Of a stretch of 64,000 bases of DNA, positions 1-64,000 are shown piece by piece. Where the stretch lies: positions 255,365 through 319,364 of the forward strand of contig NZ_JANDJO010000005.1 of assembly GCF_024331145.1 (NCBI RefSeq), in the 5' to 3' direction. The translations under genes were made by a program, and so were the position numbers. The stretch comes from Shimia sp. CNT1-13L.2. GTDB lineage: Bacteria; Pseudomonadota; Alphaproteobacteria; Rhodobacterales; Rhodobacteraceae. Position 1 is the first letter of the stretch, and each line of letters starts with the position of its first letter. The notes beneath the pieces are model-generated. The model saw nothing but the letters and a program-made list of their open reading frames with translations. It searched no databases and was not told the origin of the DNA.

Positions 1-314
1 GCATCGCCGCCGGTGCCGGTCTCGAGGTCTCCGAACTGAACAAGCTGCTCAAGATGCAGCGCCAGATGTCCGACGTCATGAAGAAGATGGGCAAGATGGG
101 CAAAGGCGGCATGCTGAAACAGGCCATGAAAGGCATGTTCGGCAAGGGCGGCCCCTCGCCCGAGGACATGGCCGCAGGCATGGACCCCAAGCAACTTGAA
201 CAGGCCGCCAAGGCCATGGGCGGCAAAGGCGGCCTCCCCGGCGGTCTGCCCGGTCTGGGCGGCGGCATGGGCGGCCTGCCCCCGGGCCTCTCCGGTTTCG
301 GCAAGAAAAAGTAA
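1..314 (+). CDS. ffh: Signal recognition particle protein Ffh, 3' end (partial)
   Basis: Only the C-terminal part is inside the window; the reading frame is open from base 3 to a TAA at 312-314. The peptide matches the Ffh M domain: the segment ending in EVSELNKLLKMQRQMSDVMK is followed by a Met/Lys/Gly-rich stretch (KKMGKMGKGGM) and a Gly/Pro-rich tail. The M domain binds 4.5S RNA and signal peptides during co-translational targeting to the membrane; the GTPase (NG) domain lies upstream of the window. Position in front of chorismate mutase, rpsP, rimM and trmD is the usual Rhodobacteraceae order. Confidence 0.93.
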   Translation, partial: IAAGAGLEVSELNKLLKMQRQMSDVMKKMGKMGKGGMLKQAMKGMFGKGGPSPEDMAAGMDPKQLEQAAKAMGGKGGLPGGLPGLGGGMGGLPPGLSGFGKKK

Positions 315-329
315 AGCCCGCGCCATGTC

Positions 330-365
330 TTCAATGCACCCCAAATACTCCCGCCGGAGGCATCC
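330..365 (+). repeat. Dispersed 36-bp intergenic repeat, copy 1
   Basis: A 36-bp element with core CAAATACTCCCGCCGGAGG lies between ffh and the first GNAT gene. A second copy with one mismatch is at 14201-14236 in the same orientation. CCGCCGGAGG contains the short inverted motif CCTCCGGCGG on the other strand. I recall this kind of element as common in Roseobacter genomes; that is from memory, not checked here. Confidence 0.75.
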
Positions 366-425
366 TGCCCTCCCCACCGCGCCCGGCGCGGCGGTTTCGC
401 GCGGCGTATCGAAAGGGGCTGCCTG

Positions 426-980
426 ATGACCGCGACCACCTTCACCATCCCGACGCTTGAGACCGAGCGCCTGATCATGCGGGCCCACCGCGAAGAGGAC
501 ATCGCCGCCGAAAAGGCCTTCTTTGCCTCCGATGCCTCGAAATTCGTCGGCGGCCCGCTGCCGCCGCACCGGGCATGGCGCTCCATCGCCATGGTAGTCG
601 GCCACTGGGCCCTGCGCGGCTTCGGCTTCTGGGCGCTCGAGGAAAAAGCCACCGGCACCTACATGGGCCGCGTCGGCCTGTGGTATCCCGACGGCTGGTT
701 CGAACGTGAAATCGGCTGGACCCTGATGCCTGCGGCACAGGGCAAGGGCTTTGCCACCGAAGCGGCACTGGCGTCGCGCGCCTATGCCTATGACATTCTC
801 GGCTGGGACACCGCGATCTCCCAGATCGACCCGAAAAACGAGCCCTCCAAAGGTGTAGCGCGACGCCTCGGGGCCCGTTTCGAACAGCACTTCGAAGATC
901 CCGAATACGGCACCATCGAAATCTGGCGCCACCCGGCCCCCGAAGACCTCGTCAATGGCGGAATGGAGGCATACGCGTAA
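426..980 (+). CDS. GNAT family N-acetyltransferase (RimJ/RimL type)
   Basis: The 184-residue protein begins with the LETERLIMRAHREED block typical of RimJ/RimL-type acetyltransferases and has the acetyl-CoA binding motif A (PAAQGKGFATEA, about residues 100-111), followed by a DPKNEPSKGVARRLGARFE segment that closes the fold. It transfers an acetyl group from acetyl-CoA to an unknown acceptor. The TAA stop overlaps the ATG of the next gene (TAATG), so the two are translationally coupled. The next gene is a paralogue, so this looks like a tandem duplication. The substrate cannot be read from sequence. Confidence 0.88.
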   Translation: MTATTFTIPTLETERLIMRAHREEDIAAEKAFFASDASKFVGGPLPPHRAWRSIAMVVGHWALRGFGFWALEEKATGTYMGRVGLWYPDGWFEREIGWTLMPAAQGKGFATEAALASRAYAYDILGWDTAISQIDPKNEPSKGVARRLGARFEQHFEDPEYGTIEIWRHPAPEDLVNGGMEAYA

Positions 981-1585
981 TGGCCACCAAGAACATCCCC
1001 ATCCTCGAAACTAAGCGCCTCGTGCTGCGCGGCCCGGAACCCGAGGACTATCCGAACTTCAAGGCGACCTTCGCCTCCTACCGCTCGCGCTTCATGGGCG
1101 GCCCGCTCAACCCGTATGAGACCTGGATGCTCTATGCGGCCGAGATCGGACACTGGAACATCCGCGGCTATGGCATGTGGATGATCCACGACAAGGACAC
1201 GGATGAAACCTACGGCATGGCTGGCGGCTGGATGCCCGCCGCCTGGCCCGAACGCGAAATCGCCTGGATCATCTGGCCCGACAAGGCCGGCCACGGCTAC
1301 GCGCTCGAGGCCACCCACGCCGCCCGCAAGTATTTCTATGATCAACTCGGCTGGGACAGCGCCGTCTCCTACCTCGATCCCAAGAACCTCGACTCGATCC
1401 GCCTCGCGGAACGTCTCGGGGCGCAAAAGGACAAAGAGGCCGCCTCGGTTGATGGTCACGACGTTGTCTACCGCCACCCCTCGGCAGACCAGCTGAAAGA
1501 CAGCCAGATCAACCACGGCATCGAGATGGAAATCAGCCACTACGCCGACCCGATGTTCAAACCGAAAGGATACGCGCTTGACTGA
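980..1585 (+). CDS. GNAT family N-acetyltransferase, second tandem copy
   Basis: This 201-residue protein is paralogous to the preceding gene: same N-terminal LETKRLVLRGPEPED block, a corresponding motif A (PDKAGHGYALEATHAA, here AGHGYA instead of QGKGFA) and the same DPKNLDSIRLAERLGA segment. It has a longer C-terminal tail with an Asp/His/Tyr-rich stretch. The start overlaps the upstream stop by one base. The end overlaps the start of the chorismate mutase gene by 8 bases. Substrate unknown; presumably a small molecule or protein N-terminus. Confidence 0.88.
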   Translation: MATKNIPILETKRLVLRGPEPEDYPNFKATFASYRSRFMGGPLNPYETWMLYAAEIGHWNIRGYGMWMIHDKDTDETYGMAGGWMPAAWPEREIAWIIWPDKAGHGYALEATHAARKYFYDQLGWDSAVSYLDPKNLDSIRLAERLGAQKDKEAASVDGHDVVYRHPSADQLKDSQINHGIEMEISHYADPMFKPKGYALD

Positions 1586-1886
1586 CCCCGTGACCGACGA
1601 CGTGATCCGCGCGTCCGAGATCCTCGCCGAACACCGCGAAAGCATCGACCGCCTCGATGCCATCCTTGTCTACACCCTGGGCGAACGCTTCAAGCACACC
1701 CAGGCCGTTGGCAGGCTCAAGGCCGAACATGCGCTGCCGCCGTCCGATCCGGACCGTGAATCCAAGCAGATCGCGCGCCTCGAAGACCTTGCCAACCGGG
1801 CCAATCTCGACCCGGAATTCGCCAAGAAATTCCTGAACTTCATCATCGATGAGGTCATCAGGCACCACAAGAAACACCAGCAGTAA
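1578..1886 (+). CDS. Chorismate mutase (AroQ class)
   Basis: A 102-residue all-helical protein with the AroQ pattern: [29 protein letters not shown], with the Arg of IDRLD, the Lys of RFKHTQ, and a [16 protein letters not shown] loop. It converts chorismate to prephenate, the branch to Phe and Tyr. The chosen start is TTG at 1578, inside the last codons of the upstream GNAT gene; an in-frame GTG at 1590 is a shorter alternative. This free-standing mutase sits between ffh and rpsP, as in other Rhodobacterales. Confidence 0.88.
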
Positions 1887-1957
1887 GGCTGGTAGATCGA
1901 ACAACAGGAATGACGGGGCCAGGCCCCTCAAATAGCTTAGGAACAGGAGTAATCACC

Positions 1958-2323
1958 ATGGCTATGAAAATTCGTCTCGCCCGCGGCGGCTCGAAAAAGC
2001 GTCCCTTCTATCGCGTTGTTGCGGCTGACAGCCGTATGCCCCGCGATGGCCGTTTCATCGAGAAACTGGGCACCTACAACCCGCTTCTGCCGAAAGATTC
2101 GGAAGAGCGGGTAAAACTGAACATGGAACGCATCCAATACTGGCTCGACCAGGGCGCTCAGCCCACCGACCGTGTTGCACGTTTCCTCGAAGCGGCTGGC
2201 ACCCTCGCCAAGACCGAGCGCAACAACCCGAAAAAAGCCGAGCCGGGCCAGAAAGCCAAGGATCGCGCTGAAGAAAAAGCCGCCAAGGCAGCTGAAGCAG
2301 CTGAAGCCGCAGCCGAAGAATAA
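1958..2323 (+). CDS. rpsP: 30S ribosomal protein S16
   Basis: The protein starts [19 protein letters not shown] and continues with the S16 landmarks [23 protein letters not shown]. At 121 residues it carries a C-terminal extension of about 40 residues rich in Ala, Glu and Lys, common in alphaproteobacterial S16. The ATG at 1958 is preceded by AGGAG at 1945-1949; an upstream in-frame ATG at 1910 has no such site. S16 assembles early into the 30S body. It heads the classical rpsP-rimM-trmD-rplS order. A GGGGCC/GGCCCC inverted repeat (1915-1927) lies in its leader. Confidence 0.97.
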
Positions 2324-2334
2324 GGCCGGTTTTC

Positions 2335-2376
2335 TCACCACTTTGGTGACGGGGCGCTCCTTGCAGGGGCGCCCCG
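2335..2376 (+). terminator. Two stacked hairpins after rpsP, possible attenuator
   Basis: Right after the rpsP stop there is TCACCA-ctt-TGGTGA (2335-2349), then CGGGGCGC-N11-GCGCCCCG (2350-2376). No U-run follows directly, though TTTTTT occurs about 20 bases later (2395-2400). These may reduce transcription into rimM/trmD, which are needed at far lower levels than ribosomal proteins. Confidence 0.4.
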
Positions 2377-2496
2377 ATGCGTTTGAGCTCACAGTTTTTT
2401 CGCCCGCAAAGCCAACCACCCCGGCCAACGGGTTGCCCTTGGCCACCGGATAAGGGAAAACAGGGATCAACACGGCAAACGGGGCGGAAGATCGAA

Positions 2497-3000
2497 ATGA
2501 CTGAAATGGTCTGTGTCGGCGCAATCGCAGGGGCCTATGGCGTCCGGGGCGAGGTGCGCCTCAAGAGCTTCACCGCCGAGGCCGAGGCCATCGCCGACTA
2601 TGCGCCGCTGACAACCGAGGACGGAACGCAGAGCTTTACCCTGACCATCACCCGCGCCATCAAGAATGGCCTGGCGGCCCGCCTGTCCGGGGTCTCGACC
2701 AAGGAAGAGGCGGACGCGCTCAAGGGCACTCAGCTTTTCGTGCCGCGCGACCGCCTGCCCGATCTCGATGACGACGAATTCTACTATACCGATCTTGTGG
2801 GCCTCGAAGTCCGCGACACCGGCGGCACGGTGCTTGGCCATGTGAAATCGGTGCAGAACCACGGCGCAACCGACCTTCTGGAAATCCACGGCCCCGGCCT
2901 CAAGGCAACCGTCCTTCTGCCCTTTACCCGCGAAGCCGTACCCACCGTCGACATTTCCGGCGGCCGCATCATCGCTGATCCGCCCGAAGGGCTGTTCTGA
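2497..3000 (+). CDS. rimM: Ribosome maturation factor RimM
   Basis: 167 residues. The N-terminal [21 protein letters not shown] is the RimM signature, followed by the PRC-barrel part ([20 protein letters not shown]...[13 protein letters not shown]) and the final DPPEGLF. RimM binds S19 and helps maturation of the 30S head together with 16S rRNA processing. ATG at 2497 is chosen because the conserved domain starts four residues later; the frame is open further upstream without family similarity. Confidence 0.95.
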
Positions 3001-3001
3001 A

Positions 3002-3814
3002 ATGCGCCGTCTTCTGATCCATGCCGGTTTTCACAAGACCGGCACCAAGAGCGTTCAGAAAATGCTCTTCAAGAACCGTCAGCTTCTTGCCCCAACAACC
3101 CATGTCCTGCTGAACAAGAACCTCAACGGCATCGACAAACTGGCCCGCGCCTATTCCTCCGAGGTCGCCACCGCCGATCTGATCGAACTCACGCAACGGT
3201 TCGCAGAACTGCTCGAAGACATTCCGTCGGATGACACCCGCGACATCCTGATCAGCTCCGAAGACCTCTGCGGCCTGATGCCGGGACGGCGCGATATTGT
3301 CACCTACGACATCGCCCCGATCCTGATGAAGGCCATCTCCCACACCCTGGAAAAGGCGCTGGCAACACCAACCGAGGTGATCTTCTACTTCTCGATGCGT
3401 GAGGCGCAATCCTGGCTGCACAGCTGTCACAGCCATCACGTGCGCGTTGTGCGCATGACCATGCAGCCCGAGGCTTACCACAGGGCCTATGCCGAATCCG
3501 CCGATCTGCCGCGCATCATTGACAAGGTCCGCATCGCCGTCGCACCCCATCGCGTTGAAACGGCGTGGCTCGAAGACTTCACCAACGCCCCCCTTGGCCC
3601 CCTGCAACCAATCGCCGATCTGCTCGACTGGCCCGAGCCCCTGCGCCGCGAGATCAAGCTGCTGCCCCCGGCCAACGTCGGTATCCCGGACGAGTTGCGC
3701 CACGAGTTTCTGCTGATCAACGAGGCCACCGAAGACGCCGAGGAACTGCGCAACGCCAAGGAAAACGCCCGCCGCCGCTACCGCCTGCGCCAGCGCGCCA
3801 AACAAAACAGCTGA
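3002..3814 (+). CDS. Sulfotransferase-like protein of unknown substrate
   Basis: 270 residues, starting one base after the rimM stop. The N-terminus MRRLLIHAGFHKTGTKSVQ resembles the 5'-phosphosulfate binding loop (HxGxxKTGTxSLQ) of PAPS-dependent sulfotransferases, and the strand ILISSEDLCG and the segment VIFYFSMREAQSWLHSCHS fit the 3'-phosphate binding region that follows. The C-terminus is Arg/Lys-rich (NARRRYRLRQRAKQNS). It sits between rimM and trmD, where most bacteria have no gene or have rplS-related genes, so it is an insertion in an otherwise conserved operon. The fold call is inference from the loop; no substrate can be named. Confidence 0.6.
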   Translation: MRRLLIHAGFHKTGTKSVQKMLFKNRQLLAPTTHVLLNKNLNGIDKLARAYSSEVATADLIELTQRFAELLEDIPSDDTRDILISSEDLCGLMPGRRDIVTYDIAPILMKAISHTLEKALATPTEVIFYFSMREAQSWLHSCHSHHVRVVRMTMQPEAYHRAYAESADLPRIIDKVRIAVAPHRVETAWLEDFTNAPLGPLQPIADLLDWPEPLRREIKLLPPANVGIPDELRHEFLLINEATEDAEELRNAKENARRRYRLRQRAKQNS

Positions 3815-3891
3815 CCGGACCCGGGCTAGACCTTGCCCGCGTTTTCCGGCATGGGACAGCCACCAGAAACCGAACCCGCGAAAGACACCCC

Positions 3892-4710
3892 ATGACCGAC
3901 AAACCCCGCTCCCATGGCCGCAAGTCGATCTCCGTCTCGTTCAAACCGCGCGAACTCGTCACGCATAACCCGCGTCTCGCCGGTGTCTGGACCGCCCGTA
4001 TCATCACCCTCTTCCCCGAAGCCTTTCCCGGTGTCCTCGGCGAAAGCCTGACCGGCAAGGCCCTCAAGGATGGCAAGTGGCAGATCGAAACCACCGATCT
4101 GCGCCCCTTCGGCGAAGGCAAGCACCGCAATGTCGATGACACGCCCGCAGGCGGCGGTGCCGGCATGGTCCTGCGCGCCGATGTGCTGGGCAAGGCGATT
4201 GATCACACTCAGAAGGGCGCACGCGGCAGGCTGCCACTGGTCTATCTCTCCCCCCGCGGGCGCCGCTTCGATCAACAGATGGCGCGGGACTGGGCCGCCT
4301 GCGATGGGGTCACCATGCTCTGCGGCCGCTTCGAAGGCGTCGATCAGAGGGTTCTGGACCACTACAACATTCAGGAAGTCTCGCTGGGCGACTTTGTCCT
4401 CACCGGTGGCGAAATCGCCGCGCAGGCCATGATCGACGCCACCGTCCGCCTCCTGCCCTCGGTCCTTGGCAATGCCGAAAGCATCGAGGACGAAAGCCAC
4501 TCGAACGGCCTTCTGGAACACCCGCAATACACCCGCCCCGCCGAATGGATGGAGCGCAAGATCCCCGATGTCCTGATGTCGGGCCACCACGGCAAGATCG
4601 CCGAATGGCGCCAGCAGATGGCCGAGGACCTGACCAAAACACGCCGCCCCGACATGTGGCAGGCCTATTGCAAGGCCAGGGGTCTCGACCCGGATGGCAC
4701 AAACGACTGA
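3892..4710 (+). CDS. trmD: tRNA (guanine-37-N1)-methyltransferase TrmD
   Basis: 272 residues. The SPOUT methyltransferase landmarks are clear: TARIITLFPEAFPG, DDTPAGGGAGMVLRADV, LCGRFEGVDQRVLDHY and the trefoil-knot segment SLGDFVLTGGEIAAQAMIDA. It methylates G37 in tRNAs with a G at position 36, using SAM, to prevent +1 frameshifting. The N-terminus carries about 35 extra residues (MTDKPRSHGRKS...) before the conserved start; a Met or GTG nearer to the domain is not obvious, so ATG 3892 is kept. Confidence 0.94.
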   Translation: MTDKPRSHGRKSISVSFKPRELVTHNPRLAGVWTARIITLFPEAFPGVLGESLTGKALKDGKWQIETTDLRPFGEGKHRNVDDTPAGGGAGMVLRADVLGKAIDHTQKGARGRLPLVYLSPRGRRFDQQMARDWAACDGVTMLCGRFEGVDQRVLDHYNIQEVSLGDFVLTGGEIAAQAMIDATVRLLPSVLGNAESIEDESHSNGLLEHPQYTRPAEWMERKIPDVLMSGHHGKIAEWRQQMAEDLTKTRRPDMWQAYCKARGLDPDGTND

Positions 4711-4794
4711 AAACCGCAGGCACACCAATCCGTTGCGGCCCGCCCCGCGAAGTGCTTTAGTGCCCCAAAGCAGATTTGATCAGGGATGGATAAC

Positions 4795-5127
4795 ATGGCT
4801 GCAAAATTCGAACTCTACACCGACAACGCCGGTGAATTCCGCTTCCGCCTCAAGGCAGGCAACGGCGAGAACATTCTGGCCAGCGAAGGCTACAAGCAAA
4901 AGGCCAGCGCCGAAAACGGCATCGCGTCGGTCCGCAAGAACGCGCCCGAAGATGCCCGCTACGAGCGCAAGGAAACCGCGGCCGGCAAGTACATGTTCAA
5001 CCTCAAGGCCACCAACGGCCAGGTGATCGGCACCTCGCAAAGCTACACAAGCGCATCGGGCCGCGACAACGGCATCGACTCGGTCATGCGCAACGCCCCC
5101 GAGGCCAAACTCGAAGACCTGACCTGA
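4795..5127 (+). CDS. DUF1508 (YegP-type) protein
   Basis: 110 residues made of two tandem DUF1508 repeats: KFELYTDNAGEFRFRLKAGN...ASVRKNAPEDARYE and KYMFNLKATNGQVIGTSQSY...DSVMRNAPEAK. Each repeat has the strand-strand-helix pattern with the GxxxGIxSVRxNAP block. The molecular role of YegP proteins is not established. ATG 4795 is preceded by AGGGA at good spacing; ATG 4786 would add three residues. A long inverted repeat follows the stop. Confidence 0.88.
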   Translation: MAAKFELYTDNAGEFRFRLKAGNGENILASEGYKQKASAENGIASVRKNAPEDARYERKETAAGKYMFNLKATNGQVIGTSQSYTSASGRDNGIDSVMRNAPEAKLEDLT

Positions 5128-5144
5128 GCGGTCAGGACACAATC

Positions 5145-5168
5145 AGGTTGGGCAGCCCTGCCCAACCT
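5145..5168 (+). terminator. Hairpin after the DUF1508 gene
   Basis: AGGTTGGGC and GCCCAACCT form a nearly perfect stem around a short loop, 17 bases after the stop codon. There is no clean U-run after it. A second inverted repeat, AAGGCC...GGCCTT, follows at 5176-5201 just ahead of the rplS promoter. Confidence 0.55.
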
Positions 5169-5199
5169 TGAAAACAAGGCCGTTTCCGTTTTCTTGGCC

Positions 5200-5228
5200 T
5201 TGCCACACCCCGATTTCCCCCCTATACA
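5200..5228 (+). promoter_or_regulatory. Sigma-70 type promoter for rplS-rpmE
   Basis: TTGCCA (5200-5205), a 17-base spacer and TATACA (5223-5228) give a good -35/-10 pair. Transcription would start near 5235, leaving a leader of about 200 nt before the rplS ATG at 5438. Confidence 0.6.
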
Positions 5229-5233
5229 CCGCC

Positions 5234-5437
5234 CGTCCGGGACTCGAATGAGTCGTTCGGACCTGTTCTGTATTCCATTGTCGGGGATTTCTTCATCCCT
5301 GAACCGGATCGGGCAGAAGACGCAAGAAACGACGGCTTACCTCTGGCGGGCGCTGCGGCGGACCCGGTGAAGACACAGAGCTCTTGGACGACACCAACTT
5401 CGTGGACCAACCACGAGCAAATCTAGGAGATGGTCAG
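5234..5437 (+). promoter_or_regulatory. Structured 5' leader of rplS
   Basis: The 310-base gap between the DUF1508 gene and rplS holds no gene. Its transcribed part has a nested hairpin (GTCCG..GACTC..GAGTC..CGGAC, 5235-5262), a second one (GGGAT-ttcttc-ATCCC, 5284-5298) and then the AGGAG ribosome binding site of rplS. Ribosomal protein leaders are often autoregulatory, but I do not recognise a named family here. Confidence 0.4.
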
Positions 5438-5812
5438 ATGGATCTGATCGCACAACTCGAGGCGGAACAAATTGCCGCCCTGGGGAAAGACATCCCCGAC
5501 TTCAAAGCCGGTGACACCATCCGCGTCGGCTTCAAGGTGACCGAAGGTTCGCGCACCCGTGTGCAGAACTACGAAGGCGTCTGCATCAGCCGTAAAAACG
5601 GTTCGGGCATTGCCGGTTCGTTCACCGTTCGCAAGATTTCGTTCGGCGAAGGCGTAGAGCGTGTATTCCCGCTGTACTCGACCAACATCGACTCGATCAC
5701 CGTTGTTCGCCGTGGTCGCGTACGTCGCGCCAAACTGTACTACCTGCGCTCGCGTCGTGGTAAATCGGCCCGTATCGCAGAAGACACCACTTACAAAGCC
5801 AAGAAAGCCTAA
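5438..5812 (+). CDS. rplS: 50S ribosomal protein L19
   Basis: 124 residues beginning [16 protein letters not shown], with the L19 core [54 protein letters not shown] and [26 protein letters not shown]19 lies at the 30S-50S interface. The ATG at 5438 is preceded by AGGAG; an upstream in-frame ATG (5384) lies within the untranslated leader. rpmE follows after 11 bases. Confidence 0.97.
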
Positions 5813-5823
5813 GGAGCGGTATC

Positions 5824-6045
5824 ATGAAAAAAGACACTCATCCCGATTACCACTTCATCGACGTCAAAATGACCGACGGCACCATCATCAAGATGCGTTC
5901 GACCTGGGGCAAAGAAGGCGACACTCTGGCTCTCGACATCGACCCCACCGTGCACCCGGCATGGACCGGCGGCACCTCGCGCCTGCTGGACGCCGGCGGC
6001 CGCGTGTCGAAGTTCAAAAAGAAATACGAAGGCCTGGGCTTCTAA
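5824..6045 (+). CDS. rpmE: 50S ribosomal protein L31 (cysteine-free type)
   Basis: 73 residues: [20 protein letters not shown]...[29 protein letters not shown], the typical L31 pattern. There are no cysteines, so this is the C- form that does not bind zinc. It forms part of an intersubunit bridge on the central protuberance of the 50S subunit. AAGGAG precedes the ATG, and a strong terminator follows the stop. Confidence 0.96.
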
Positions 6046-6069
6046 TCCCCGCCACATCGGTTTCAAAAG

Positions 6070-6100
6070 AAACGCCGCTCCTTCGAGCGGCGTTTTTCTT
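6070..6100 (+). terminator. Rho-independent terminator after rpmE
   Basis: AACGCCGCTC-cttc-GAGCGGCGTT followed by TTTCTTTG: a 10-bp GC-rich stem with a tetraloop and a U-rich tail. It may also serve the convergent LuxI-type gene ending at 6123. Confidence 0.88.
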
Positions 6101-6122
6101 TGTCCGGATCGTGGCGCAGGCT

Positions 6123-6881
6123 TCAGTGCATCTGCTCGACAACGTTCAACAGGACGGCCTGCGACTTGTCCTTGCCAAACTGCATCCGCGGCCCGCAGGG
6201 AAACCCCTTAAGGTTCATCCGCCGCAACCAGCGGGACCACACGGCGGGCACAATCCCGATTACATGTGTCGCCCCCAGCTCGCGGGCGGTGTGTATCATC
6301 CCCTCCATCAGCTTGGTCTGCACCTGCAACCGGCGTTTCGCCGGCACGTTCCCGGTAATGAAAATCCGCGACGCCTCCCAGATGTTCTTTTTCACTGGCG
6401 CGTCAATGAAAAGAATGTCCGGCGGGATCTGGTCAAGCAACCCCAACTGCGCATCCCGCAACATATAGGAATACATCCCGCACTCTGCCGTCGTCGGGAT
6501 CATCCGCACTCCACCAAGGATTTCGCCGTACTCATGAAGCACGATCCACCGGCTGAACGGGGTGTCGTACTGGTCGAACTCCATCCCGTCGACCTCGGGC
6601 AGTCCCCAGCCCTTGTCCTCCACGAATATCTGTCGCCGCGCCTTGAGAAAGTCGACATAGAGGTTGCCATAGGTGCTCATGTTGGCCACCGATAACACCG
6701 TACAGGTGACATGACCTGCGTCTGTCACTTCACTTGTCTTGTCGTGAGTGGCCGCCTTTCCCTTGAGCACCGCCTGCGCCGCCACCAACTCGCTCTCCCC
6801 ATCCCCATGGGCCGGAGCAAGCCCGGGCAAGACCCTGGCACCTTTCTTTTCAAGGCGGCTCTTGTCGTATCGCCGCGTCAT
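6123..6881 (-). CDS. LuxI-family acyl-homoserine-lactone (autoinducer) synthase
   Basis: 252 residues from ATG 6881, which has GAGG at 6-base spacing; a TTG 12 bases upstream is less likely. After a roughly 55-residue N-terminal extension the LuxI pattern is complete: ARRQIFVEDKGWG (Arg, Phe, Trp), MEFDQYDTP (Glu/Asp...Asp), GGVRMIPT (Arg) and NIWEASRIFI (Glu, Arg). Such enzymes make N-acyl-homoserine lactones from SAM and acyl-ACP or acyl-CoA. No luxR gene is next to it; the divergent neighbour is a histidine kinase. The acyl group cannot be predicted. A non-quorum GNAT-like role is possible but less likely given the conserved residues. Confidence 0.8.
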   Translation of the reverse strand: MTRRYDKSRLEKKGARVLPGLAPAHGDGESELVAAQAVLKGKAATHDKTSEVTDAGHVTCTVLSVANMSTYGNLYVDFLKARRQIFVEDKGWGLPEVDGMEFDQYDTPFSRWIVLHEYGEILGGVRMIPTTAECGMYSYMLRDAQLGLLDQIPPDILFIDAPVKKNIWEASRIFITGNVPAKRRLQVQTKLMEGMIHTARELGATHVIGIVPAVWSRWLRRMNLKGFPCGPRMQFGKDKSQAVLLNVVEQMH

Positions 6882-6989
6882 TTTTTGCCTCAACTTATAG
6901 TTGTTTTAACAAACATGGCAAAAATGGACGCGAGTCGCCACAGAAAAAACAACCTTTTGTTGAGTTAATGCCCAATTTGCGGTATCAGG

Positions 6990-6999
6990 TGACATGTCA
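6990..6999. promoter_or_regulatory. 10-bp palindrome in the luxI / histidine kinase divergent gap
   Basis: TGACATGTCA is a perfect palindrome in the middle of a 232-base, AT-rich divergent intergenic region (6882-7113). It could be an operator for either gene; it does not resemble the 20-bp lux box. Nothing else with clear meaning was seen in this gap. Confidence 0.3.
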
Positions 7000-7113
7000 G
7001 TCACGCCAATAGGGACTTTCAATTACGATACTGGTGCGTAACAAGTATATGTTTTCATTACCTGAACGGAAAAATCCGCGGGCAATAAACACTCAAGAGC
7101 AGGCTTCGAACGC

Positions 7114-8559
7114 ATGGCGAAATGGATCCGCGGCTTTGCCGCGAAAACCGGGTGGCATAGCAGCTTCCGGATGGAAAAACAGATAAAGGACTACATCCTA
7201 GGCGGGATGAGTCTCATCTGGCAGCGCCAGGCAACCTTCCTCGCTGCAACCATTCTCTCGGCCTATTACTTTGATCCAACCGTGGCCCTGTTCTGGTACT
7301 CGCTGGTCCTTCTGAGCGAGTTCATCGACAACACCATCTCGCGCCGCATCCTGCGTCACGGCAAGTGGTCGCTGGCCGATGGCCGTCGGTTCATGATGTA
7401 CCTGCTCGGCAGCACGGTGATCAGCTCGGTCACCATCTGCGGCTTCGTCATATCCATGGCCACCAAGGCCGGCCCCACCGCCTATTTCACCCCGCTGTTC
7501 TTCCTGTTCGCGGCCGGCATCTTTGCCGCCGTGAACAACCACCAGATCCTGCCGGTCCTGCTCTTGCGCCTGCTGATGTACGGGCTGTCGTTCCTCTACA
7601 TCCCGCTGCACGACCTGATCGGCTACTGGCCCCCGATTGATGACATCCTCTGGCTGCAACTCTTCACCAGCCTCTTCGTGATGTACTTCGTCATCGACTG
7701 CTCGTTCATTTTCCTCAAGCTCTATCGCCACAACCTCCGGCAACTGAAGAACCTGCAAAAGGAACACGAGCGCACCAAGGTCGCCTACAAGGCCAAGACC
7801 GAGTTTCTCGCCACTGTCAGCCACGAATTGCGCACCCCCCTCACCTCCATTTCCGGCAGTCTCAGCCTGATCAGTTCCGGCGCCCTCGACGCCGCACCGG
7901 AAAAACGGCAGGCCATGCTCAAGATCGCCGAAAGCAACTGCGCGCGCCTGACGTTCCTGATCGAAGACATCCTCACCCTGCAATCGCTCGAGTCGGATGA
8001 GCTCACCCTCAGCTTCGAACCTCTCGAACTGGGCGAATTCCTGCACGACGTGCGCGATGCCATGCACGACCGCGTCGAAACCGCGGGCATGACGCTGACC
8101 GTCGGCCAGTGGCCCGCCGGCATCCACATCCGCGCCGATCAGGCCCGCCTATTGCAACTGATGAAGAACCTCGTATCGAACGCGGTGAAATTCTCGGACA
8201 AGGGCACAACCGTCACCCTCTCTGCCGACATCACCGGCGGCATGGCACGCCTTGCCGTAGCCGATCAGGGCATCGGCATCCCCCCCGGGGCACAGGCCAA
8301 GATTTTCGAAAAGTTCACCCAGCTCGACAATTCCGACCAGCGCAAGGTCGGCGGCGCGGGCCTCGGCCTGAACATCGCCCAGCTCATTGCCGAAAAACAC
8401 AACGGCACCCTGACCTACGAAAGCACGCTTGGCGAGGGCTCGACCTTCTACGTCTCGATCCCCATGACCGAGAAAAAACCAAGCGCGTCGCCACAGGACA
8501 AGGAAAAGCCTACCACTTCAAAACGCCTGCGCGGCGCGGCCCGTCGCAAGGCCGGTTAG
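7114..8559 (+). CDS. Membrane sensor histidine kinase
   Basis: 481 residues. The first 210 residues contain about six hydrophobic segments and no large periplasmic domain, so sensing is probably within or at the membrane. A short coiled linker (KNLQKEHERTKVAYKAKTEF) leads to the HisKA domain with phospho-acceptor His237 in SHELRTPLT, then the ATPase domain with N box (NLVSNAVKFSD), G1 (DQGIGIPP), F (IFEKFTQLD) and G2 (GGAGLGLNIAQ). The Lys/Arg-rich tail is unstructured. No response regulator gene is adjacent. It is transcribed divergently from the LuxI-type gene, which suggests, but does not prove, a functional link. Confidence 0.9.
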   Translation: MAKWIRGFAAKTGWHSSFRMEKQIKDYILGGMSLIWQRQATFLAATILSAYYFDPTVALFWYSLVLLSEFIDNTISRRILRHGKWSLADGRRFMMYLLGSTVISSVTICGFVISMATKAGPTAYFTPLFFLFAAGIFAAVNNHQILPVLLLRLLMYGLSFLYIPLHDLIGYWPPIDDILWLQLFTSLFVMYFVIDCSFIFLKLYRHNLRQLKNLQKEHERTKVAYKAKTEFLATVSHELRTPLTSISGSLSLISSGALDAAPEKRQAMLKIAESNCARLTFLIEDILTLQSLESDELTLSFEPLELGEFLHDVRDAMHDRVETAGMTLTVGQWPAGIHIRADQARLLQLMKNLVSNAVKFSDKGTTVTLSADITGGMARLAVADQGIGIPPGAQAKIFEKFTQLDNSDQRKVGGAGLGLNIAQLIAEKHNGTLTYESTLGEGSTFYVSIPMTEKKPSASPQDKEKPTTSKRLRGAARRKAG

Positions 8560-9725
8560 GCCCAGGGCCGATCCTCGGGCGACAGGACATAAAGCACCGT
8601 CACCCCGAACAAGAGCCCCCAAACCGGCGAAGCGATCCCCGCAAAGCTGATCCCGGAAACGGTGACCAGAAAGGCCACAAGCGCCGCTTCACGCGCTGAT
8701 GGCCGCTCCAGCGCCCCGTTCAGCGCATTGCCGATGGTCGCCAGCAAGGCCAGCCCCGCCACCGTAACCACCAGCGCCTTGGGTGCCACGAGGAACAGGC
8801 TCACCACCGCCGCACCGAACAGACCGAGCAGCAGATAGACAACACCACTCACCGCCGCCGCCCAATAGCGCGTGGCCTTGTCCTCCCCCGCCTCCGGCCC
8901 GGCACAGATCGCCGCCGTGATCGCCGCCAGATTGATCGCAAAGCCGCCAAACGGCGCCAGCACAAGGCTCAGCAGACCTGTCACCGACAAGGCAGAAGAC
9001 ACCGGCGGCGCATAGCCAGACGCCTTCAACACCACCACGCCCGCCATGTTCTGAGAGGACATGGTCACAAGGTACAAAGGCACCCCCACCCCGATCATCA
9101 CCGACAGGGACCACTCCGGCATCACAAGGACCGGTCGCGCAATCTCAAGCGCCCCCACGCCGCCCTGAAACTGGTCTGAGACCACCGCGACACCAATCCC
9201 CACCAAAAGAACCAGCGGGATCGTCATGCGCGGCATCAAAAGACGCCCCACCAGAAACGCAACACACATCGCCCCCACCAGCACCGGCGCATCCGGCAGG
9301 GCCGTGAACACCCCAAGCCCGAACTGGAACAGCACCCCCGCCAGCATGGCATTTGCGATGGCATCCGGAATGATCTTGGCCAGCTTCTCGAACCATCCCG
9401 TCACGCCAGTCAGCCACAGAAGCACGCCGCAGAACACGAAAGCTCCCACCGCCTCGCCCAGCGGCACCCCCGGCAGGGCCACCGCCAAAAGCGCCGCGCC
9501 CGGGGTCGACCATGCGGTCAGGACGGGCATCCTGTGGCGCAGGGAAAGATACAGGCTCGACACCCCGCAGCCGACCCCAAGCGCCAGCATCCAGCTATTG
9601 GCCTGCGCCTGCGAGGCCCCCGCCGCCTCGATGGCCTGAAAGATGATCGCCACGCTGCCGGTGTAGCCCACCAGCACCGCCACGATACCCGCCACCACGT
9701 GGCTCATGCGCAAGTCCGCCAACAT
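8556..9725 (-). CDS. benE: Benzoate/H+ symporter family protein BenE
   Basis: 389 residues with about 12 hydrophobic segments and BenE-type features: VVAGIVAVLVGYTGSVAIIF at the start, TPGAALLAV and the half-helix region GGFAINLAAITAAICAGPEA. BenE proteins are NCS2-like proton symporters reported for benzoate. ATG 9725 is preceded by GGGAAAG and directly precedes the hydrophobic domain. The gene is divergent from an XRE-cupin regulator, with a perfect palindrome between them. The 3' end overlaps the histidine kinase stop by four bases. Export or import of other aromatic acids is possible. Confidence 0.87.
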   Translation of the reverse strand: MLADLRMSHVVAGIVAVLVGYTGSVAIIFQAIEAAGASQAQANSWMLALGVGCGVSSLYLSLRHRMPVLTAWSTPGAALLAVALPGVPLGEAVGAFVFCGVLLWLTGVTGWFEKLAKIIPDAIANAMLAGVLFQFGLGVFTALPDAPVLVGAMCVAFLVGRLLMPRMTIPLVLLVGIGVAVVSDQFQGGVGALEIARPVLVMPEWSLSVMIGVGVPLYLVTMSSQNMAGVVVLKASGYAPPVSSALSVTGLLSLVLAPFGGFAINLAAITAAICAGPEAGEDKATRYWAAAVSGVVYLLLGLFGAAVVSLFLVAPKALVVTVAGLALLATIGNALNGALERPSAREAALVAFLVTVSGISFAGIASPVWGLLFGVTVLYVLSPEDRPWA

Positions 9726-9790
9726 GTCTTTCCCGTGCCTTTCGCCATTTCCGCCCCTATAACTGGGGCAACAACAGGCACTATAGGCTT

Positions 9791-9808
9791 TGTGCGTTAT
9801 AACGCACA
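9791..9808. promoter_or_regulatory. Perfect 18-bp palindromic operator between benE and the XRE-cupin gene
   Basis: TGTGCGTTATAACGCACA reads identically on both strands. It lies 14 bases before the regulator ATG and 66 bases before the benE ATG. This is the expected position for an autoregulated site controlling both genes. Confidence 0.7.
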
Positions 9809-9821
9809 ACTGAAATTTCGC

Positions 9822-10373
9822 ATGTCCGAAGACCCCATCACCATCAATCTGCGCGCCATCCGCGCCAAGGCCGGCCTTTCCCTCTCCGCAACCCAGGATC
9901 TCACCGGCGTGTCCAAGGCCATGCTCGGCCAGATCGAACGCGGCGAATCCAGCCCGACCATCGCGACCCTCTGGAAGCTGGCCAAGGGCTTCCACCTGCC
10001 CCTCACCGCCTTCATCACCGATCCGGGCCTGCCCGCCGACGACACCATCGCCTTTCCCGAAAGCATCACGGTGCAGACCCTCTTTGCCTTCGACCCCGCC
10101 CTTGGCAACGAAAGCTTCATGATCACACTCGCCCCCGGCCAGTCACATGAATCCCGCGCCCACGACAAAGGCGTGATCGAAGACGTGGTGGCCATACACG
10201 GCAAGATCGAAGTGCTGCATGGCGGAACCTGGCACCCGCTCGCCCCGGGAGAGGCCCTGCGCTTTGCCGCCGATCAACCCCACGGCTATCGCACCGTCGG
10301 CAATACGGGTGCACGGTTTCACAACACCATCCACTACCCCGAACCGCTTGCGAGCCCCTCTGCAATCCCCTAG
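9822..10373 (+). CDS. XRE-family transcriptional regulator with C-terminal cupin
   Basis: 183 residues. Residues about 8-62 form a helix-turn-helix (LRAIRAKAGLSLSATQDLTGVSKAMLGQIERGESSP); residues about 100-180 form a cupin barrel (GQSHESRAHDKGVIEDVVAIHGKIEVLHGG...LAPGEALRFAADQPHGYR). Proteins of this build sense small molecules in the cupin. The gene is divergent from benE and the palindrome at 9791-9808 is its likely operator, so it probably controls benE and itself. The ATG at 9822 is chosen because the HTH domain starts immediately after it. Confidence 0.88.
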   Translation: MSEDPITINLRAIRAKAGLSLSATQDLTGVSKAMLGQIERGESSPTIATLWKLAKGFHLPLTAFITDPGLPADDTIAFPESITVQTLFAFDPALGNESFMITLAPGQSHESRAHDKGVIEDVVAIHGKIEVLHGGTWHPLAPGEALRFAADQPHGYRTVGNTGARFHNTIHYPEPLASPSAIP

Positions 10374-10411
10374 CCTTTTCCCGAAGGTCACTTTGTTTTC
10401 AGGTCGGTTTC

Positions 10412-11353
10412 ATGACGCTCAAGCTGGTTTCGGTTCTGCGAGAGTTTACCCTCGAAGACAAATCCACCCCCGACAACGCCAATTTCGTCTTCGACAGTTA
10501 TGTAAACTGCCCCAACCACGGCCTGACCCGCTTTGCCCGCAAGATCGAAGATTCACAGCAGCCTTGGGTCGACACCACCGTCGTAATGAACGGATCGCAG
10601 GTTGTCGGAAGCGGTGAAGACCCCCGCGCCTTCCTCTGGCGCGGCAGCCCCTGCATCAGCGCCGCGTTCTTCAACCCGGGGCACGGCTTCATCAACAAGA
10701 TCTACATCCTCTCGGAAAACCGCTGGCTCACCCTGCTGCCTCCGGACAACCTGGACGCAGGCAAAAACTGGAGCCCCTTCGTGAAGGACGGAGACCTCTA
10801 TTTCGTCCACGGGTTTTCCCCCTTCCGCGTCTTCAAGGCGCGTATGCTGCACGAAAACGATGGCTTCCTCCTGCTCGACACTGTCGCGGAACACGAGATG
10901 CCCACCCGCAAGGCAGACGACAACTATACCCGTCTGCGCGGCGGCTCCAACGCGCTTCAGTTCGGCGACCTGATTGTCGGCGTCGGCCACACCAACGACC
11001 GCATCGGCCCAAAGGTGCACACCAACACCTACCACCGCCCCTTTTTCTTCGTCTACCACCCGGACAAAAGCCTCGCCTACTACGAATGCGCCTTTGATTT
11101 CCCTGAACGATATCGCATCGTCGATCCGACCTCCTTCTATGAAAAGGACGGCAAGCTGTTCCTCGTGACCTGCGAAACCGAACAGGTCTGGCACCACACG
11201 CCACAACAGGGGCGCATCTGCCTCTACGAACTCGAACGACCCGGAGATGAGAATGAAGACAGCTTTGGTTTTGGGGGCCGGCGGATTCATCGGTGGCCAG
11301 ATGGTCAACCGTCTAAAATCCGAAGGCTACTGGGTGCGTGGCGTCGATCTTAA
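10412..11353 (+). CDS. Five-bladed beta-propeller (GH130/GT108-like) protein, tentative
   Basis: 313 residues, rich in short strands. Motifs such as GEDPRAFLWRG, DAGKNWSPFVKDGDLYFVHGFSPF and TRLRGGSNALQFGDLIVGVGHT recall the active-site blades of GH130 phosphorylases and related mannosyltransferases, so a role on mannose-type sugars is plausible. The next gene, a GDP-mannose-epimerase-like enzyme, starts 101 bases before this stop. The last 33 residues, in the overlap, look like read-through of the other gene in the wrong frame. The family call is from motif resemblance only. Confidence 0.5.
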   Translation: MTLKLVSVLREFTLEDKSTPDNANFVFDSYVNCPNHGLTRFARKIEDSQQPWVDTTVVMNGSQVVGSGEDPRAFLWRGSPCISAAFFNPGHGFINKIYILSENRWLTLLPPDNLDAGKNWSPFVKDGDLYFVHGFSPFRVFKARMLHENDGFLLLDTVAEHEMPTRKADDNYTRLRGGSNALQFGDLIVGVGHTNDRIGPKVHTNTYHRPFFFVYHPDKSLAYYECAFDFPERYRIVDPTSFYEKDGKLFLVTCETEQVWHHTPQQGRICLYELERPGDENEDSFGFGGRRIHRWPDGQPSKIRRLLGAWRRS

Positions 11354-12215
11354 GTCCCACGAATTCCAGACTACGCAGGCCGACGAATTTCTCCTCGGGG
11401 ACCTGACCCATCAGGATTTCGCCGCACAGGCGATGGACCGCGACTTTGACGAGGTCTACCAGTTTGCCGCCGACATGGGCGGGGCCGGTTATATCTTCAC
11501 CGGTGATCACGACGCGGCCATCATGCAGAACTCGGCCCAGATCAATCTCAACGTTCTGGCCCGCGCTCACCACCATAGCTTTGGCCGCATCTTCTATGCC
11601 TCCTCAGCCTGTATCTACCCGCAGGAAAACCAGGAAGATCCGGACAACCCGGTCTGCTCGGAACACTCGGCCTATCCCGCCCATCCCGACAGCGAATACG
11701 GCTGGGAGAAACTGTTCTCCGAACGCCTCTACCTGTCCGCCGCCCGCCAGTACGGCCTAACCGTGCGCATCGCACGCTACCACAACATCTTCGGACCAAA
11801 CGGCACATGGGAAGGCGGCCGCGAAAAGGCCCCCGCCGCGCTCTGCCGCAAGGTCGCTGAAACGCCCGACGGCGGCAGCATCGACGTCTGGGGCGACGGT
11901 CTGCAAACCCGCTCGTTCCTCTATATCGACGAATGTATCGAAGCGACCCGCCGCTTTACCGCCTCTGACTTCGAAGGCCCGGTCAACATCGGCTCGGACG
12001 AGATGATCTCGATCAACGATCTGGCCCGCATGGCCATCGACCTGTCGGGCAAATCCCTCACCATCACCAACATCCCCGGACCACAGGGCGTCCGCGGACG
12101 CACCTCCGACAACAGTCTGATCCAGCAGGAACTCGGCTGGTCCCCCGATGCCCCCCTGCGCGACGGCATGTCCAGAACCTATGACTGGATCAACACGCAG
12201 GTGCAAAACCGTTAA
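11253..12215 (+). CDS. NAD-dependent epimerase, GDP-mannose 3,5-epimerase-like
   Basis: 320 residues, extended short-chain dehydrogenase fold. The Rossmann loop VLGAGGFIGGQM (residues 6-17), a QFAADMGGAGYI segment, the Ser-x24-Tyr-x3-Lys site (SSACIYPQ ... SEYGWEKLFSE) and RYHNIFGPNGTWEGGREKAP match plant-type GDP-mannose 3,5-epimerases. It would supply an epimerised NDP-sugar for surface polysaccharide. ATG 11253 is preferred over 11247 because GGAG at 11243-11246 gives better spacing. The gene overlaps the upstream propeller gene by about 100 bases, so they are almost certainly co-transcribed. Confidence 0.82.
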   Translation: MKTALVLGAGGFIGGQMVNRLKSEGYWVRGVDLKSHEFQTTQADEFLLGDLTHQDFAAQAMDRDFDEVYQFAADMGGAGYIFTGDHDAAIMQNSAQINLNVLARAHHHSFGRIFYASSACIYPQENQEDPDNPVCSEHSAYPAHPDSEYGWEKLFSERLYLSAARQYGLTVRIARYHNIFGPNGTWEGGREKAPAALCRKVAETPDGGSIDVWGDGLQTRSFLYIDECIEATRRFTASDFEGPVNIGSDEMISINDLARMAIDLSGKSLTITNIPGPQGVRGRTSDNSLIQQELGWSPDAPLRDGMSRTYDWINTQVQNR

Positions 12216-12248
12216 CTTCTGGCGCGGAGGCGCGGCCGGCACCTCCGC

Positions 12249-12295
12249 AATACCGCCACGATACCGACGTAATACCGACGTCGGTTTTCGCGTTA
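12249..12295. repeat. Tandem 11-bp repeat element, copy 1
   Basis: In the convergent gap between the epimerase and the metB-type gene there are consecutive units of AATACCGACGT (GCAATACCGCC, then ATACCGACGT and AATACCGACGT), followed by cggttttcgcg. A second, similar block is at 36956-37003. Both lie just downstream of a minus-strand gene. Confidence 0.6.
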
Positions 12296-12309
12296 ACCTT
12301 TGCGCCGGA

Positions 12310-13452
12310 TCACTGCCCCAGCGCCTGCCCCAGATCGGCAATCAGATCCCCGGCATCCTCGATCCCCACCGAGATCCGCAACAGGTTCTCGGGAATGCCG
12401 GTATGCGGTTCAATCGTATGGCGATGCTCGACAAGGCTCTCCACCCCACCAAGCGACGTGGCCCGATGAAACAGGTTCAACCGCCCCGCCACCTTCAGCG
12501 CCTCGTCCCGTCCGCCCTTCACAAGGAACGACATCAGGAACCCGAACCCGCCCTGCATCTGGACCTTGGCAAGCTCATGCCCGGCTTGGCTTTCCAGACC
12601 GGGATAAAGCACATCCTCGACCTGTGGATGATCGGCCAGAAACTCTGCCACCTGCATCGCGTTCTGACACATCCGCTCCACCCGCAACGGCAGGGTCCGC
12701 ATCCCGCGCAGCAGCAACCACGCCTCGAACGGCCCCATCACCGCCCCGGCGCTGGCGCGATCATTCCTGATCTCATCCCAGACCGCATGGCCCTCACGGG
12801 TCACAAGCACGCCACCCAACACATCCGAATGGCCGTTGATTGCCTTGGTCGCCGAATGCATCACCATGTCCGCACCATGCTCAAGCGGCTTTGACAGGAT
12901 CGGCGTCGCCGCTGTTCCATCCACCACCAAAAGCGCCCCTGCCCCATGCGCCGCCTCGGCAGCGCGGGCAATATCCACTGTCTTCAGCCAGGGGTTCGAC
13001 GGGCTCTCGATCCACACAAGATGCGCCGCCCCTTCTGCACAGGCCGCCGCAAACGCCTCTGCATCGCTGGCATCCACCTCGCACATCGCCACCTCGCGAC
13101 GTTCGCAAAACTCGCGAATCCACTTGGTCGTGCCCCAGTAGATGCCCGACTGCACAACCACGCGCCCCCCGTTCGGAACCGTCCGGAAAAGCGCCGCCAC
13201 CGCCGCCATGCCACTGGGAAACAACAGCGCCTCGCTGCCACCTTCCAGCTGGGCCAGCACGGATTCGGCCTGCCGCACCACGTCGTTGTGGTCACGCGCA
13301 TAGGTGTTTGCCGGGTTCAGCGGGTCATAGTCGCGGTCCCTTGCAAAGGTTGTCGAGGGCTGGATCGGCGGCACCACACCACCGCTTTGCATGTCGATTG
13401 CCCCACCGGCCTGCGCAGCCAGCGTCGCCGGTTGCATGTCCTTGAATTCCAT
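12310..13452 (-). CDS. Trans-sulfuration PLP enzyme, cystathionine gamma-synthase/beta-lyase type
   Basis: 380 residues of the Cys/Met-metabolism PLP family. Landmarks are QPSTTFARD, the PLP-lysine segment [33 protein letters not shown] and the C-terminal [33 protein letters not shown]. Members include cystathionine gamma-synthase (MetB), gamma-lyase and beta-lyase (MetC); sequence alone does not separate them. The start at 13452 follows GGGGTGCGAG; upstream in-frame ATGs at 13464 and 13482 are alternatives. The gene is divergent from rluE. Confidence 0.85.
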
Positions 13453-13561
13453 CTCGCACCCCATGTCATGTCTCGCGCCCATCTGTCGCCATTCGCCTGC
13501 AACTTGCAAGCCCCCCTCGCCGCCCTCTATGACTGGACAACCGCTGTTCCAAAGGCCTCGC

Positions 13562-14197
13562 ATGTCCCGCACCATCCTGTTCAACAAACCCTATGACGTG
13601 CTGTCGCAATTCACCGACAAGGGCACCGAGGGCACACCCCGACAGACCCTGTCAAACTTCATCGACCTGCCCGGCGTCTATGCCGCCGGCCGCCTTGATC
13701 GCGACAGCGAGGGCCTTCTGGTCCTCACCAACGACGGCGGTCTGCAACAGAAAATCGCCAACCCGCGCAACAAGTGGCCCAAGACCTACTGGGTTCAGGT
13801 CGAAGGCATCCCCTCCGACGAGGCCCTCGAAATCCTGCGTAAGGGCGTTGACCTGAAAGACGGCAAAACCCGCCCCGCCGAAGCCGCCCGCATGGACGCG
13901 CCCCCCAACCTCTGGCCACGCACCCCGCCCATCCGCGTGCGCAAATCTGTCCCCGACAGCTGGCTCCGGCTCACCATCCGCGAAGGCCGCAACCGACAGG
14001 TCCGCCGCATGACCGCCGCCATCGGCCACCCGACCCTGCGCCTGATCCGCTATGCCATCGGCCCCTGGACCCTCGACGGCCTCCTGCCCGGCACATGGAA
14101 TGATGCCCCACCGCACCGCCTGCCACCCGAACCAAATCCGCGCACAGGCAAAACCACATCAAAACCCAAACCGCCCCGCAGACCGCGCCGCCGCTAG
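13562..14197 (+). CDS. rluE: 23S rRNA pseudouridine synthase, RluE type
   Basis: 211 residues, starting [20 protein letters not shown]. The catalytic Asp lies in [15 protein letters not shown], and the segment [34 protein letters not shown] is very close to E. coli RluE, which modifies U2457 of 23S rRNA. There is no S4 domain, as in RluE. The C-terminus has a Pro/Lys/Arg-rich tail. The 36-bp dispersed repeat starts three bases after the stop. Confidence 0.9.
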
Positions 14198-14200
14198 GGC

Positions 14201-14236
14201 TTCAATGCACCTCAAATACTCCCGCCGGAGGCATCC
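14201..14236 (+). repeat. Dispersed 36-bp repeat, copy 2, overlapping the sulfatase 3' end
   Basis: Matches 330-365 at 35 of 36 bases. Read on the minus strand it supplies the last codons of the sulfatase (SDASGGSI) and its TGA stop, so the element has been recruited as coding sequence. Confidence 0.75.
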
Positions 14237-15669
14237 GACATCTCGGCCTGCTCGCCCGGTGTTGGGGTGTGGTTGAACAGGTAGGCCGTCAAACAGGCCT
14301 CGCGCCCACCCAAGGCTTCGATCTTGCGCCGCTGGTCGGCAAAGGCTTGTGCATTCACCGCCTCGGGTTCGCAAATCTCGCGCAACCGCGCCGCCCCATC
14401 TGACAGCGCGTCCTGCACCCGCGCACTCTCTTCCCCGGCCAGATCGTGCAGCTCATGAGGATCATCGGCGAGATCGAACAATTGCGGCGCATGGCCAACG
14501 TAATGCACATATTTCCAATCCGCCCAACGCACCATGAAGGTGCCCGTGGTCGAGCCGCCATCATGATACTCACTGAACCCCGTACGCTCCGGGTCATCCG
14601 CCCCCTGCGCCAGACCAACCAGCGACACGCCAACGGCGGGCACATCCACATCGGCAACGTCAAAAGCCGTCGCCGCCACATCCACGAGATTGGCACAGGT
14701 CGTCACCCGCCGCCCCTCCGGCACCCCCGGCCCGGCAAGGATCATCGGCACCCCGGCTGACTGTTCGTACATCACCTGCTTGGTCCAGAACCCCTGATCC
14801 CCCATCATGTCCCCGTGATCCGAGACATACAGAACCAACGTCTCCTCCGCCTGCCCGCTCTCTTCAAGCGCCGCCAGAACCCGCCCCATGCAATCGTCCA
14901 TGAAAGACGTCAGCCCATAATAGGCCGCCTTCGCCTCGCGCAGTCTGGTCTCGTCGAAATACCGGTCATAGTCCCAGAACCCCGCGACATTCTTCAACTC
15001 GGAATGCTTAGGCCCACCCGCGCCATACCCGACAGGCAAATCCATCTCCGCCGGGTCATAGAGGTCATACCACTCCTTCGGACAGGTCAGCGGATAATGC
15101 GGACTGACCAGAGATACAAACGCCGCCCAGGGCCGCTCTGCCCCCGCCCTGTCACGCAACCACGTCTCGGCCGCTGCCGTGATGTCACGGTCATACTGCG
15201 TATAGCTGCTCTCGCCCACGCCCACATCCGCTGCAAGCTCCGCCGCCGCGCCATAGTCCGGCAGGTCCTCGCGCAACAGGCCGATCGGCCAACCGATGCC
15301 GCCCACCACGTGCATCGGCAAAATCTCTTGCGAAAACCCGTTGTCGTCCTCGCCCGACCGGAAGTGCAGTTTGCCGATCGACACCACATCCCTACCGGCA
15401 TCCCGCAACACGTGCATCCAGCTGCGCCGCGATCCGTCATAGGGCGTCGCGCTGTCCCAGTTGCGGATGCTGTGCACCCAATCCCCGGTCGCCAGCGCGG
15501 CCCGCGTCGGCACGCACATCGGCGACGGCGTATAGGCGTTCTCGAACACCGCCCCCCGTGCCGCAAGCGCATCAAGGTTCGGGGTCTTCACGATCGGATG
15601 GCCCATACAGCCCATCGCATCACGGCGATGTTCGTCGGAAATCAGGATCAGCAGGTTCTTCGGTGTCAT
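14212..15669 (-). CDS. Type I sulfatase (alkaline-phosphatase superfamily)
   Basis: 485 residues. N-terminal LLILISDEHRRDAMGCMGHP gives the first metal site. PMCVPTRAALATG contains the C-x-P-x-R sulfatase signature, with Cys rather than Ser, so it needs conversion to formylglycine by an FGE-type activase. VLYVSDHGDMMGDQG provides the second metal-binding Asp-His pair. No signal peptide is seen, so it is probably cytoplasmic. The start at 15669 has a perfect AGGAGG site. Substrate unknown; choline-sulfatase-like enzymes are related but differ at the signature. The last eight residues are encoded by the dispersed repeat. Confidence 0.87.
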   Translation of the reverse strand: MTPKNLLILISDEHRRDAMGCMGHPIVKTPNLDALAARGAVFENAYTPSPMCVPTRAALATGDWVHSIRNWDSATPYDGSRRSWMHVLRDAGRDVVSIGKLHFRSGEDDNGFSQEILPMHVVGGIGWPIGLLREDLPDYGAAAELAADVGVGESSYTQYDRDITAAAETWLRDRAGAERPWAAFVSLVSPHYPLTCPKEWYDLYDPAEMDLPVGYGAGGPKHSELKNVAGFWDYDRYFDETRLREAKAAYYGLTSFMDDCMGRVLAALEESGQAEETLVLYVSDHGDMMGDQGFWTKQVMYEQSAGVPMILAGPGVPEGRRVTTCANLVDVAATAFDVADVDVPAVGVSLVGLAQGADDPERTGFSEYHDGGSTTGTFMVRWADWKYVHYVGHAPQLFDLADDPHELHDLAGEESARVQDALSDGAARLREICEPEAVNAQAFADQRRKIEALGGREACLTAYLFNHTPTPGEQAEMSDASGGSI

Positions 15670-15887
15670 CTCTCGCCTCCTGCGCCCAGAAAACCAATCC
15701 CGCCACGGGGGCGCATGTTCATTCCCGACATGCCCTGCCAAAGGCGACATTTGCAGATATCCACAGGAAACTGCCCCCAACAGGCAGTCATGGCGCTTCC
15801 CCTTGCGCCCGCCACAACATATAGTGCGCTGCAAGCGGCGTCCAAAAGGGCACCAATAGATCAGTAGGGTGAGCGGGGACCGAAGAC

Positions 15888-16697
15888 ATGGCACATATCA
15901 TCGTTGTCGGGAACGAAAAGGGCGGTGCGGGCAAATCCACCGTATCAATGCACATCGCAACCGCGCTCTCGCGCATGGGCCACAAGGTCGGTGCGCTTGA
16001 TCTCGACCTGCGCCAACAAAGCTTTGGTCGCTATGCCAACAACCGCAAGGCCTTCATGGCCGAGGCCAACCTCGACCTGCCCGGCCCCGATTTTCACCAG
16101 CTGCCCGAAATCGACCCCGAGAGCCTGCAACCCGGCGAGAACATCTACGACCAGCGCCTGTCGCTGGCCGTGGCCACGCTGGAACCCGATTGTGATTTCA
16201 TCCTGATCGACTGCCCCGGCTCTCATACCCGCCTCAGCCAGGTCGCCCACTCGCTGGCCGATACGCTGGTCACCCCCCTGAACGACAGCTTTGTCGATTT
16301 CGACCTGCTCGCCCATATCGACGCCAATGGCGAAAAGATCCTCGGGCCTTCGGTCTATTCCGAGATGGTCTGGAACGCGCGCCAACTGCGGGCGCAGGCC
16401 GGTCTCAAGCCGATTGACTGGGTGGTCCTGCGCAACCGCATGGGTGCCCAGCAGATGGTCAACAAGGAAAAGATGGGCAAGGCGCTGGAAAACCTCGCCA
16501 AGCGCATCGGCTTCCGCGTCGCCCCCGGCTTTCATGAGCGCGTGATCTTCCGCGAACTCTTCCCGCGCGGCCTCACTCTGCTCGACCTGCGTGACATCGG
16601 TGTCAAACAGCTCAACATCTCCAACGTCGCCGCCCGTCAGGAGTTGCGCGACCTGATGAAATCCCTGGAACTTCCGGAAGTCGAAATCGACTTCTGA
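15888..16697 (+). CDS. mipZ: Division-site positioning ATPase MipZ
   Basis: 269 residues. Deviant Walker A VVGNEKGGAGKSTVSMHIA, then DLDLRQQSFGRYANNR, Walker B FILIDCPGS, and TPLNDSFVDFDLL, GFRVAPGFHERVIFRELFPRGLTLLD: a close match along the whole length to Caulobacter MipZ. MipZ forms a bipolar gradient with ParB and blocks FtsZ assembly except at midcell. It stands alone, not in a parAB operon, which is normal for MipZ. The 218-base gap upstream (15670-15887) shows no gene. Confidence 0.92.
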   Translation: MAHIIVVGNEKGGAGKSTVSMHIATALSRMGHKVGALDLDLRQQSFGRYANNRKAFMAEANLDLPGPDFHQLPEIDPESLQPGENIYDQRLSLAVATLEPDCDFILIDCPGSHTRLSQVAHSLADTLVTPLNDSFVDFDLLAHIDANGEKILGPSVYSEMVWNARQLRAQAGLKPIDWVVLRNRMGAQQMVNKEKMGKALENLAKRIGFRVAPGFHERVIFRELFPRGLTLLDLRDIGVKQLNISNVAARQELRDLMKSLELPEVEIDF

Positions 16698-17561
16698 TCA
16701 GGCGCCCTTGCGGCGCATCAGAACCACCGCGTTCGACACCGCCAGCGCCCCGATCACGACAGCGCCGCCAATCAGGGCCCAGACGCCGGGGTTCTCACCC
16801 AGAACGAACCACACCAGAAGCGGTGCCAATACCGATTCCAGCAGGATCAACAGCGCCACTTCTGCCGAGGTGATGTATCGCGGCCCCAGGGCCAGGAACG
16901 TCGCGCTGCCGACGATAAAGGCACCGTGCAGGGCCACGATCCAGATCTGTTCGCGTGGAACGTCCATCACATCGACCCAGAACATCAGGCAGACCGCGCT
17001 GCCGACATAGGCCAGAGGAATCGCCGGCACCATCGACACCTGCCGCACACGCCGCGCTGCCGTCAGGCCCGCCGCGAAACTCGCCGCCACCAGCATGGCG
17101 ACGAAATCCCCAAGCAAAGAGGCGTTCTCGGTCTCGCCCGATCCATAGGCGATCACCGCCAAACCCGCGATCACCGCCGCGATGGTCACCGTCATCCGCG
17201 GACTGATCCGTTCATGCAGGAAAATCCGACTGAAGATCGCGGCAAAGATCGGCATGGCGGCAATGATGAACACCGCATTCGCAACGCTTGTCAGGCTGAT
17301 CGCCAGCACGAACAGCACCCCGCTGACGGCCAGTGTCACAACATAGACCGCCCCGTGCCAGCCGGTGCCCAGAACCGCCCGAAACGGCTGCGTGCCCTGC
17401 AAAATCAGCACGCCAAGAAAGATACCCAAACCGGAAATCATGTTCCGCCAGAAGGCAATCACCAGCGGCTCGGCCTCGATGATCCGCACGAACAGCGAAT
17501 CCGGCACCACCAACAGCGCGCCCAGCGTGGTGATCAACAGCCCCTTGGCCTGCGGGCTCAC
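16698..17561 (-). CDS. EamA/DMT-family transporter
   Basis: 287 residues with ten hydrophobic segments in two EamA repeats; the second ends EVALLILLESVLAPLLVWFVLGENPG, a typical EamA signature. It probably exports amino acids or related metabolites. Translation starts at GTG 17561, which overlaps the stop of the preceding PLP decarboxylase (GTGA), so the two proteins are made together. GGGGAG lies upstream at good spacing. The coupling suggests export or uptake of the decarboxylase substrate or product. Confidence 0.87.
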   Translation of the reverse strand: MSPQAKGLLITTLGALLVVPDSLFVRIIEAEPLVIAFWRNMISGLGIFLGVLILQGTQPFRAVLGTGWHGAVYVVTLAVSGVLFVLAISLTSVANAVFIIAAMPIFAAIFSRIFLHERISPRMTVTIAAVIAGLAVIAYGSGETENASLLGDFVAMLVAASFAAGLTAARRVRQVSMVPAIPLAYVGSAVCLMFWVDVMDVPREQIWIVALHGAFIVGSATFLALGPRYITSAEVALLILLESVLAPLLVWFVLGENPGVWALIGGAVVIGALAVSNAVVLMRRKGA

Positions 17562-19018
17562 ACGTTTATCTCCCCGGCAATCCTTCGCACCGCCGCCAGC
17601 AGGATGTCCATGTCCTCCTGCCGGGTCCGGTGATTGGTGATATTCACCCGGATCGCGATCCGCCCCCCAAGCTTGGTGGTCGAGGGAACGGCAATCCCGT
17701 CTTCCTGCAACCGGATCACGATTTCCTCGTTCAACCAGTCGAGCTTGTCTGGCGCAACACCATCACGCACCACACGGAAACAGCAGATGTTCATTGCCAC
17801 GGGTGCCATCAACTCCACGTCATTGCCCGCCGCGACCAACGTCCCGAGATAGGCCGCTTGCGCACAGTTGCGTGCCACCATCGCCCCCAGCCTGTCGGTG
17901 CCATGTTCCGCGATCTGCGCCCAGACCTTCAGCGCCAGAAACCCGCGCGACAACTCTGGCCCATATTCTACCGGCCAGGGGTTCCCCGCCGCCAACCCGC
18001 GCTCGGCCCCCTTGAGGTAATCCGGCCGCTCCGAGAACGCGCGCCGATGCGCGTCTTCGGACCGCACCAGAACAAGACCGGCGCTATAGTTCACATGCAT
18101 CCACTTGTGGAAATCCAGCGCCAGCGAATCCGCCCGTTCCAGCCCCTTTAGTTTGGGGCGCACCGCATCGCTCAGCATCCCCATCGCGCCAAAGGCCCCG
18201 TCCACGTGCAGCCAAAGGTCCTCGTCGGCCGCCATATCCGCCAGCCCATCAAGATCATCAATCGCACCGACATTCACCGCCCCCGCCGTGCCGATCACCG
18301 CGAAAGGCCGCAAACCCGCCGCGCGATCCCGCGCAATCGCCGCCCGCAGCGCGGCAAGATCCACCCGAAAATCCCTGTCCGTCGGAATTTTCCGCAGCGC
18401 ATCCGACCCCAACCCGAGAATATCAAACGCCCGCGCCACACAGGAATGGGTCTGTTCAGAGGTATAGCCAACAAGCCGCGCACCTTCGACACCGCCGGTG
18501 CGGCTCTGCCAGTCCAGCGCCCGGTCCCGCGCCGCCTTGAGGGCCACCACCGTCGCCACCGACGTGCCCGAAACGATCAGGCCGCTGGCCCCTTCGGGAA
18601 AACCAAACATCTCGCGACACCAGGCCACCACCTGTTTCTCGACATAGATCGCCCCGTGATCGCGCCCGCCAAGGTTGGCATTCATCGCCGATGCGGCAAT
18701 CTCGGCCACCACGTTGCCCGGTGTGCCGCTGCCATGCACCCAACCGAAAAACCGCGGATGGGTATTGCCCACGCCATAAGGCAATAGCGCCTCAAGCCGG
18801 TCTTTCACGGCCTCCCCGCCAAGCCCCTCGCGCGGCACGGGCACCGCATAAGCCGCCTTGTCTTCCTCCGGAAAAGGTGTCCAGACCCGCCCCGCCTCGG
18901 CCCCCTGCATCCTGTCCATTGCAGCATCCAGCATCGCATGGGCACGGGCGCGAAACGCCTCCCAGTCTTCAGGGTCCAGCCCACCGGCTGCAAGGGGTCT
19001 TTCGGGCTCGGCCACCAT
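17558..19018 (-). CDS. Pyridoxal-dependent group II decarboxylase
   Basis: 486 residues. Aromatic/glutamate decarboxylase-like fold: THPRFFGWVHGSGTPGNVVAE, GLIVSGTSVATVVALKAARD, the catalytic-His area ...EQTHSCVARAFDILGLG, LHVDGAFGA with the PLP Asp, and the Schiff-base lysine in DSLALDFHKWMHV. The reaction is probably alpha-decarboxylation of an L-amino acid; the substrate is not evident. GAGGA precedes the ATG. It is translationally coupled to the downstream EamA transporter. A second, distinct member of this superfamily is at 51863-53275. Confidence 0.86.
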   Translation of the reverse strand: MVAEPERPLAAGGLDPEDWEAFRARAHAMLDAAMDRMQGAEAGRVWTPFPEEDKAAYAVPVPREGLGGEAVKDRLEALLPYGVGNTHPRFFGWVHGSGTPGNVVAEIAASAMNANLGGRDHGAIYVEKQVVAWCREMFGFPEGASGLIVSGTSVATVVALKAARDRALDWQSRTGGVEGARLVGYTSEQTHSCVARAFDILGLGSDALRKIPTDRDFRVDLAALRAAIARDRAAGLRPFAVIGTAGAVNVGAIDDLDGLADMAADEDLWLHVDGAFGAMGMLSDAVRPKLKGLERADSLALDFHKWMHVNYSAGLVLVRSEDAHRRAFSERPDYLKGAERGLAAGNPWPVEYGPELSRGFLALKVWAQIAEHGTDRLGAMVARNCAQAAYLGTLVAAGNDVELMAPVAMNICCFRVVRDGVAPDKLDWLNEEIVIRLQEDGIAVPSTTKLGGRIAIRVNITNHRTRQEDMDILLAAVRRIAGEINV

Positions 19019-19101
19019 CTGCGTTCCTCATTGACGTTGGGGTACTCCCGCATCAGTGCGCAGAACGCAGGCAAAGGTAAAGGCCAATCAAGCGGATTGG
19101 A

Positions 19102-20331
19102 TCAGTCCAGTTTCTCTTCGATCGAGAAAAGCACCTTCGGCTCGGAAACACCGCGCAGCCAATGTTCGCCAAGGGGAATGAACTCGTGATCGACATCACC
19201 CGCCGCTGCGCGCACCTCGGCAGAGATCACGATCGGATGGCCCAGCGCCGCATTCAATGTCCCCATCCGCGCCGCCGTGTTCACGGTCGATCCGATCACC
19301 GTAAAGTCGAGGCGCGTATCAGCACCGATATTGCCATAGAGAATTTCACCGGCATGCAGCGCCATCGTATACCCCGTTGCCGGTTCGCCCGCCGCCATGC
19401 GACGTTCGTTTGCTTCGCTCATCTCGCGCCGCAGCCGATCCGCCGTGCGAAGCGCCGCACGCGCCGCCTCGCCGATGTCATCCTGCCCAAACATGGCCAG
19501 CATCCCGTCGCCCATGAACTTCAGGACATTGCCCCCTTCGGACCGCACCGCATCCACCGCAAGCCCGAAATAGTCATTCAGCATGGCAACCGTCTGTCGC
19601 CCGGTCGACCGCTCGGTCAGGGCGGTAAAGGCCGCAAGATCAAAGAACAGGATCACGGCGTTGACCGCCTCGACACTGCCGCGACGGATTTCTCCCGACA
19701 GCACGCGCCGTCCTGCATCCCGCCCAAGGTAGACCTGCAACAGGGTCTTTGCCGTCTGCCGGTTCGCCGCCGATTTCAGCGCCAACCCCAGTTCCTGAAC
19801 CGTGTTGCGCAGAACATCCAGATCGGATTCCGAGAAACCCTCCGGGCCGTCAGACGTCCAGGAAATCATCACCCCTTCGGGCATGTTGTTCGGAGTGAGC
19901 TGTTCCGGCATCTCCTCGCGGCCAAAGCTGATCGCCATCGTGAGGTAGTCGGTCGCCCCTTCCTGCTGCAAACCGCGCACAACCGGAAACCGGCTGACGC
20001 ACCCCGGTTCGGTCAGCCGTTCGCGCAACTCACCGGCACCAGAGGTCAATACCTCATAGAACGGGCTTTCGTGCCATTCCGGCGGCGGCGTCTCCATGTA
20101 GGGGTATTGCTCATCCGTCACGCCCCCTTCGGGCCGCCAGGTAAATCCGATCCCGCCAAACTTGGGATGAAAGGACCGGTGCGCCACCTGCACCCGCATG
20201 ATCGGCACGCCCAGCGCGACGACCTTTGCACAGTACCCTTCCAGAAGCTCGGCTTGCCCCGCCCCTTCCAGCCCCATTTGTACCAGCCAGCGCGCCAGTT
20301 CGCGCGCTTCGATGGATCGCCGTTTTGCCAT
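19102..20331 (-). CDS. Class III adenylate/guanylate cyclase
   Basis: 409 residues. The C-terminal half is a cyclase homology domain: VILFFDLAAFTALTERS with the first metal Asp, GGNVLKFMGDGMLAMFG with the second, and DFTVIGSTVNTAARMGTLNAA with the transition-state residues Asn and Arg. The N-terminal 200 residues lack transmembrane segments and form a GAF-like or family-specific domain (EGFSESDLDVLRNTVQELGLALKS just before the linker). It makes cAMP from ATP, in the cytoplasm. A marR gene follows immediately upstream on the same strand with 6 bases between them. Confidence 0.87.
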   Translation of the reverse strand: MAKRRSIEARELARWLVQMGLEGAGQAELLEGYCAKVVALGVPIMRVQVAHRSFHPKFGGIGFTWRPEGGVTDEQYPYMETPPPEWHESPFYEVLTSGAGELRERLTEPGCVSRFPVVRGLQQEGATDYLTMAISFGREEMPEQLTPNNMPEGVMISWTSDGPEGFSESDLDVLRNTVQELGLALKSAANRQTAKTLLQVYLGRDAGRRVLSGEIRRGSVEAVNAVILFFDLAAFTALTERSTGRQTVAMLNDYFGLAVDAVRSEGGNVLKFMGDGMLAMFGQDDIGEAARAALRTADRLRREMSEANERRMAAGEPATGYTMALHAGEILYGNIGADTRLDFTVIGSTVNTAARMGTLNAALGHPIVISAEVRAAAGDVDHEFIPLGEHWLRGVSEPKVLFSIEEKLD

Positions 20332-20337
20332 GTAATC

Positions 20338-20775
20338 CTATTCCAGTTCACCCAGCCGCCTGAGCATCTTACGCAGAAGGCGCACTTCTTCGTCGGTGAA
20401 TTTCGCACACAGTCGTGCGTCGTATTCGCGTGCGACCTCACTTAAGTCTTCATAGGCGGCACTACCAGAGGGGGTCAGGATCAAATTTTCTTGTCTTCGG
20501 TCGTTCTCGGACCGCTCCCGCGCCACGAATCGCTTTTCGACAAGTTTCTGCACCGCGCGGCTGATCTTGGTTTTATGAATCTTGGCGCGATCCACGATTT
20601 CGGTCGCCGTCATCTGCCCGAAACTGCCAAGATGGAACAGCACCCGCCATTCGGTACGCAACATTCCGTATTTATTCTTGTATAGTTGGGTGAAAGCGAG
20701 GCTGCTCTCTTCCGCCGCCTGGTTCAGCAAGTACGGCAGAAAGACCCCAAGATCGAAATCATCTTTTTTTGACAT
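20338..20775 (-). CDS. MarR-family regulator, probable repressor of hmgA operon
   Basis: 145 residues. Winged helix: [61 protein letters not shown], the typical MarR recognition helix and wing with DRR. It is divergent from hmgA, with only 77 bases between, and these contain the inverted motif TTGTT-N9-AACAA (20793-20811). The same motif occurs upstream of the TRAP transporter gene at 44068. By comparison with HmgR-like regulators it probably senses homogentisate or a precursor; ligand is inference. Confidence 0.85.
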
Positions 20776-20792
20776 TTTGCGCGTCCTCCTGC

Positions 20793-20811
20793 TTGTTAGT
20801 TACAAAAACAA
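20793..20811. promoter_or_regulatory. Operator candidate between marR and hmgA
   Basis: TTGTT-AGTTACAAA-AACAA, an inverted repeat with a 9-base spacer. The spacer is identical to that at 44013-44021 in front of the TRAP genes (arms TTGAT/ATCAA there). The position between two divergent genes fits a MarR site. Confidence 0.6.
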
Positions 20812-20852
20812 CTATTACCAAAGCAACCAAATTCGAAACAGGAGCGCGCGAA

Positions 20853-22214
20853 ATGACCAAACATACTGTTCCGACCCGAATGCAGATGGCCCCCTCGATG
20901 GCCGGCCCGCACGAAGGTTACATGCCCGGCTTCGGCAACGACTACGAAACCGAGGCCCTGCCGGGAGCCCTGCCGCAGGGCATGAACTCGCCGCAGAAAT
21001 GCAACTACGGCCTTTACGGCGAACAGCTCTCGGGCACGGCCTTCACCGCCCCTGCTCACCAGAACGAACGCACCTGGTGCTACCGTATCCGTCCGAGCGT
21101 CAAGCACTCGCATCGCTATACCAAGATCGACGTGCCGCACTGGAAGTCGGCGCCCAATGTCGACCCAGACGTGACCAGCCTCGGCCAGTACCGCTGGGAT
21201 GCGGTTCCCCACTCGGAACAGCCGCTGAACTGGATCACCGGCATGCGCACCATGACCACCGCCGGCGACGTCAACACCCAGGTCGGCATGGCCAGCCACG
21301 TCTACCTGGTGAACACCTCGATGGAGGATGACTATTTCTTCTCCGCCGACAGCGAACTGCTCGTGGTGCCGCAAGAAGGTGTTCTGCGCTTCTCGACCGA
21401 ACTCGGCATCATTGATCTCGAGCCCAAGGAAATCGCCATCATCCCGCGCGGCTTGCTCTATCGTGTCGAAGTGCTCAAAGGTCCGGCGCGCGGCTTCGTC
21501 TGCGAAAACTATGGCCAGAAGTTCGAACTGCCCGGCCGCGGCCCGATCGGCGCCAACTGCATGGCGAACCCCCGCGATTTCAAGGCACCCGTCGCAGCCT
21601 TCGAGGACCGCGAAGTGCCCTCGACCGTCACCGTCAAATGGTGTGGCCAGTTCCACAAGACCGAGATCGGCCAGTCGCCGCTCGACGTGGTGGCATGGCA
21701 CGGCAACTACGCCCCCGTGAAATACGACCTGCGCACCTATTGCCCGGTCGGCGCGATCCTCTTTGATCACCCCGATCCCTCGATCTTCACCGTCCTGACC
21801 GCCCCCTCGGGCCAGCCCGGCACCGCCAACATCGACTTCGTGCTGTTCCGCGAACGCTGGATGGTGATGGAAGACACCTTCCGCCCACCGTGGTACCACA
21901 AGAACATCATGTCCGAGCTGATGGGCAACATCTATGGCGAGTATGACGCAAAACCGCAGGGCTTCGTGCCGGGTGGCGTGTCGCTGCACAACATGATGTT
22001 GCCGCACGGGCCCGACAAAGAAGCCTTTGAAAAGGCGTCCAACGCCAACCTCGGCCCGGACAAGCTGGACAACACCATGTCCTTCATGTTCGAAACACGC
22101 TTCCCGCAGCACCTCACCGCCTTCGCCGCGAACGAGGCTCCGCTGCAAGACGACTACATCGATTGCTGGGCCGATATCGAAAAGAAATTCGACGGCACTC
22201 CGGGCAAGAAATAA
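20853..22214 (+). CDS. hmgA: Homogentisate 1,2-dioxygenase
   Basis: 453 residues. N-terminal [20 protein letters not shown] and [16 protein letters not shown] are the family signature; the iron-site region is [25 protein letters not shown], with the conserved His and Glu. It opens the ring of homogentisate with O2 to maleylacetoacetate. First gene of an operon with fahA and four other genes; GGAG lies before the ATG at 20853. Regulated in all likelihood by the divergent MarR protein. Confidence 0.96.
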
Positions 22215-22227
22215 GGAACAACAACCT

Positions 22228-23487
22228 ATGCCTCTGATGAAAAGCTGGGTGGCTTCGGCCAACGACGCCAACCACCCCTTCCCGCTGAACAACCTGCCCT
22301 ACGGAGTTTTCTCGACCGCCGGCACCGAGGAACGCTGTGGCGTTGCCATCGGTGACATGATCCTCGACATGGCCGCCGCTGAAGAAGCGGGCCTTGTCTC
22401 GATCTCCGAGATCCCGGTCTTCGACGCGCCCTATTGGAACGATCTGATGGACATGGGTCAGGACGCCTGGTCCGAACTGCGCGCCCGCCTGACCGAGATC
22501 CTCGCCGAAGGCAGCGCCGATCAGGCCACCGCCGAGGCCTTCCTTGTGCCGATGGCCGATGCCACCCTGCATATGCCCATCGCCGTCAGCGAATACACCG
22601 ACTTCTACGCCGGTCGTCAGCACGCCGCCAACATGGGCGCGATCCTGCGCGGCTCGCCCGATCTGCCCGCCAACTGGCTGCACATCCCGATCGGCTACAA
22701 CGGCCGTGCCTCCTCGGTGGTGATCTCGGGCACCGACATCCACCGCCCCAACGGCCAGCGCAAGGCCCCCGACGCCGAAATGCCAAGCTTCGGCCCCTCC
22801 ATGCGTCTCGACATCGAGCTGGAAATGGGCGCCATCGTCGGCACCGCCTCGGATTTCGGCCAGCCGATCACCGTGGATCAGGCCGATGACATGATCTTTG
22901 GCTATGTCCTGCTGAACGACTGGTCGGCCCGCGACATCCAGGGCTGGGAATACCAACCGCTCGGGCCGTTCCAGGGCAAGGCCTTCGGCACCTCGATCTC
23001 TCCTTGGATCGTTACCGCCGCCGCACTGGAAGAATTCCGCGCCCCGACCCCGGAGCGTGAAAAGGAACTGCTGCCCTATCTCGACGGCAGCAAGGACGGC
23101 CTCTACGACATCGACCTCGAAGTGCTCATGCAGCCCGAGGGCGCCGAGACAGCCTCGGTTGTCGCCAAAACCAACTACAACCGCATGTACTATTCGGCGG
23201 CGGAACAACTGTGTCATCACGCCATCGGCGGCTGTGGCATGAACGTCGGTGACCTTCTGGGCTCGGGTACGATTTCCGGCCCGAACAAGGGCGAATACGG
23301 CTCGCTGATGGAAGTCAGCTGGGCAGGTCGCGAACCCTTCACCCTCGACACCGGCGAAACCCGCACCTTCATCGAAGACGGCGATACCCTCACCCTGCGC
23401 GGCAACGCACGCGGCGACGGTTACACCATCGGCTTCGGCGACTGCACCGGCAAAATCCTGCCCTCCGTGGCATGGCCCGCAAAATAA
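22228..23487 (+). CDS. fahA: Fumarylacetoacetase
   Basis: 419 residues, with the two-part FAH architecture: an N-terminal SH3-like domain (FPLNNLPYGVFSTAGTEERCGVAIG) and the catalytic domain beginning around SEYTDFYAGRQHAANMGAILR. Conserved metal and catalytic residues lie in SEYTDF, GPSMRLDIELEMGAIVG and LLNDWSARDIQGWEYQPLGPFQGK. It hydrolyses fumarylacetoacetate to fumarate and acetoacetate. ATG 22228 follows AAGGA; ATG 22237 is a weaker alternative. Fourteen bases separate it from hmgA. Confidence 0.95.
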   Translation: MPLMKSWVASANDANHPFPLNNLPYGVFSTAGTEERCGVAIGDMILDMAAAEEAGLVSISEIPVFDAPYWNDLMDMGQDAWSELRARLTEILAEGSADQATAEAFLVPMADATLHMPIAVSEYTDFYAGRQHAANMGAILRGSPDLPANWLHIPIGYNGRASSVVISGTDIHRPNGQRKAPDAEMPSFGPSMRLDIELEMGAIVGTASDFGQPITVDQADDMIFGYVLLNDWSARDIQGWEYQPLGPFQGKAFGTSISPWIVTAAALEEFRAPTPEREKELLPYLDGSKDGLYDIDLEVLMQPEGAETASVVAKTNYNRMYYSAAEQLCHHAIGGCGMNVGDLLGSGTISGPNKGEYGSLMEVSWAGREPFTLDTGETRTFIEDGDTLTLRGNARGDGYTIGFGDCTGKILPSVAWPAK

Positions 23488-23498
23488 GGAAGACCCCA

Positions 23499-24449
23499 AT
23501 GGCAAAAGCATTCGCGTCCCAAGGGGACATGACCGAAAAGAAAATCACCTTTGATGAAATCGGCGAGGGCCTCTACGCCTTCACCGCCGAGGGCGACCCG
23601 AACTCGGGCGTCATCATCGGGGACGACAGCGTGATGATCGTCGAGGCACAGGCCACCCCGCGTCTGGCCAACAAGGTCATCGAATGCGTGCGTTCGGTCA
23701 CCGACAAGCCGATCACCCACGTTGTCCTGACCCACTACCACGCCGTGCGCGTGCTTGGTGCCTCGGCGTTCAACGCCCAGCAGGTGATCATGTCCAACGC
23801 GGCCTACAACATGGTTCTGGAACGCGGTCAGGAAGACTGGGACAGCGAATTCCAACGCTTCCCGCGCCTGTTCGAAGGTCACGAGTCGATCCCAGGCCTG
23901 ACCTTCCCGACCACCACCTTCTCGGACGAGATGACCGTGTTCCTTGGCAAGCGCCGCGTGAACATCAAACAGATCGGCCGCGCCCACACCGCAGGTGACG
24001 CCATCATCCACGTGCCGGATCAGAACGTCATGTTCACCGGTGACATCGTCGAGGATCACTCGGCCTGCTATTGCGGCGACGGCCACTTCGCCGACTGGGG
24101 CCAGACCTTGGACAACATCAAGGCCTACGACGTCGACGCCATCGCACCGGGCCGCGGCGGCGCACTGGTTGGCAAAGAGGCCGTGGAACGCGCCATCGAA
24201 AGCACCCGCGACTTTGTTCAAAGCACCTACCTGCCGGCCGCCCGCGTGGCCGCGCGCGGTGGTTCGCTCAAGGAAGCATGGGACGCGGTTCGCGCCGAAT
24301 GCGACCCGAAATTCGCCGATTACGCGATCTACGAACACTGCCTGCCGTTCAACGTGGCCCGCGCCTATGACGAAGCCCGCGGCATCGCGCATCCCCGTAT
24401 CTGGACCGCCCAGCGCGATCTGGAAATGTGGGAAGCCCTGCAAGGCTAA
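23499..24449 (+). CDS. Metallo-beta-lactamase-fold protein with altered metal site
   Basis: 316 residues. The metallo-hydrolase fold is visible (DSVMIVEAQATPRLANKVIE, IGRAHTAGDAIIHVPDQNVMFTGDIVED with the later ligands). The signature H-x-H-x-D-H is changed to HYHAVRVLGA, so the Asp and third His are absent. It lies in the homogentisate operon after fahA, with 11 bases between and AAGGA before the ATG. A role in a hydrolytic or detoxifying step of aromatic breakdown is suggested only by context; the reaction is unknown and activity with the altered site is uncertain. Confidence 0.82.
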   Translation: MAKAFASQGDMTEKKITFDEIGEGLYAFTAEGDPNSGVIIGDDSVMIVEAQATPRLANKVIECVRSVTDKPITHVVLTHYHAVRVLGASAFNAQQVIMSNAAYNMVLERGQEDWDSEFQRFPRLFEGHESIPGLTFPTTTFSDEMTVFLGKRRVNIKQIGRAHTAGDAIIHVPDQNVMFTGDIVEDHSACYCGDGHFADWGQTLDNIKAYDVDAIAPGRGGALVGKEAVERAIESTRDFVQSTYLPAARVAARGGSLKEAWDAVRAECDPKFADYAIYEHCLPFNVARAYDEARGIAHPRIWTAQRDLEMWEALQG

Positions 24450-24461
24450 ACTGCTCTGATC

Positions 24462-24497
24462 CCCTTGTGCGCCTTGTTTCAGATCAGCGCACAAGGG
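24462..24497 (+). other. Perfect 11-bp stem-loop inside the homogentisate operon
   Basis: CCCTTGTGCGC-N14-GCGCACAAGGG, 12 bases after the metallo-hydrolase stop and 86 bases before the monooxygenase ATG. No U-run follows. It could stabilise the upstream message or lower downstream expression. Confidence 0.5.
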
Positions 24498-24583
24498 CCA
24501 GAACACAATAAAATAGACTGCAATGGCGCCACTCGAGGCAGTGGTTTCGATACGTGCGCCCGAATTTTGGAGGAGATGAACCC

Positions 24584-26206
24584 ATGTTTGACGACCGGTA
24601 TACGCTCGCTTACAAGCGCTACCCCTACAAGAAATCCCCCGATCAGGACGCAAGCACCCCCGTGCGCCATCCCGTCGTTGTGATGGGCGGCGGCCCGATC
24701 GGCATCGCAACCGCGCTGGATCTTGGCCTTCAGGGCATCCCGACCCTGGTCCTTGATGACCACGAAGGCGTCGGCATGGGCTCCCGCGCCATCTGCTTCG
24801 CCAAGCGCTGTCTCGAAGTCGCCGATCGCTACGGCTGCGGCGAACCGATGCTCGACAAGGGCGTCGTCTGGAACGTGGGCAAGGTCTTCCACAAGGACGA
24901 CCAGGTTTTCGAATTCAACCTGCTGCCGGAAGAAGGCCACAAGTACCCCGCCTTCATCAACCTGCAACAGCCCTACTACGAGAGCTTCCAGCTCGACCGC
25001 TTCGAAGAGCTTCAGGCCCAGGGCGCTCCGATCGAGGTGCGCGGCAAGAACCGCATCGACAACGTCGAGGTCAAGGACGACCACGTTGTCCTCACCATCA
25101 TGACCCCGGACGGCGAATACACCATCGAAGCCGACTGGCTGATCGGCTGTGACGGTGCCTCTTCGCCGCTGCGCGAAATGCTGGGCTATGACTTCACCGG
25201 CAAGGTCTTCCAGGACAGCTTCCTGATCGCCGACATCAAGATGAAGGGCGATGTCGACTTCCCGACCGAGCGCTGGTTCTGGTTTGAACCCTCGCACGGC
25301 GAAGGCGCCTCGATGCTGCTGCACCGCCAGCCCGACGATGTCTGGCGCGTCGACTTCCAGATCGGCTGGGACGTGGACCGCAAGGAAGAGATGAAAGAGG
25401 AAAACATCCGCCGTCGCCTCGACGCCTTCCTCGGTGGTGTCGAATACGACATGGTCTGGTCCTCGATCTACACCTTCCAGTGCAAGCGCATGGAACAGTT
25501 CCGCCACGGTCGTGTCTTCTTTGCCGGCGACGCCGCCCACCAGGTCTCGCCCTTCGGTGCCCGAGGTGCCAACTCCGGCATGCAGGACGTCGACAACCTC
25601 GGCTGGAAACTCGGCCTCGTGATGGCGGGCAAAGCCCCCGAGAGCCTTCTGGATACCTACAACTACGAACGTATCCACGGCGCGGACGAGAACATCCTGA
25701 ACTCGACCCGCTCGACCGACTTCATCACCCCCAAGTCGAACATGTCGACCTTGCTGCGGGATTCGGTTCTGGCCCTGTCGGAACACTATGAATTCGCCCG
25801 CCCGATGGTGAACTCGGGTCGCCTTTCGGTGCCCTGCACCTATGACGGCTCGCCGCTCAACTCGGCTGACGCGCTTGACGGTCCGGCCCGCACCCGGCCC
25901 GGTTCGCCCTGCCCTGACGCGCCGCTCGGCGATGACTTCCTGCTCTCCAAGCTGGGCAACGAATTCATCCTGCTGACCATCGACACCGACGCCCCCGAGG
26001 AATTCGAGGAAGACGGCATCACCGTCAAACGCCTGGCCCTGTCGACACATGACGACCCGACCATGCTGCTGAAAGAACGCTATCTCGGCGACGCGCCCTC
26101 AGCCGTCTACCTGATCCGCCCTGACCAGCACGTGGCCGCACGCCGCGCCACCTTTGACGAAAACCAAATTCGCGCAGCCGTACGCCGCGCAACCGGCAAG
26201 GAGTAA
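24584..26206 (+). CDS. FAD-dependent aromatic monooxygenase
   Basis: 540 residues of the group A flavoprotein hydroxylases. FAD-binding loop VVVMGGGPIGIATALDLGLQG (about residues 31-51), DG motif DWLIGCDGASSPLRE, and GD motif GRVFFAGDAAHQVSPFGARGANSGMQD. The C-terminal thioredoxin-like region is of the MhpA/PheA type. GGAGGAG precedes the ATG. Placed in the homogentisate operon it most likely hydroxylates an aromatic acid to give homogentisate (known enzymes do this on hydroxyphenylacetates) or a related quinol. NAD(P)H is expected as donor. The substrate is inference from context. Confidence 0.87.
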   Translation: MFDDRYTLAYKRYPYKKSPDQDASTPVRHPVVVMGGGPIGIATALDLGLQGIPTLVLDDHEGVGMGSRAICFAKRCLEVADRYGCGEPMLDKGVVWNVGKVFHKDDQVFEFNLLPEEGHKYPAFINLQQPYYESFQLDRFEELQAQGAPIEVRGKNRIDNVEVKDDHVVLTIMTPDGEYTIEADWLIGCDGASSPLREMLGYDFTGKVFQDSFLIADIKMKGDVDFPTERWFWFEPSHGEGASMLLHRQPDDVWRVDFQIGWDVDRKEEMKEENIRRRLDAFLGGVEYDMVWSSIYTFQCKRMEQFRHGRVFFAGDAAHQVSPFGARGANSGMQDVDNLGWKLGLVMAGKAPESLLDTYNYERIHGADENILNSTRSTDFITPKSNMSTLLRDSVLALSEHYEFARPMVNSGRLSVPCTYDGSPLNSADALDGPARTRPGSPCPDAPLGDDFLLSKLGNEFILLTIDTDAPEEFEEDGITVKRLALSTHDDPTMLLKERYLGDAPSAVYLIRPDQHVAARRATFDENQIRAAVRRATGKE

Positions 26207-26212
26207 ACCCCC

Positions 26213-26413
26213 ATGTCCGATCTGATCCTTACCCCGAACATCAATGGCGTTGACGATTTCTACGCCGAACTGATCGCCACCCACGAAGGCCTCTCCGACG
26301 AGGACAGCCACGCGCTCAACGCACGCCTGGTTCTGGTGATGGCAAACCACATTGGAGACCGCGCGACCCTGTCTCAGGCGCTGGCTGCCGCCGCGCTCAA
26401 ATCGGAGGAGTGA
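26213..26413 (+). CDS. Small DUF2783 protein
   Basis: 66 residues, MSDLILTPNINGVDDFYAELIATHEGLSDEDSHALNARLVLVMANHIGDR..., acidic and helical. This matches DUF2783 proteins that lie beside ring-hydroxylating flavoprotein genes. Six bases after the monooxygenase stop and six before the VOC gene, so it is part of the same operon. Function unknown; a small accessory of the monooxygenase is possible. Confidence 0.8.
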   Translation: MSDLILTPNINGVDDFYAELIATHEGLSDEDSHALNARLVLVMANHIGDRATLSQALAAAALKSEE

Positions 26414-26419
26414 CCCGAA

Positions 26420-26965
26420 ATGAAAATCGAAAAAATCCACCACGTGGCCTATCGCTGCAAGGACGCGAAAGAGACCGTTGAGTGGTACGGCAAGATGCTG
26501 AACATGGATTTCATCCTCGCCATCGCCGAGGACCATGTTCCGTCGACCCACGAACCCGATCCCTACATGCACCTCTTCCTCGATGCGGGTGACGGCAACG
26601 TTCTGGCCTTCTTCGAACTGCCGACCAAGCCGGAAATGGGCCGCGATCCGAACACCCCGATCTGGGTGCAGCACATCGCCTTCAAGGTGAAGGACCGCGC
26701 CACCCTGATCGAGTTCAAAGAACATCTCGAAGCCAATGGCGTCGAAGTGCTGGGCGTCACCGATCACTCCATCTTCCACTCGATCTACTTCTTCGATCCC
26801 AATGGCCACCGCGTCGAGCTGGCCTGCCCGGATCCGGAAGAAGAAGCCATGCTCAAGCGCATGGACGAAGTGAAATGGGACATGCTGAACGAATGGTCCG
26901 TGACCAAGAAAGCACCCAAGCACGCAGACTGGCTGCACGCCAAGGAACTGAACAAAGACGTTTAA
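26420..26965 (+). CDS. VOC-family protein (glyoxalase / extradiol dioxygenase type)
   Basis: 181 residues with one VOC unit pair: KIEKIHHVAYRCKDAKETVEWYGKML carries the first metal His, PIWVQHIAFKVKDRATLIEFKEHL the second, and SIYFFDPNGHRVELACP the Glu. About half the length of 4-hydroxyphenylpyruvate dioxygenase, so not that enzyme. It could be an isomerase, a hydrolase or a ring-cleaving dioxygenase. It closes the hmg operon and is followed by a strong terminator. Confidence 0.83.
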   Translation: MKIEKIHHVAYRCKDAKETVEWYGKMLNMDFILAIAEDHVPSTHEPDPYMHLFLDAGDGNVLAFFELPTKPEMGRDPNTPIWVQHIAFKVKDRATLIEFKEHLEANGVEVLGVTDHSIFHSIYFFDPNGHRVELACPDPEEEAMLKRMDEVKWDMLNEWSVTKKAPKHADWLHAKELNKDV

Positions 26966-26993
26966 CATCGCAACTGAATTGCGTTAAGATGTT

Positions 26994-27024
26994 AACAACC
27001 GGCCTCCCGGGGCCGGTTGTTCTT
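26994..27024 (+). terminator. Terminator after the VOC gene
   Basis: AACAACCGGCC-N6-GGCCGGTTGTT followed by CTTTATC. An 11-bp stem. The maiA ATG lies only 23 bases downstream, so maiA is either read through or has its own signals. Confidence 0.75.
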
Positions 27025-27046
27025 TATCAGACGGGACCAAAGATAC

Positions 27047-27685
27047 ATGACCGACACGATCCTCTACGACTACTGGCGCTCTTCCGCGAGTTACCGGGTG
27101 CGCATCGCGCTCAACTTGGCGGGGATCGACTACAAGGCCGTGTCGATTGATCTGGTCGCAGGCACCCACAAATCGCCCGAGCATATCGCGCGCAACCCGC
27201 AGGGCCTCGTCCCCGTGCTCGAGATTGACGGCCACCGTTTCACCCAGTCACTGGCCATCCTTGACTACCTGAACGACACCCGGACCCTTGGATTGCTGCC
27301 CGCCGATCCCGCCGCCGCCGCCAAGGTGCGTTCACTGGCGCACTCTGTCGCCGTTGACGTGCATCCGGTCTGCAACCTCGGGGTTGTCGGCCACGTCTCC
27401 CGCCTCCTGCCGGACCAGCCCGAAGCCAAGGTCGACTGGATGAAACACTTCATCACGCCGGGCCTCGCCGCCTTCGAGGCCCTTCTGGCCGATTTTGACC
27501 AATCGCCGTTCTGCTGCGGTGACACCCCGTCGCTTGCTGACGTCTGCCTGATGCCACAGCTCTACAATGCCCGCCGCTGGGGCGCAGACTTCAGCGATTG
27601 CGCCCGAATTCAGGCCGTCGAGCGGGCCTGCGCCGACCATCCGGCCTTTGCTGACGCCTACCCGGATCAGCTCAAACCGGTCTGA
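27047..27685 (+). CDS. maiA: Maleylacetoacetate isomerase
   Basis: 212 residues of the zeta-class GST family. The N-terminal TILYDYWRSSASYRVRIALNLAGIDYK contains the SSxSxRVR glutathione/active-site motif, and NPQGLVPVLEIDGHRFTQSLAILDYL the GSH-binding cis-Pro. It isomerises maleylacetoacetate to fumarylacetoacetate using glutathione. It completes the hmgA-fahA route although a terminator precedes it. Confidence 0.94.
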   Translation: MTDTILYDYWRSSASYRVRIALNLAGIDYKAVSIDLVAGTHKSPEHIARNPQGLVPVLEIDGHRFTQSLAILDYLNDTRTLGLLPADPAAAAKVRSLAHSVAVDVHPVCNLGVVGHVSRLLPDQPEAKVDWMKHFITPGLAAFEALLADFDQSPFCCGDTPSLADVCLMPQLYNARRWGADFSDCARIQAVERACADHPAFADAYPDQLKPV

Positions 27686-27706
27686 CCGGCCGCCAGTCAA
27701 GCTCCC

Positions 27707-27737
27707 AAAGCCGCGCCTTCTGCGCGGCTTTTTCTTT
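27707..27737 (+). terminator. Rho-independent terminator after maiA
   Basis: AAAGCCGCGC-cttct-GCGCGGCTTT followed by TTCTTTTC; a 10-bp stem and U-rich tail. Confidence 0.9.
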
Positions 27738-27839
27738 TCGCGTCAGCCACATACCCACATCCACCCCAATACGTTACAAGAATTTCCATTACTGATTGCT
27801 TTGTGTAATGTTTTTCTTGCCTCGAATCATTTTCTTGAT

Positions 27840-27859
27840 TAGACCGACCATGCGGTCGA
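27840..27859. promoter_or_regulatory. Probable PaaR operator, paaJ-paaABCDE promoter
   Basis: TAGACCGACCATGCGGTCGA, with arms GACCG (27842-27846) and CGGTC (27853-27857). It is the most diverged of three similar sites (see 41892 and 48258). It is 38 bases before the paaJ ATG. Upstream AT-rich sequence 27765-27838 (CATTACTG, TGTAATG) may hold the promoter. Confidence 0.6.
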
Positions 27860-27897
27860 TTATTCACCGACGATGAACAGGACAAAGGCAAACACCC

Positions 27898-29100
27898 ATG
27901 GACGCATTCATCTGCGACGCAACCCGCACCCCGATCGGACGCTACGGCGGCGCCCTTTCTTCCGTACGTGCGGATGACCTCGCAGCAGCCCCTATCGCTG
28001 CTCTGGTCGCGCGCAACCCCCAGGTCGACTGGGCGAGCATTGACGACGTGATCTACGGCTCGGCCAACCAGGCCGGTGAAGACAACCGCAACGTGGCCCG
28101 CATGGCCGCCCTGCTTGCCGGTCTGCCCATCGACGTGCCCGGCACCACCGTGAACCGCCTCTGCGCCTCCGGCATGGACGCTGTCGGCATGGCCGCACGC
28201 GGCATCAAGGCCGGTGACTATGACATGGCCATCGCAGGCGGTGTCGAAAGCATGAGCCGCGCGCCTTTCGTGATGCCCAAGGCCACCAGCGCCTTCACCC
28301 GCGCCAACGCGGTCTATGACACCACCATCGGCTGGCGCTTCGTGAACAAGAAGATGCACGAAATGTACGGCACCGACTCGATGCCGCAGACCGCCGACAA
28401 CGTCGCCGCCGATTACAACATCAGCCGCGAAGATCAGGACAAGTTCGCCGCCACCAGCCAGGCCCGTTGGGCCGCAGCGCAAAAGGCCGGCCTGTTCGCC
28501 GACGAAATCACCCCCGTCTCCGTGCCCCAGCGCAAGGGTGACCCGGTCATCGTCGACACCGACGAACATCCCCGCCCCGGCACCACCGCCGAGAAGCTGT
28601 CCGGCCTGCGCGGCGTGAACGGCCCCGACCTCTCGGTCACCGCTGGCAACGCCTCGGGCGTGAATGACGGCGCCGCCGCCATCCTGCTGGCCAGCGAAGC
28701 CGCGGCCGCCAAGAACGGTCTCAAGCCGATGGCCCGCGTTGTGGGCATGTCCGCCGCAGGGGTTGCCCCCCGCGTCATGGGCATCGGCCCCGTTCCCGCC
28801 TCGCAAAAGGTTCTGGCGCGTGCAGGTCTCACCATCGACCAGATGGATGTGATAGAGTTGAACGAAGCATTTGCCTCCCAGGGCCTCGCAACCCTGCGCG
28901 AACTGGGTGTGGCAGATGACGCCCCGCACGTGAACGCCAATGGCGGCGCAATCGCGATGGGTCACCCGCTCGGCATGTCGGGCGCGCGTCTCGTCCTGAC
29001 CGCCGCCTACCAACTACAGCGCACCGGCGGCCGCTACGCACTTTGCACCATGTGCGTTGGCGTCGGCCAGGGCGCAGCCATTATTCTCGAACGCGTCTGA
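27898..29100 (+). CDS. paaJ: 3-oxoadipyl-CoA thiolase
   Basis: 400 residues. Thiolase catalytic Cys89 in VNRLCASGMDAVG, His in NANGGAIAMGHPLGMSG and the second Cys in CTMCVGVGQGAA. Sequence is close to PaaJ/PcaF, which split 3-oxoadipyl-CoA to succinyl-CoA and acetyl-CoA, the last step of the phenylacetate and beta-ketoadipate routes. It is first in the paa operon and so probably serves phenylacetate. The ATG at 27898 begins the conserved DAFICDATRTPIGRYGG. Confidence 0.93.
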   Translation: MDAFICDATRTPIGRYGGALSSVRADDLAAAPIAALVARNPQVDWASIDDVIYGSANQAGEDNRNVARMAALLAGLPIDVPGTTVNRLCASGMDAVGMAARGIKAGDYDMAIAGGVESMSRAPFVMPKATSAFTRANAVYDTTIGWRFVNKKMHEMYGTDSMPQTADNVAADYNISREDQDKFAATSQARWAAAQKAGLFADEITPVSVPQRKGDPVIVDTDEHPRPGTTAEKLSGLRGVNGPDLSVTAGNASGVNDGAAAILLASEAAAAKNGLKPMARVVGMSAAGVAPRVMGIGPVPASQKVLARAGLTIDQMDVIELNEAFASQGLATLRELGVADDAPHVNANGGAIAMGHPLGMSGARLVLTAAYQLQRTGGRYALCTMCVGVGQGAAIILERV

Positions 29101-29117
29101 GCTAGAGGAGAGCCAAG

Positions 29118-30110
29118 ATGTATGCACAGATGATCAAGACCGCCCGCTCCGGTGTCAAAACCCGCGAGGAAATGAACGATCAGGAACGGGAATTCCAGGA
29201 CAAGATCGACAACGATATCAAGATCGAACCGCGCGACTGGATGCCTGACGATTACCGCCGCACGCTGATCCGCCAGATCGGCCAGCACGCGCACTCCGAG
29301 GTTGTCGGCCAGCTGCCCGAAGGCAACTGGATCACCCGCGCCCCAACGCTCGAGCGCAAGGCAATCCTGCTCGCCAAGGTTCAGGACGAAGCCGGCCACG
29401 GCCTCTACCTCTACTCGGCGGCCGAAACCCTCGGCGAAAGCCGCGATGAACTGGTGCGCCTCCTGCACGAAGGCCGCATGAAGTATTCGTCGATCTTCAA
29501 CTACCCGACCCTGAACTGGGCCGACATCGGTGCCGTCGGCTGGCTGGTGGATGGCGCCGCCATCGTGAACCAGGTCGCCCTCCAGCGCACCTCCTACGGC
29601 CCCTACTCGCGCGCGATGATCCGCATCTGCAAGGAAGAAAGCTTCCACGCGCGTCAGGGCTACCACGCCATCATGAAAATGGCCTTCGGCACGCCTGAAC
29701 AGAAGAAACAGGCCCAGGACGCGGTCAACCGCCTCTGGTTCCCGGCCATCATGATGTTCGGCCCCACCGACGCGGACTCGACCAACTCGGACCAGTCAAT
29801 GGCCTGGAAGATCAAGGTCAAGTCGAACGACGAGCTGCGCCAGCAATTTGTCGACCAGACCGTACCGCAAATCGAATACCTCGGTCTCGACCTGCCCGAT
29901 CCGAACATCAAGTGGAACGAGGAACGCGGCCACTATGATTTCTCGGACCCGAACTGGGACGAATTCTTCAACGTTATCAAGGGCAACGGCCCCTGTAACG
30001 TAGACCGCATGAAAGATCGCGTGAACGCATGGGAAGACGGACAATGGGTCCGCGACGGCCTTCTGGCCCACGCCCGCAAAAAAGCCGCTGCCAAGGTCGC
30101 AGCCGAATAA
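29118..30110 (+). CDS. paaA: Phenylacetyl-CoA 1,2-epoxidase subunit PaaA
   Basis: 330 residues. Di-iron ligands lie in [17 protein letters not shown] (Glu..His) and [19 protein letters not shown] (second Glu..His). PaaA is the catalytic subunit and epoxidises the ring of phenylacetyl-CoA with O2 and NADPH via PaaE. GAGGAG precedes the ATG. Followed by paaB after 21 bases. Confidence 0.97.
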
Positions 30111-30131
30111 TTTCTCTGGAGGAGATCAGAA

Positions 30132-30416
30132 ATGAAAAACGAATGGCCCCTGTGGGAAATCTTCATCCGCGGTCAGCACGGCATGAGCCACCGTCACGTC
30201 GGCTCGCTGCACGCCCCTGACGCCGACATGGCAATCAAGAACGCCCGCGACGTCTACACCCGCCGCAACGAAGGCGTGTCGATCTGGGTTGTCGAAGCCA
30301 AGCACATCTCTGCCACCGCACCGGGCGAAAAAGGCCCGCTGTTCGAACCCTCGGAGTCGAAGGTCTACCGTCACCCGACCTTCTTCGACATCCCCGAAGA
30401 AGTGGGGCACATGTAA
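30132..30416 (+). CDS. paaB: Phenylacetyl-CoA epoxidase subunit PaaB
   Basis: 94 residues: WPLWEIFIRGQHGMSHRHVGSLHAPDADMAIKNARDVYTRRNEG, the usual PaaB sequence, ending in a VGHM tail. PaaB bridges PaaAC dimers in the epoxidase complex. Its stop overlaps the paaC start (TAATG). Confidence 0.96.
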   Translation: MKNEWPLWEIFIRGQHGMSHRHVGSLHAPDADMAIKNARDVYTRRNEGVSIWVVEAKHISATAPGEKGPLFEPSESKVYRHPTFFDIPEEVGHM

Positions 30417-31180
30417 TGGCTGTCGATAAAGATAAACTGTTGCAGTTCCTGCTGCGCCAGGGTGACAATACCCTGATCCTTGGCCACCGCGTGTCGGAAT
30501 GGTGCGGCCACTCGCCGATCCTCGAAGAGGACATCGCGCTGGCCAACACCGCGCTCGACCTGATCGGCCAGACCCAAATGTGGCTCGGCTATGCCGCCGA
30601 GGTACAGGGCGAAGGCAAATCGGCTGACGATCTCGCCTTCCTGCGCGACGCCTGGGATTTCCGCAACGTGCTCCTGACCGAACTGCCCAACGGTGACTTC
30701 GGCCAGACCCTGCTGCGCCAGTTCCTGTTCGATGCCTTCCAGTCGGTTCTGATGGGCCGCCTGATGAAGTCCTCGGATGAAACGGTTGCCGCTATTGCCG
30801 CCAAGGCCTCGAAAGAGGTGGCCTACCACGTCGAGCGGTCCGCCGACACCGTGGTTGGTCTGGGCGACGGCACCGAGGAAAGCCACAACCGCATGCAGGC
30901 GGCGCTGGAATACCTCTGGCCCTACGTCGGCGAGATGTTCGAAAGCGACGACATCGATGCGGCCATGGCCGAAGCCGGTATCGCCCCCGATCCGGCAGGC
31001 CTGCGCGAGGAATACGACGCGCTGGTTGGCAAGGTTCTGACCGAAGCCACGCTGGACATCCCGGCGGCCAAATACGCCCACAAGGGCGGCCGCACCGGCT
31101 ACATGCACACCGAACACCTCGGTCACCTGCTGGCCACGATGCAGTGGCTGCAACGCGCCTATCCGGGCTGCGAATGGTGA
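30416..31180 (+). CDS. paaC: Phenylacetyl-CoA epoxidase structural subunit PaaC
   Basis: 254 residues, ferritin-like, with LGHRVSEWCGHSPILEEDIALANTALDLIGQ and KEVAYHVERSADTVVGLGDGTEESHNRM. PaaC is the non-catalytic partner of PaaA. The start overlaps the paaB stop by one base. A 9-bp stem-loop follows the stop before paaD. Confidence 0.96.
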   Translation: MAVDKDKLLQFLLRQGDNTLILGHRVSEWCGHSPILEEDIALANTALDLIGQTQMWLGYAAEVQGEGKSADDLAFLRDAWDFRNVLLTELPNGDFGQTLLRQFLFDAFQSVLMGRLMKSSDETVAAIAAKASKEVAYHVERSADTVVGLGDGTEESHNRMQAALEYLWPYVGEMFESDDIDAAMAEAGIAPDPAGLREEYDALVGKVLTEATLDIPAAKYAHKGGRTGYMHTEHLGHLLATMQWLQRAYPGCEW

Positions 31181-31187
31181 TGCGATA

Positions 31188-31210
31188 GGGGCCTTGCCCG
31201 CCAAGGCCCC
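31188..31210 (+). other. Intercistronic stem-loop between paaC and paaD
   Basis: GGGGCCTTG-cccgc-CAAGGCCCC, perfect 9-bp stem and 5-base loop, without a U-run. It may tune or stabilise the message between the epoxidase subunits and the assembly protein gene. Confidence 0.55.
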
Positions 31211-31228
31211 ACCCCAAGGAGCAAGGAC

Positions 31229-31690
31229 ATGACCCAGCCAAGTGTGAAACAGGTCTGGGAATGGTTGGAGACCATCCCCGACCCCGAGATTCCGGTGATT
31301 ACCCTCGTCGATCTCGGCATCATCCGGAACGTGGAATTCCACGGCGAAACCTGCGTGGTTTCCGTCACCCCCACCTATTCCGGGTGCCCGGCCACCTCGA
31401 TGATCAACATGGACATCGAAACCAAGCTGCGCGATTGCGGCCTCGACAAGATCGAGCTGAAACAGCAGCTGGCCCCCGCATGGACCACCGACTGGATGTC
31501 CGACAAGGCCCGCGCCGCTCTGGAAAAATACGGGATCGCCCCGCCACAACCGGCGGGCGGCCCCCAGCGCTGCCCCCACTGTGGCGGCAACCATCTCGAA
31601 AAGCTGAGCCAGTTCGGCTCGACCCCGTGCAAGGCACAATGGCGCTGCCAGGACTGTCTTGAGCCTTTTGAATATTTCAAGTGCATCTGA
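31229..31690 (+). CDS. paaD: Phenylacetate degradation protein PaaD (MIP18-like assembly factor)
   Basis: 153 residues. N-terminal DUF59/MIP18 domain (ETIPDPEIPVITLVDLGIIRNVEF, TPTYSGCPATSMINMDIE) and a C-terminal zinc-ribbon-like tail with CPHCG and CQDC. PaaD is thought to help insert the iron-sulfur cluster of PaaE or di-iron of PaaA. AAGGAG precedes the ATG. Confidence 0.94.
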   Translation: MTQPSVKQVWEWLETIPDPEIPVITLVDLGIIRNVEFHGETCVVSVTPTYSGCPATSMINMDIETKLRDCGLDKIELKQQLAPAWTTDWMSDKARAALEKYGIAPPQPAGGPQRCPHCGGNHLEKLSQFGSTPCKAQWRCQDCLEPFEYFKCI

Positions 31691-31702
31691 GGGAGGAGCC
31701 CC

Positions 31703-32779
31703 ATGGCACGTTTCCACGATCTGGAAGTCACCGACATCCACAAAACCATCCGCGACGCTGTTGTCGTGACCCTGAAACCCGTCAACGGTGCAGCCGAGGA
31801 ATTCGACTTCACCCAGGGCCAGTACCTGACCTTCCGCCAGGACTTTGACGGCGAAGAGCTGCGCCGCTCCTATTCGATCTGCGCCGGCAAGGACGAAGGC
31901 ATCCTGCAAGTCGGCATCAAACGTGTTGACGGCGGCACCTTCTCGACCTGGGCCAACGAAGACCTGAAAGTCGGCGACACGGTTCAGGCCATGCCCCCGA
32001 TGGGCGGTTTCTTCACCGCGCTGGATGCAGCGAACGAAAAGAACTACCTCGGCTTTGCCGGCGGGTCGGGCATCACCCCGGTGCTGTCGATCCTCAAGAC
32101 CACGCTCGCCCAAGAGCCCAACTCGACCTTCACGCTGGTCTACGCCAACAAGGGCGTGAACACGATCATGTTCCGTGAAGAGCTTGAAGACCTGAAGAAC
32201 ACCTTCATGGGCCGCTTCAACGTCATCCACGTGCTGGAATCGGACGCACAGGAAATCGACCTCTTCACCGGCCTCGTCACCGAAGAGAAATGCGCCCAGC
32301 TGTTCAGCACCGGCTGGATCGACATCCAGTCCGTCGACACCGCCTTCATCTGTGGCCCCGAGCCGATGATGCTCGGCATCGCCGCCGCCCTGCGCACCGC
32401 AGGTCTCGACGACAGCCAGATCAAGTTCGAACTCTTCGCCTCCTCGCAACCCGGCCGCGCCAAGCGCAAGGCCGTGTCCAAGGACGCCGCATCGGGTGCC
32501 AACCAGGCCAGCGCGTCGATCACGCTGGACGGCTCGACCCAGACCATCGACATGCCCAAGGATCTCACCATCCTCGACGCAGCCCTCGAGAACAAGATGG
32601 ACGCCCCCTACGCCTGCAAGGCCGGCGTCTGCTCGACCTGCCGCTGCCGCGTGATCGAGGGCGAGGTCGACATGGTCGCCAACCACGCACTCGAAGACTA
32701 CGAGGTCGAGAAGGGCTATGTCCTCTCGTGCCAGGCCTACCCCGTCACCGACAACGTCGTTGTCGACTTCGACCAGTAA
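31703..32779 (+). CDS. paaE: Phenylacetyl-CoA epoxidase reductase PaaE
   Basis: 358 residues. FAD-binding RRSYSICAG, NADPH-binding GFAGGSGITPVLSILK, and a C-terminal plant-type [2Fe-2S] ferredoxin domain with CKAGVCSTCRCRV and the later Cys in VLSCQAYP. It passes electrons from NADPH to PaaA. GGAGGAG precedes the ATG. Confidence 0.96.
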   Translation: MARFHDLEVTDIHKTIRDAVVVTLKPVNGAAEEFDFTQGQYLTFRQDFDGEELRRSYSICAGKDEGILQVGIKRVDGGTFSTWANEDLKVGDTVQAMPPMGGFFTALDAANEKNYLGFAGGSGITPVLSILKTTLAQEPNSTFTLVYANKGVNTIMFREELEDLKNTFMGRFNVIHVLESDAQEIDLFTGLVTEEKCAQLFSTGWIDIQSVDTAFICGPEPMMLGIAAALRTAGLDDSQIKFELFASSQPGRAKRKAVSKDAASGANQASASITLDGSTQTIDMPKDLTILDAALENKMDAPYACKAGVCSTCRCRVIEGEVDMVANHALEDYEVEKGYVLSCQAYPVTDNVVVDFDQ

Positions 32780-32792
32780 GGGAGGAACCATC

Positions 32793-33551
32793 ATGGCCGA
32801 AGATATGAGCATCGAAAACTACCTCGCCCAGGGCGGCGTGCTGACCAACCCCTCGAACGTGCCCTCGCGCTACCGCGCCGAACTGATGAAGCTGATGGCC
32901 ACCTTCGTGGACAGCGAACTGGCCGGTGCGGCAGGCTTTGCCGACATCATCAACCAGGGCCCCGGCATCAAGGAGCGCATCGCCGCTGCCAAGATCGTTC
33001 TGGAAAAAACCGACAACGCCGACCGCGTCCTCAAGATCATGGGCGAGTTCGGCGCCAACGAGGACAAATATGCCAACCACCACCCGTGGACCGCACGCCT
33101 TGACCGCGATGCCGACATCGGCACCTCGCGCAGCGAACAGGACATGCGCCTTGCCGTGTTCAACTATCCGCTGGATGGCTGGGCCGACGCGGTTGTCATG
33201 AACCTTCTGATGGGCCGCGCCGTGGCCGTGCAGATGGCCGAGTTCTCGATGGTGTCCTACCAGCCCCTCGCCGAGGCCTTCCGCGCCATCGCGCCGATCG
33301 AAGCCCGCCACGCCGAACTGGCCGAAGAGGGCGTCACCAAGCTCCTGGAAACCGCCGACAAATCCGCGCTTCAGGCCTCGGTTGACTACTGGTGGCCCCG
33401 GGTCGCCGCCTCCTTTGGCTCGGCAAGCTCGGAAAAGGCGGAAAACCTCAAGGCCATGGGCCTGCGCAAGACGGCCAACGCCGATCTCAAGGCCCGCTGG
33501 GAAGCCGAAACCAGGGCAATCCTCGAAAACCTCGGCCTCACCGCAGGCTGA
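32793..33551 (+). CDS. Extra PaaA/PaaC-like ferritin-fold protein after paaE
   Basis: 252 residues, similar in pattern to the PaaA/PaaC (Phenylacetic acid catabolic) family. The second di-iron motif E-x-x-H is present in APIEARHAELAEEGV, but the region aligned with the first motif reads IVLEKTDNADRV, so the Glu..His pair is not evident. GGAGGAA precedes the ATG, 13 bases after paaE. Many paa operons stop at paaE. It could be an alternative oxygenase component or a structural subunit. Function unknown. Confidence 0.75.
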   Translation: MAEDMSIENYLAQGGVLTNPSNVPSRYRAELMKLMATFVDSELAGAAGFADIINQGPGIKERIAAAKIVLEKTDNADRVLKIMGEFGANEDKYANHHPWTARLDRDADIGTSRSEQDMRLAVFNYPLDGWADAVVMNLLMGRAVAVQMAEFSMVSYQPLAEAFRAIAPIEARHAELAEEGVTKLLETADKSALQASVDYWWPRVAASFGSASSEKAENLKAMGLRKTANADLKARWEAETRAILENLGLTAG

Positions 33552-33571
33552 CACGCCTCAAGTCGAACAGC

Positions 33572-33597
33572 ACAGCCGCCCACGGGCGGCTGTTTGC
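33572..33597 (+). terminator. Terminator of the paa operon
   Basis: ACAGCCGCC and GGCGGCTGT form a 9-bp stem followed by TTTGCG. It lies 21 bases after the stop of the last gene. Confidence 0.75.
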
Positions 33598-33692
33598 GTA
33601 TGGGGTCAGAAAAACGGCCTGTTCAGGTCGTTCCCCTGCAAGCGATCCGCCTCTCCTTCTTTGCAGACTGACGCAAACAAAGGAGGACATCG

Positions 33693-34799
33693 ATGGCCAG
33701 GATCACCGCAATTCACATCTACCAGCATGACCTGCCCGTCGTAGGCCCCGCCTACAAGATGGCGCTTTCATCGCTTACCGCGCTCGACACGACGCTGGTG
33801 GAGATCGTCACCGACACCAGCATCTCGGGCTTTGGCGAAACCTGCCCCCTCGGCCCCACCTACCAACCCGCCCATGCCTCCGGTGCCCGCGCCGCCCTGC
33901 AGGATATCGCGCCCCACCTCATCGGCATGGACCCGATCCAGACCCTGAACATCAGCCGCCGCATGGACAACGCCCTGTCCGGCCACGCCTATGCCAAAGC
34001 CGCCATCGACATCGCGCTTTGGGACCTGAGCGGCAAACTCCTCGGCCAGCGGGTCTGCGATCTCCTTGGCGGCGCCACCGCCACTTCCGTGCCCAGTTAC
34101 TACGCCATCGGCATCACCTCCCCCGAAGAGGCCGCCCGCATCGCGCGCGAAAAACAGGCCGAGGGCTACGCCCGCCTGCAACTCAAGATCGGGGGGCGTG
34201 ACATCGAAGAAGACATCGCCGCCACCCGCAAGCTTTTCGAAGTCCGCGCCCCCGGAACCCGCATCGCGCTTGATGCCAACCGGAGCCTGACCACGCGCGA
34301 CGCCGTCCTGCTGTCCTCTGCCTGCCGCGATCTCAATTTCGTTCTGGAACAGCCCTGCGACAGCTATGGTGAAATCCGCGCGCTGGCCGGAAAACTGCAC
34401 CACCCGCTGTATCTCGACGAATGCGCCACCGATCTAGCCACCATCTCCGGCGCGATCCACGACAATGTGGCCGACGGCTTTGGTATGAAGACAACGCGGG
34501 TCGGCGGCCTTTCCCCGATGCGCGCCGTGCGCGACCTGTGCCACGCCACCAACCGCCCCCTCAGCTGCGACGACGCATGGGGCGGTGACATTCTGGCGGC
34601 GGCCTGCGTTCACATGGGGGCCACCGTCCACCCCCATCTACTCGAGGGCGTCTGGATCGCCGCGCCCTACATCTCGGGCCACTACGACAGCGATAATCCC
34701 GTGACCATCGAAAACGGGCGCATCACCGTGCCCACCGCGCCGGGGCTCGGTATCACGCCTGACACCTCGGCATGGACACATGTCGCCACGGCGTCTTAA
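33693..34799 (+). CDS. Enolase-superfamily enzyme (hydroxyproline-betaine epimerase / hydroxyproline dehydratase-like)
   Basis: 368 residues. Mandelate racemase/muconate-lactonising fold: lysine motif YARLQLKIGG, the metal ligands in IALDANRSL, NFVLEQPCDS and HHPLYLDECATD, and the second lysine in GFGMKTTRVGG. The pattern GFGETCPLGPTYQPAHASGARAAL and DDAWGGDILAAAC is very close to 4-hydroxyproline-betaine 2-epimerase (HpbD) and cis-3-hydroxyproline dehydratase. Substrate is probably a proline derivative, but HpbD and dehydratase cannot be told apart here. Its stop overlaps that of the convergent marR gene by three bases. Confidence 0.8.
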   Translation: MARITAIHIYQHDLPVVGPAYKMALSSLTALDTTLVEIVTDTSISGFGETCPLGPTYQPAHASGARAALQDIAPHLIGMDPIQTLNISRRMDNALSGHAYAKAAIDIALWDLSGKLLGQRVCDLLGGATATSVPSYYAIGITSPEEAARIAREKQAEGYARLQLKIGGRDIEEDIAATRKLFEVRAPGTRIALDANRSLTTRDAVLLSSACRDLNFVLEQPCDSYGEIRALAGKLHHPLYLDECATDLATISGAIHDNVADGFGMKTTRVGGLSPMRAVRDLCHATNRPLSCDDAWGGDILAAACVHMGATVHPHLLEGVWIAAPYISGHYDSDNPVTIENGRITVPTAPGLGITPDTSAWTHVATAS

Positions 34800-35305
34800 T
34801 CCTCTCCGGTGTCTTCCAGCTTGCCAACTGTGCGCAACAATACCTTGCCCAGCTGCGCAATCTGCTGCTCGGACAGGGACGTGCCCAGCAACCGGCGGTC
34901 ATCCTCGGCCACCGCTCGCATGGCCTCTTCCGCCCTTACCTCGCCCGCCCGTGTCAGACACACGAAACGGCTGCGTTGGTCATCCGGATTGTCCTCGCGC
35001 CGCACGCAACCTTCGGCCTCAAGCTGCTTGAGAACCTTGGTCATCCCGCCCGACGTGACCAGAACCGCGCGGTAAAGCTCGGTCGGCGTCATCCGCCGTG
35101 GCTCGGGCTGGGCGCGCAATGTCACCAGCGCCTCGAAGGCCGATTGCGACAGGCCGAACTCGGCCAGCACCCGGCTTGAACTCTCGATCACCAGATCATT
35201 CAGACGAAAAACCGACAGCATCACGGCGGTCTCCGGCGTATCCATCTCGGGCCAGTTCTCGCGGATCTGCCCAAGGATTTCGGAAATTGTCAGCTTGTCG
35301 GCCAT
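34796..35305 (-). CDS. MarR-family regulator controlling the PACE efflux gene
   Basis: 169 residues, long N-terminal helix, then winged helix (FEALVTLRAQPEPRRMTPTELYRAVLVTSGGMTKVLKQLEAEGCVRREDNPDDQRSRFVCLT). Divergent from the PACE gene at 35384; two copies of an ATGTATCTT-type inverted repeat occupy the 78-base gap, the first 12 bases before this ATG. It is therefore likely an autorepressor responsive to a toxic or aromatic compound. Confidence 0.87.
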   Translation of the reverse strand: MADKLTISEILGQIRENWPEMDTPETAVMLSVFRLNDLVIESSSRVLAEFGLSQSAFEALVTLRAQPEPRRMTPTELYRAVLVTSGGMTKVLKQLEAEGCVRREDNPDDQRSRFVCLTRAGEVRAEEAMRAVAEDDRRLLGTSLSEQQIAQLGKVLLRTVGKLEDTGED

Positions 35306-35316
35306 GCCACCCCATC

Positions 35317-35340
35317 ATGTATCTTGCCAGAAAGATACAT
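35317..35340. promoter_or_regulatory. MarR operator copy 1
   Basis: ATGTATCTT-gccaga-AAGATACAT, perfect 9-bp arms. A second copy with two mismatches lies at 35358-35381. Confidence 0.75.
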
Positions 35341-35357
35341 TATCTCTATATGGAATG

Positions 35358-35381
35358 AAATACCTTTCCAGAAAGATACAT
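35358..35381. promoter_or_regulatory. MarR operator copy 2, overlapping the PACE ribosome-binding region
   Basis: AAATACCTT-tccaga-AAGATACAT. The right arm and most of the spacer equal copy 1. It ends two bases before the PACE ATG at 35384, so binding would also block the start of the message. Confidence 0.7.
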
Positions 35382-35383
35382 CC

Positions 35384-35857
35384 ATGCGCACCGTCAAAGA
35401 TCGCATCCGTCACACCCTCCTGTTCGAAGGCATTGCCCTTGCGCTGGTCTCGGTCTTCGGTGCCTGGATCACCGGCCATTCGATGCAGGCCATCGGCGGC
35501 CTGTCGATCATGTTCAGCCTCTATGCCATGGCGTGGAACTTTGTCTTCAACCTGCTGTTCGACCTCTGGGACCGCCGCTACCGCAACATGGCCCCGCGCG
35601 GCCCGCTCCTGCGCGCCGCCCACGCCTGCCTGTTCGAAATCGGCGTTCTCATCCCCGGCCTGTTCCTCACCGTCTGGTGGCTCAAGATCACCTTTGTCGA
35701 AGCCTTCATCCTCGACCTCGGCTTCTCGGCGTTCTTCCTGGTCTATGCCTATGTCTACAACTGGGCTTACGACGTGATCTTCCCGGTCCGGACCGTGCAG
35801 ACCGTGCGCTGCGGCACGCCGATGATGGCCCAGAAAGAAGGCCAGCCCGAACACTGA
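35384..35857 (+). CDS. PACE-family (chlorhexidine-type) multidrug efflux protein
   Basis: 157 residues with two pairs of transmembrane helices: RHTLLFEGIALALVSVFGAWITG, MAWNFVFNLLFDLWD, HACLFEIGVLIPGLFLTVWWL, FILDLGFSAFFLVYAYVYNWAYD. The sequence LLFEGIALALV and NFVFNLLFDLWDRRY matches the PACE (AceI) family, which uses the proton gradient to export biocides and small amines. ATG 35384 is the start before the first helix. Regulated by the divergent MarR protein. Confidence 0.85.
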   Translation: MRTVKDRIRHTLLFEGIALALVSVFGAWITGHSMQAIGGLSIMFSLYAMAWNFVFNLLFDLWDRRYRNMAPRGPLLRAAHACLFEIGVLIPGLFLTVWWLKITFVEAFILDLGFSAFFLVYAYVYNWAYDVIFPVRTVQTVRCGTPMMAQKEGQPEH

Positions 35858-35858
35858 C

Positions 35859-36632
35859 CTACCCCGGCACGAACCGCCCGTCATAGCCACTGTCTTCCAA
35901 CCGCGCCTGATCTTCGCCCAACTGGCGGATCAGGCGGCGGGCATAGTCGTCATCCGCGCCGGCGCCAAAGCCGTCAAAATTCACCAACTCTCCCACCGGC
36001 AACCGCTTGCGCCATCCGGTCTTCTGCAACTCCGGCTTCTCGTGAAAATGCGAGACATAGCCAAGGCAGATATAGGCCACAGGTGTCACGTTCTCCGGCA
36101 GGCCAAGTACCTCGGCCAGTTCTTCGTGCCGCAGGATACTGACCCACCCGAAACCCACCCCTTCCGAGCGCGCCGCAAGCCACATGTTCTGAACCGCGCA
36201 GACACTGCTATAGAGGTCCATCTCCGGCTGGTGCGTCCGGCCAAGAACAACCGGCCCCGCGCGATCCTTGTCACAGGTCACGCAGATATTGACCGGAGAC
36301 TCCATGATCCCCTCTAGCTTGAGATTGCGATAGGTGTCCTTGCGCGCGCCCTCGAACATCTCGGCCGCCTCGTCATGCGCCTTGCGGAACAACCCATGCA
36401 CCTTGGCCTTCACCTCCTGCCCGCGCACGAGAACAAAGTTCCACGGCTGCATGAACCCAACCGACGGCGCATAGTGCGACGCCAGCAGGATACGGCTCAG
36501 AACGTCTTCGGGGATCTCGCGATCCAGAAACTGCCCGCGCACATCGCGCCGTGTGAAGATGGTTTTGTAAAGCGCCTCGCGCTCGGTCCGATCGAAACCG
36601 TGGGCCTCATCGGCCATGGCCTGTGTTTCCAT
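35859..36632 (-). CDS. bluB: 5,6-dimethylbenzimidazole synthase
   Basis: 257 residues. Nitroreductase-like FMN-binding fold with FTRRDVRGQFLDREIPEDVLSRIL, ASHYAPSVGFMQPWNFVLV, and GRTHQPEMDLYSSVCAVQNMWLAARSEGVGFGWVSIL. BluB breaks down reduced FMN with O2 to give 5,6-dimethylbenzimidazole, the lower ligand of cobalamin. ATG 36632 has AAGGGGA at good spacing; an ATG at 36671 lacks one. A cobalamin riboswitch precedes the gene, so it is shut off by high B12. Confidence 0.93.
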   Translation of the reverse strand: METQAMADEAHGFDRTEREALYKTIFTRRDVRGQFLDREIPEDVLSRILLASHYAPSVGFMQPWNFVLVRGQEVKAKVHGLFRKAHDEAAEMFEGARKDTYRNLKLEGIMESPVNICVTCDKDRAGPVVLGRTHQPEMDLYSSVCAVQNMWLAARSEGVGFGWVSILRHEELAEVLGLPENVTPVAYICLGYVSHFHEKPELQKTGWRKRLPVGELVNFDGFGAGADDDYARRLIRQLGEDQARLEDSGYDGRFVPG

Positions 36633-36687
36633 ATCATTCCCCTTGATGGAAACCACCGCCCCGCCGTCCACGCGGTTTGGTACGCTT

Positions 36688-36853
36688 TTCAGGCCGGTCT
36701 TCTGACTTCGGTTCGTCCCGCCCGTGCCCCTTCCCGGAATGCTCCAGTGGGCTTTGCACGATCGGTCCCCGTTACAGCGTTGGGCACGTGGCGGACTTGC
36801 ACCGCCTTCCCGATTCTCCCCCTCACCAACCTTGTCGGATCAGGGGCACCTGA
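36688..36853 (-). ncRNA. Cobalamin (adenosylcobalamin) riboswitch before bluB
   Basis: Read on the minus strand, the element has GGTGCAAGTCCG in the core, GCCCACTGGAGC as B12 box, and GAAGTCAGAAGACCGGCC at the 3' side. The P1 stem TCAGG pairs with CCTGA near 36689-36693. It ends about 55 bases before the bluB start. Binding of B12 would repress bluB. The 364-base gap 36633-36996 holds only this element, a short spacer and the tandem repeat. Confidence 0.88.
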
Positions 36854-36955
36854 AAATATGTGAGTGTCGGCGGAAGTTCCGCCGGTCCCGAACCCTAAAT
36901 CCCAACCGCTTTTCGCGCAAGACTCATTTGCGGCCCATCCGGATGTCGCACCGCC

Positions 36956-37003
36956 GCAATACCGACGTAATACCGACGTGATACCCACGCCCGTTTTCAC
37001 CCC
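36956..37003. repeat. Tandem 11-bp repeat element, copy 2
   Basis: AATACCGACGT, AATACCGACGT, GATACCCACG, then cccgttttcacc. Similar in order to 12249-12295, including the trailing GTTTTC. It lies at the 3' end of the Lrp gene, whose last codons it overlaps. Confidence 0.6.
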
Positions 37004-37455
37004 AAACCGGGCATCACCTCGCGCCGCACCATCGTGCGCAGGGCAAAGTTGGACCGCAGGTTTCGAATGCCCGGAACCTGCATCAACCGGTTCTCAAGAA
37101 ACCAGTCAAACGCCGCCAGATCGGCCACCACGATCCGCAACAGGATGTCGCGCGATCCGGTCATCAGATGGCACTCCATCACCTCGTCGAAATCCTTGAT
37201 CGCCTGCTCGAACGCGTCGATGCCGCCGCGTGCCTGCTGTTCAAGTTCAACCGATACGAACACCGTCACGGGCAGCCCGATCTTGGCCGCATCCACCTTG
37301 GCCGCATAGCCGGTGATCACCCCGTCTGCCTGTAGCTTTTCCAACCGCCTTGCACAGGGTGTCGGCGACAGGCCGACACTTTCGGCAAGGTCGGCAATCT
37401 TCATCCGCCCGTCACGCTGAAGCGCCTTTATGATTCTACGATCAATCGCATCCAT
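36997..37455 (-). CDS. Lrp/AsnC-family transcriptional regulator
   Basis: 152 residues. N-terminal helix-turn-helix (AIDRRIIKALQRDGRMKIADLAESVGLSPTPCARRLEKLQADGVITGY) and a C-terminal RAM effector domain (VFVSVELEQQARGGIDAFEQAIKDFDEVMECHLMTGSRDILLRIVV). It is divergent from a Leu/Phe-type dehydrogenase gene and probably activates or represses it according to an amino-acid ligand. GGGGGAA precedes the ATG at 37455. Antisense continuation of this frame through the dehydrogenase is not a gene. Confidence 0.9.
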   Translation of the reverse strand: MDAIDRRIIKALQRDGRMKIADLAESVGLSPTPCARRLEKLQADGVITGYAAKVDAAKIGLPVTVFVSVELEQQARGGIDAFEQAIKDFDEVMECHLMTGSRDILLRIVVADLAAFDWFLENRLMQVPGIRNLRSNFALRTMVRREVMPGLG

Positions 37456-37590
37456 GACGATTTCCCCCAATCTTCTCCCAATTATTAGATGAAAACTCCA
37501 ACATTTCCAACTTACACACCTGAATTTAGAGAAAACCACTCCCCTCTTCATGTCATTTTGGAGGTCACTTAACAGGAGGAGACACCCCTT

Positions 37591-38652
37591 ATGACCACCC
37601 CGATGTCCATCACCCAGGTATTCGCACCAGGCCACGAAACCGTGCTGCGCGTCGAAGATCGTGCCAGCGGGCTGATCGGATTCATTGCCGTGCATTCCAC
37701 CACCCTCGGCCCCGCCGCCGGTGGGCTCCGGATGCGCCCCTACGAGACCGAAGCGGACGCCATCGAGGACGTACTGCGCCTGTCGCGCGGCATGACCTAC
37801 AAGAACGCCGCCGCCGGCCTGCCACTCGGGGGCGGTAAGGCTGTCATCATGGGCGATCCCAAACTCCTGAAAACCCCTGCCCTGCTGCACGCCTTCGCCC
37901 GCGCTATTAACACGCTTGAGGGCCGCTACTGGACCGCCGAAGACATGGGCATGACCCCGACCGACATGGCCACCCTCGCCGAGGTCACCCAATACGTCGC
38001 CGGCCTCCCCAACGGAGAATTCGCCAGCGGCGATCCCTCTCCGATCACCGCGCGCGGCATCTTCCAGTCGATCCAGACCACGGCCCGCCACCGCTTTGGC
38101 GACGCGGACCTCACGGGCAAAACCGTTGCTGTTCAGGGCCTTGGCCATGTTGGCGCGCATCTCTGCGACATGCTGCACAACGCGGGTGCCAAACTGATCG
38201 TGGCCGACATTGATGAGGCCCGTGTCGCCAAGGCCGTCGCAACCTACAACGCTATCGCCGCCGATCCAGTGGGCATCCTTGGGGCCGAAGCAGACATTCT
38301 CGCCCCCTGCGCCATCGGCGCGATCCTGAACGAAGCCACCATCGCAACCCTCAAGGTTGCCGCGGTCTGTGGCGGTGCGAACAACCAGCTGGCCACCGAA
38401 GAAGACGGCGCGCGCCTTCATACGCGCGGTATCCTCTACGCGCCCGATTTCGTGGCCAATGCAGGTGGCATCATCAACGTCGCCACCGAGATCCTCTCGA
38501 TCCAGGATCGCGCGGCATTTGTAGATGAAAAGCTCGCCACGCTCGACGAGACCCTGACCCAGATCCTGACCCGCGCGAAACAGCGCGACCGCAGCCCTAA
38601 TGACGTCGCTACCGAGATCGTCGACGAAAAGCTGGTCCCCAAGGCCGCCTGA
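37591..38652 (+). CDS. Leu/Phe/Val-type amino-acid dehydrogenase
   Basis: 353 residues. Catalytic lysine-rich region GGLRMRPYETEADAIEDVLRLSRGMTYKNAAAGLPLGGGKAVIMGD and the NAD-binding loop VAVQGLGHVGAHLCDML, followed by GGANNQLATEEDGARL and PDFVANAGGIINVATE. It oxidatively deaminates a branched or aromatic amino acid to the keto acid with NAD. Near the phenylacetate genes, phenylalanine is an attractive substrate, but leucine is equally possible. AGGAGGAG precedes the ATG. Regulated probably by the divergent Lrp protein. Confidence 0.88.
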   Translation: MTTPMSITQVFAPGHETVLRVEDRASGLIGFIAVHSTTLGPAAGGLRMRPYETEADAIEDVLRLSRGMTYKNAAAGLPLGGGKAVIMGDPKLLKTPALLHAFARAINTLEGRYWTAEDMGMTPTDMATLAEVTQYVAGLPNGEFASGDPSPITARGIFQSIQTTARHRFGDADLTGKTVAVQGLGHVGAHLCDMLHNAGAKLIVADIDEARVAKAVATYNAIAADPVGILGAEADILAPCAIGAILNEATIATLKVAAVCGGANNQLATEEDGARLHTRGILYAPDFVANAGGIINVATEILSIQDRAAFVDEKLATLDETLTQILTRAKQRDRSPNDVATEIVDEKLVPKAA

Positions 38653-38656
38653 AACA

Positions 38657-38696
38657 AAAAAGCGCCGGACAGACCCTTCTGCCCGGCGCTTTCGCA
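38657..38696. terminator. Bidirectional terminator between dehydrogenase and paaR
   Basis: AAAGCGCCGG-N14-CCGGCGCTTT, A-rich on one flank and T on the other, located between convergent genes. Suits both directions. Confidence 0.75.
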
Positions 38697-38714
38697 TCTC
38701 AATTTACCCCAATA

Positions 38715-39311
38715 TTACAGCCCCTTGAGGCCTCCGAGGGTCAGCTTGCAGACCAATTCTGCATAGTCTTCCCGCGCCTTGCTGCCAGCGCCGGTATTCC
38801 ACATGTAATACCAGTTCAGCATCCCGAAGACTGACATCGTCGTCGCGCGCAGCTTCTCGGCATCGCCTTCGAAAACCTCGGGCGCATTGGCCTGCACGAT
38901 ATCACGCACGAAAACCACCATGTCCCGCTGATACCCACGCAGCAGTTTCTGCTGATCCTCCGGCAGCGCCGACATGGAACCGATCTGAACCTGGTGCTCG
39001 TGATCAGCGCCCTGATAGGCTTGCAAGGTTTCCGAAACAGCAGCACACAATTGCTCACGCGGCGACATTCCCGAAATCTCGATCCCGCAAATCCGATCCC
39101 TCAGTTCACGCAGATAGGTCTCGAGAATGTCGAACAGCAAGGCATCCTTGCTGTCATAGTAGTGGTAGATGTTCGCCTTCGAGATCCCGCACTCACGCGC
39201 CAGCATCGCCATTGAGGCGCGATCGAACCCCTCGGTTGCAAATACCTTGGCGGCGTTCGTCAGGATCTGTTCGCGCTTCTGGTCGTGGTCTTTCGCGATC
39301 GTACGGGCCAA
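38715..39311 (-). CDS. paaR: TetR-family regulator, PaaR-like
   Basis: 198 residues. Helix-turn-helix TEGFDRASMAMLARECGISKANIYHYYDSKDALLFDILETYLREL. The ligand domain is of the phenylacetate/acyl-CoA responsive type. It lies three bases after paaK, last in the minus-strand operon paaG-paaI-paaK-paaR. Three 20-bp palindromes of the form TTGACCGA..TCGGYCAA occur at paa promoters and fit a TetR dimer. Phenylacetyl-CoA is the known ligand of PaaR proteins; symbol given on context and similarity. Confidence 0.82.
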   Translation of the reverse strand: MARTIAKDHDQKREQILTNAAKVFATEGFDRASMAMLARECGISKANIYHYYDSKDALLFDILETYLRELRDRICGIEISGMSPREQLCAAVSETLQAYQGADHEHQVQIGSMSALPEDQQKLLRGYQRDMVVFVRDIVQANAPEVFEGDAEKLRATTMSVFGMLNWYYMWNTGAGSKAREDYAELVCKLTLGGLKGL

Positions 39312-39314
39312 AAC

Positions 39315-40625
39315 TTACTCCTTGTTCCGGTTGTCGATAACACGAACCGCTTTGCCTTGGGAACGTGCCACATCGCCCGGATCACCAACAATCACCTCGG
39401 TCGACACGCCGACCATGTCCTTGATGTGCTTGGTCAGCATCCGCGCCGCGGCGGTCTTGGACAGGTTGTCGGTCGCATCCGGGGTCGCCTCGACGAAGAC
39501 GCGCATCCCGTCCATGCGGCCCGCCTTGTAGAGTTCGATCTGGAAGTGCGGTGCAAGACCACCGGTCGCCATGACCTGCTCTTCGATCTGGGTCGGGAAG
39601 ACGTTCACCCCACGCAGGATGATCATGTCATCCGAACGGCCGGTGATTTTTTCCATCCGGCGCATCGAACGGGCCGATCCCGGCAAGAGGCGGGTCAGGT
39701 CGCGCGTGCGATAGCGGATCATCGGCATGCCTTCCTTGGTGAGCGTGGTGAACACAAGTTCACCCTCTTCACCGTCCTCAACCACTTCGCCGGTCGCGGG
39801 GTTGATGATCTCGGGATAGAAATGGTCTTCCCAGATGTGAAGGCCGTCCTTGGTTTCAACACATTCGTTGGCCACACCCGGGCCAATGATTTCCGACAGG
39901 CCGTAGATGTCGACCGCGTGCATATCAAAGGCATCCTCGACCTCGAGACGCATCGCGTTGGTCCACGGTTCGGCCCCGAACACGCCAACCGAAAGCGACG
40001 AAGACCGCGGATCGATGCCCGCCTTGCGGAACCCTTCAAGGATGTTGAGCATGTAGGACGGTGTCACCATGATCCCGTCAGGCTGGAAATCGGTGATCAG
40101 GCCCACCTGCTTCTCGGTCTGGCCGCCGCCCATCGGCACAACGGTCGCACCAAGGCGTTCGATGCCATAGTGCGCACCCAGACCACCGGTGAACAGACCA
40201 TAGCCATAGGCGTTGTGAACGGTATCACCCGCACGCAGACCGGCAGCCCGCAGCGAACGGGCCAGAACGTCGGCCCACATCGAGATGTCATTCTTGGTAT
40301 AGCCCACAACCGTCGGTTTGCCCGTGGTGCCCGACGAGGCGTGCAGACGGATGATCTGTTCACGCGGTACGGCGAACAGACCAAAGGGATAGTTGTCGCG
40401 CAGATCGTTCTTGTAGGTGAACGGGAACTTGGCAAGGTCTTTCAGATCCTTGAGATCATCCGGATGCACACCCGCTTCATCGAACCGCTGCTTGTACATC
40501 GGCACGTTGTCATACGCATGGCGCAGCGACCACTTCAGACGCTCAAGCTGCGTTGCACGGATTTCGTCGATCGAAGCGATTTCAATCGGATCCAGATCGG
40601 CTTTGTTCGGGGTCAGGTCTTTCAT
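39315..40625 (-). CDS. paaK: Phenylacetate-CoA ligase
   Basis: 436 residues. AMP-binding motif IRLHASSGTTGKPTVVGYTKND, then VPMGGGQTEKQVGLITDFQPD and YGLSEIIGPGVANECVE, and the C-terminal MIILRGVNVFPTQIEEQVMA. It activates phenylacetate with ATP and CoA, the entry step. The start at 40625 has GAGGAGGA before it; an upstream in-frame ATG at 40745 lies in the paaI gene on the same strand and is not needed. Confidence 0.95.
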   Translation of the reverse strand: MKDLTPNKADLDPIEIASIDEIRATQLERLKWSLRHAYDNVPMYKQRFDEAGVHPDDLKDLKDLAKFPFTYKNDLRDNYPFGLFAVPREQIIRLHASSGTTGKPTVVGYTKNDISMWADVLARSLRAAGLRAGDTVHNAYGYGLFTGGLGAHYGIERLGATVVPMGGGQTEKQVGLITDFQPDGIMVTPSYMLNILEGFRKAGIDPRSSSLSVGVFGAEPWTNAMRLEVEDAFDMHAVDIYGLSEIIGPGVANECVETKDGLHIWEDHFYPEIINPATGEVVEDGEEGELVFTTLTKEGMPMIRYRTRDLTRLLPGSARSMRRMEKITGRSDDMIILRGVNVFPTQIEEQVMATGGLAPHFQIELYKAGRMDGMRVFVEATPDATDNLSKTAAARMLTKHIKDMVGVSTEVIVGDPGDVARSQGKAVRVIDNRNKE

Positions 40626-40644
40626 CGCATCCTCCTCGACACGG

Positions 40645-41070
40645 TCATTCTTCGAAATGCTGTCCGTTGACGGTGCGCGACACACCGCGGAATTCCGCGA
40701 TGACGACACCATCCTGATTGGTGACTTTGACGTCATAGATACCACTGCGCCCAGTCAGGGAAACTTCCTCGGCAGTCGCGGTCAGACGATCCCCGGCACG
40801 GCCGGGCGCGAGATAGCTCATGAAGGTGTGCTGCCCCACGGTTGATTTGTTGCGGCTGTTGCAGGCAAAGGCAAAAGCACTGTCGGCAAGCGAAAAGCTG
40901 ACACCGCCGTGACAGGTGCCATGGCCATTGCAGTGCTCCGGACCAACCGTCATCGACAGGACCGCGCGGCCCTCATCGACCTCGTCGATCTGCATGCCGA
41001 ACCATTTGCTGGCCTCGTCACCCGCCCACATTGCGGCGGCGGATTTCTCTGCGCGTTCCTTTGGAGTCAT
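40645..41070 (-). CDS. paaI: Hydroxyphenylacetyl-CoA thioesterase PaaI
   Basis: 141 residues, hotdog fold. Signature GHGTCHGGVSFSLADSAFAFACN with the active Asp, and TFMSYLAPGRAGDRLTATAEE. PaaI thioesterases release CoA from dead-end hydroxyphenylacetyl-CoA. Overlaps paaG by four bases (ATGA) and is followed by paaK after 19 bases. Confidence 0.93.
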   Translation of the reverse strand: MTPKERAEKSAAAMWAGDEASKWFGMQIDEVDEGRAVLSMTVGPEHCNGHGTCHGGVSFSLADSAFAFACNSRNKSTVGQHTFMSYLAPGRAGDRLTATAEEVSLTGRSGIYDVKVTNQDGVVIAEFRGVSRTVNGQHFEE

Positions 41071-41852
41071 CGGCCCTTGAACTCCGGCGCACGTTTTTCA
41101 AGGAACGAGGACACGCCCTCGGCATAGTCATCGCTTTCACCGCAGGTTTTCATCGCATCCGCCTCCATCTCGAGGTGATCCGCCAGCGTGTCGACGGCGG
41201 CGGCCTGAATGCACTGTTTGGTCAGGCCAAGGCCAAGGGTCGGACCATTGGCAAACTGTTCCGCCATCTTGCGGGCTTCGTCCATCAGGCTCTCGTCGGG
41301 CAGGGCCTTCCAGATCAGCCCCCAGTCTTCCGCCTGTTTCGCGGGCAACGGCTGCGCCGTGAACGCCAGTCCCTTCGCGCGCGCTTCACCCAACAGGCGC
41401 GGCAAATGCCAAGACCCACCGGTATCGGGGATCAGCCCCACCTTTGAGAACGACTGGATGAACTTGGCGCTTTCAGCGGCAAGCACGATATCGCAGGCCA
41501 GGACCACATTGGCACCCGCGCCAGCAGCCACACCATTCACCGCACAGATCACCGGGAAATTCAGCGAACGGATCAACCGCACCAGCGGCGCGTAAAACGT
41601 CCGCACGGTTTTCGACAGGTCCGGCTTGCCGTCCATTTTCGATGGATCGCGATCGCCAAGGTCCTGTCCGGCGCAGAAGCCGCGCCCCGCACCGGTCAGC
41701 AGAACACAGCGCGCGCCACTGTCACGCGCACCTTCCAGTGCCGCACGCAGCGCCAGATGCATTTCGTCATTAAACGAATTCAGCCGATCCGGACGGTTCA
41801 AGGTGATTTCGACCCAAGTCCCGTGGTCCTGCGCAAGAATCGTATCGCTCAC
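41067..41852 (-). CDS. paaG: 2-(1,2-epoxy-1,2-dihydrophenyl)acetyl-CoA isomerase PaaG
   Basis: 261 residues of the crotonase family: LNRPDRLNSFNDEMHLALRAAL, GRGFCAGQDLGDRD, and CAVNGVAAGAGANVVLACDIVLAAESAKFIQSFSKVGLIPDTGGSW, which hold the oxyanion hole and the isomerase Asp. It converts the epoxide to the oxepin-CoA, the substrate of PaaZ. First gene of the minus-strand operon; divergent from the FadB-like gene with a PaaR-type site in the gap. Confidence 0.93.
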   Translation of the reverse strand: MSDTILAQDHGTWVEITLNRPDRLNSFNDEMHLALRAALEGARDSGARCVLLTGAGRGFCAGQDLGDRDPSKMDGKPDLSKTVRTFYAPLVRLIRSLNFPVICAVNGVAAGAGANVVLACDIVLAAESAKFIQSFSKVGLIPDTGGSWHLPRLLGEARAKGLAFTAQPLPAKQAEDWGLIWKALPDESLMDEARKMAEQFANGPTLGLGLTKQCIQAAAVDTLADHLEMEADAMKTCGESDDYAEGVSSFLEKRAPEFKGR

Positions 41853-41891
41853 AGCTCTCTCCCTTGGCGATCATTTCAATCCCATCTTGCA

Positions 41892-41911
41892 TAAACCGAA
41901 CGGTTGGTCAA
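41892..41911. promoter_or_regulatory. Probable PaaR operator between paaG and the FadB-like gene
   Basis: TAAACCGAACGGTTGGTCAA, a near palindrome with the core CCGAACGG. It matches the site at 48258 (opposite strand) at most positions. It lies 40 bases from the paaG start and 45 from the FadB-like start. Confidence 0.68.
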
Positions 41912-41955
41912 TAAAAGACCTCAAGATTGATTCTCAAAGCGCGGAATATTTGGGC

Positions 41956-43989
41956 ATGTCGGAAAATCAGGTGGTCACGGTCACACACAAGGGCGATGTG
42001 GCATGGGTTGAAATCAACAACCCGCCCGTCAACGCAACCTCAACTGCCGTCCGTCAGGGGCTGGCAGACGCCGTGGCCGCTGTCGCGGGGGCGCGTGTCG
42101 CCGTTCTGAAATGCGCGGGCCGGACTTTCGTTGCGGGCGGCGACATGTCCGAGTTCGACGCCCCGCCGGTCGAGCCGCACCTGCCCGACGTTGTGCAGAT
42201 GATCGAAGACAGCCCGACCCCCTTTGTCGCCATGATGCACGGCAACGTGCTGGGCGGCGGCTTTGAAATTGCGATGGGCTGCGCATGGCGCATCGCGGCC
42301 AGCGGCACCGGCTTTGGCCTGCCCGAAGTCAACGTCGGCCTGATCCCAGGTGCGGCAGGCACCCAACGTCTGCCCCGCCTGATCGGCATGGACGCCGCCA
42401 TCGACATCGCCTGCTCGGGCAAGATCGTCAAAGCCGAAGCAATGCTGGCTCTGGGGGGCATCGACATGGTGTCCGACAACCTTGAGGCGGACGTGAACAG
42501 CTTCATTGCAGACCTGCCCGACCGCCCCACCGCGATCAGCGCCCGCGAGGTTCCCGCGTTCGCCGATGACCTGATCGAAACCAAACGTGCGGCCCTCACC
42601 AAGCGTGCGAAAGGCCAGCAGTCCCCGCTTGAAAACCTTGAAGCCTTGCAATGGGCCTTGGAGCCTTTTGCCGAAGGCCAACCCAAGGAACGCGCACGCC
42701 ACCTTGCCCTGCGCCACAGCCCCGAAAGCCGCGCCCTGCGTCACGCCTTCTTTGCCGAGCGCGTGGTTGCAAAACCCGACGCCATCAAGGGGGCCACGCC
42801 GCGTGACATCGCGTCTCTGGTCGTCGTCGGCGGTGGCCTCATGGGGGCCGGTATCGCCACCTCCGCGCTCAACGCCGGCCTTCCCGTCACCCTGATCGAA
42901 CGCGATGCCGATGCCGCCAAACAGGCCGAAACCCGTGTCCACGGCCTCCTTGAAGGGGCTGTCAAACGCGGCAAGATGACTGCGGACGCCTTCGAGGTGC
43001 ACAAGGCCGCCTTCCGCGCCGTGTCGGACTACGCCGAAGCGGCCAGCGCGCCGCTCGCCATCGAAGCCGTCTTCGAAGATGTCGCCGTCAAACGCGAGGT
43101 GTTCCAAAAGCTCGCCGCGGTCATGGCCGACGATGCCATCCTGGCAACCAACACGTCGTACCTCGACCCCATGCTGATCTTCGAGGGCATCGAAAACCAG
43201 GACCGCTGCATCGGCCTGCATTTCTTCTCGCCCGCACACATCATGAAGCTGCTCGAGATCGTGAAAACCCCGCACACCAGCGCCGAAGTCCTCGCCACCG
43301 GCTTTGCCCTGGGCAAACGCCTGCGCAAGATCTCGGTCCTGTCCGGGATCTGCGACGGCTTTATCGGCAACCGCATCCTTGCCGCCTATCGCCGCGCCGC
43401 CGACTACCTTCTGGCCGATGGCGCCCTGCCCTATCAGGTCGACGCCGCGATGCGCAAAATGGGCGTTCCGATGGGCCCCTATGAAATGCAGGATCTCACC
43501 GGTCTCCAAATCGCCTGGGCCAACCGCAAGCGTCAGGCCGCCACGCGTGATCCGAACGAACGCTATGTGACCATCGCCGACCAACTCTGCGAAATGGACC
43601 GCCTTGGCCAGCGCACCGGCAAGGGCTGGTACACCTACGAAGAGGGCAATCGCAAACCCCTCCGCGACCCCGAAGTCGAGGCCATCGTCGAGGCCTACTC
43701 GGCACGAAACGGCATCACCCGCCGCGCCTTTACCGAAGAGGAAATCGCCGGTCGCCTTCTTGCTGTCATCGCCAACGAAGGCGCCCTGATCGTGCAGGAA
43801 GGAATCGCCGAACGCGCCGCTGACGTCGATATGGTCAAGGTCCACGGCTACGGCTTCCCCCGCTGGCGCGGCGGCCCGATGCAATACGCCAAGGAAATCG
43901 GATTGGAAAAATCCAAGGAATTCATGCAGCTGGTGGCAACAGACAGCCCCGGCTCATGGAAAGTCGCCTCTTGGAAAGGGGTGGTTTGA
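41956..43989 (+). CDS. FadB-like enoyl-CoA hydratase / 3-hydroxyacyl-CoA dehydrogenase
   Basis: 677 residues with two parts. Residues 1-190 form a crotonase domain (VLKCAGRTFVAGGDMSEF, VAMMHGNVLGGGFEIAMGCAWRIAA, GLPEVNVGLIPGAAGTQRLPR). From about 280 a dehydrogenase begins with SLVVVGGGLMGAGIATSALNAG and continues with LATNTSYLDP, GLHFFSPAHIMKLLEIV and FIGNRILAAYRRAADYLL. In this locus it would replace separate PaaF and PaaH, which are not present in the window. It is divergent from paaG and under the PaaR-type site at 41892. Confidence 0.9.
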   Translation: MSENQVVTVTHKGDVAWVEINNPPVNATSTAVRQGLADAVAAVAGARVAVLKCAGRTFVAGGDMSEFDAPPVEPHLPDVVQMIEDSPTPFVAMMHGNVLGGGFEIAMGCAWRIAASGTGFGLPEVNVGLIPGAAGTQRLPRLIGMDAAIDIACSGKIVKAEAMLALGGIDMVSDNLEADVNSFIADLPDRPTAISAREVPAFADDLIETKRAALTKRAKGQQSPLENLEALQWALEPFAEGQPKERARHLALRHSPESRALRHAFFAERVVAKPDAIKGATPRDIASLVVVGGGLMGAGIATSALNAGLPVTLIERDADAAKQAETRVHGLLEGAVKRGKMTADAFEVHKAAFRAVSDYAEAASAPLAIEAVFEDVAVKREVFQKLAAVMADDAILATNTSYLDPMLIFEGIENQDRCIGLHFFSPAHIMKLLEIVKTPHTSAEVLATGFALGKRLRKISVLSGICDGFIGNRILAAYRRAADYLLADGALPYQVDAAMRKMGVPMGPYEMQDLTGLQIAWANRKRQAATRDPNERYVTIADQLCEMDRLGQRTGKGWYTYEEGNRKPLRDPEVEAIVEAYSARNGITRRAFTEEEIAGRLLAVIANEGALIVQEGIAERAADVDMVKVHGYGFPRWRGGPMQYAKEIGLEKSKEFMQLVATDSPGSWKVASWKGVV

Positions 43990-44004
43990 ATTTTGAACCG
44001 AAAG

Positions 44005-44029
44005 GTGTTGATAGTTACAAAATCAACAC
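44005..44029. promoter_or_regulatory. Operator before the TRAP transporter genes
   Basis: GTGTTGAT-agttacaaa-ATCAACAC: perfect 8-bp arms, 9-base spacer, in a 78-base gap. The spacer AGTTACAAA is the same as in 20798-20806 in front of hmgA. Confidence 0.72.
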
Positions 44030-44067
44030 TTAACACAGCAATGAATTGCCATTTTAGGGAGGATCTC

Positions 44068-45090
44068 ATGGCTAAATTCTCGAAAATCACCTCGCTTCTG
44101 GCCGGCGCCACCATGGCTCTGTCGGCAGCCGCGGCCTTTGCAGCGGACCACACCCTCGTGATCTCGTCGTGGGCGCCGCCGACCCACGGCATCAACGCCA
44201 AGATGTGGCCCAAGTTCATCGAGATGGTTGAGGAAGCCACCGACGGCAAGGTGACCGCCGAACTCAAGCTGGGCATCGCCCCGCCGCCGGCTCAGATGGA
44301 CCTGATCATGGACGGCGCAGCCGACGCATCGATCATCTTCCACGGCTATCAGGCTGGTCGTTTCGTCACCACCAAGATGATCGAACTGCCGGGCTACGAA
44401 GGTTCTGCCGAAGCAGCTTCGGTTGCCTACTGGCGCGCCTACGAAAAGTACCTGTCCAAGGCCAACGAGCACCGCGGCGTGAAACTGATCGCCCTGCACA
44501 CCCACGGCCCGGCCCAGCTGCACTCGAACAAGGCGGTCACCGCCATGGATGAGATCGCAGGTCTGAAAGTCCGCATCCCCGGTGGTGTTGGCGGCGACGT
44601 TGGCGCGGCTCTGGGTGCAACCGGCATCGCGGTTCCGGCCCCGAAAGTCTATGAAACCCTCGCATCGAACGCAGCCGACGGTGTTGTCATGCCGTTTGAA
44701 TCGCGCAAGGGCTTCAAACTGACCGAAGTTGCCAAGAACGTCTACGAAGTTCCGGGTGGCCTGTACCGTGGTTCCTTCGCCTTCATCATGAACGAAGACA
44801 CCTTTGCCGATCTGCCGGCCGACCTGCAAAAAGCCCTCGACGAAAAAGTCTTCGGCGAACCGCTGTCGCGTGAAATCGGCAAGATCTGGGACGAGATCGA
44901 CACCATCGGTCGTGACGCCACCACCACTGCCGAAGGCAACGCCATCAACGCCGCGTCTGCCGCTGACCTGGAAAAGTTCAACGCCATCGCAGCTGACGTA
45001 CGCGCCAAAGTCATCGCCGAAGTCACCGACGCAGGCATCGACGGCCAGGCCGCATACGACATGATCAAAGCGGAAATGGCGGCTCAATAA
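44068..45090 (+). CDS. TRAP transporter substrate-binding protein (DctP family)
   Basis: 340 residues. A Sec signal peptide (KITSLLAGATMALSAAAAFA, cleavage around residue 25) is followed by the periplasmic DctP fold: SWAPPTHGINAKMWPKFIEMVEEAT, ELPGYEGSAEAASVAYWRAYEKYL, and LKVRIPGGVGGDVGAALGATGIAVPAPKVYETL, with the carboxylate-binding Arg in KVRIPGG. The ligand is an organic acid, unknown. AGGGAGG precedes the ATG. A strong stem-loop after the gene would keep this component in excess of the membrane subunits. Confidence 0.9.
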   Translation: MAKFSKITSLLAGATMALSAAAAFAADHTLVISSWAPPTHGINAKMWPKFIEMVEEATDGKVTAELKLGIAPPPAQMDLIMDGAADASIIFHGYQAGRFVTTKMIELPGYEGSAEAASVAYWRAYEKYLSKANEHRGVKLIALHTHGPAQLHSNKAVTAMDEIAGLKVRIPGGVGGDVGAALGATGIAVPAPKVYETLASNAADGVVMPFESRKGFKLTEVAKNVYEVPGGLYRGSFAFIMNEDTFADLPADLQKALDEKVFGEPLSREIGKIWDEIDTIGRDATTTAEGNAINAASAADLEKFNAIAADVRAKVIAEVTDAGIDGQAAYDMIKAEMAAQ

Positions 45091-45105
45091 GCCCCGCTTC
45101 CACCG

Positions 45106-45134
45106 CGGGCCCGGCTGTTCCCTTGCCGGGCCCG
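45106..45134 (+). other. Stem-loop between TRAP binding-protein and membrane subunit genes
   Basis: CGGGCCCGGC-N9-GCCGGGCCCG followed by TTTCCT: perfect 10-bp stem. A partial terminator or message stabiliser; common between binding protein and membrane subunit genes. Confidence 0.65.
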
Positions 45135-45171
45135 TTTCCTCCACTCCCCCGTTTGATGAAAGGCCCGCCCC

Positions 45172-45678
45172 ATGGCTGCGCTGCTTCACATCATCCGCAG
45201 GCTAAGCAACATTCCTGTTCTTGTCGCTTCCGCTGCGCTCTTCATTCTCATGGTCATGACCTTCTGTGACGTTGTCCTGCGGTCGGTCTTTAACGCGCCC
45301 ATCGAGGCCGCGACCGAACTGACCCGCATCCTCATGGCCATCCTCGTCTTCGCGGTTCTGCCTGTTGTGTCGTCCCGCAATGATCACATCGCGGTTGACC
45401 TGACCGACGGCATCTTTGCCCGTCTGCGCCTGAGCCACATCCGTGACGGCATCATCTTCATCGGCTCGGGCATCATGCTCTACTGGCCGATCAAGCGCGT
45501 CTACGTTCTGGCGGAACGCGCCCGTGACTATGGTGACGTGACCGAATACCTGGCCATCCCGCAGTTCTATGTCGGCTGGTTCATCACCATCTTCACCGCC
45601 ATCGCCGCTGTCGCCATGATCGTGACCGGCATCCTGCATTTCGTTGCACCCCATCTTCTGACGGAGCGCCGCACATGA
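45172..45678 (+). CDS. TRAP transporter small membrane subunit (DctQ type)
   Basis: 168 residues with four hydrophobic helices: NIPVLVASAALFILMVMTFCDVVLRS, ILMAILVFAVLPVVSSRNDH, GIIFIGSGIMLYWPIKRVY and WFITIFTAIAAVAMIVTGILHF. The SRNDHIAVDL segment after the second helix is typical. The stop overlaps the start of the large subunit gene (ATGA). Confidence 0.9.
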   Translation: MAALLHIIRRLSNIPVLVASAALFILMVMTFCDVVLRSVFNAPIEAATELTRILMAILVFAVLPVVSSRNDHIAVDLTDGIFARLRLSHIRDGIIFIGSGIMLYWPIKRVYVLAERARDYGDVTEYLAIPQFYVGWFITIFTAIAAVAMIVTGILHFVAPHLLTERRT

Positions 45679-47027
45679 CCGCCGCACTCATTGGTTTCGC
45701 CATCGTTCTTCTGCTGGTGCTGGTGCGCCTGCCCATCGTCTTTGCCATGGGCCTCGTTGGCACCCTCGGCTTCGCCTACGAACGGGGCGGCTCTATTCTC
45801 TCCGAACGCGGCCTCAAGGCCGCCATGTCCATGGTCGGACGCCAGATCACCGACACCGCGCAAGACTATGGCCTGTCGGTTGTGCCCCTCTTCATCCTGA
45901 TGGGTCTCTTCGTGAACAAGGGCGGCATGGCCAAGGAACTCTACGCCGTGTCCAACGCCTTCCTCGGCCACCTGCGCGGCGGTATCGCCATGGCCACCGT
46001 GGCCGCCTGTGGTGGTTTCTCGGCCATCTGCGGATCGTCGCTGGCCACCGCGGCCACCATGTCCAAGGTCGCCATGCCCGAGATGCGCCGCTACGGATAT
46101 TCCGACGAACTGTCGACCGCCTCGATCGCGGCAGGCGGCACGCTCGGCATCCTGATCCCGCCGTCGGTGATCCTCGTGATCTACGGCCTGCTGACCGAAA
46201 CCTCGATCGGCAAGCTGTTCATGGCTGGCATCCTGCCCGGCGCGATGGGCATCCTGTTCTATCTCTTCGCCGTACGCTGGACCGTTTGGCGCAATCCGAA
46301 CTCGGGCCCTGCGGGCGAACGCGCCAGCTGGACTGAGCGTCTTCTTGCCCTGAAATCGGTCTGGGCCGTACTGCTGCTGTTCTTCCTGGTGATCGGCGGC
46401 CTCTACGGTGCCTTTGATTTCTACCCGCTGAACCTGACCTTCTCGCCGACCGAGGCCGCAGGCATGGGCGCGATGGGTGCCTTCCTGATCGCCCTGTCGC
46501 GTGGTGGCCTGACCATCAAGTCGACCCTCGAAGTTCTCAAGGAAACCACCTTCACCGCCGCGGCCCTGTTCTCGGTTCTGATCGGTGCGCAGATCTTCTC
46601 GAACTTCATCAACCTCGCGGGCCTGCCCGAAGCGCTGATCGCCATGGTCACCGCCTATGACGTGCCGAACTTCATGGTCATCCTGATGATACTCGGCATC
46701 TACATCATCCTGGGCTGTGTCTTTGAATCGCTCTCGATGCTGCTGCTGACCGTGCCGATCTTCTTCCCGCTGGTGACCTCGCTTGGTTACGATCCGATCT
46801 GGTTCGGCATCGTTGTGGTTGTCGTGACCGAGATCTCGCTCATCACACCGCCCGTTGGCCTGAACGTGTTCATCCTCAAGGGGGTTGTCGGCGACGTCTC
46901 CACCGGCACCATCTTCAAGGGCGTGACCCCGTTCTGGATCGCCGACATCTTCCGCCTCGCGCTGATCGTGCTGATCCCCTGGATCGTGCTCGTCCTGCCC
47001 GAGCAGATGGGCTCGCTGGGTCACTGA
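45675..47027 (+). CDS. TRAP transporter large permease subunit (DctM type)
   Basis: 450 residues with about 11-12 hydrophobic segments. IAMATVAACGGFSAICGSSLATAATMSKVAMPEMRRYGYSDELSTASIAAGGTLGILIPPSVILVIYG is the DctM sodium- and substrate-binding signature, with the second repeat in IYIILGCVFESLSMLLLTVPIFFPLV and EISLITPPVGLNVFILKGV. The stop TGA overlaps the ATG of the P450 (TGATG), so the P450 is made together with the permease. Confidence 0.92.
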   Translation: MTAALIGFAIVLLLVLVRLPIVFAMGLVGTLGFAYERGGSILSERGLKAAMSMVGRQITDTAQDYGLSVVPLFILMGLFVNKGGMAKELYAVSNAFLGHLRGGIAMATVAACGGFSAICGSSLATAATMSKVAMPEMRRYGYSDELSTASIAAGGTLGILIPPSVILVIYGLLTETSIGKLFMAGILPGAMGILFYLFAVRWTVWRNPNSGPAGERASWTERLLALKSVWAVLLLFFLVIGGLYGAFDFYPLNLTFSPTEAAGMGAMGAFLIALSRGGLTIKSTLEVLKETTFTAAALFSVLIGAQIFSNFINLAGLPEALIAMVTAYDVPNFMVILMILGIYIILGCVFESLSMLLLTVPIFFPLVTSLGYDPIWFGIVVVVVTEISLITPPVGLNVFILKGVVGDVSTGTIFKGVTPFWIADIFRLALIVLIPWIVLVLPEQMGSLGH

Positions 47028-48214
47028 TGTTCATCCTGACGGACCTGCCGGACGGGTTTCACGAGAACCCCTACCCGCACTACAGGCGGTTGCGTGAAGA
47101 CGCACCCGCCTGCCTGCAACCGGATGGCAGCGTGGTGGTGTCGCGCTATGCAGACCTTGATCGCATCTACCGCGACACCACCACCTTCATCTCGGACAAG
47201 AAAGCGGTCTTCGGCCCCAAGTATGGCGTCGACTCGCCGCTTTACGAACACCACACCAATTCGCTTGTCTTCAACGACCCGCCCCTGCACACCCGCGTGC
47301 GCAAGGTCATGGTCGGCGCGATGAACCCGCGTGCCCTGGCACAGATGGAACCCGGTCTCGAACTCCTGATCGCGGGCCTTCTCGACGAGATGGAAGGCAA
47401 GGGCGAGGTTGAGCTGATCGAAGCCTTTGCCGGCGCCATCCCCATCGAGGTGATCGGCAACCTGCTTGGCATTCCCCGCGATCAACGCGATCCGCTGCGG
47501 GACTGGTCGCTTGCCATCCTCGGCGCTCTGGAACCCCAGCTGACGCAGGAACAAGAAGCGCATGGCAACCAGTCGGTCACGGATTTCAAGGCTTTCCTGC
47601 GCACCATCATCGAAGACCGCAAGGCCAACCCCGGCGATCCCGAAGTCGACGTGCTGACCCGCCTGATCCACACCGAAGGCGATCACCTGACCGAGGTGGA
47701 ACTCTACCAGAACTGCATCTTCATCCTGAATGCGGGCCACGAGACGACGACCAACCTGATCGGCAATTCGCTTGCGCTTCTGGATCAGCACCGTGATAAA
47801 CGTGCCGAACTCATCGCGAACCCGGCCCTGATCAACACCGCGGTTGACGAATTCCTCCGAATGGAAAGCCCCAACCAGTTTGGCAACCGGCTCACCACGG
47901 CCGAAATCGAACTACACGGTCTGACCATCCCCGCAGGCACCGACATCCATCTCTGCATGGGCGGCGCCAATCGCGATCCCGAACAGTTCGCCGATCCCGA
48001 CGAAATGAAACTCGACCGCCGCCCCAACAAGCACCTCGCCTTTGCCGGCGGCGCGCATACCTGCGTCGGCCTGACCCTGGCGCGCATGGAAGGCCGTATC
48101 GCAGTGGGTCGGTTCCTGGAACGCTATCCAAACTATGAAATCCAGCCCGGCGCAGAACGCGGCGGTCGCGTCCGCTTTCGCGGCTACGCGCGCCTCCCGG
48201 CGCGTCTGACCTGA
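47027..48214 (+). CDS. Cytochrome P450
   Basis: 395 residues, soluble class I type without a membrane anchor. I helix FILNAGHETTTNLIG with the Thr pair, E-x-x-R in NTAVDEFLRMESPNQ, and heme Cys346 in FAGGAHTCVGLTLARMEGR. Translationally coupled to the TRAP permease. No ferredoxin or ferredoxin reductase gene is adjacent, so electrons come from elsewhere (PaaE is a possible but unsupported donor). The substrate is presumably what the TRAP system imports, perhaps an aromatic acid. Confidence 0.92.
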   Translation: MFILTDLPDGFHENPYPHYRRLREDAPACLQPDGSVVVSRYADLDRIYRDTTTFISDKKAVFGPKYGVDSPLYEHHTNSLVFNDPPLHTRVRKVMVGAMNPRALAQMEPGLELLIAGLLDEMEGKGEVELIEAFAGAIPIEVIGNLLGIPRDQRDPLRDWSLAILGALEPQLTQEQEAHGNQSVTDFKAFLRTIIEDRKANPGDPEVDVLTRLIHTEGDHLTEVELYQNCIFILNAGHETTTNLIGNSLALLDQHRDKRAELIANPALINTAVDEFLRMESPNQFGNRLTTAEIELHGLTIPAGTDIHLCMGGANRDPEQFADPDEMKLDRRPNKHLAFAGGAHTCVGLTLARMEGRIAVGRFLERYPNYEIQPGAERGGRVRFRGYARLPARLT

Positions 48215-48257
48215 AACAACGGATCGGGGCGACTATCCGCCCTGCCACGCAAATTGA

Positions 48258-48277
48258 TTGACCGACCGTTCGGCCAA
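48258..48277. promoter_or_regulatory. Probable PaaR operator before paaZ
   Basis: TTGACCGACCGTTCGGCCAA, 17 of 20 bases symmetric. Same family as 41892 and 27840. It is 91 bases before the paaZ ATG and 43 bases after the P450 stop. Confidence 0.72.
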
Positions 48278-48368
48278 TAATAACATACCCTCAAACCGGC
48301 CCACGCCGGACACGAGATTCGCACTAGAACGTGTTGCGCCCCGGCGCGGCGCAACAGGAGGAACCGAC

Positions 48369-50399
48369 ATGACCATCCAGCAGATTTCCAGCTTCGCCGC
48401 AGGCGAATGGCTTGCCCCGGGCGAAGGTGCCCGCAACATCGCCAGCGCGATCACCGGCGAGGTCATAGCCACCGCGGGCAACAACGCCCTCGATGCGCAG
48501 GCCATGCTCGACTATGCCCGCAAGGTCGGCGGCCCCGCCCTGCGTGCCATGACCTTCCACGAGCGCGCCAAGATGCTCAAGGCGCTGGCCCTGCACCTGC
48601 GCGAGCACAGACAGGCGATGTACGATCTGTCTTTTGACACCGGCGCAACCCAATCCGATCACATGATCGACATTGATGGTGGCATCGGCACGATGCTGGT
48701 CTTCGCCTCGAAAGGCCGCCGCGAAATGCCTGACGGCCACGTCTATCTGGATGGCGACGTCGAGCAGCTAAGCCGCAACGGCACCTTCCTCGGCCAACAC
48801 ATCTGCACCCCGCTGCAAGGCGTGGCCGTACACATCAACGCCTTCAACTTCCCGGTCTGGGGCATGTTGGAAAAACTGGCCCCGACCCTCCTGGCTGGTG
48901 TCCCCGCGATTGTGAAGCCCGCCACCAACTCCTGCTATGTCACCGAACTCGCCGTCAAAGTGATGCTCGACTCCGGTCTCCTGCCCGCCGGTGCCCTGCA
49001 ACTGGTGTCCGGCGGCCTTGGCGACATGCTCGACCGCCTGACCATGCAGGACGTCGTCAGCTTCACCGGTTCCGCCGACACCGCGATGAAACTGCGCTCG
49101 AACCCGGTGATCCTTGAAAACTCGGTCCGCTTTGTTGCCGAACAGGACAGCCTCAACGCCTCGATCCTCGGCCCCGACGCCCAACCGGGCACGCCCGAGT
49201 TCGATCTCTTCGTGAAAGAGGTCCAGCGCGAGATGACCACCAAGGCCGGTCAGAAATGTACCGCCATTCGCCGCATCATCGCGCCGGAAAACACCGTGCA
49301 GGCCGTGATCGAAGCCCTGTCCGCGCGCCTTGCGAAAACCGTGATCGGCGATCCGCGCAAGGAAACCACCCGCATGGGTGCGCTGGTCTCCAACGGCCAG
49401 AAACGCGACGTGCTGGAAAAAGCCGCCATCATCGGCCAGGAAGCTGAGCGCGTCTTCGGCAACCCCGAGGCCTTTGATGTCGACGGTGCGGATGCCGAGA
49501 AAGGCGCCTTCGTGCCGCCGATGCTGTTCCATTGCGCCAACCCCGATGCCGCCCAGCGCGTGCACGACACCGAAGCCTTTGGCCCGGTCTCGACCATCAT
49601 GGGCTATCGCGATCTCGACCACGCCATCGAACTGGTCAACAAGGGCCAGGGCTCGCTGGTCGCCTCGGTCATCACCCATGACCCGGCCGTTGCCCGCCAG
49701 GTCGCACTGGGAGCCGGCGCTTACCACGGGCGCCTCTACTTCAACAACCGCGACTCCATGAAGGAAAGCACCGGTCACGGCTCGCCTCTTCCACACATGG
49801 TCCACGGTGGCCCCGGCCGCGCAGGCGGCGGCGAGGAAATGGGCGGCGTGCGTGGTGTCAAACACTACATGCAGCGCACCGCGATTCAGGGCAGCCCGGA
49901 AATCCTCTCTGCCATCGGCGAGAAATGGGTGCCCGGCGCAACCGAGATCGAAGGTCCGGCCCACCCCTTCACCCGCAAGTATGGCGAACTGGCCATCGGC
50001 GAGACCCTGCACACCGCGCCGCGCACGATCTCGATGGAAGACATCGAACACTTCGCCAACTTCACCGGTGACACCTTCTATGCCCACATGGATCAGGAAG
50101 CCGCCGAGCGGAACCCCTTCTTCCCCGGTCGCGTCGCCCACGGCTACCTGCTGCTCAGCTTTGCCGCCGGTCTCTTTGTTGAACCCAACGAAGGCCCTGT
50201 TCTGGCCAACACCGGCCTCGACAGCCTGCGTTTCATGAAGCCCGTCGAAGCAGGCGACAGCATCAAGGTGCGTCTCACGGTCAAGAAAAAGACCAAGCGC
50301 AACGACGAATACGGCGAGGTCCGCTGGCACGTCACCCTCACCAATCAGGATGACGAGCTGGTCGCGGAATACGAACTCCTCACCATGAACGCTTACTGA
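48369..50399 (+). CDS. paaZ: Oxepin-CoA hydrolase / 3-oxo-5,6-didehydrosuberyl-CoA semialdehyde dehydrogenase
   Basis: 676 residues with two domains. The N-terminal aldehyde dehydrogenase (residues about 1-520) has FVAEQDSLNASILG and KAGQKCTAIRRII with the catalytic Cys, the C-terminal MaoC-type hydratase (from about 535) has HFANFTGDTFYAHMDQEAAERNPFFPGRVAHGYLLLSFAAGLF with the Asp/His pair. PaaZ hydrolyses the oxepin ring and oxidises the resulting aldehyde. CAGGAGGA precedes the ATG. A PaaR-type site lies upstream. Confidence 0.95.
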   Translation: MTIQQISSFAAGEWLAPGEGARNIASAITGEVIATAGNNALDAQAMLDYARKVGGPALRAMTFHERAKMLKALALHLREHRQAMYDLSFDTGATQSDHMIDIDGGIGTMLVFASKGRREMPDGHVYLDGDVEQLSRNGTFLGQHICTPLQGVAVHINAFNFPVWGMLEKLAPTLLAGVPAIVKPATNSCYVTELAVKVMLDSGLLPAGALQLVSGGLGDMLDRLTMQDVVSFTGSADTAMKLRSNPVILENSVRFVAEQDSLNASILGPDAQPGTPEFDLFVKEVQREMTTKAGQKCTAIRRIIAPENTVQAVIEALSARLAKTVIGDPRKETTRMGALVSNGQKRDVLEKAAIIGQEAERVFGNPEAFDVDGADAEKGAFVPPMLFHCANPDAAQRVHDTEAFGPVSTIMGYRDLDHAIELVNKGQGSLVASVITHDPAVARQVALGAGAYHGRLYFNNRDSMKESTGHGSPLPHMVHGGPGRAGGGEEMGGVRGVKHYMQRTAIQGSPEILSAIGEKWVPGATEIEGPAHPFTRKYGELAIGETLHTAPRTISMEDIEHFANFTGDTFYAHMDQEAAERNPFFPGRVAHGYLLLSFAAGLFVEPNEGPVLANTGLDSLRFMKPVEAGDSIKVRLTVKKKTKRNDEYGEVRWHVTLTNQDDELVAEYELLTMNAY

Positions 50400-50495
50400 T
50401 CACGAATTGGGCCGGGGCAAATGCCTCGGCCCTTTCTGATTGGGGTCGCGGGCCAATCGCTGGCAAATCTCCTGCCCTCCCCTTATAAAAGGGGC

Positions 50496-51317
50496 ATGAA
50501 TGGTGACCCAAATAGATGGTTCGGGCAAAGTCTCGATACGCTGACCTACAACCGCAACCAGCGGGTCTGGTCGATCCTCGTGACAATCTTTGGCGACCTC
50601 GCCCGCACCCCCGGAGATCGGATCAGCGGCGCCGTTCTTTCGCGCCTGACCGAACCGATGGGCATCAAACCCGAGGCCATGCGCGTGGCCTTGCACCGCC
50701 TCCGCGGCGATGGCTGGCTGACATCCGAGAGGGTTGGGCGGGCCAGCCATTACTCTCTCACCGCGTCCGGTCTCGAACAGTCCGACGCAGCCAGCCCAAG
50801 GATCTACGGATCCGACCCAACGCTTTCGCAACAGTGGCACGTTGTTGTCTCTGAACCCACCCGCGGCACCGCCCGCAGTGGCGCAGACAAATCATGGCAC
50901 GCCCGTGGCTATATCATCGCCGCCCCCGGCTGCTACCTCGGCCAAGGTCCGGCGCCTGCCGATCTCGGAGACCACCTTGTCCTGACCGGCACACTGTCGG
51001 ACATCCCGCTCTGGCTGCGCGAAACCATGGCACCCGAGGAAATCGCCCAAGCCTACCGCGATCTCGAAACCGCGCTCGACGGTTTCTTTGACATCATGCA
51101 GGGCGCACCGACACCTTCGCCGCTACAAGCCGCAATCCTGCGCGTGGTGATTGTTCACAACTGGCGGCGCGCACTTCTGGCGCACCCGCCCCTGCCGGCC
51201 GCATTCTTCCCGTCAGACTGGCGCGGTTTCACATGCCGGGACAAGGTCATGGCCGCACTCGACATGCTGCCGCAACCCGATCTTCAATCGCTGGAAGACA
51301 CCGCAGCCGCGGCCTAA
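50496..51317 (+). CDS. PaaX-family transcriptional regulator
   Basis: 273 residues. N-terminal winged helix (ILVTIFGDLARTPGDRISGAVLSRLTEPMGIKPEAMRVALHRLRGDGWLTSERVGRASHYSLT) as in PaaX, then a Cas2-like middle domain and a PaaX C-terminal part (LLAHPPLPAAFFPSDWRGFTCRD). PaaX binds phenylacetyl-CoA in enterobacteria. A TATAAAA box (50483-50489) sits just before the ATG with an AAAGGGG too close to act as a normal site, so transcription may start near the ATG. It is the second regulator of the same pathway besides the PaaR-like protein. Confidence 0.85.
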   Translation: MNGDPNRWFGQSLDTLTYNRNQRVWSILVTIFGDLARTPGDRISGAVLSRLTEPMGIKPEAMRVALHRLRGDGWLTSERVGRASHYSLTASGLEQSDAASPRIYGSDPTLSQQWHVVVSEPTRGTARSGADKSWHARGYIIAAPGCYLGQGPAPADLGDHLVLTGTLSDIPLWLRETMAPEEIAQAYRDLETALDGFFDIMQGAPTPSPLQAAILRVVIVHNWRRALLAHPPLPAAFFPSDWRGFTCRDKVMAALDMLPQPDLQSLEDTAAAA

Positions 51318-51320
51318 TCC

Positions 51321-51761
51321 TCAGACGTCCAGTTCGGTAAGTTCACCCAGAAGCGCGATCAGTTGCTCGTGCTTCTCTTCGCCCAGCTTTGCCTTCATCT
51401 CTGTCAGGATACGGCGACTGGTTTCCATGTTCTCGGCGATGATCGCACGGCCCGTGTCCGTGGCTTCGATCACCTGACGACGGCGGTCATGCTCGTCACG
51501 ACGACGGGTGACATAGCCCTTTTCTTCCAGCTTCTGAAGAATGCGTGTCAGGCTGGGCAACAGCAGCACCGCGCGGTCCGCGATCGAGGTCGGATCAAGC
51601 GGCCCCTCTTCGTCCAGAACACGCAGAACACGCCATTGCTGTTCGGTCACACCCGCATCCGCCAACATGCCCCTGATCGGCCCCATGACACGCTCGCGCG
51701 CACGCAAAAGAACGATGGGAAGGGAACGAGCCGTCGACGGGGGAGTAACACTTGTAGTCAT
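51321..51761 (-). CDS. MarR-family regulator, HpaR-like
   Basis: 146 residues. The N-terminus ARSLPIVLLRARERVMGPIRGMLADAGVTEQQWRVLRVLDEEGPLDPTSIADRAVLLLPSLTRILQKLEEKGYVTRRRDEHDRRR is the homoprotocatechuate-regulator (HpaR/HpcR) type of MarR. Its stop is close to the PaaX gene stop, convergent. It is divergent from the aromatic amino-acid decarboxylase gene at 51863, with a TTAAC-ct-GTTAA inverted repeat in the gap. ATG 51761 or 51776. Confidence 0.85.
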   Translation of the reverse strand: MTTSVTPPSTARSLPIVLLRARERVMGPIRGMLADAGVTEQQWRVLRVLDEEGPLDPTSIADRAVLLLPSLTRILQKLEEKGYVTRRRDEHDRRRQVIEATDTGRAIIAENMETSRRILTEMKAKLGEEKHEQLIALLGELTELDV

Positions 51762-51828
51762 GGTTCTTTCATGCACTTTTGGGCGAAAAACGCAACATCA
51801 ATTCACTTGTCAACAACCTCGCCATTAG

Positions 51829-51840
51829 TTAACCTGTTAA
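51829..51840. promoter_or_regulatory. Operator candidate between hpaR-like gene and decarboxylase
   Basis: TTAACctGTTAA, a 5-bp-armed inverted repeat within an AT-rich 101-base divergent gap. Next to it TAGTAACAAA (51841-51850) resembles the 9-base spacer of the hmgA/TRAP operators with one difference. Confidence 0.45.
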
Positions 51841-51862
51841 TAGTAACAAAGGGAGTTTCGCC

Positions 51863-53275
51863 ATGAATTGGGACGATTTCGCAACCTGGGGGGCGCGTAT
51901 CTCGGATTGGGCCAAGGGCTATCATCGCACGCTGCGCGATCGCCCTGTCCGCGCACAGGTCGCGCCCGGCGATATTCTCGCGCAGCTGCCCACCGCTCCG
52001 CCGCAAGCCGGCGAAAGCATGGATGCGGTCTTTGCCGACTTCGAAAAGATCGTGATGCCGGGCCTCACCCACTGGCAACACCCGCGCTTCTTTGCCTATT
52101 TCCCGGCCAACGCAACGCCCCCTTCGATGCTCGCAGACTATCTCGCCACGGTAATCGCCCCGCAGTGCATGCTCTGGCAGACCTCCCCTGCCGCCACCGA
52201 GATGGAAACCCGGATGCTGCAATGGCTGCGCCAGTCGCTGGGCCTTGCCGACCACTTCGAAGGTGTCATTCAAGACAGCGCCTCCACCGCCACACTTGCC
52301 GCCGTTCTCACCATGCGCGAACGCGCGCTTGGCTGGCAGGGCAACGAAAAGGGGCTCTCCGGCCTCGACACCCTGCGCATCTACTGCTCGGAAGAGGTCC
52401 ACACATCGGTTGACCGCGCCATCTGGATTGCCGGTGTCGGCCAGGACAACCTCTGCCGCGTCCCGACCCACGGTCCCCTGCGCTCCATGCAGCCCGACGC
52501 GCTCGAAGCCGCGATCAAGCAAGACCTCGCCAATGGCCTCAAACCGGCGGGCATCGTCGCTTGCGTTGGCGGCACCGGCACCGGTGGCTGCGATGACATC
52601 TCTGCCGTCTGCGACATTGCTGCCAAATACGACCTCTACGTCCACGTGGATGCCGCATGGGCCGGGGCGGCGATGATCTGCCCCGAATACCGCCACTACT
52701 GGGAGGGCGTCGACAAGGCCGACTCCGTGGTATTCAACCCGCACAAATGGCTGGGCATGCAGTTCGACTGCTCGGCCCATTTCGTCAAGAACCCCGACGA
52801 TCTCGTGCGCACGCTGGCCATCCGTCCCGAATACCTCAAAACCCACGGCGCGGACGGCATCATCAACTACTCGGAATGGTCCGTTCCCCTTGGCCGCCGC
52901 TTCCGCGCGCTGAAAATCTGGTTTGTCCTGCGGATCTACGGCCTCGACGGCCTGCAACAGATGATCCGCAATCACGTGACATGGGCACACGAACTGCGCG
53001 ACCTTCTCGCCGCCGAACCCGATTTCGAGATCGTCACCGAACCGGTCCTGTCGCTCTTCACCTTCCGATACGCCCCCGACGGGGCCACCGATCTCGACGC
53101 CCTGAACCAGCGCCTTGTCGACACCATCAACAACGACGGCCGCATCTACATCACCCAGACCCGCACCAAGGGCCAGCTGGTGATCCGCTTTCAGGCTGGG
53201 CAGGTAGATGCCACCCGCGAAGACGTGCTCTTTGCCTTCGACACCATCAAGGAAATCGCCCGCGCGCTTTCCTGA
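51863..53275 (+). CDS. Aromatic-L-amino-acid decarboxylase-type PLP enzyme
   Basis: 470 residues. DFEKIVMPGLTHWQHPRFFAYFPANATPPSMLADYLA is the eukaryote-like AADC N-terminus; VHVDAAWAGAAMICPEYRHYWEGVDKADSVVFNPHKWLGMQFDCSA holds the PLP Asp and Schiff-base Lys, and SEWSVPLGRRFRALKIWFVLRIYG the dimer loop. It decarboxylates an aromatic amino acid (Phe, Tyr or Trp) to the amine; some relatives make phenylacetaldehyde directly from Phe. Either product can feed the phenylacetate route. The divergent HpaR-like MarR likely regulates it. Confidence 0.88.
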   Translation: MNWDDFATWGARISDWAKGYHRTLRDRPVRAQVAPGDILAQLPTAPPQAGESMDAVFADFEKIVMPGLTHWQHPRFFAYFPANATPPSMLADYLATVIAPQCMLWQTSPAATEMETRMLQWLRQSLGLADHFEGVIQDSASTATLAAVLTMRERALGWQGNEKGLSGLDTLRIYCSEEVHTSVDRAIWIAGVGQDNLCRVPTHGPLRSMQPDALEAAIKQDLANGLKPAGIVACVGGTGTGGCDDISAVCDIAAKYDLYVHVDAAWAGAAMICPEYRHYWEGVDKADSVVFNPHKWLGMQFDCSAHFVKNPDDLVRTLAIRPEYLKTHGADGIINYSEWSVPLGRRFRALKIWFVLRIYGLDGLQQMIRNHVTWAHELRDLLAAEPDFEIVTEPVLSLFTFRYAPDGATDLDALNQRLVDTINNDGRIYITQTRTKGQLVIRFQAGQVDATREDVLFAFDTIKEIARALS

Positions 53276-53341
53276 TCTGACCTTGGGCCTTGCCTTTCCC
53301 GGTCTCCTCCGCTCTTGTCACCGCCGGAGGAGACCAACCCT

Positions 53342-54514
53342 ATGCGCCCTGACCTGATCCTGTTGTGCTTTGCCTACGTGCTCAGCCAGTTTTTCCGTGC
53401 CTTCCTCGCGGTCCTGAGCCAAGTCCTGAACGCCGACATCGGTGCCACCCCCGAGGACTTGGCTGCCGCCTCTGGTCTCTGGTTCCTCGTCTTTGCCGCC
53501 ATGCAGATCCCCGTAGGTGCTTGGCTTGACCGCTTTGGCCCGCGTCTCACCTCCTCGGCCCTCCTCCTGATCGGCGGTGGTGGCGGCGCATTGCTGTTTG
53601 CCTTTGCGACAACGCCCCTGCACATCAGCATCGCGATGGCCCTGATCGGGGTCGGCTGTTCGCCAGTCCTGATGGCCTCCTACTTCATCTTTGCCAAATC
53701 CTATCCCCCCGCCCGCTTTGCAACGCTGGCCGCCCTGATGCTGGGCGTCGGATCGGTCGGGAACCTCGTCGCCTCCTATCCGATGGCCTGGGCGACCGAG
53801 ATGATCGGCTGGCGCCTCTCCCTCGTGGCCCTCGCCGCATTCAGCGCGCTGACGGCCGTTGGACTGTTTTTCCTTGTGAAAGACCCAGCCAAGGAAGATC
53901 ACGACGAAAAAGGCTCCCTGCTGGACCTTCTCAAAATGCCTGCCCTCTGGTGCCTGTTCCCGCTGATGTTCGTGAACTACATGCCCGCCGCAGGCATTCG
54001 CGGCCTTTGGATCGGCCCCTACCTTGGCGATGTCTTCGGCACCTCCACCACCGGCGTCGGCACCGCCTCCCTGATCATGGGTCTCGCCATGATCGCCGGC
54101 ACGCTGGCCTATGGTCCCGCCGACCGCATCTTCGGCACCCGCAAATGGGTGGTCCTGATTGGCAACCTGATCGTGGCCCTGTCCTGTTTTGCCCTGGCCT
54201 TCTGGCTCACCTCCTCCGCGCTTGTGTCGATCATCCTTATGAGCGTCATCGGTTTCTTCGGCGCCGCCTTCCCGGTGATCATCGCCCACGCCCGCAGCTT
54301 CTTTCCTCCGCATCTCACAGGGCGCGGCGTGACGCTCCTCAACCTCTTCGGAATCGGTGGCGTCGGCGTCATGCAGTTCGCCTCGGGCCGGTTGCATGGG
54401 CAGATTGCCGCCACCTCGCCAACACTCGCCTATCAAACCCTTTTTGCCTTCTTCGGGGTGCTTTTGCTCGTCGGCCTTCTGGTCTATCTGTTCTCCACCG
54501 ACAGAACCGATTGA
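53342..54514 (+). CDS. Major facilitator superfamily transporter
   Basis: 390 residues, about 12 transmembrane segments. Start ILLCFAYVLSQFFRAFLAVLS; motif GAWLDRFGPRLTSSALLLIGG after the second helix fits MFS motif A. The ATG at 53342 has CCGGAGGAGA before it. No substrate can be inferred; its place next to the aromatic decarboxylase may point to amine or aromatic acid movement. The glycosyltransferase gene follows after 7 bases. Confidence 0.87.
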   Translation: MRPDLILLCFAYVLSQFFRAFLAVLSQVLNADIGATPEDLAAASGLWFLVFAAMQIPVGAWLDRFGPRLTSSALLLIGGGGGALLFAFATTPLHISIAMALIGVGCSPVLMASYFIFAKSYPPARFATLAALMLGVGSVGNLVASYPMAWATEMIGWRLSLVALAAFSALTAVGLFFLVKDPAKEDHDEKGSLLDLLKMPALWCLFPLMFVNYMPAAGIRGLWIGPYLGDVFGTSTTGVGTASLIMGLAMIAGTLAYGPADRIFGTRKWVVLIGNLIVALSCFALAFWLTSSALVSIILMSVIGFFGAAFPVIIAHARSFFPPHLTGRGVTLLNLFGIGGVGVMQFASGRLHGQIAATSPTLAYQTLFAFFGVLLLVGLLVYLFSTDRTD

Positions 54515-54521
54515 GGCCCCC

Positions 54522-55565
54522 ATGCGAGACACAACACAGATCGAGGTCATCGCTCCCAATCTCAAGCGCCGCCTCTCTGGCGTGACCGCCACCATCGCGC
54601 GCCTTGTCCCGCTGCAATCCTCGATGATCGGCATCCGCGCCACCGGCCCCGGTCTGCCAGCGGATGTTCCGCATATCCCGCTCTGGAAACTGCCCTTCCT
54701 GTCGCGCCGCACCCCGATTGTCTGGCACGCCCGTCGCAACACCGAAATGCTGCTTGGCCTGTTCCTGCGCAATGTCCTGCGCCTGCCGCTCAAACTCCTG
54801 TTCACCAGCGCCTCGCAACGCCATCACAGCAGCTATACCAAGTGGCTGATCTCCAAGATGGACGACGTGATCGCCACCTCGCAGAAGACCCGCAGCTACC
54901 TCAATCACGAGGCGCACGTGGTGATGCACGGCATCGACCTTGAAAACTTTGCCATCCCCGCCGACAAACCCGCCCTGCGCCGTGACCTTGGTCTGCCCGA
55001 AGGTTTGCTCCTTGGCTGCTATGGCCGCATCCGCCACCAGAAGGGCACGGACGCCTTTGTCGATGCGATGATCACGCTCTGCAAGGACCGCGAGGATGTC
55101 TTTGGCATCGTCATGGGCCGTGCCACCGAAAAGCACCAGACCTTCCTGCAAGACCTGAAAGACAAGGTCGCCGCCGAAAGCCTTTCCGATCGCATCCTCT
55201 TCAAGCCCGAAGTCACCGTGGATGAAATCCCCGCGTGGTATCAGGTGCTCGACCTGTTCATCGCCCCGCAACGCTGGGAGGGCTTTGGCCTTACTCCGCT
55301 CGAGGCAATGGCCTGCGGTGTGCCGGTCGTGGCCACCGACGTGGGTGCTTTCTCGGAAATCGTGACCACACCCCGGATCGGCACCATCGTCGAACCCGGC
55401 GATCCCGCAGCACTTGCCGAAGCCGCCAAACCCTTCCTGTCCGACGCCGCCGCCCTTGCCGAATCCGGCCGCGCAGCCCGCGCCCATGTCGAGGAAAACT
55501 TCCGCATCGAAGGCGAAGCCCAGCGCCTTGTTGCCATCTACCAAGGCCTTCTCGACGCCGAATAA
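54522..55565 (+). CDS. Family GT4 glycosyltransferase
   Basis: 347 residues with GT-B fold landmarks: a donor-binding RIRHQKGTDAFVDAMITLCKDR, and the E-x7-E motif APQRWEGFGLTPLEAMACGVPVVATDVGAFSEIV. It is likely involved in lipopolysaccharide or other surface sugar synthesis (LpsA-like relatives). Close to the MFS gene, but this may be chance. Confidence 0.87.
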   Translation: MRDTTQIEVIAPNLKRRLSGVTATIARLVPLQSSMIGIRATGPGLPADVPHIPLWKLPFLSRRTPIVWHARRNTEMLLGLFLRNVLRLPLKLLFTSASQRHHSSYTKWLISKMDDVIATSQKTRSYLNHEAHVVMHGIDLENFAIPADKPALRRDLGLPEGLLLGCYGRIRHQKGTDAFVDAMITLCKDREDVFGIVMGRATEKHQTFLQDLKDKVAAESLSDRILFKPEVTVDEIPAWYQVLDLFIAPQRWEGFGLTPLEAMACGVPVVATDVGAFSEIVTTPRIGTIVEPGDPAALAEAAKPFLSDAAALAESGRAARAHVEENFRIEGEAQRLVAIYQGLLDAE

Positions 55566-55688
55566 CCCGTTTCTGGGGCGAAACATCGCGTTTCAGAATG
55601 CGGCAAATAAGAAGAATCCATCACCTCCCCCTTTTTTCCCTGCCAAAACGGCGCTAATAGAGCGCGTCCTAAACTTTGGAGAGAGACA

Positions 55689-56711
55689 ATGGGTTATCGC
55701 GTCGTTGTCGCAGGCGCCACGGGCAATGTGGGCCGCGAAATGCTGAATATCCTGGCCGAGCGCCAGTTCCCGGTGGATGAAATCGCCGCTCTTGCCAGCC
55801 GTCGTTCGCTTGGCACTGAGGTCAGCTTTGGTGACACCACTCTCAAGACCCAGGACATCGAACAGTTCGATTTCTCGGGCTGGGACATGGCGCTGTTCGC
55901 CATCGGCTCGGACGCCACCAAGAAATACGCGCCCATCGCTGCGGCGGCCGGCTGTGTCGTGATCGACAACTCGTCGCTCTACCGCTACGATCCGGACGTA
56001 CCGCTGATCGTGCCCGAGTGTAACGCCGAAGCGATCCACGGCTATTCCAAGAAAAACATCATCGCCAACCCCAACTGCTCGACCGCGCAGATGGTTGTGG
56101 CGCTCAAGCCGCTGCACGACCGCGCCAAGATCAAGCGCGTTGTCGTCTCGACCTACCAGTCGGTCTCCGGCTCGGGCAAAGACGCCATCGACGAGCTTTG
56201 GGATCAGACCAAGGCCCAGTACAACCCCACCGACGACTACGCGCGCAAGGTCTACACCAAGGACATCGCCTTCAACGTCATTCCCCACATCGACAAGTTC
56301 ATGGAAGACGGGTCGACCAAGGAAGAGTGGAAGATGGTTGTTGAAACCAAGAAGATCGTCGATCCGTCGATCAAGGTCACCGCAACCTGCGTGCGCGTGC
56401 CGGTCTTCGTGGGCCACTCCGAAGCCGTGAACATCGAGTTCGAAGAGTTCCTCGACGAAGACGAAGCCCGTGACATCCTGCGCGAAGCGCCCGGCATCAT
56501 GGTCATCGACAAGCGCGAAGACGGCGGCTACGTCACCCCGCGCGAATGCGTCGGCGACTTCGCCACCTTCATTTCGCGTATCCGTCAGGATTCGACCGTC
56601 GAGAACGGCATCAACCTGTGGTGCGTCTCGGACAACCTGCGCAAGGGTGCCGCGCTGAACGCCGTTCAGATTGCCGAAACCCTGGGCCGCGAGGTTCTCA
56701 AGAAAGGCTAA
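55689..56711 (+). CDS. asd: Aspartate-semialdehyde dehydrogenase
   Basis: 340 residues. NADP loop VVAGATGNVGREMLNIL, catalytic Cys in IIANPNCSTAQMV, and the basic/His motif VRVPVFVGHSEAVNIEFEE. Converts aspartyl phosphate to the semialdehyde for Lys, Thr, Met and cell-wall DAP synthesis. GGAGAGA precedes the ATG. The AGGCT/AGCCT inverted repeat surrounds the stop and a GC-rich hairpin follows. Confidence 0.96.
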   Translation: MGYRVVVAGATGNVGREMLNILAERQFPVDEIAALASRRSLGTEVSFGDTTLKTQDIEQFDFSGWDMALFAIGSDATKKYAPIAAAAGCVVIDNSSLYRYDPDVPLIVPECNAEAIHGYSKKNIIANPNCSTAQMVVALKPLHDRAKIKRVVVSTYQSVSGSGKDAIDELWDQTKAQYNPTDDYARKVYTKDIAFNVIPHIDKFMEDGSTKEEWKMVVETKKIVDPSIKVTATCVRVPVFVGHSEAVNIEFEEFLDEDEARDILREAPGIMVIDKREDGGYVTPRECVGDFATFISRIRQDSTVENGINLWCVSDNLRKGAALNAVQIAETLGREVLKKG

Positions 56712-56731
56712 GCCTTTCGACAACCGGATAG

Positions 56732-56759
56732 GGGGGCGCTCCGAAAGGGGCGCCCCCTC
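56732..56759 (+). terminator. GC-rich hairpin after asd
   Basis: GGGGGCGC-N10-GCGCCCCC, then TCTCC. An 8-bp stem without a U-run; possible terminator. Confidence 0.5.
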
Positions 56760-56840
56760 TCCATTTGAGGGGGCCGACTCTAACAGGCCACACCGCGTAG
56801 CATGGTTTTTGGGGGCATCTTTGCCAAAGGAACCAAAGCC

Positions 56841-57134
56841 ATGCAGACACCACGCGACGACCGGTCCAACCCTGACCAATCGCTCGGCCAGACCGCATGG
56901 GCCAGCGCCCGCCACGCCGCGCGACTGGATACCGAAACAGGCGTCTGGCTCCGCGCCAGCCTGCGCCCCGCCTTCGAGGCCTCGAATACTCTCCGCGGCC
57001 TCAAGGCCCGTCTCGCCAAGAAAGGCGTCTACCTTTCGCAAGGCCCGGGCGGCCTCATCCTGCGCGACATCCAGACCCGCGCCGCGATCTGCTCGCTCGA
57101 TTTTCTGGGGATCAATCGCCGCGCCATGCAGTAA
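56841..57134 (+). CDS. Small conserved protein of unknown function
   Basis: 97 residues, MQTPRDDRSNPDQSLGQTAWASARHAARLDTETGVWLRASLRPAFEASNTLRGLKARLAKKGVYLSQGPGGLILRDIQTRAAICSLDFLGINRRAMQ in outline: basic, helical, no signal or transmembrane segment. AAAGGAA precedes the ATG. It lies between asd and a terminator. I do not recognise a family; it is probably Rhodobacteraceae-specific. Confidence 0.65.
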   Translation: MQTPRDDRSNPDQSLGQTAWASARHAARLDTETGVWLRASLRPAFEASNTLRGLKARLAKKGVYLSQGPGGLILRDIQTRAAICSLDFLGINRRAMQ

Positions 57135-57161
57135 CACCAGATAACCGCATGGCGAACAAAA

Positions 57162-57188
57162 AAAGCAGCCCGGGAAATGGGCTGCTTT
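57162..57188. terminator. Bidirectional terminator between the small gene and carbonic anhydrase
   Basis: AAAGCAGCCC-N7-GGGCTGCTTT, with an A-run on the left and TTTCG on the right. It lies between convergent genes. Confidence 0.85.
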
Positions 57189-57207
57189 CGCGAAACTATT
57201 AAGTGCT

Positions 57208-57855
57208 TCAGACCTGCTTGAAGTCGCCGGTCGCCGGATCATAAGCTTCCAGCCCGCCTTCGGCGATATTGTGCCACAAACCATGCAGCGAAAGGTCGCC
57301 CTGTTCCACGCGTTCCTTGATGAACGGGAAGGTCATGAGGTTGGCGATAGATTCAAGAACCGCGACTTTCTCGAGCTCCCGCGCCTTCTCGGCCGGGTCC
57401 GAAATTTCCGCAACCTTGGCGTATGCTGGACGCAGAACATCCACCCAGCGGCCGACAAAGCTCTCTTTCTCTTCCAGAGAGGGCGCATTGCCTTCGCACA
57501 TGTCGATGCAGCCCTGAACGCCACCGCACGCCGAGTGCCCCATCACGATCAGGTGTGCCACTTTCAAGGCGGTCACACCATATTCAATCGCCGCAGAAGT
57601 ACCGTGCTGCCCGCCATCCGGTTGATAGGGCGGCACGATATTGGCGATGTTGCGGTGCATAAAGAACTCGCCCTGGTCGACGCCAAACAATTCGGTGGCA
57701 TGAACGCGGCTGTCGCAACAGGAAATCACCATTGCACGAGGATGCTGGCCCTCGCCCAACTTGCGATACCAGGACGCATTCGCCTCGTATGTGTTGGCCT
57801 TCCAGCCCTGATAGCGTTTCACCAGATATGACGGCAGAGCCTTCGCATGTGTCAT
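57208..57855 (-). CDS. Beta-class carbonic anhydrase
   Basis: 215 residues. Zinc ligands in VISCCDSRVHATELF (Cys and Asp) and VMGHSACGGVQGCID (His and Cys). It interconverts CO2 and bicarbonate in the cytoplasm. GGAAGGGA lies before the ATG at 57855. It is divergent from a helical protein gene at 57991. Confidence 0.94.
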   Translation of the reverse strand: MTHAKALPSYLVKRYQGWKANTYEANASWYRKLGEGQHPRAMVISCCDSRVHATELFGVDQGEFFMHRNIANIVPPYQPDGGQHGTSAAIEYGVTALKVAHLIVMGHSACGGVQGCIDMCEGNAPSLEEKESFVGRWVDVLRPAYAKVAEISDPAEKARELEKVAVLESIANLMTFPFIKERVEQGDLSLHGLWHNIAEGGLEAYDPATGDFKQV

Positions 57856-57990
57856 CAGCGTCCCTTCCATTCTTTTTCTGAAAAGGTGGAATAGTCTCAA
57901 TTGCAAAGAAATTCGAGTTATTTTCGTGTCGCAGATAAACCTTTTTCGAAGGCCTTTCTCGCATTTTGGGCGTGCTGTGGGGGCAAAACG

Positions 57991-58383
57991 ATGTGGGTGA
58001 AGGAAATGCAGGTATCCATCCTGACAATGAAGGAACCGGTCTATGTCAATCCTGACCGGGTAAATCAACTGGTGCGCCAATCCGGACAGGAGGCCGCCCA
58101 TGACATCCTTGCCCGCGCGGTCGAGGAAACCGCCCTGCGGCTGGGGCATCTGGCAAACCGCCTTGAAACAGCCTCCGCTGATGAGCTCTGTCGCTGCGCA
58201 CGATCGCTGCTTGGCATCTCCGACCAGATCGGCCTTGATACCTTGACCATGGTGGCCGAAGACGTCGCCACCTGCATCGAAAACAATGACCCCATCGCCA
58301 CCGCCGCGACCACCGCCCGCCTTCTGCGGATCGGCGAACGCTCCCTGTCCGAGATTTGCGAGTTGCAGGGCCTGACGCGCTGA
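57991..58383 (+). CDS. Helical protein, possibly Hpt-like, unknown function
   Basis: 130 residues. Body RVNQLVRQSGQEAAHDILARAVEETALRLGHLANRLETASADELCRCARSLLGISDQIGLDTLTMVAEDVATCIE is all-helical and spaced like an Hpt four-helix bundle (LLGISDQIGLDTL resembles the segment after the phospho-His), but the usual His-x-x-Lys-Gly is replaced by ARSLLG. It may therefore be a non-phosphorylatable relative or unrelated. ATG 57991 follows GGGGG; ATG 58006 and 58027 are alternatives. It precedes the aminopeptidase gene. Confidence 0.6.
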   Translation: MWVKEMQVSILTMKEPVYVNPDRVNQLVRQSGQEAAHDILARAVEETALRLGHLANRLETASADELCRCARSLLGISDQIGLDTLTMVAEDVATCIENNDPIATAATTARLLRIGERSLSEICELQGLTR

Positions 58384-58448
58384 TACGGGTTGCAGGGCCG
58401 CACCAAGGCGCTAACCTGCGACCAAACCGTTGATCGAAAAGGCCTCCC

Positions 58449-59831
58449 ATGACCCTCAGCTTTGCGCCCGCGTCTTCCGATACCCTTCCGTTGCACATCG
58501 TCGACAAGGACAGCTTCGACACCTGGCGCGAAGCACAATCCGACGCCACGCGCAGCTGGCTCGACGCAACAGGGTTCAAACCGGCCGTCGGCGCGACGGC
58601 CCTGATCCCGGGCACAGATGGCACGCCCGTCATGGCCCTCGCCGGTTACGGCGATGCCAAGGCCCGCGCCCGTGGCCGCTTCCCGCTTGCCGCTGCGGCC
58701 AAATCCCTGCCCGAAGGCACTTATCACCTTACCAGCGACCTGCCCGCGGGCGACCTTGAAACCGAATGCCTCGGCTGGCTCCTGTCGGCCTATGCCTTTG
58801 ACCGTTACGCCAAGCAATCCGGTGCCAAGGCCCGCCTCACCTGTCCCAAAGGGGTCGACGCCGCGAGGGTCGAAGCCATCGCCAACGCAGAGGCCCTGAC
58901 CCGCGATCTCATCAACACCCCCGCCGCCGACATGGGTCCTGACGCTCTTGAGGCCGCCTGCCGCGATCTGGCCGAGACCTTCGATGCCACCGTTGCCGTC
59001 ACCACCGGCGAGGCGCTGCTCGACAACAACCTCCCCATGATCCACGCCGTGGGCCGCGCCGCTGCCAAGGCACCGCGCCTGATCGACATGCACTGGGGCG
59101 ATACCGGCCCGAAACTCACCCTTGTCGGCAAGGGCGTCTGTTTCGACACCGGCGGCCTCAACCTCAAACCCGGCGGCTCAATGGCGCTCATGAAAAAAGA
59201 CATGGGCGGCGCGGCAACGGTTCTCGGCCTCGCCCGCATGATCATGGCGCTGAACCTTCCGCTGCAACTGCGTGTCCTGATCCCAGCCGTGGAAAACGCC
59301 GTGTCCGGCAACGCCTTCCGCCCCGGTGACATCCTCACCTCGCGCAAGGGGCTGACCGTCGAGATCAACAATACCGACGCCGAAGGCCGCCTTGTTCTGG
59401 CCGACGCGCTGGCTCTGGCTGACGAGGACACCCCCGACACCATCATCTCGATGGCCACGCTGACCGGGGCGGCCCGCGTCGCCGTCGGCCCTGATCTCTC
59501 GCCCTTCTATACCGATGACAACGCCACCGCCGCCGCCCTCGCCAAGGCCGCAACCAACGTCTCTGATCCGGTCTGGCGCATGCCCTTCTGGGAACCTTAT
59601 GAAAAGATGATCGAACCCGGCATCGCCGATCTCGACAACGCCCCCTCGGGCGGTTTCGCAGGCTCCATCACCGCCGCGCTGTTCCTGCGCCGCTTCGTCG
59701 ACAATGCGCGTTATACCCATTTCGACATCTACGGCTGGAACCCCGCCTCTGCCCCGGCACGCCCCAAGGGCGGCGTCGGCATGGGCGCGCGCGCGCTGCT
59801 TGATGCCCTGCCCGATATGCTGGGCCTGTGA
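58449..59831 (+). CDS. Leucyl aminopeptidase family protein (M17)
   Basis: 460 residues. Metal-binding Lys/Asp in LTLVGKGVCFDTGGLNLKPGGSMALMKKDMGGAA, and the family signature NNTDAEGRLVLADAL. The N-terminal domain is short as in PepB-like members. It releases N-terminal residues from peptides in the cytoplasm. The stop TGA overlaps the start of the NlpC/P60 gene (TGATG), which suggests a joint role in murein peptide recycling. Confidence 0.93.
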   Translation: MTLSFAPASSDTLPLHIVDKDSFDTWREAQSDATRSWLDATGFKPAVGATALIPGTDGTPVMALAGYGDAKARARGRFPLAAAAKSLPEGTYHLTSDLPAGDLETECLGWLLSAYAFDRYAKQSGAKARLTCPKGVDAARVEAIANAEALTRDLINTPAADMGPDALEAACRDLAETFDATVAVTTGEALLDNNLPMIHAVGRAAAKAPRLIDMHWGDTGPKLTLVGKGVCFDTGGLNLKPGGSMALMKKDMGGAATVLGLARMIMALNLPLQLRVLIPAVENAVSGNAFRPGDILTSRKGLTVEINNTDAEGRLVLADALALADEDTPDTIISMATLTGAARVAVGPDLSPFYTDDNATAAALAKAATNVSDPVWRMPFWEPYEKMIEPGIADLDNAPSGGFAGSITAALFLRRFVDNARYTHFDIYGWNPASAPARPKGGVGMGARALLDALPDMLGL

Positions 59832-60667
59832 TGGACCGCCGCCGCACCCCGGCCAACGCCCGTGTCGCCCTTGAAAGCGCCCCCTCGGCCCCGGCCAACC
59901 TGCCCCGCGTGGCGGGTGTTCCCGCGCGTATCGCAGTGCCTGTCGCCGACCTCCTCGCCGCACCTGAAGGCCCGCGCGACCGCCAGCTTCTGTTCGGCGA
60001 CACGCTCACCCTGATCGAGGCGCGCAACGGGTTCAGCTTTGTTCAGGCCGCAAAAGACGGCTATGTCGGCTACCTGCCCGACACCGCGCTTGCCGCCCCG
60101 CAAGAGGCCACCCACTGGGTCAGCGCCCCGGCCACGCACCTCTATGCCAAGCCCGATTTCAAATCCGCCGACCGCCTCTCCCTCAGCTTTGGCAGCCGGG
60201 TTCGGATCTCATCCCAAAAGGGCCGCTTCTGCGAAACTCCCGACGGATTCATCCCGGCACAGCACGTAACGCCCCTGGGTGAAAACCTTGCCGATCCCAC
60301 CGCTGTCGCCGCCCTTTTCCTTGGCACCCCCTACCTCTGGGGCGGCAATTCGGCCTTCGGCATCGACTGTTCCGGCCTGATCCAGGCCGCCTGCCTTGCC
60401 TGTGGCATCCCCTGCCCCGGCGACAGCGACATGCAGGCCACGGAACTTGGCACGCTGCTGCCCGACGGCACGCCGCCACAGCGCGGCGACCTCCTGTTCT
60501 GGAAAGGCCATGTCGCGCTTGTGGTCAGCGGCGACACCCTGATTCACGCCAATGTTCACCACATGGCAGTGGCCTATGAACCCCTTGACGCAGCGATTGC
60601 GCGCATCGCGCAACAGGGCGACGGCCCGGTCACGGCCCACCGCCGCCTGCCTGTCGTGGAGGTGTGA
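59831..60667 (+). CDS. NlpC/P60 family peptidase with SH3-like repeats
   Basis: 278 residues. Residues about 30-150 hold two SH3b-like units (LLFGDTLTLIEARNGFSFVQAAKDGYVGYL; APATHLYAKPDFKSADRLSLSFGSRVRI). The catalytic domain from about 165 has Cys in NSAFGIDCSGLIQAAC, His in FWKGHVALVV and a third residue in IHANVHHMAVAYE. It cleaves gamma-D-Glu-DAP peptide links. No signal peptide, so cytoplasmic recycling of murein peptides is likely, in line with coupling to the aminopeptidase. Confidence 0.9.
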   Translation: MDRRRTPANARVALESAPSAPANLPRVAGVPARIAVPVADLLAAPEGPRDRQLLFGDTLTLIEARNGFSFVQAAKDGYVGYLPDTALAAPQEATHWVSAPATHLYAKPDFKSADRLSLSFGSRVRISSQKGRFCETPDGFIPAQHVTPLGENLADPTAVAALFLGTPYLWGGNSAFGIDCSGLIQAACLACGIPCPGDSDMQATELGTLLPDGTPPQRGDLLFWKGHVALVVSGDTLIHANVHHMAVAYEPLDAAIARIAQQGDGPVTAHRRLPVVEV

Positions 60668-60673
60668 AAGGTC

Positions 60674-61015
60674 TTACTCGACCGCGCGGATCAGCTTGCG
60701 CTCCAGCACCCGAAGCACGGTCCTGAGGTCATGCCCGCGCTTCAGAATCTGCCCATCCATGCCGATCACCGCGTACATCCCCTGCTTGGCACGCAGCTTC
60801 GGCCGCTTCTCGATCTTGTAGAGCGGATTTTCGGCCGTGCGCCGGAACACCGAGAACACGGCAACGTCTTTCAGCGAGGAAATCCCATAGTCCCGCCACT
60901 CTCCCGCGGCCACCATCCGCCCGTAAAGCGAAAGGATCACGTTCAGTTCCGTGCGATGAAATGAGACCTGCGTCGGGGCGCTTCCGGCAAAGGGAATGGG
61001 AGGCTGTGCATTCAT
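60674..61015 (-). CDS. DUF2794 protein
   Basis: 113 residues. Contains QVSFHRTELNVILSLYGRMVAAGEWRDYGISSLKDVAVFSVFRRTAENPLYKIEKRPKL, the DUF2794 pattern of alphaproteobacteria. Function unknown. The start at 61015 follows GGG-rich sequence; a longer in-frame start at 61096 is less likely. It lies downstream of imuB on the same strand, after a 205-base gap (61016-61220) in which I see nothing. Confidence 0.82.
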   Translation of the reverse strand: MNAQPPIPFAGSAPTQVSFHRTELNVILSLYGRMVAAGEWRDYGISSLKDVAVFSVFRRTAENPLYKIEKRPKLRAKQGMYAVIGMDGQILKRGHDLRTVLRVLERKLIRAVE

Positions 61016-61220
61016 ACCCCCAGAGTTGCGCTGAATTTTCAATAAATCAAGCCTGCCCCGCTTTTGCCCCAAATTCTTCTGCAAAAGGCCCCGCACCTTC
61101 CCTCTTGTCGCCCAACCCCGCCTGCATATTCACATCATAGCGAAACACAAACGCTACCTTCGGCGGCGCGGCGTTATTGCCCCCACCCAGTCTGCGTCGC
61201 CGGAGGCCCTTTTTCCCAGA

Positions 61221-62894
61221 TCATGCAAACGACCCCTGGCAGAACCAGCCAGAGGACATCGTGCCGCCGTGTGCGTAGAACAGCCAAAGCCTTGTTCCGT
61301 CACGACAATCCACCTGCCAATAGTCCCGCGTGCCGCTGCGCCAAAGCGGATCATCCAGCCACCATTCCGGTGCAATCCGCTCGGGCCCAACCACCTCGGC
61401 CACCTGCAAATCCCGCCCACGAAACCGGAAACACTCGGGCAGGCGCGGGTGATCCGGCACCATGACAGGCTCTGGACGCCAAAGACACAAGGGGCGCTGC
61501 GCCACCGGCGCGGGCCACTCGCCTTCATGCGGTTCCGACCACGCCGCCGCCATCACCTGCGCCTCCTTTTCCGGAATATGGCTCTCGGCCGGATGCAACC
61601 GTGTCACCCGCTCCAGCCCGATCCGGGCCCCGATCCGCCCGAACAGGTCTTCCATCGCCCGCCCCCCTGCGGCCTCGGCGGCCTGCCGCTCCATGACGGT
61701 GCGGGCCGCATCCAGATGCCCCACCTGCTTGCGCCTGGGCAGGGCCTCGGAGCGCACCACCGCAAGGCGCAGCATGTCGATGCCATAGCCCGCTTCGATC
61801 TCGCTCACCTTCATCGCCAGCAGGGGGCGAATCCGCTCCGGTTGATCGCTGGCCCGCGCCAGCCCCACATCCACCCACTGCATCGTCTGATCCGCCCGAT
61901 AGGCCTGAAGCCGCACAACCCGCGCGCCCTGTCCCTTGTCGCGCAGCAGGTCACACAACCGCTCCAGCAACCGCTCGACCGCCGCCATCACGTCATCAAA
62001 CAACCCGATCGGATCGGGCAATGTCATCCGCACCGCGAAATGCGGCGTCGCCTTGGCCGGGCTGATCGGTTCCGGCACCCCACCCAGCGCCTGATCAATC
62101 CGCAACACCAACCCCTGCCCGAACCGCCGCGCAAGGCTGGCCCGTGGCTGACCCAGTACATCTCCAACCTGCCGCAGCCCAAGCCGCGCCAGCGCCTCCC
62201 GCGTCGCCGGTTCGATCCGCAGGGCGGCCACCGGCAAGGCCGCAAGCGCCCCGTGCATCTGTCCCGGTGGCGCAATCCGCGCAACAGGTTGCCCGCCCCC
62301 CTGCACCGCCGGCGCCGCGCCGCCCTTGGTCCAGTGCCGCCGCTTCACCGCCCGCGACCGCGTGGCCCGCGCCTCCTGGTCAATGGCATCCCCGCTGCGA
62401 TGGTTTTCGGCCCCCGCACTCCCGGCAAACCGCGCCAGCGCCCAGGCCGCCCCCGGCGTATCCGCCACCCCGCCCTCGACCTGCAATCCAAGCGCCGCGC
62501 AATCCGCCTGCATCGCGGCCAGCATCTCTGCCTCCCCCCCGAACAGATGTGCGCATCCGGTGATATCCAGCATCAGGGCCGCCGGCGGTTCCTGCGCAAC
62601 CCAGGGCGAATACTTTCCGGCCCAGCGACACAGGACCGACAGGAACGCCGCCTCGGCCTGCGGGTTCTGCAGCCGCGTCACCAACTCCGGACACATCGCC
62701 TGCGCATCACGAAACGGCTGGCCGATATGGACGCCCGCCGCGCTGGCCTCGGCCGAAAGCGACTCCACCACCTGCATCTGTCCGGTATCCCGCAACACCG
62801 CAAGCGGCACACCGATCAGCCCCGGATCCAGCCGGATCAGGCGTTCCGCCCCGAAGCGGGGAAACCACAGGGATAACAGGCGTCGCGTAGGCAT
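61221..62894 (-). CDS. imuB: ImuB-type Y-family DNA polymerase-like protein
   Basis: 557 residues. Y-polymerase like palm and finger (LLSLWFPRFGAERLIRLDPG, SLSAEASAAGVHIGQPFRDAQAMCPELV, ALMLDITGCAHLFGG), and the C-terminal part with the little finger and an ImuB-specific tail (PLCLWRPEPVMVPDHPRLP, VEVVG...WWLDDPLWRSGTRDYWQVDC in part). ImuB lacks polymerase acidic residues and links the clamp to DnaE2 in mutasome synthesis. A LexA box (62908-62922) sits just upstream. No imuA or dnaE2 is adjacent here, which is unusual. Confidence 0.9.
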   Translation of the reverse strand: MPTRRLLSLWFPRFGAERLIRLDPGLIGVPLAVLRDTGQMQVVESLSAEASAAGVHIGQPFRDAQAMCPELVTRLQNPQAEAAFLSVLCRWAGKYSPWVAQEPPAALMLDITGCAHLFGGEAEMLAAMQADCAALGLQVEGGVADTPGAAWALARFAGSAGAENHRSGDAIDQEARATRSRAVKRRHWTKGGAAPAVQGGGQPVARIAPPGQMHGALAALPVAALRIEPATREALARLGLRQVGDVLGQPRASLARRFGQGLVLRIDQALGGVPEPISPAKATPHFAVRMTLPDPIGLFDDVMAAVERLLERLCDLLRDKGQGARVVRLQAYRADQTMQWVDVGLARASDQPERIRPLLAMKVSEIEAGYGIDMLRLAVVRSEALPRRKQVGHLDAARTVMERQAAEAAGGRAMEDLFGRIGARIGLERVTRLHPAESHIPEKEAQVMAAAWSEPHEGEWPAPVAQRPLCLWRPEPVMVPDHPRLPECFRFRGRDLQVAEVVGPERIAPEWWLDDPLWRSGTRDYWQVDCRDGTRLWLFYAHGGTMSSGWFCQGSFA

Positions 62895-62907
62895 ATTGGC
62901 AGCATAT

Positions 62908-62922
62908 GTTCGCTATTTGTTC
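62908..62922. promoter_or_regulatory. LexA (SOS) box, alphaproteobacterial type
   Basis: GTTC-gctattt-GTTC, the direct-repeat consensus of alphaproteobacterial LexA, 14-28 bases upstream of the imuB ATG and between imuB and the cytochrome gene on the other strand. Confidence 0.85.
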
Positions 62923-62987
62923 TGGTTTTTTATCTTGATTCTACCCCGCATGTCGAGTTGATGATGTCCACTCACAGGAGATCCGCC

Positions 62988-63431
62988 ATGCGCCCGACTT
63001 TGCCCACCGCCATTATCCTGACGCTCGCGCTGGCCGGGCTGGTCCACGCCCACGGCGGCACCAAGGACAAAACCGTTCTTGCCCGCATGGATGCCATGCT
63101 GGACAGCAAAAAAGCGCTCAACATCCTTGGCGACATGGCCAAAGGCCTGCGTCCACTCGATCCGGATAGGGCGGAACAGGCCAAATCGGCACTGGTGACC
63201 CTCTCGCGCCAGACCCCCGAGTTGTTCAAGACCCACGCCAAAGACCCGACAAGCGAGGCCCTGCCCCTGATCTGGGAGAACTGGGATGATTTCCTGAAAA
63301 AGAACGAGGCCACGGTGCGCGCTGCACAGGCCGTTGACACCAAGACGCTGGGTGGCCTTCAGCAATCCCTGATCCAGCTCGGCGCAACCTGCCTCGACTG
63401 CCACGAAAAATACCGCAAAATCAAAAACTAA
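62988..63431 (+). CDS. Periplasmic cytochrome c' family protein
   Basis: 147 residues. Signal peptide (PTAIILTLALAGLVHAHGG) and a single C-terminal heme site CLDCH at about residue 139, the place used by cytochrome c'. The body is helical (DMAKGLRPLDPDRAEQAKSALVTLSRQTPELF). Such proteins bind NO or shuttle electrons in the periplasm. CAGGAG precedes the ATG at 62988. Confidence 0.88.
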   Translation: MRPTLPTAIILTLALAGLVHAHGGTKDKTVLARMDAMLDSKKALNILGDMAKGLRPLDPDRAEQAKSALVTLSRQTPELFKTHAKDPTSEALPLIWENWDDFLKKNEATVRAAQAVDTKTLGGLQQSLIQLGATCLDCHEKYRKIKN

Positions 63432-63443
63432 GCGAACCGCTGA

Positions 63444-63719
63444 CTACCCGCAGCGCACCTCGCGAATGATCCCCTTGTCATCAAGGTGAACATTCAGACG
63501 CTCCGGGTTGTGATCCATCGTCAGCATCGAATCCGGCTCAACGATCCGCATGGCCTCGGGTGTCAGCACCCCGTCCAGCGCCGCGACCGGTTTGCCAATC
63601 AGAAAGGAGAACGCCGCAGGATCGCAGACAGCCGCCCCAAGGGTCCGCTGCTGAACCTCGTCGTCTTCGCCAATGCAGCCCGCCAGGGCCACCAGCGCCA
63701 CCAGCCCGATATGTTTCAT
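63444..63719 (-). CDS. I78-family peptidase inhibitor, lipoprotein
   Basis: 91 residues. Lipoprotein signal HIGLVALVALAGC with the acylated Cys, then CDPAAFSFLIGKPVAALDGV and a C-terminal DHNPERLNVHLDDKGIIREVRCG, which match the potato-I-inhibitor-like I78 family. Probably inhibits serine peptidases in the envelope. AAAGGA precedes the ATG at 63719. Confidence 0.85.
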   Translation of the reverse strand: MKHIGLVALVALAGCIGEDDEVQQRTLGAAVCDPAAFSFLIGKPVAALDGVLTPEAMRIVEPDSMLTMDHNPERLNVHLDDKGIIREVRCG

Positions 63720-63849
63720 CCGACAATTTCCTTTCATTTTCCGACAATTATCTGGTGTCTCGTCGCTATGAAACAAGTCTTGGTCGCAACCTCTATTGAA
63801 AAGCGGCACGGTTTCGCCCAACCTCGCGTCAACCAAGGAGGATTCAATA

Positions 63850-64000
63850 ATGATGCGCACCCGAGCCGCCGTCGCCCTTGAGGCCGGCAAACCCCTCGAA
63901 ATCATGGAAGTGAACCTGGAAGGCCCCAAGGCCGGTGAGGTTCTCGTGGAAATCAAGGCCACCGGCCTGTGCCACACCGACGAATTCACCCGTTCGGGCG
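63850..64000 (+). CDS. Class III (S-hydroxymethyl-glutathione) alcohol dehydrogenase, 5' end (partial)
   Basis: Fifty residues visible before the window ends: MMRTRAAVALEAGKPLEIMEV...EVLVEIKATGLCHTDEFTRSG. The zinc-ligand segment KATGLCHTDEFT is typical of class III alcohol dehydrogenases, which oxidise S-(hydroxymethyl)glutathione in formaldehyde detoxification. AAGGAGGA precedes the ATG at 63850, with a second ATG at 63853. Identity rests on the first 50 residues only. Confidence 0.85.
   Translation, partial: MMRTRAAVALEAGKPLEIMEVNLEGPKAGEVLVEIKATGLCHTDEFTRSG

Follow-up and report, generated by a model that had tools for sequence, protein, structure and literature searches.

A TRAP transporter and a cytochrome P450 in the phenylacetate operon of Shimia sp. 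CNT1-13L.2 as two probably separable accessories

The window, a stretch of 64,000 nucleotides from contig NZ_JANDJO010000005.1 of Shimia sp. CNT1-13L.2, carries a set of phenylacetate (PAA) pathway genes in which a TRAP transporter directly precedes a cytochrome P450 (Table 1). The three genes dctP, dctQ and dctM stand side by side, and each product scores over its Pfam cut-off, as in DctPQM-type TRAP transporters. By eye, the start of DctP resembles a signal peptide; in the profile search the protein falls under the cut-off of TIGR00787 and narrowly under that of NF037995, and DctQ has no NCBIfam match. Profile matches place a FadB-like gene and paaZ on the two sides of the TRAP-P450 genes, as the original prediction had stated, and the annotation of Ruegeria sp. 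THAF33 has the identical gene order from the FadB-like gene on. The homogentisate block is located upstream of the thiolase-paaABCDE block. The TetR-family regulator beside paaK is likely PaaR, a name derived from its position and from the operator described below.

Table 1 Genes and operators at the TRAP-P450 locus and in its surroundings (window positions)
Feature	Position	Strand	Remarks
Homogentisate block: hmgA, fahA, metallohydrolase-like gene, FAD monooxygenase, maiA	20913..27685	+	profile matches
paaABCDE epoxidase genes	29118..32779	+	profile matches; PaaE 415.0 bits, just below the cut-off of 420.8
TetR-family regulator beside paaK	38715..39311	-	TetR-family matches, all below cut-offs
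paaK, phenylacetate-CoA ligase	39315..40625	-	TIGR02155 over cut-off
paaI, thioesterase	40645..41070	-	TIGR02286 over cut-off
paaG, leads the divergent paaG-paaI-paaK group	41067..41852	-	TIGR02280 over cut-off
PaaR-type operator ACCGAACGGTTGGT	41895..41908		divergent paaG / fadB-TRAP-P450 promoter
FadB-like hydratase/3-hydroxyacyl-CoA dehydrogenase, upstream flank	41956..43989	+	opens the operon; start deduced from its ORF and from the annotation of a relative
DctP, TRAP solute-binding protein	44068..45090	+	PF03480 85.5 bits, over cut-off
DctQ, small TRAP permease subunit	45172..45678	+	PF04290 54.8 bits, over cut-off
DctM, large TRAP permease subunit	45675..47027	+	PF06808 319.9 bits, TIGR00786 300.8 bits, both over cut-off
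Cytochrome P450, 395 aa, unfused	47027..48214	+	PF00067 95.9 bits, over cut-off
PaaR-type operator ACCGACCGTTCGGC	48261..48274		gap between P450 and paaZ
paaZ, downstream flank	48369..50399	+	TIGR02278 992 bits, cut-off 562.8

Both gene overlaps described in the original prediction are present in the sequence: the TGA stop of dctM (47025-47027) has one base in common with the ATG of the P450 gene (47027-47029; TGATG), and the four-base overlap of dctQ and dctM is ATGA (45675-45678). The exact TGATG junction recurs in 21 of 27 dctM-P450 loci of relatives, which exceeds chance; the spacings in the other six are −4 nt (three loci, with a TTG start assigned by our own start rule), 1, 3 and 231 nt. 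However, 5 of 6 Planktotalea-type loci have a 4-nt overlap between the dxs stop and a P450 of the same family, so that overlap alone says nothing of a common substrate, and as proof of a module it was ruled out. A hairpin between dctP and dctQ was rejected as a special element, since its fold z-score of −1.05 is not beyond that of shuffled sequences.

The P450 has the heme-cysteine motif, the ExxR motif and the acid-alcohol pair in the I helix; F339, H344, C346, G348, E275, R278 and A236-T242 are invariant in an alignment of 36 rows, and the predicted model reaches a pLDDT of 92. All 102 family rows examined contain the motif HHTxSxxFxDxPxH and keep K58, K65 (with two exceptions), H75, H76, T77 and R383, residues that are missing from the six other P450s compared. 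The family-specific Lys, His and Arg residues fall within the predicted substrate-recognition stretches, for which we assumed limits. Among the matches listed, the identity to solved P450s is at most 34%, all nine NCBIfam P450 equivalogs are far under their cut-offs, and the nearest structures are P450BioI with acyl carrier protein, CalO2 and CYP107P2, which, judged from the predicted model, do not point to small phenols. Naming a substrate from structure was rejected because these neighbours are close in Z yet differ in substrate. With 395 amino acids, PF00067 as the sole domain and no fused FMN/2Fe-2S reductase domain, the protein is not built like a CYP116B enzyme; CYP116B and CYP199 are not among the structural matches listed, an absence that excludes neither. 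That no ferredoxin or reductase stands beside the P450 was borne out, as none of the 16 Fer2 matches in the genome adjoins it, and the only one on this contig lies inside paaE, ~14 kb upstream.

By sequence and model, the best solved relatives of DctP are 4p56, TarP_Sse and TarP_Csal, and the best 15 include 5i7i, 5i5p, 5izz and 5iga ("specific for aromatic acid ligands") and seven TarP entries; the aromatic label is that of the PDB titles, and the titles of 4p56, 4nap, 4n6d and 5im2 show no ligand. With receptors of aromatic acids as its closest solved relatives, DctP resembles the aromatic-acid receptor type, although its predicted model is weak (pLDDT 66). The aromatic solute of the original prediction is thus retained as a predicted ligand class. 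For R. pomeroyi, phenylacetate is listed among transporter targets inferred by computation (PMC8027193), and a roseobacter is described to take up 4-hydroxybenzoate via a TRAP transporter (PMC12442348).

The promoter of the TRAP-P450 operon carries a 14-bp inverted repeat of the PaaR type, comparable to the operator ACCGACCGGTCGGT of B. cenocepacia. Our consensus was first derived from the sites in the window, and the match to the published one was found only afterwards. Of 50 paa loci, 48 have such an operator at the head of the operon, a count that takes in 8 examined loci with the P450 as first gene, against a background of 3.3%; 2 of 11 TRAP-less loci are without a readable divergent gene. 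Where the P450 lies outside paa, the operator is not above background (1/46, 0/7, 0/6 and 1/4). There the P450 is therefore not visibly in the PAA regulon, and membership in it everywhere was rejected.

Among 58 named-genome loci, the P450 precedes paaZ in 36, with a TRAP transporter directly upstream in 26 and without it in 10, and in the remaining 22 it is located away from paaZ with no adjoining TRAP; the scan took its patterns from this P450 and is biased towards close relatives, and a 59th locus (L063, 32% P450) was dropped. In the 394-genome sample, TRAP genes directly before paaZ lack the P450 in 13 copies and have it in between in 12, and one further P450-less copy adjoins paaK/paaI (locus L150); of 63 DctM places, these counts cover 41 flanks that were read and the 12 TRAP-P450-paaZ sites, with 10 left out. 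Across 38 loci, the spacing between P450 and paaZ is 4-27 nt in 20 and 42-178 nt in 15, and the genes overlap in 3. paaZ is the most constant neighbour within the paa clade, while elsewhere the P450 is found near dxs, htpG and unrelated genes; of 85 P450 places in the family, all 48 at ≥58% were viewed (the window's own copy, 14 in loci of 4 kb and 33 with flanks of ≤9 kb, some clipped by contig ends) and 10 of the 37 at <52%. In the P450 tree, which excludes the duplicate loci L064-L092 and fragments of <330 aa, contains L123 as a long branch and has a bootstrap that is not settled, one supported clade (99/87) has 39 of 51 rows linked to paaZ, and the labels "TRAP and paaZ" and "paaZ without TRAP" each require at least seven changes. 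A gene order not conserved in relatives, named in the original prediction as an outcome that would refute it, is thus observed in part: one clade keeps the order, but either half can be dispensed with. In one genome without a paaZ match (G139, locus L143), a close TRAP homologue (DctM 91%, DctP 76%) lies inside a non-paa Rieske cluster, which shows that paa is not the only context of this TRAP type.

The firmest association of the P450 is with the PAA pathway, and it is seen in two families, by which we mean computed groupings around the window genome and around Variovorax sp. KK3; calling them Rhodobacteraceae and Comamonadaceae is our own choice. In the window's family, paaZ is present in 81 of 85 genomes with the P450 (E limit 1e-80) and in 107 of 309 without it (p 4e-26), with a size-stratified odds ratio of 27 in the 347 of 394 genomes whose sizes were on hand. 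paaZ is still found in 65 of 69 genomes where the two genes are not neighbours, and a control P450 shows no link (140/289 genomes with it, 48/105 without). These are plain genome counts that ignore phylogeny, set against a single control. Genomes with dctM (E ≤ 1e-150) have paaZ in 49 of 56 cases, the others in 139 of 338. In the Variovorax family (E limit 1e-110), paaA occurs in 33 of 36 P450-positive genomes and in 62 of 114 others (p 2e-5). Of 23 genomes with a P450 located outside paa, 20 have paaA. As a universal partner outside Rhodobacterales, paaZ was rejected, because Variovorax genomes have a partial match of 43-44% in 6 of 7 and otherwise none, and Hoeflea, Nitratireductor, Limnohabitans and two further P450 genomes gave no match; paaA did better. 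hmgA was present in 38/38 P450-positive and 33/38 P450-negative genomes (p 0.054) in a sample of 76 hand-picked genomes (38 of 47 with P450 and paaZ, 38 of 107 with paaZ only, the latter picked for completeness). With hmgA almost ubiquitous, its co-occurrence says little on the homogentisate route and was rejected as a test of it.

In the original prediction, TRAP and P450 form a dedicated import-and-hydroxylate module, in which the TRAP solute is the P450 substrate, translation is coupled, and an aryl-alkyl or methoxylated acid is hydroxylated at once on import into the phenylacetate or homogentisate route. The retained TGATG junction and the shared operon and operator speak for it, and a looser version can point to varied P450s near TRAPs of the same subfamily outside paa, found in 7 of 27 loci examined where ~0.5 would be expected from four P450s per genome, a rough figure taken from one genome; one of the seven (L103) is a 63% relative of the P450, divergent from the TRAP and beside a Rieske oxygenase cluster. 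However, the genes do not stay together in relatives: the same slot holds TRAP without P450 (13+1 copies) or P450 without TRAP (10/36), the tree demands repeated changes, the 22 named loci away from paaZ have no TRAP next door, and the P450 overlaps dxs elsewhere. We consider such a module rather improbable, while the connection of TRAP and P450 with the phenylacetate route stands, as seen in the cluster position, the PaaR-type operator and the co-occurrence of the P450 with paaZ and paaA.

It is also unlikely that the P450 is a general alpha- and beta-proteobacterial enzyme with a role of its own, which large versatile genomes hold along with PAA genes and which entered the paa operon once. 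Its many neighbourhoods, the lack of an operator outside paa and the confinement of paaZ-linked copies to one clade would fit, but the co-occurrence survives the genome-size strata, is missing for the control P450 and is repeated in a second class, and the P450 was kept before paaZ while its TRAP neighbour switched at least seven times. Still less probable, in our view, is a by-pass or detoxification step in which its substrate is not a free acid but the seven-membered-ring shunt product or some other intermediate bound to CoA around PaaZ. The constancy of paaZ as neighbour, the carrier-protein-bound BioI and CalO2 among the nearest structures and the family-specific Lys, His and Arg residues are consistent with this; against it, the structural ranks are nearly equal and show no function, and no paaY or tropone gene is among the families listed for the 32 ORFs scanned in the window.

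With moderate confidence, we thus favour the reading that TRAP and P450 are two separable accessories of the PAA operon, the former likely importing phenylacetate-type acids and the latter likely serving the PAA pathway. Since many relatives carry one without the other, they are likely separate helpers and not one import-and-oxidise machine. The role of the P450 likely extends beyond the imported solute to the PAA pathway as such; it is likely an undescribed accessory oxygenase of this pathway, and the TRAP transporter likely an importer, as predicted, of aryl-acetates. PaaR, released by phenylacetyl-CoA as in Burkholderia, would switch on fadB-TRAP-P450; DctP would capture aryl-acetates in the periplasm, DctQM would carry them inward and PaaK would activate them. 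The P450, with electrons from what would be an unlinked ferredoxin system, might ring-hydroxylate hydroxyphenylacetate leaked from the epoxidase and PaaI steps to homogentisate, which would feed the hmgA-fahA-maiA genes of the same region. We propose this step tentatively and regard it as doubtful; it is weakened by the narrowness for phenylacetyl-CoA reported for PaaI of E. coli (PMC4498308). Equally speculative is the idea that alpha- and beta-proteobacteria have in this P450 family an unrecognised enzyme of the phenylacetyl-CoA pathway. As a second oxygenase of the pathway, it would oxidise a side product of the epoxidase/oxepin stage, which may still be a CoA ester or a seven-membered ring.

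Among bacterial routes for aromatic carbon, the PAA pathway is a major one. If true, the presence of a second oxygenase alongside it in two classes would change the view of its leaks and side products such as hydroxyphenylacetates and tropone precursors, and a PaaR-controlled TRAP would name a high-affinity phenylacetate importer of marine Rhodobacteraceae. Our literature search, mainly of open-access sources, returned among the matches listed no such TRAP-P450 unit and no P450 in the bacterial PAA pathway. The locus shares paaABCDE, paaZ, paaG, paaI, paaK and the PaaR-type operator with the described paa catabolon under PaaR (PMC2770484, PMC9493321, PMC13186573, PMC4498308). In contrast to it, the accessible text of PMC9493321 and PMC13186573 mentions no TRAP or other transporter, and a P450 solely in a reference, and that of PMC4498308 mentions no P450. 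DctP is closest to 4p56 and the receptors of TarPQM systems (TarP_Sse, TarP_Csal, TarP_Rhp), but with 20-32% identity, and the TRAP transporter described here sits inside a paa operon. TRAP genes and a P450 also occur in one aromatic cluster of a member of the Roseobacteraceae, the PAH cluster of Sagittula sp. MA-2; there, however, the TRAP is of the TAXI type, the genes are not adjacent and the pathway is of the naphthalene type (PMC11705938). OhpT-OhpA of Cupriavidus pinatubonensis JMP134, with which CYP116B234 was grouped for comparison (PMC11889516), differs in that OhpA carries a fused reductase as a self-sufficient CYP116B, the binding protein OhpT is of the tricarboxylate-transporter and not of the TRAP type, and the neighbours described for OhpA are ohpT and ohpR, with no paa genes among those described. 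As OhpA turns 2-hydroxyphenylacetate into homogentisate (PMC8449657), this pair nevertheless offers a precedent for a transporter-component gene that adjoins a P450 serving a phenylacetate derivative.

In the window, the TRAP genes dctP, dctQ and dctM and the P450 gene are surrounded by genes for phenylacetate (PAA) degradation, namely paaABCDE, the divergent paaG with paaI and paaK, and a FadB-like gene, and paaZ is located downstream of the P450. The gene overlaps within dctP-dctQ-dctM-P450 claimed in the original prediction were borne out by the direct sequence coordinates. The closest named proteins come from Shimia, and the public annotation of a closed plasmid of Ruegeria sp. THAF33 has the same gene order; a Dxs-like gene is annotated there three genes past paaZ (locus L187). 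The hairpin between dctP and dctQ is not more stable than shuffled sequences. The PaaA/PaaC-like paralogue recurs across the window's family, in many of its paa loci. The FAD monooxygenase also resembles hydroxyphenylpropionate hydroxylases.

Features of the window and their positions
Feature	Position	Remark
Homogentisate block: hmgA, fahA, maiA, FAD monooxygenase	20.9-27.7 kb	
FAD monooxygenase of this block	24554-26206 (+)	PRK08132
PaaA/PaaC-like paralogue	32718-33551 (+)	overlaps paaE end; under family cut-offs
14-bp palindrome ACCGAACGGTTGGT	41895	divergent promoter
dctP	44068-45090	Pfam family over cut-off
GC-rich hairpin	45105-45135	
dctQ	45172-45678	Pfam family over cut-off
dctM	45675-47027	Pfam family over cut-off
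P450, 395 aa	47027-48214	Pfam family over cut-off
14-bp palindrome ACCGACCGTTCGGC	48261	before paaZ
PaaX-like regulator	50421-51317 (+)	after paaZ

A scan of named genomes gave 59 loci, 58 of them with a P450 of at least 55% identity. paaZ lies directly downstream in 36 of these 58, of which 26 have a dctM immediately preceding the P450 and 10 lack it there; the other 22 P450s follow dxs (6; L021, L023, L025, L031, L032, L033) or htpG (7), or lie among other genes (9). In the window's family, 85 of 394 genomes encode the P450 (E ≤ 1e-80) and 56 encode dctM (E ≤ 1e-150). By coordinates the P450 adjoins paaZ 15 times, 12 of them with TRAP upstream, and a sixteenth pair (genome G379) is visible in locus L123. 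Thirteen TRAP copies directly precede paaZ with no P450 in between or in the fetched flanks, and in locus L150 TRAP adjoins paaK and paaI. Since TRAP-only and P450-only paa loci exist, either part can persist at this place in the paa cluster when its partner is missing. The gene order given in the original prediction is real and kept in one clade, but the paa operon has TRAP and P450 as separately optional accessories, and the window carries both.

The TGATG junction between dctM and the P450 is present in 21 of 27 loci. Because the P450 start also shares 4 nt with the end of dxs in 5/6 dxs-type loci, such overlap is a sign of tight packing, not of a common substrate. P450 and paaZ are 4-27 nt apart in 20 of 38 loci, overlap in 3 and are separated by 42-178 nt in 15. 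In a tree of 102 P450 sequences, one supported clade (99/87) of 51 rows holds the paaZ-linked P450s (39/51), and the dxs-linked and Hoeflea/Nitratireductor copies nest inside it. The label "TRAP+paaZ" would have to change 9 times on this tree and "paaZ without TRAP" 8 times, at least 7 changes being forced by supported branches in each case. The simplest story is that the P450 entered the paa cluster once, with gains or losses of TRAP next to it.

TRAP genes of the same subfamily also lie near 42-45% relatives of the window P450 (L134, L135, L136) and near P450s of another kind (29-31%; L165, L167). A conserved ferredoxin reductase-Rieske oxygenase-CoA ligase-thiolase cluster adjoins such TRAP genes in L103, L143, L151, L153-L156, L159 and L161, with the window's P450 family in L103 and another P450 in L143.

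The P450 is tied to the PAA pathway across two bacterial classes, which is the new and checkable point. In the 394 genomes, paaZ (E ≤ 1e-200) occurs in 188, namely in 81/85 with and 107/309 without the P450 (p = 4e-26, kinship ignored); with size strata, the odds ratio is 27 for the 347 genomes of known size, kinship again ignored. paaZ is present in 65 of the 69 P450-positive genomes in which the two genes are not neighbours. One other P450 of the same genome, present in 289/394 and used as control, had no link with paaZ (140/289 vs 48/105). Among 150 genomes from the family of Variovorax sp. KK3, 36 encode the P450 (E ≤ 1e-110) and 95 paaA, the latter in 33/36 with and 62/114 without the P450 (p = 2e-5, kinship ignored). 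Where the P450 lies outside the paa cluster, paaA is encoded in 20 of 23 genomes; the other three are two MAGs with a partial paaZ match and one genome with only a 32% P450. paaZ proper is absent from the beta-proteobacteria of this set and from two of its Rhizobiales genomes.

At a threshold of at least 12/14 positions, the palindrome occurs in 48/50 divergent paa promoters of relatives vs 3.3% of random 320-bp stretches: in 26/27 loci with TRAP and P450, 9/9 with P450 without TRAP and 13/14 with TRAP without P450. Directly after it, the P450 comes as the first gene in 8/9 loci without TRAP. The window palindrome agrees with the PaaR operator ACCGACCGGTCGGT of Burkholderia cenocepacia, which PMC2770484 describes as tested by mutation; phenylacetyl-CoA releases PaaR, according to PMC9493321. 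Upstream of P450s outside paa clusters, the palindrome is at background (1/46, 0/7, 0/6, 1/4), which counts against a regulon-wide role of the P450. The PaaX-like regulator, in a cluster that bears a PaaR-type operator as well, is conserved at 28-57%, far below neighbouring genes.

The catalytic motifs of the P450 are intact. K58, H75-H76-T77 and R383 are kept in 102/102 family rows, whatever the neighbouring genes, and K65 in all but two; these residues are absent in six other P450s compared. Such family-wide conservation would fit a single class of substrate, which may be an anion. The predicted structure is good (pLDDT 92), and its nearest structures, P450BioI, CalO2 and CYP107P2 (26-33% identical, in agreement with Foldseek), point to no substrate. 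2-Hydroxyphenylacetate leaks from the PAA epoxide. In two MAG loci (L040, L041) the P450 is accompanied by paaI and no further paa gene in the available stretch. A precedent is described in PMC8449657: the bacterial P450 OhpA converts 2-hydroxyphenylacetate to homogentisate and the transporter component OhpT adjoins it. From this precedent and the P450 evidence, including the paaI-paired loci, conversion of hydroxyphenylacetate to homogentisate would be the likeliest single guess for the P450 step, and still an improbable one.
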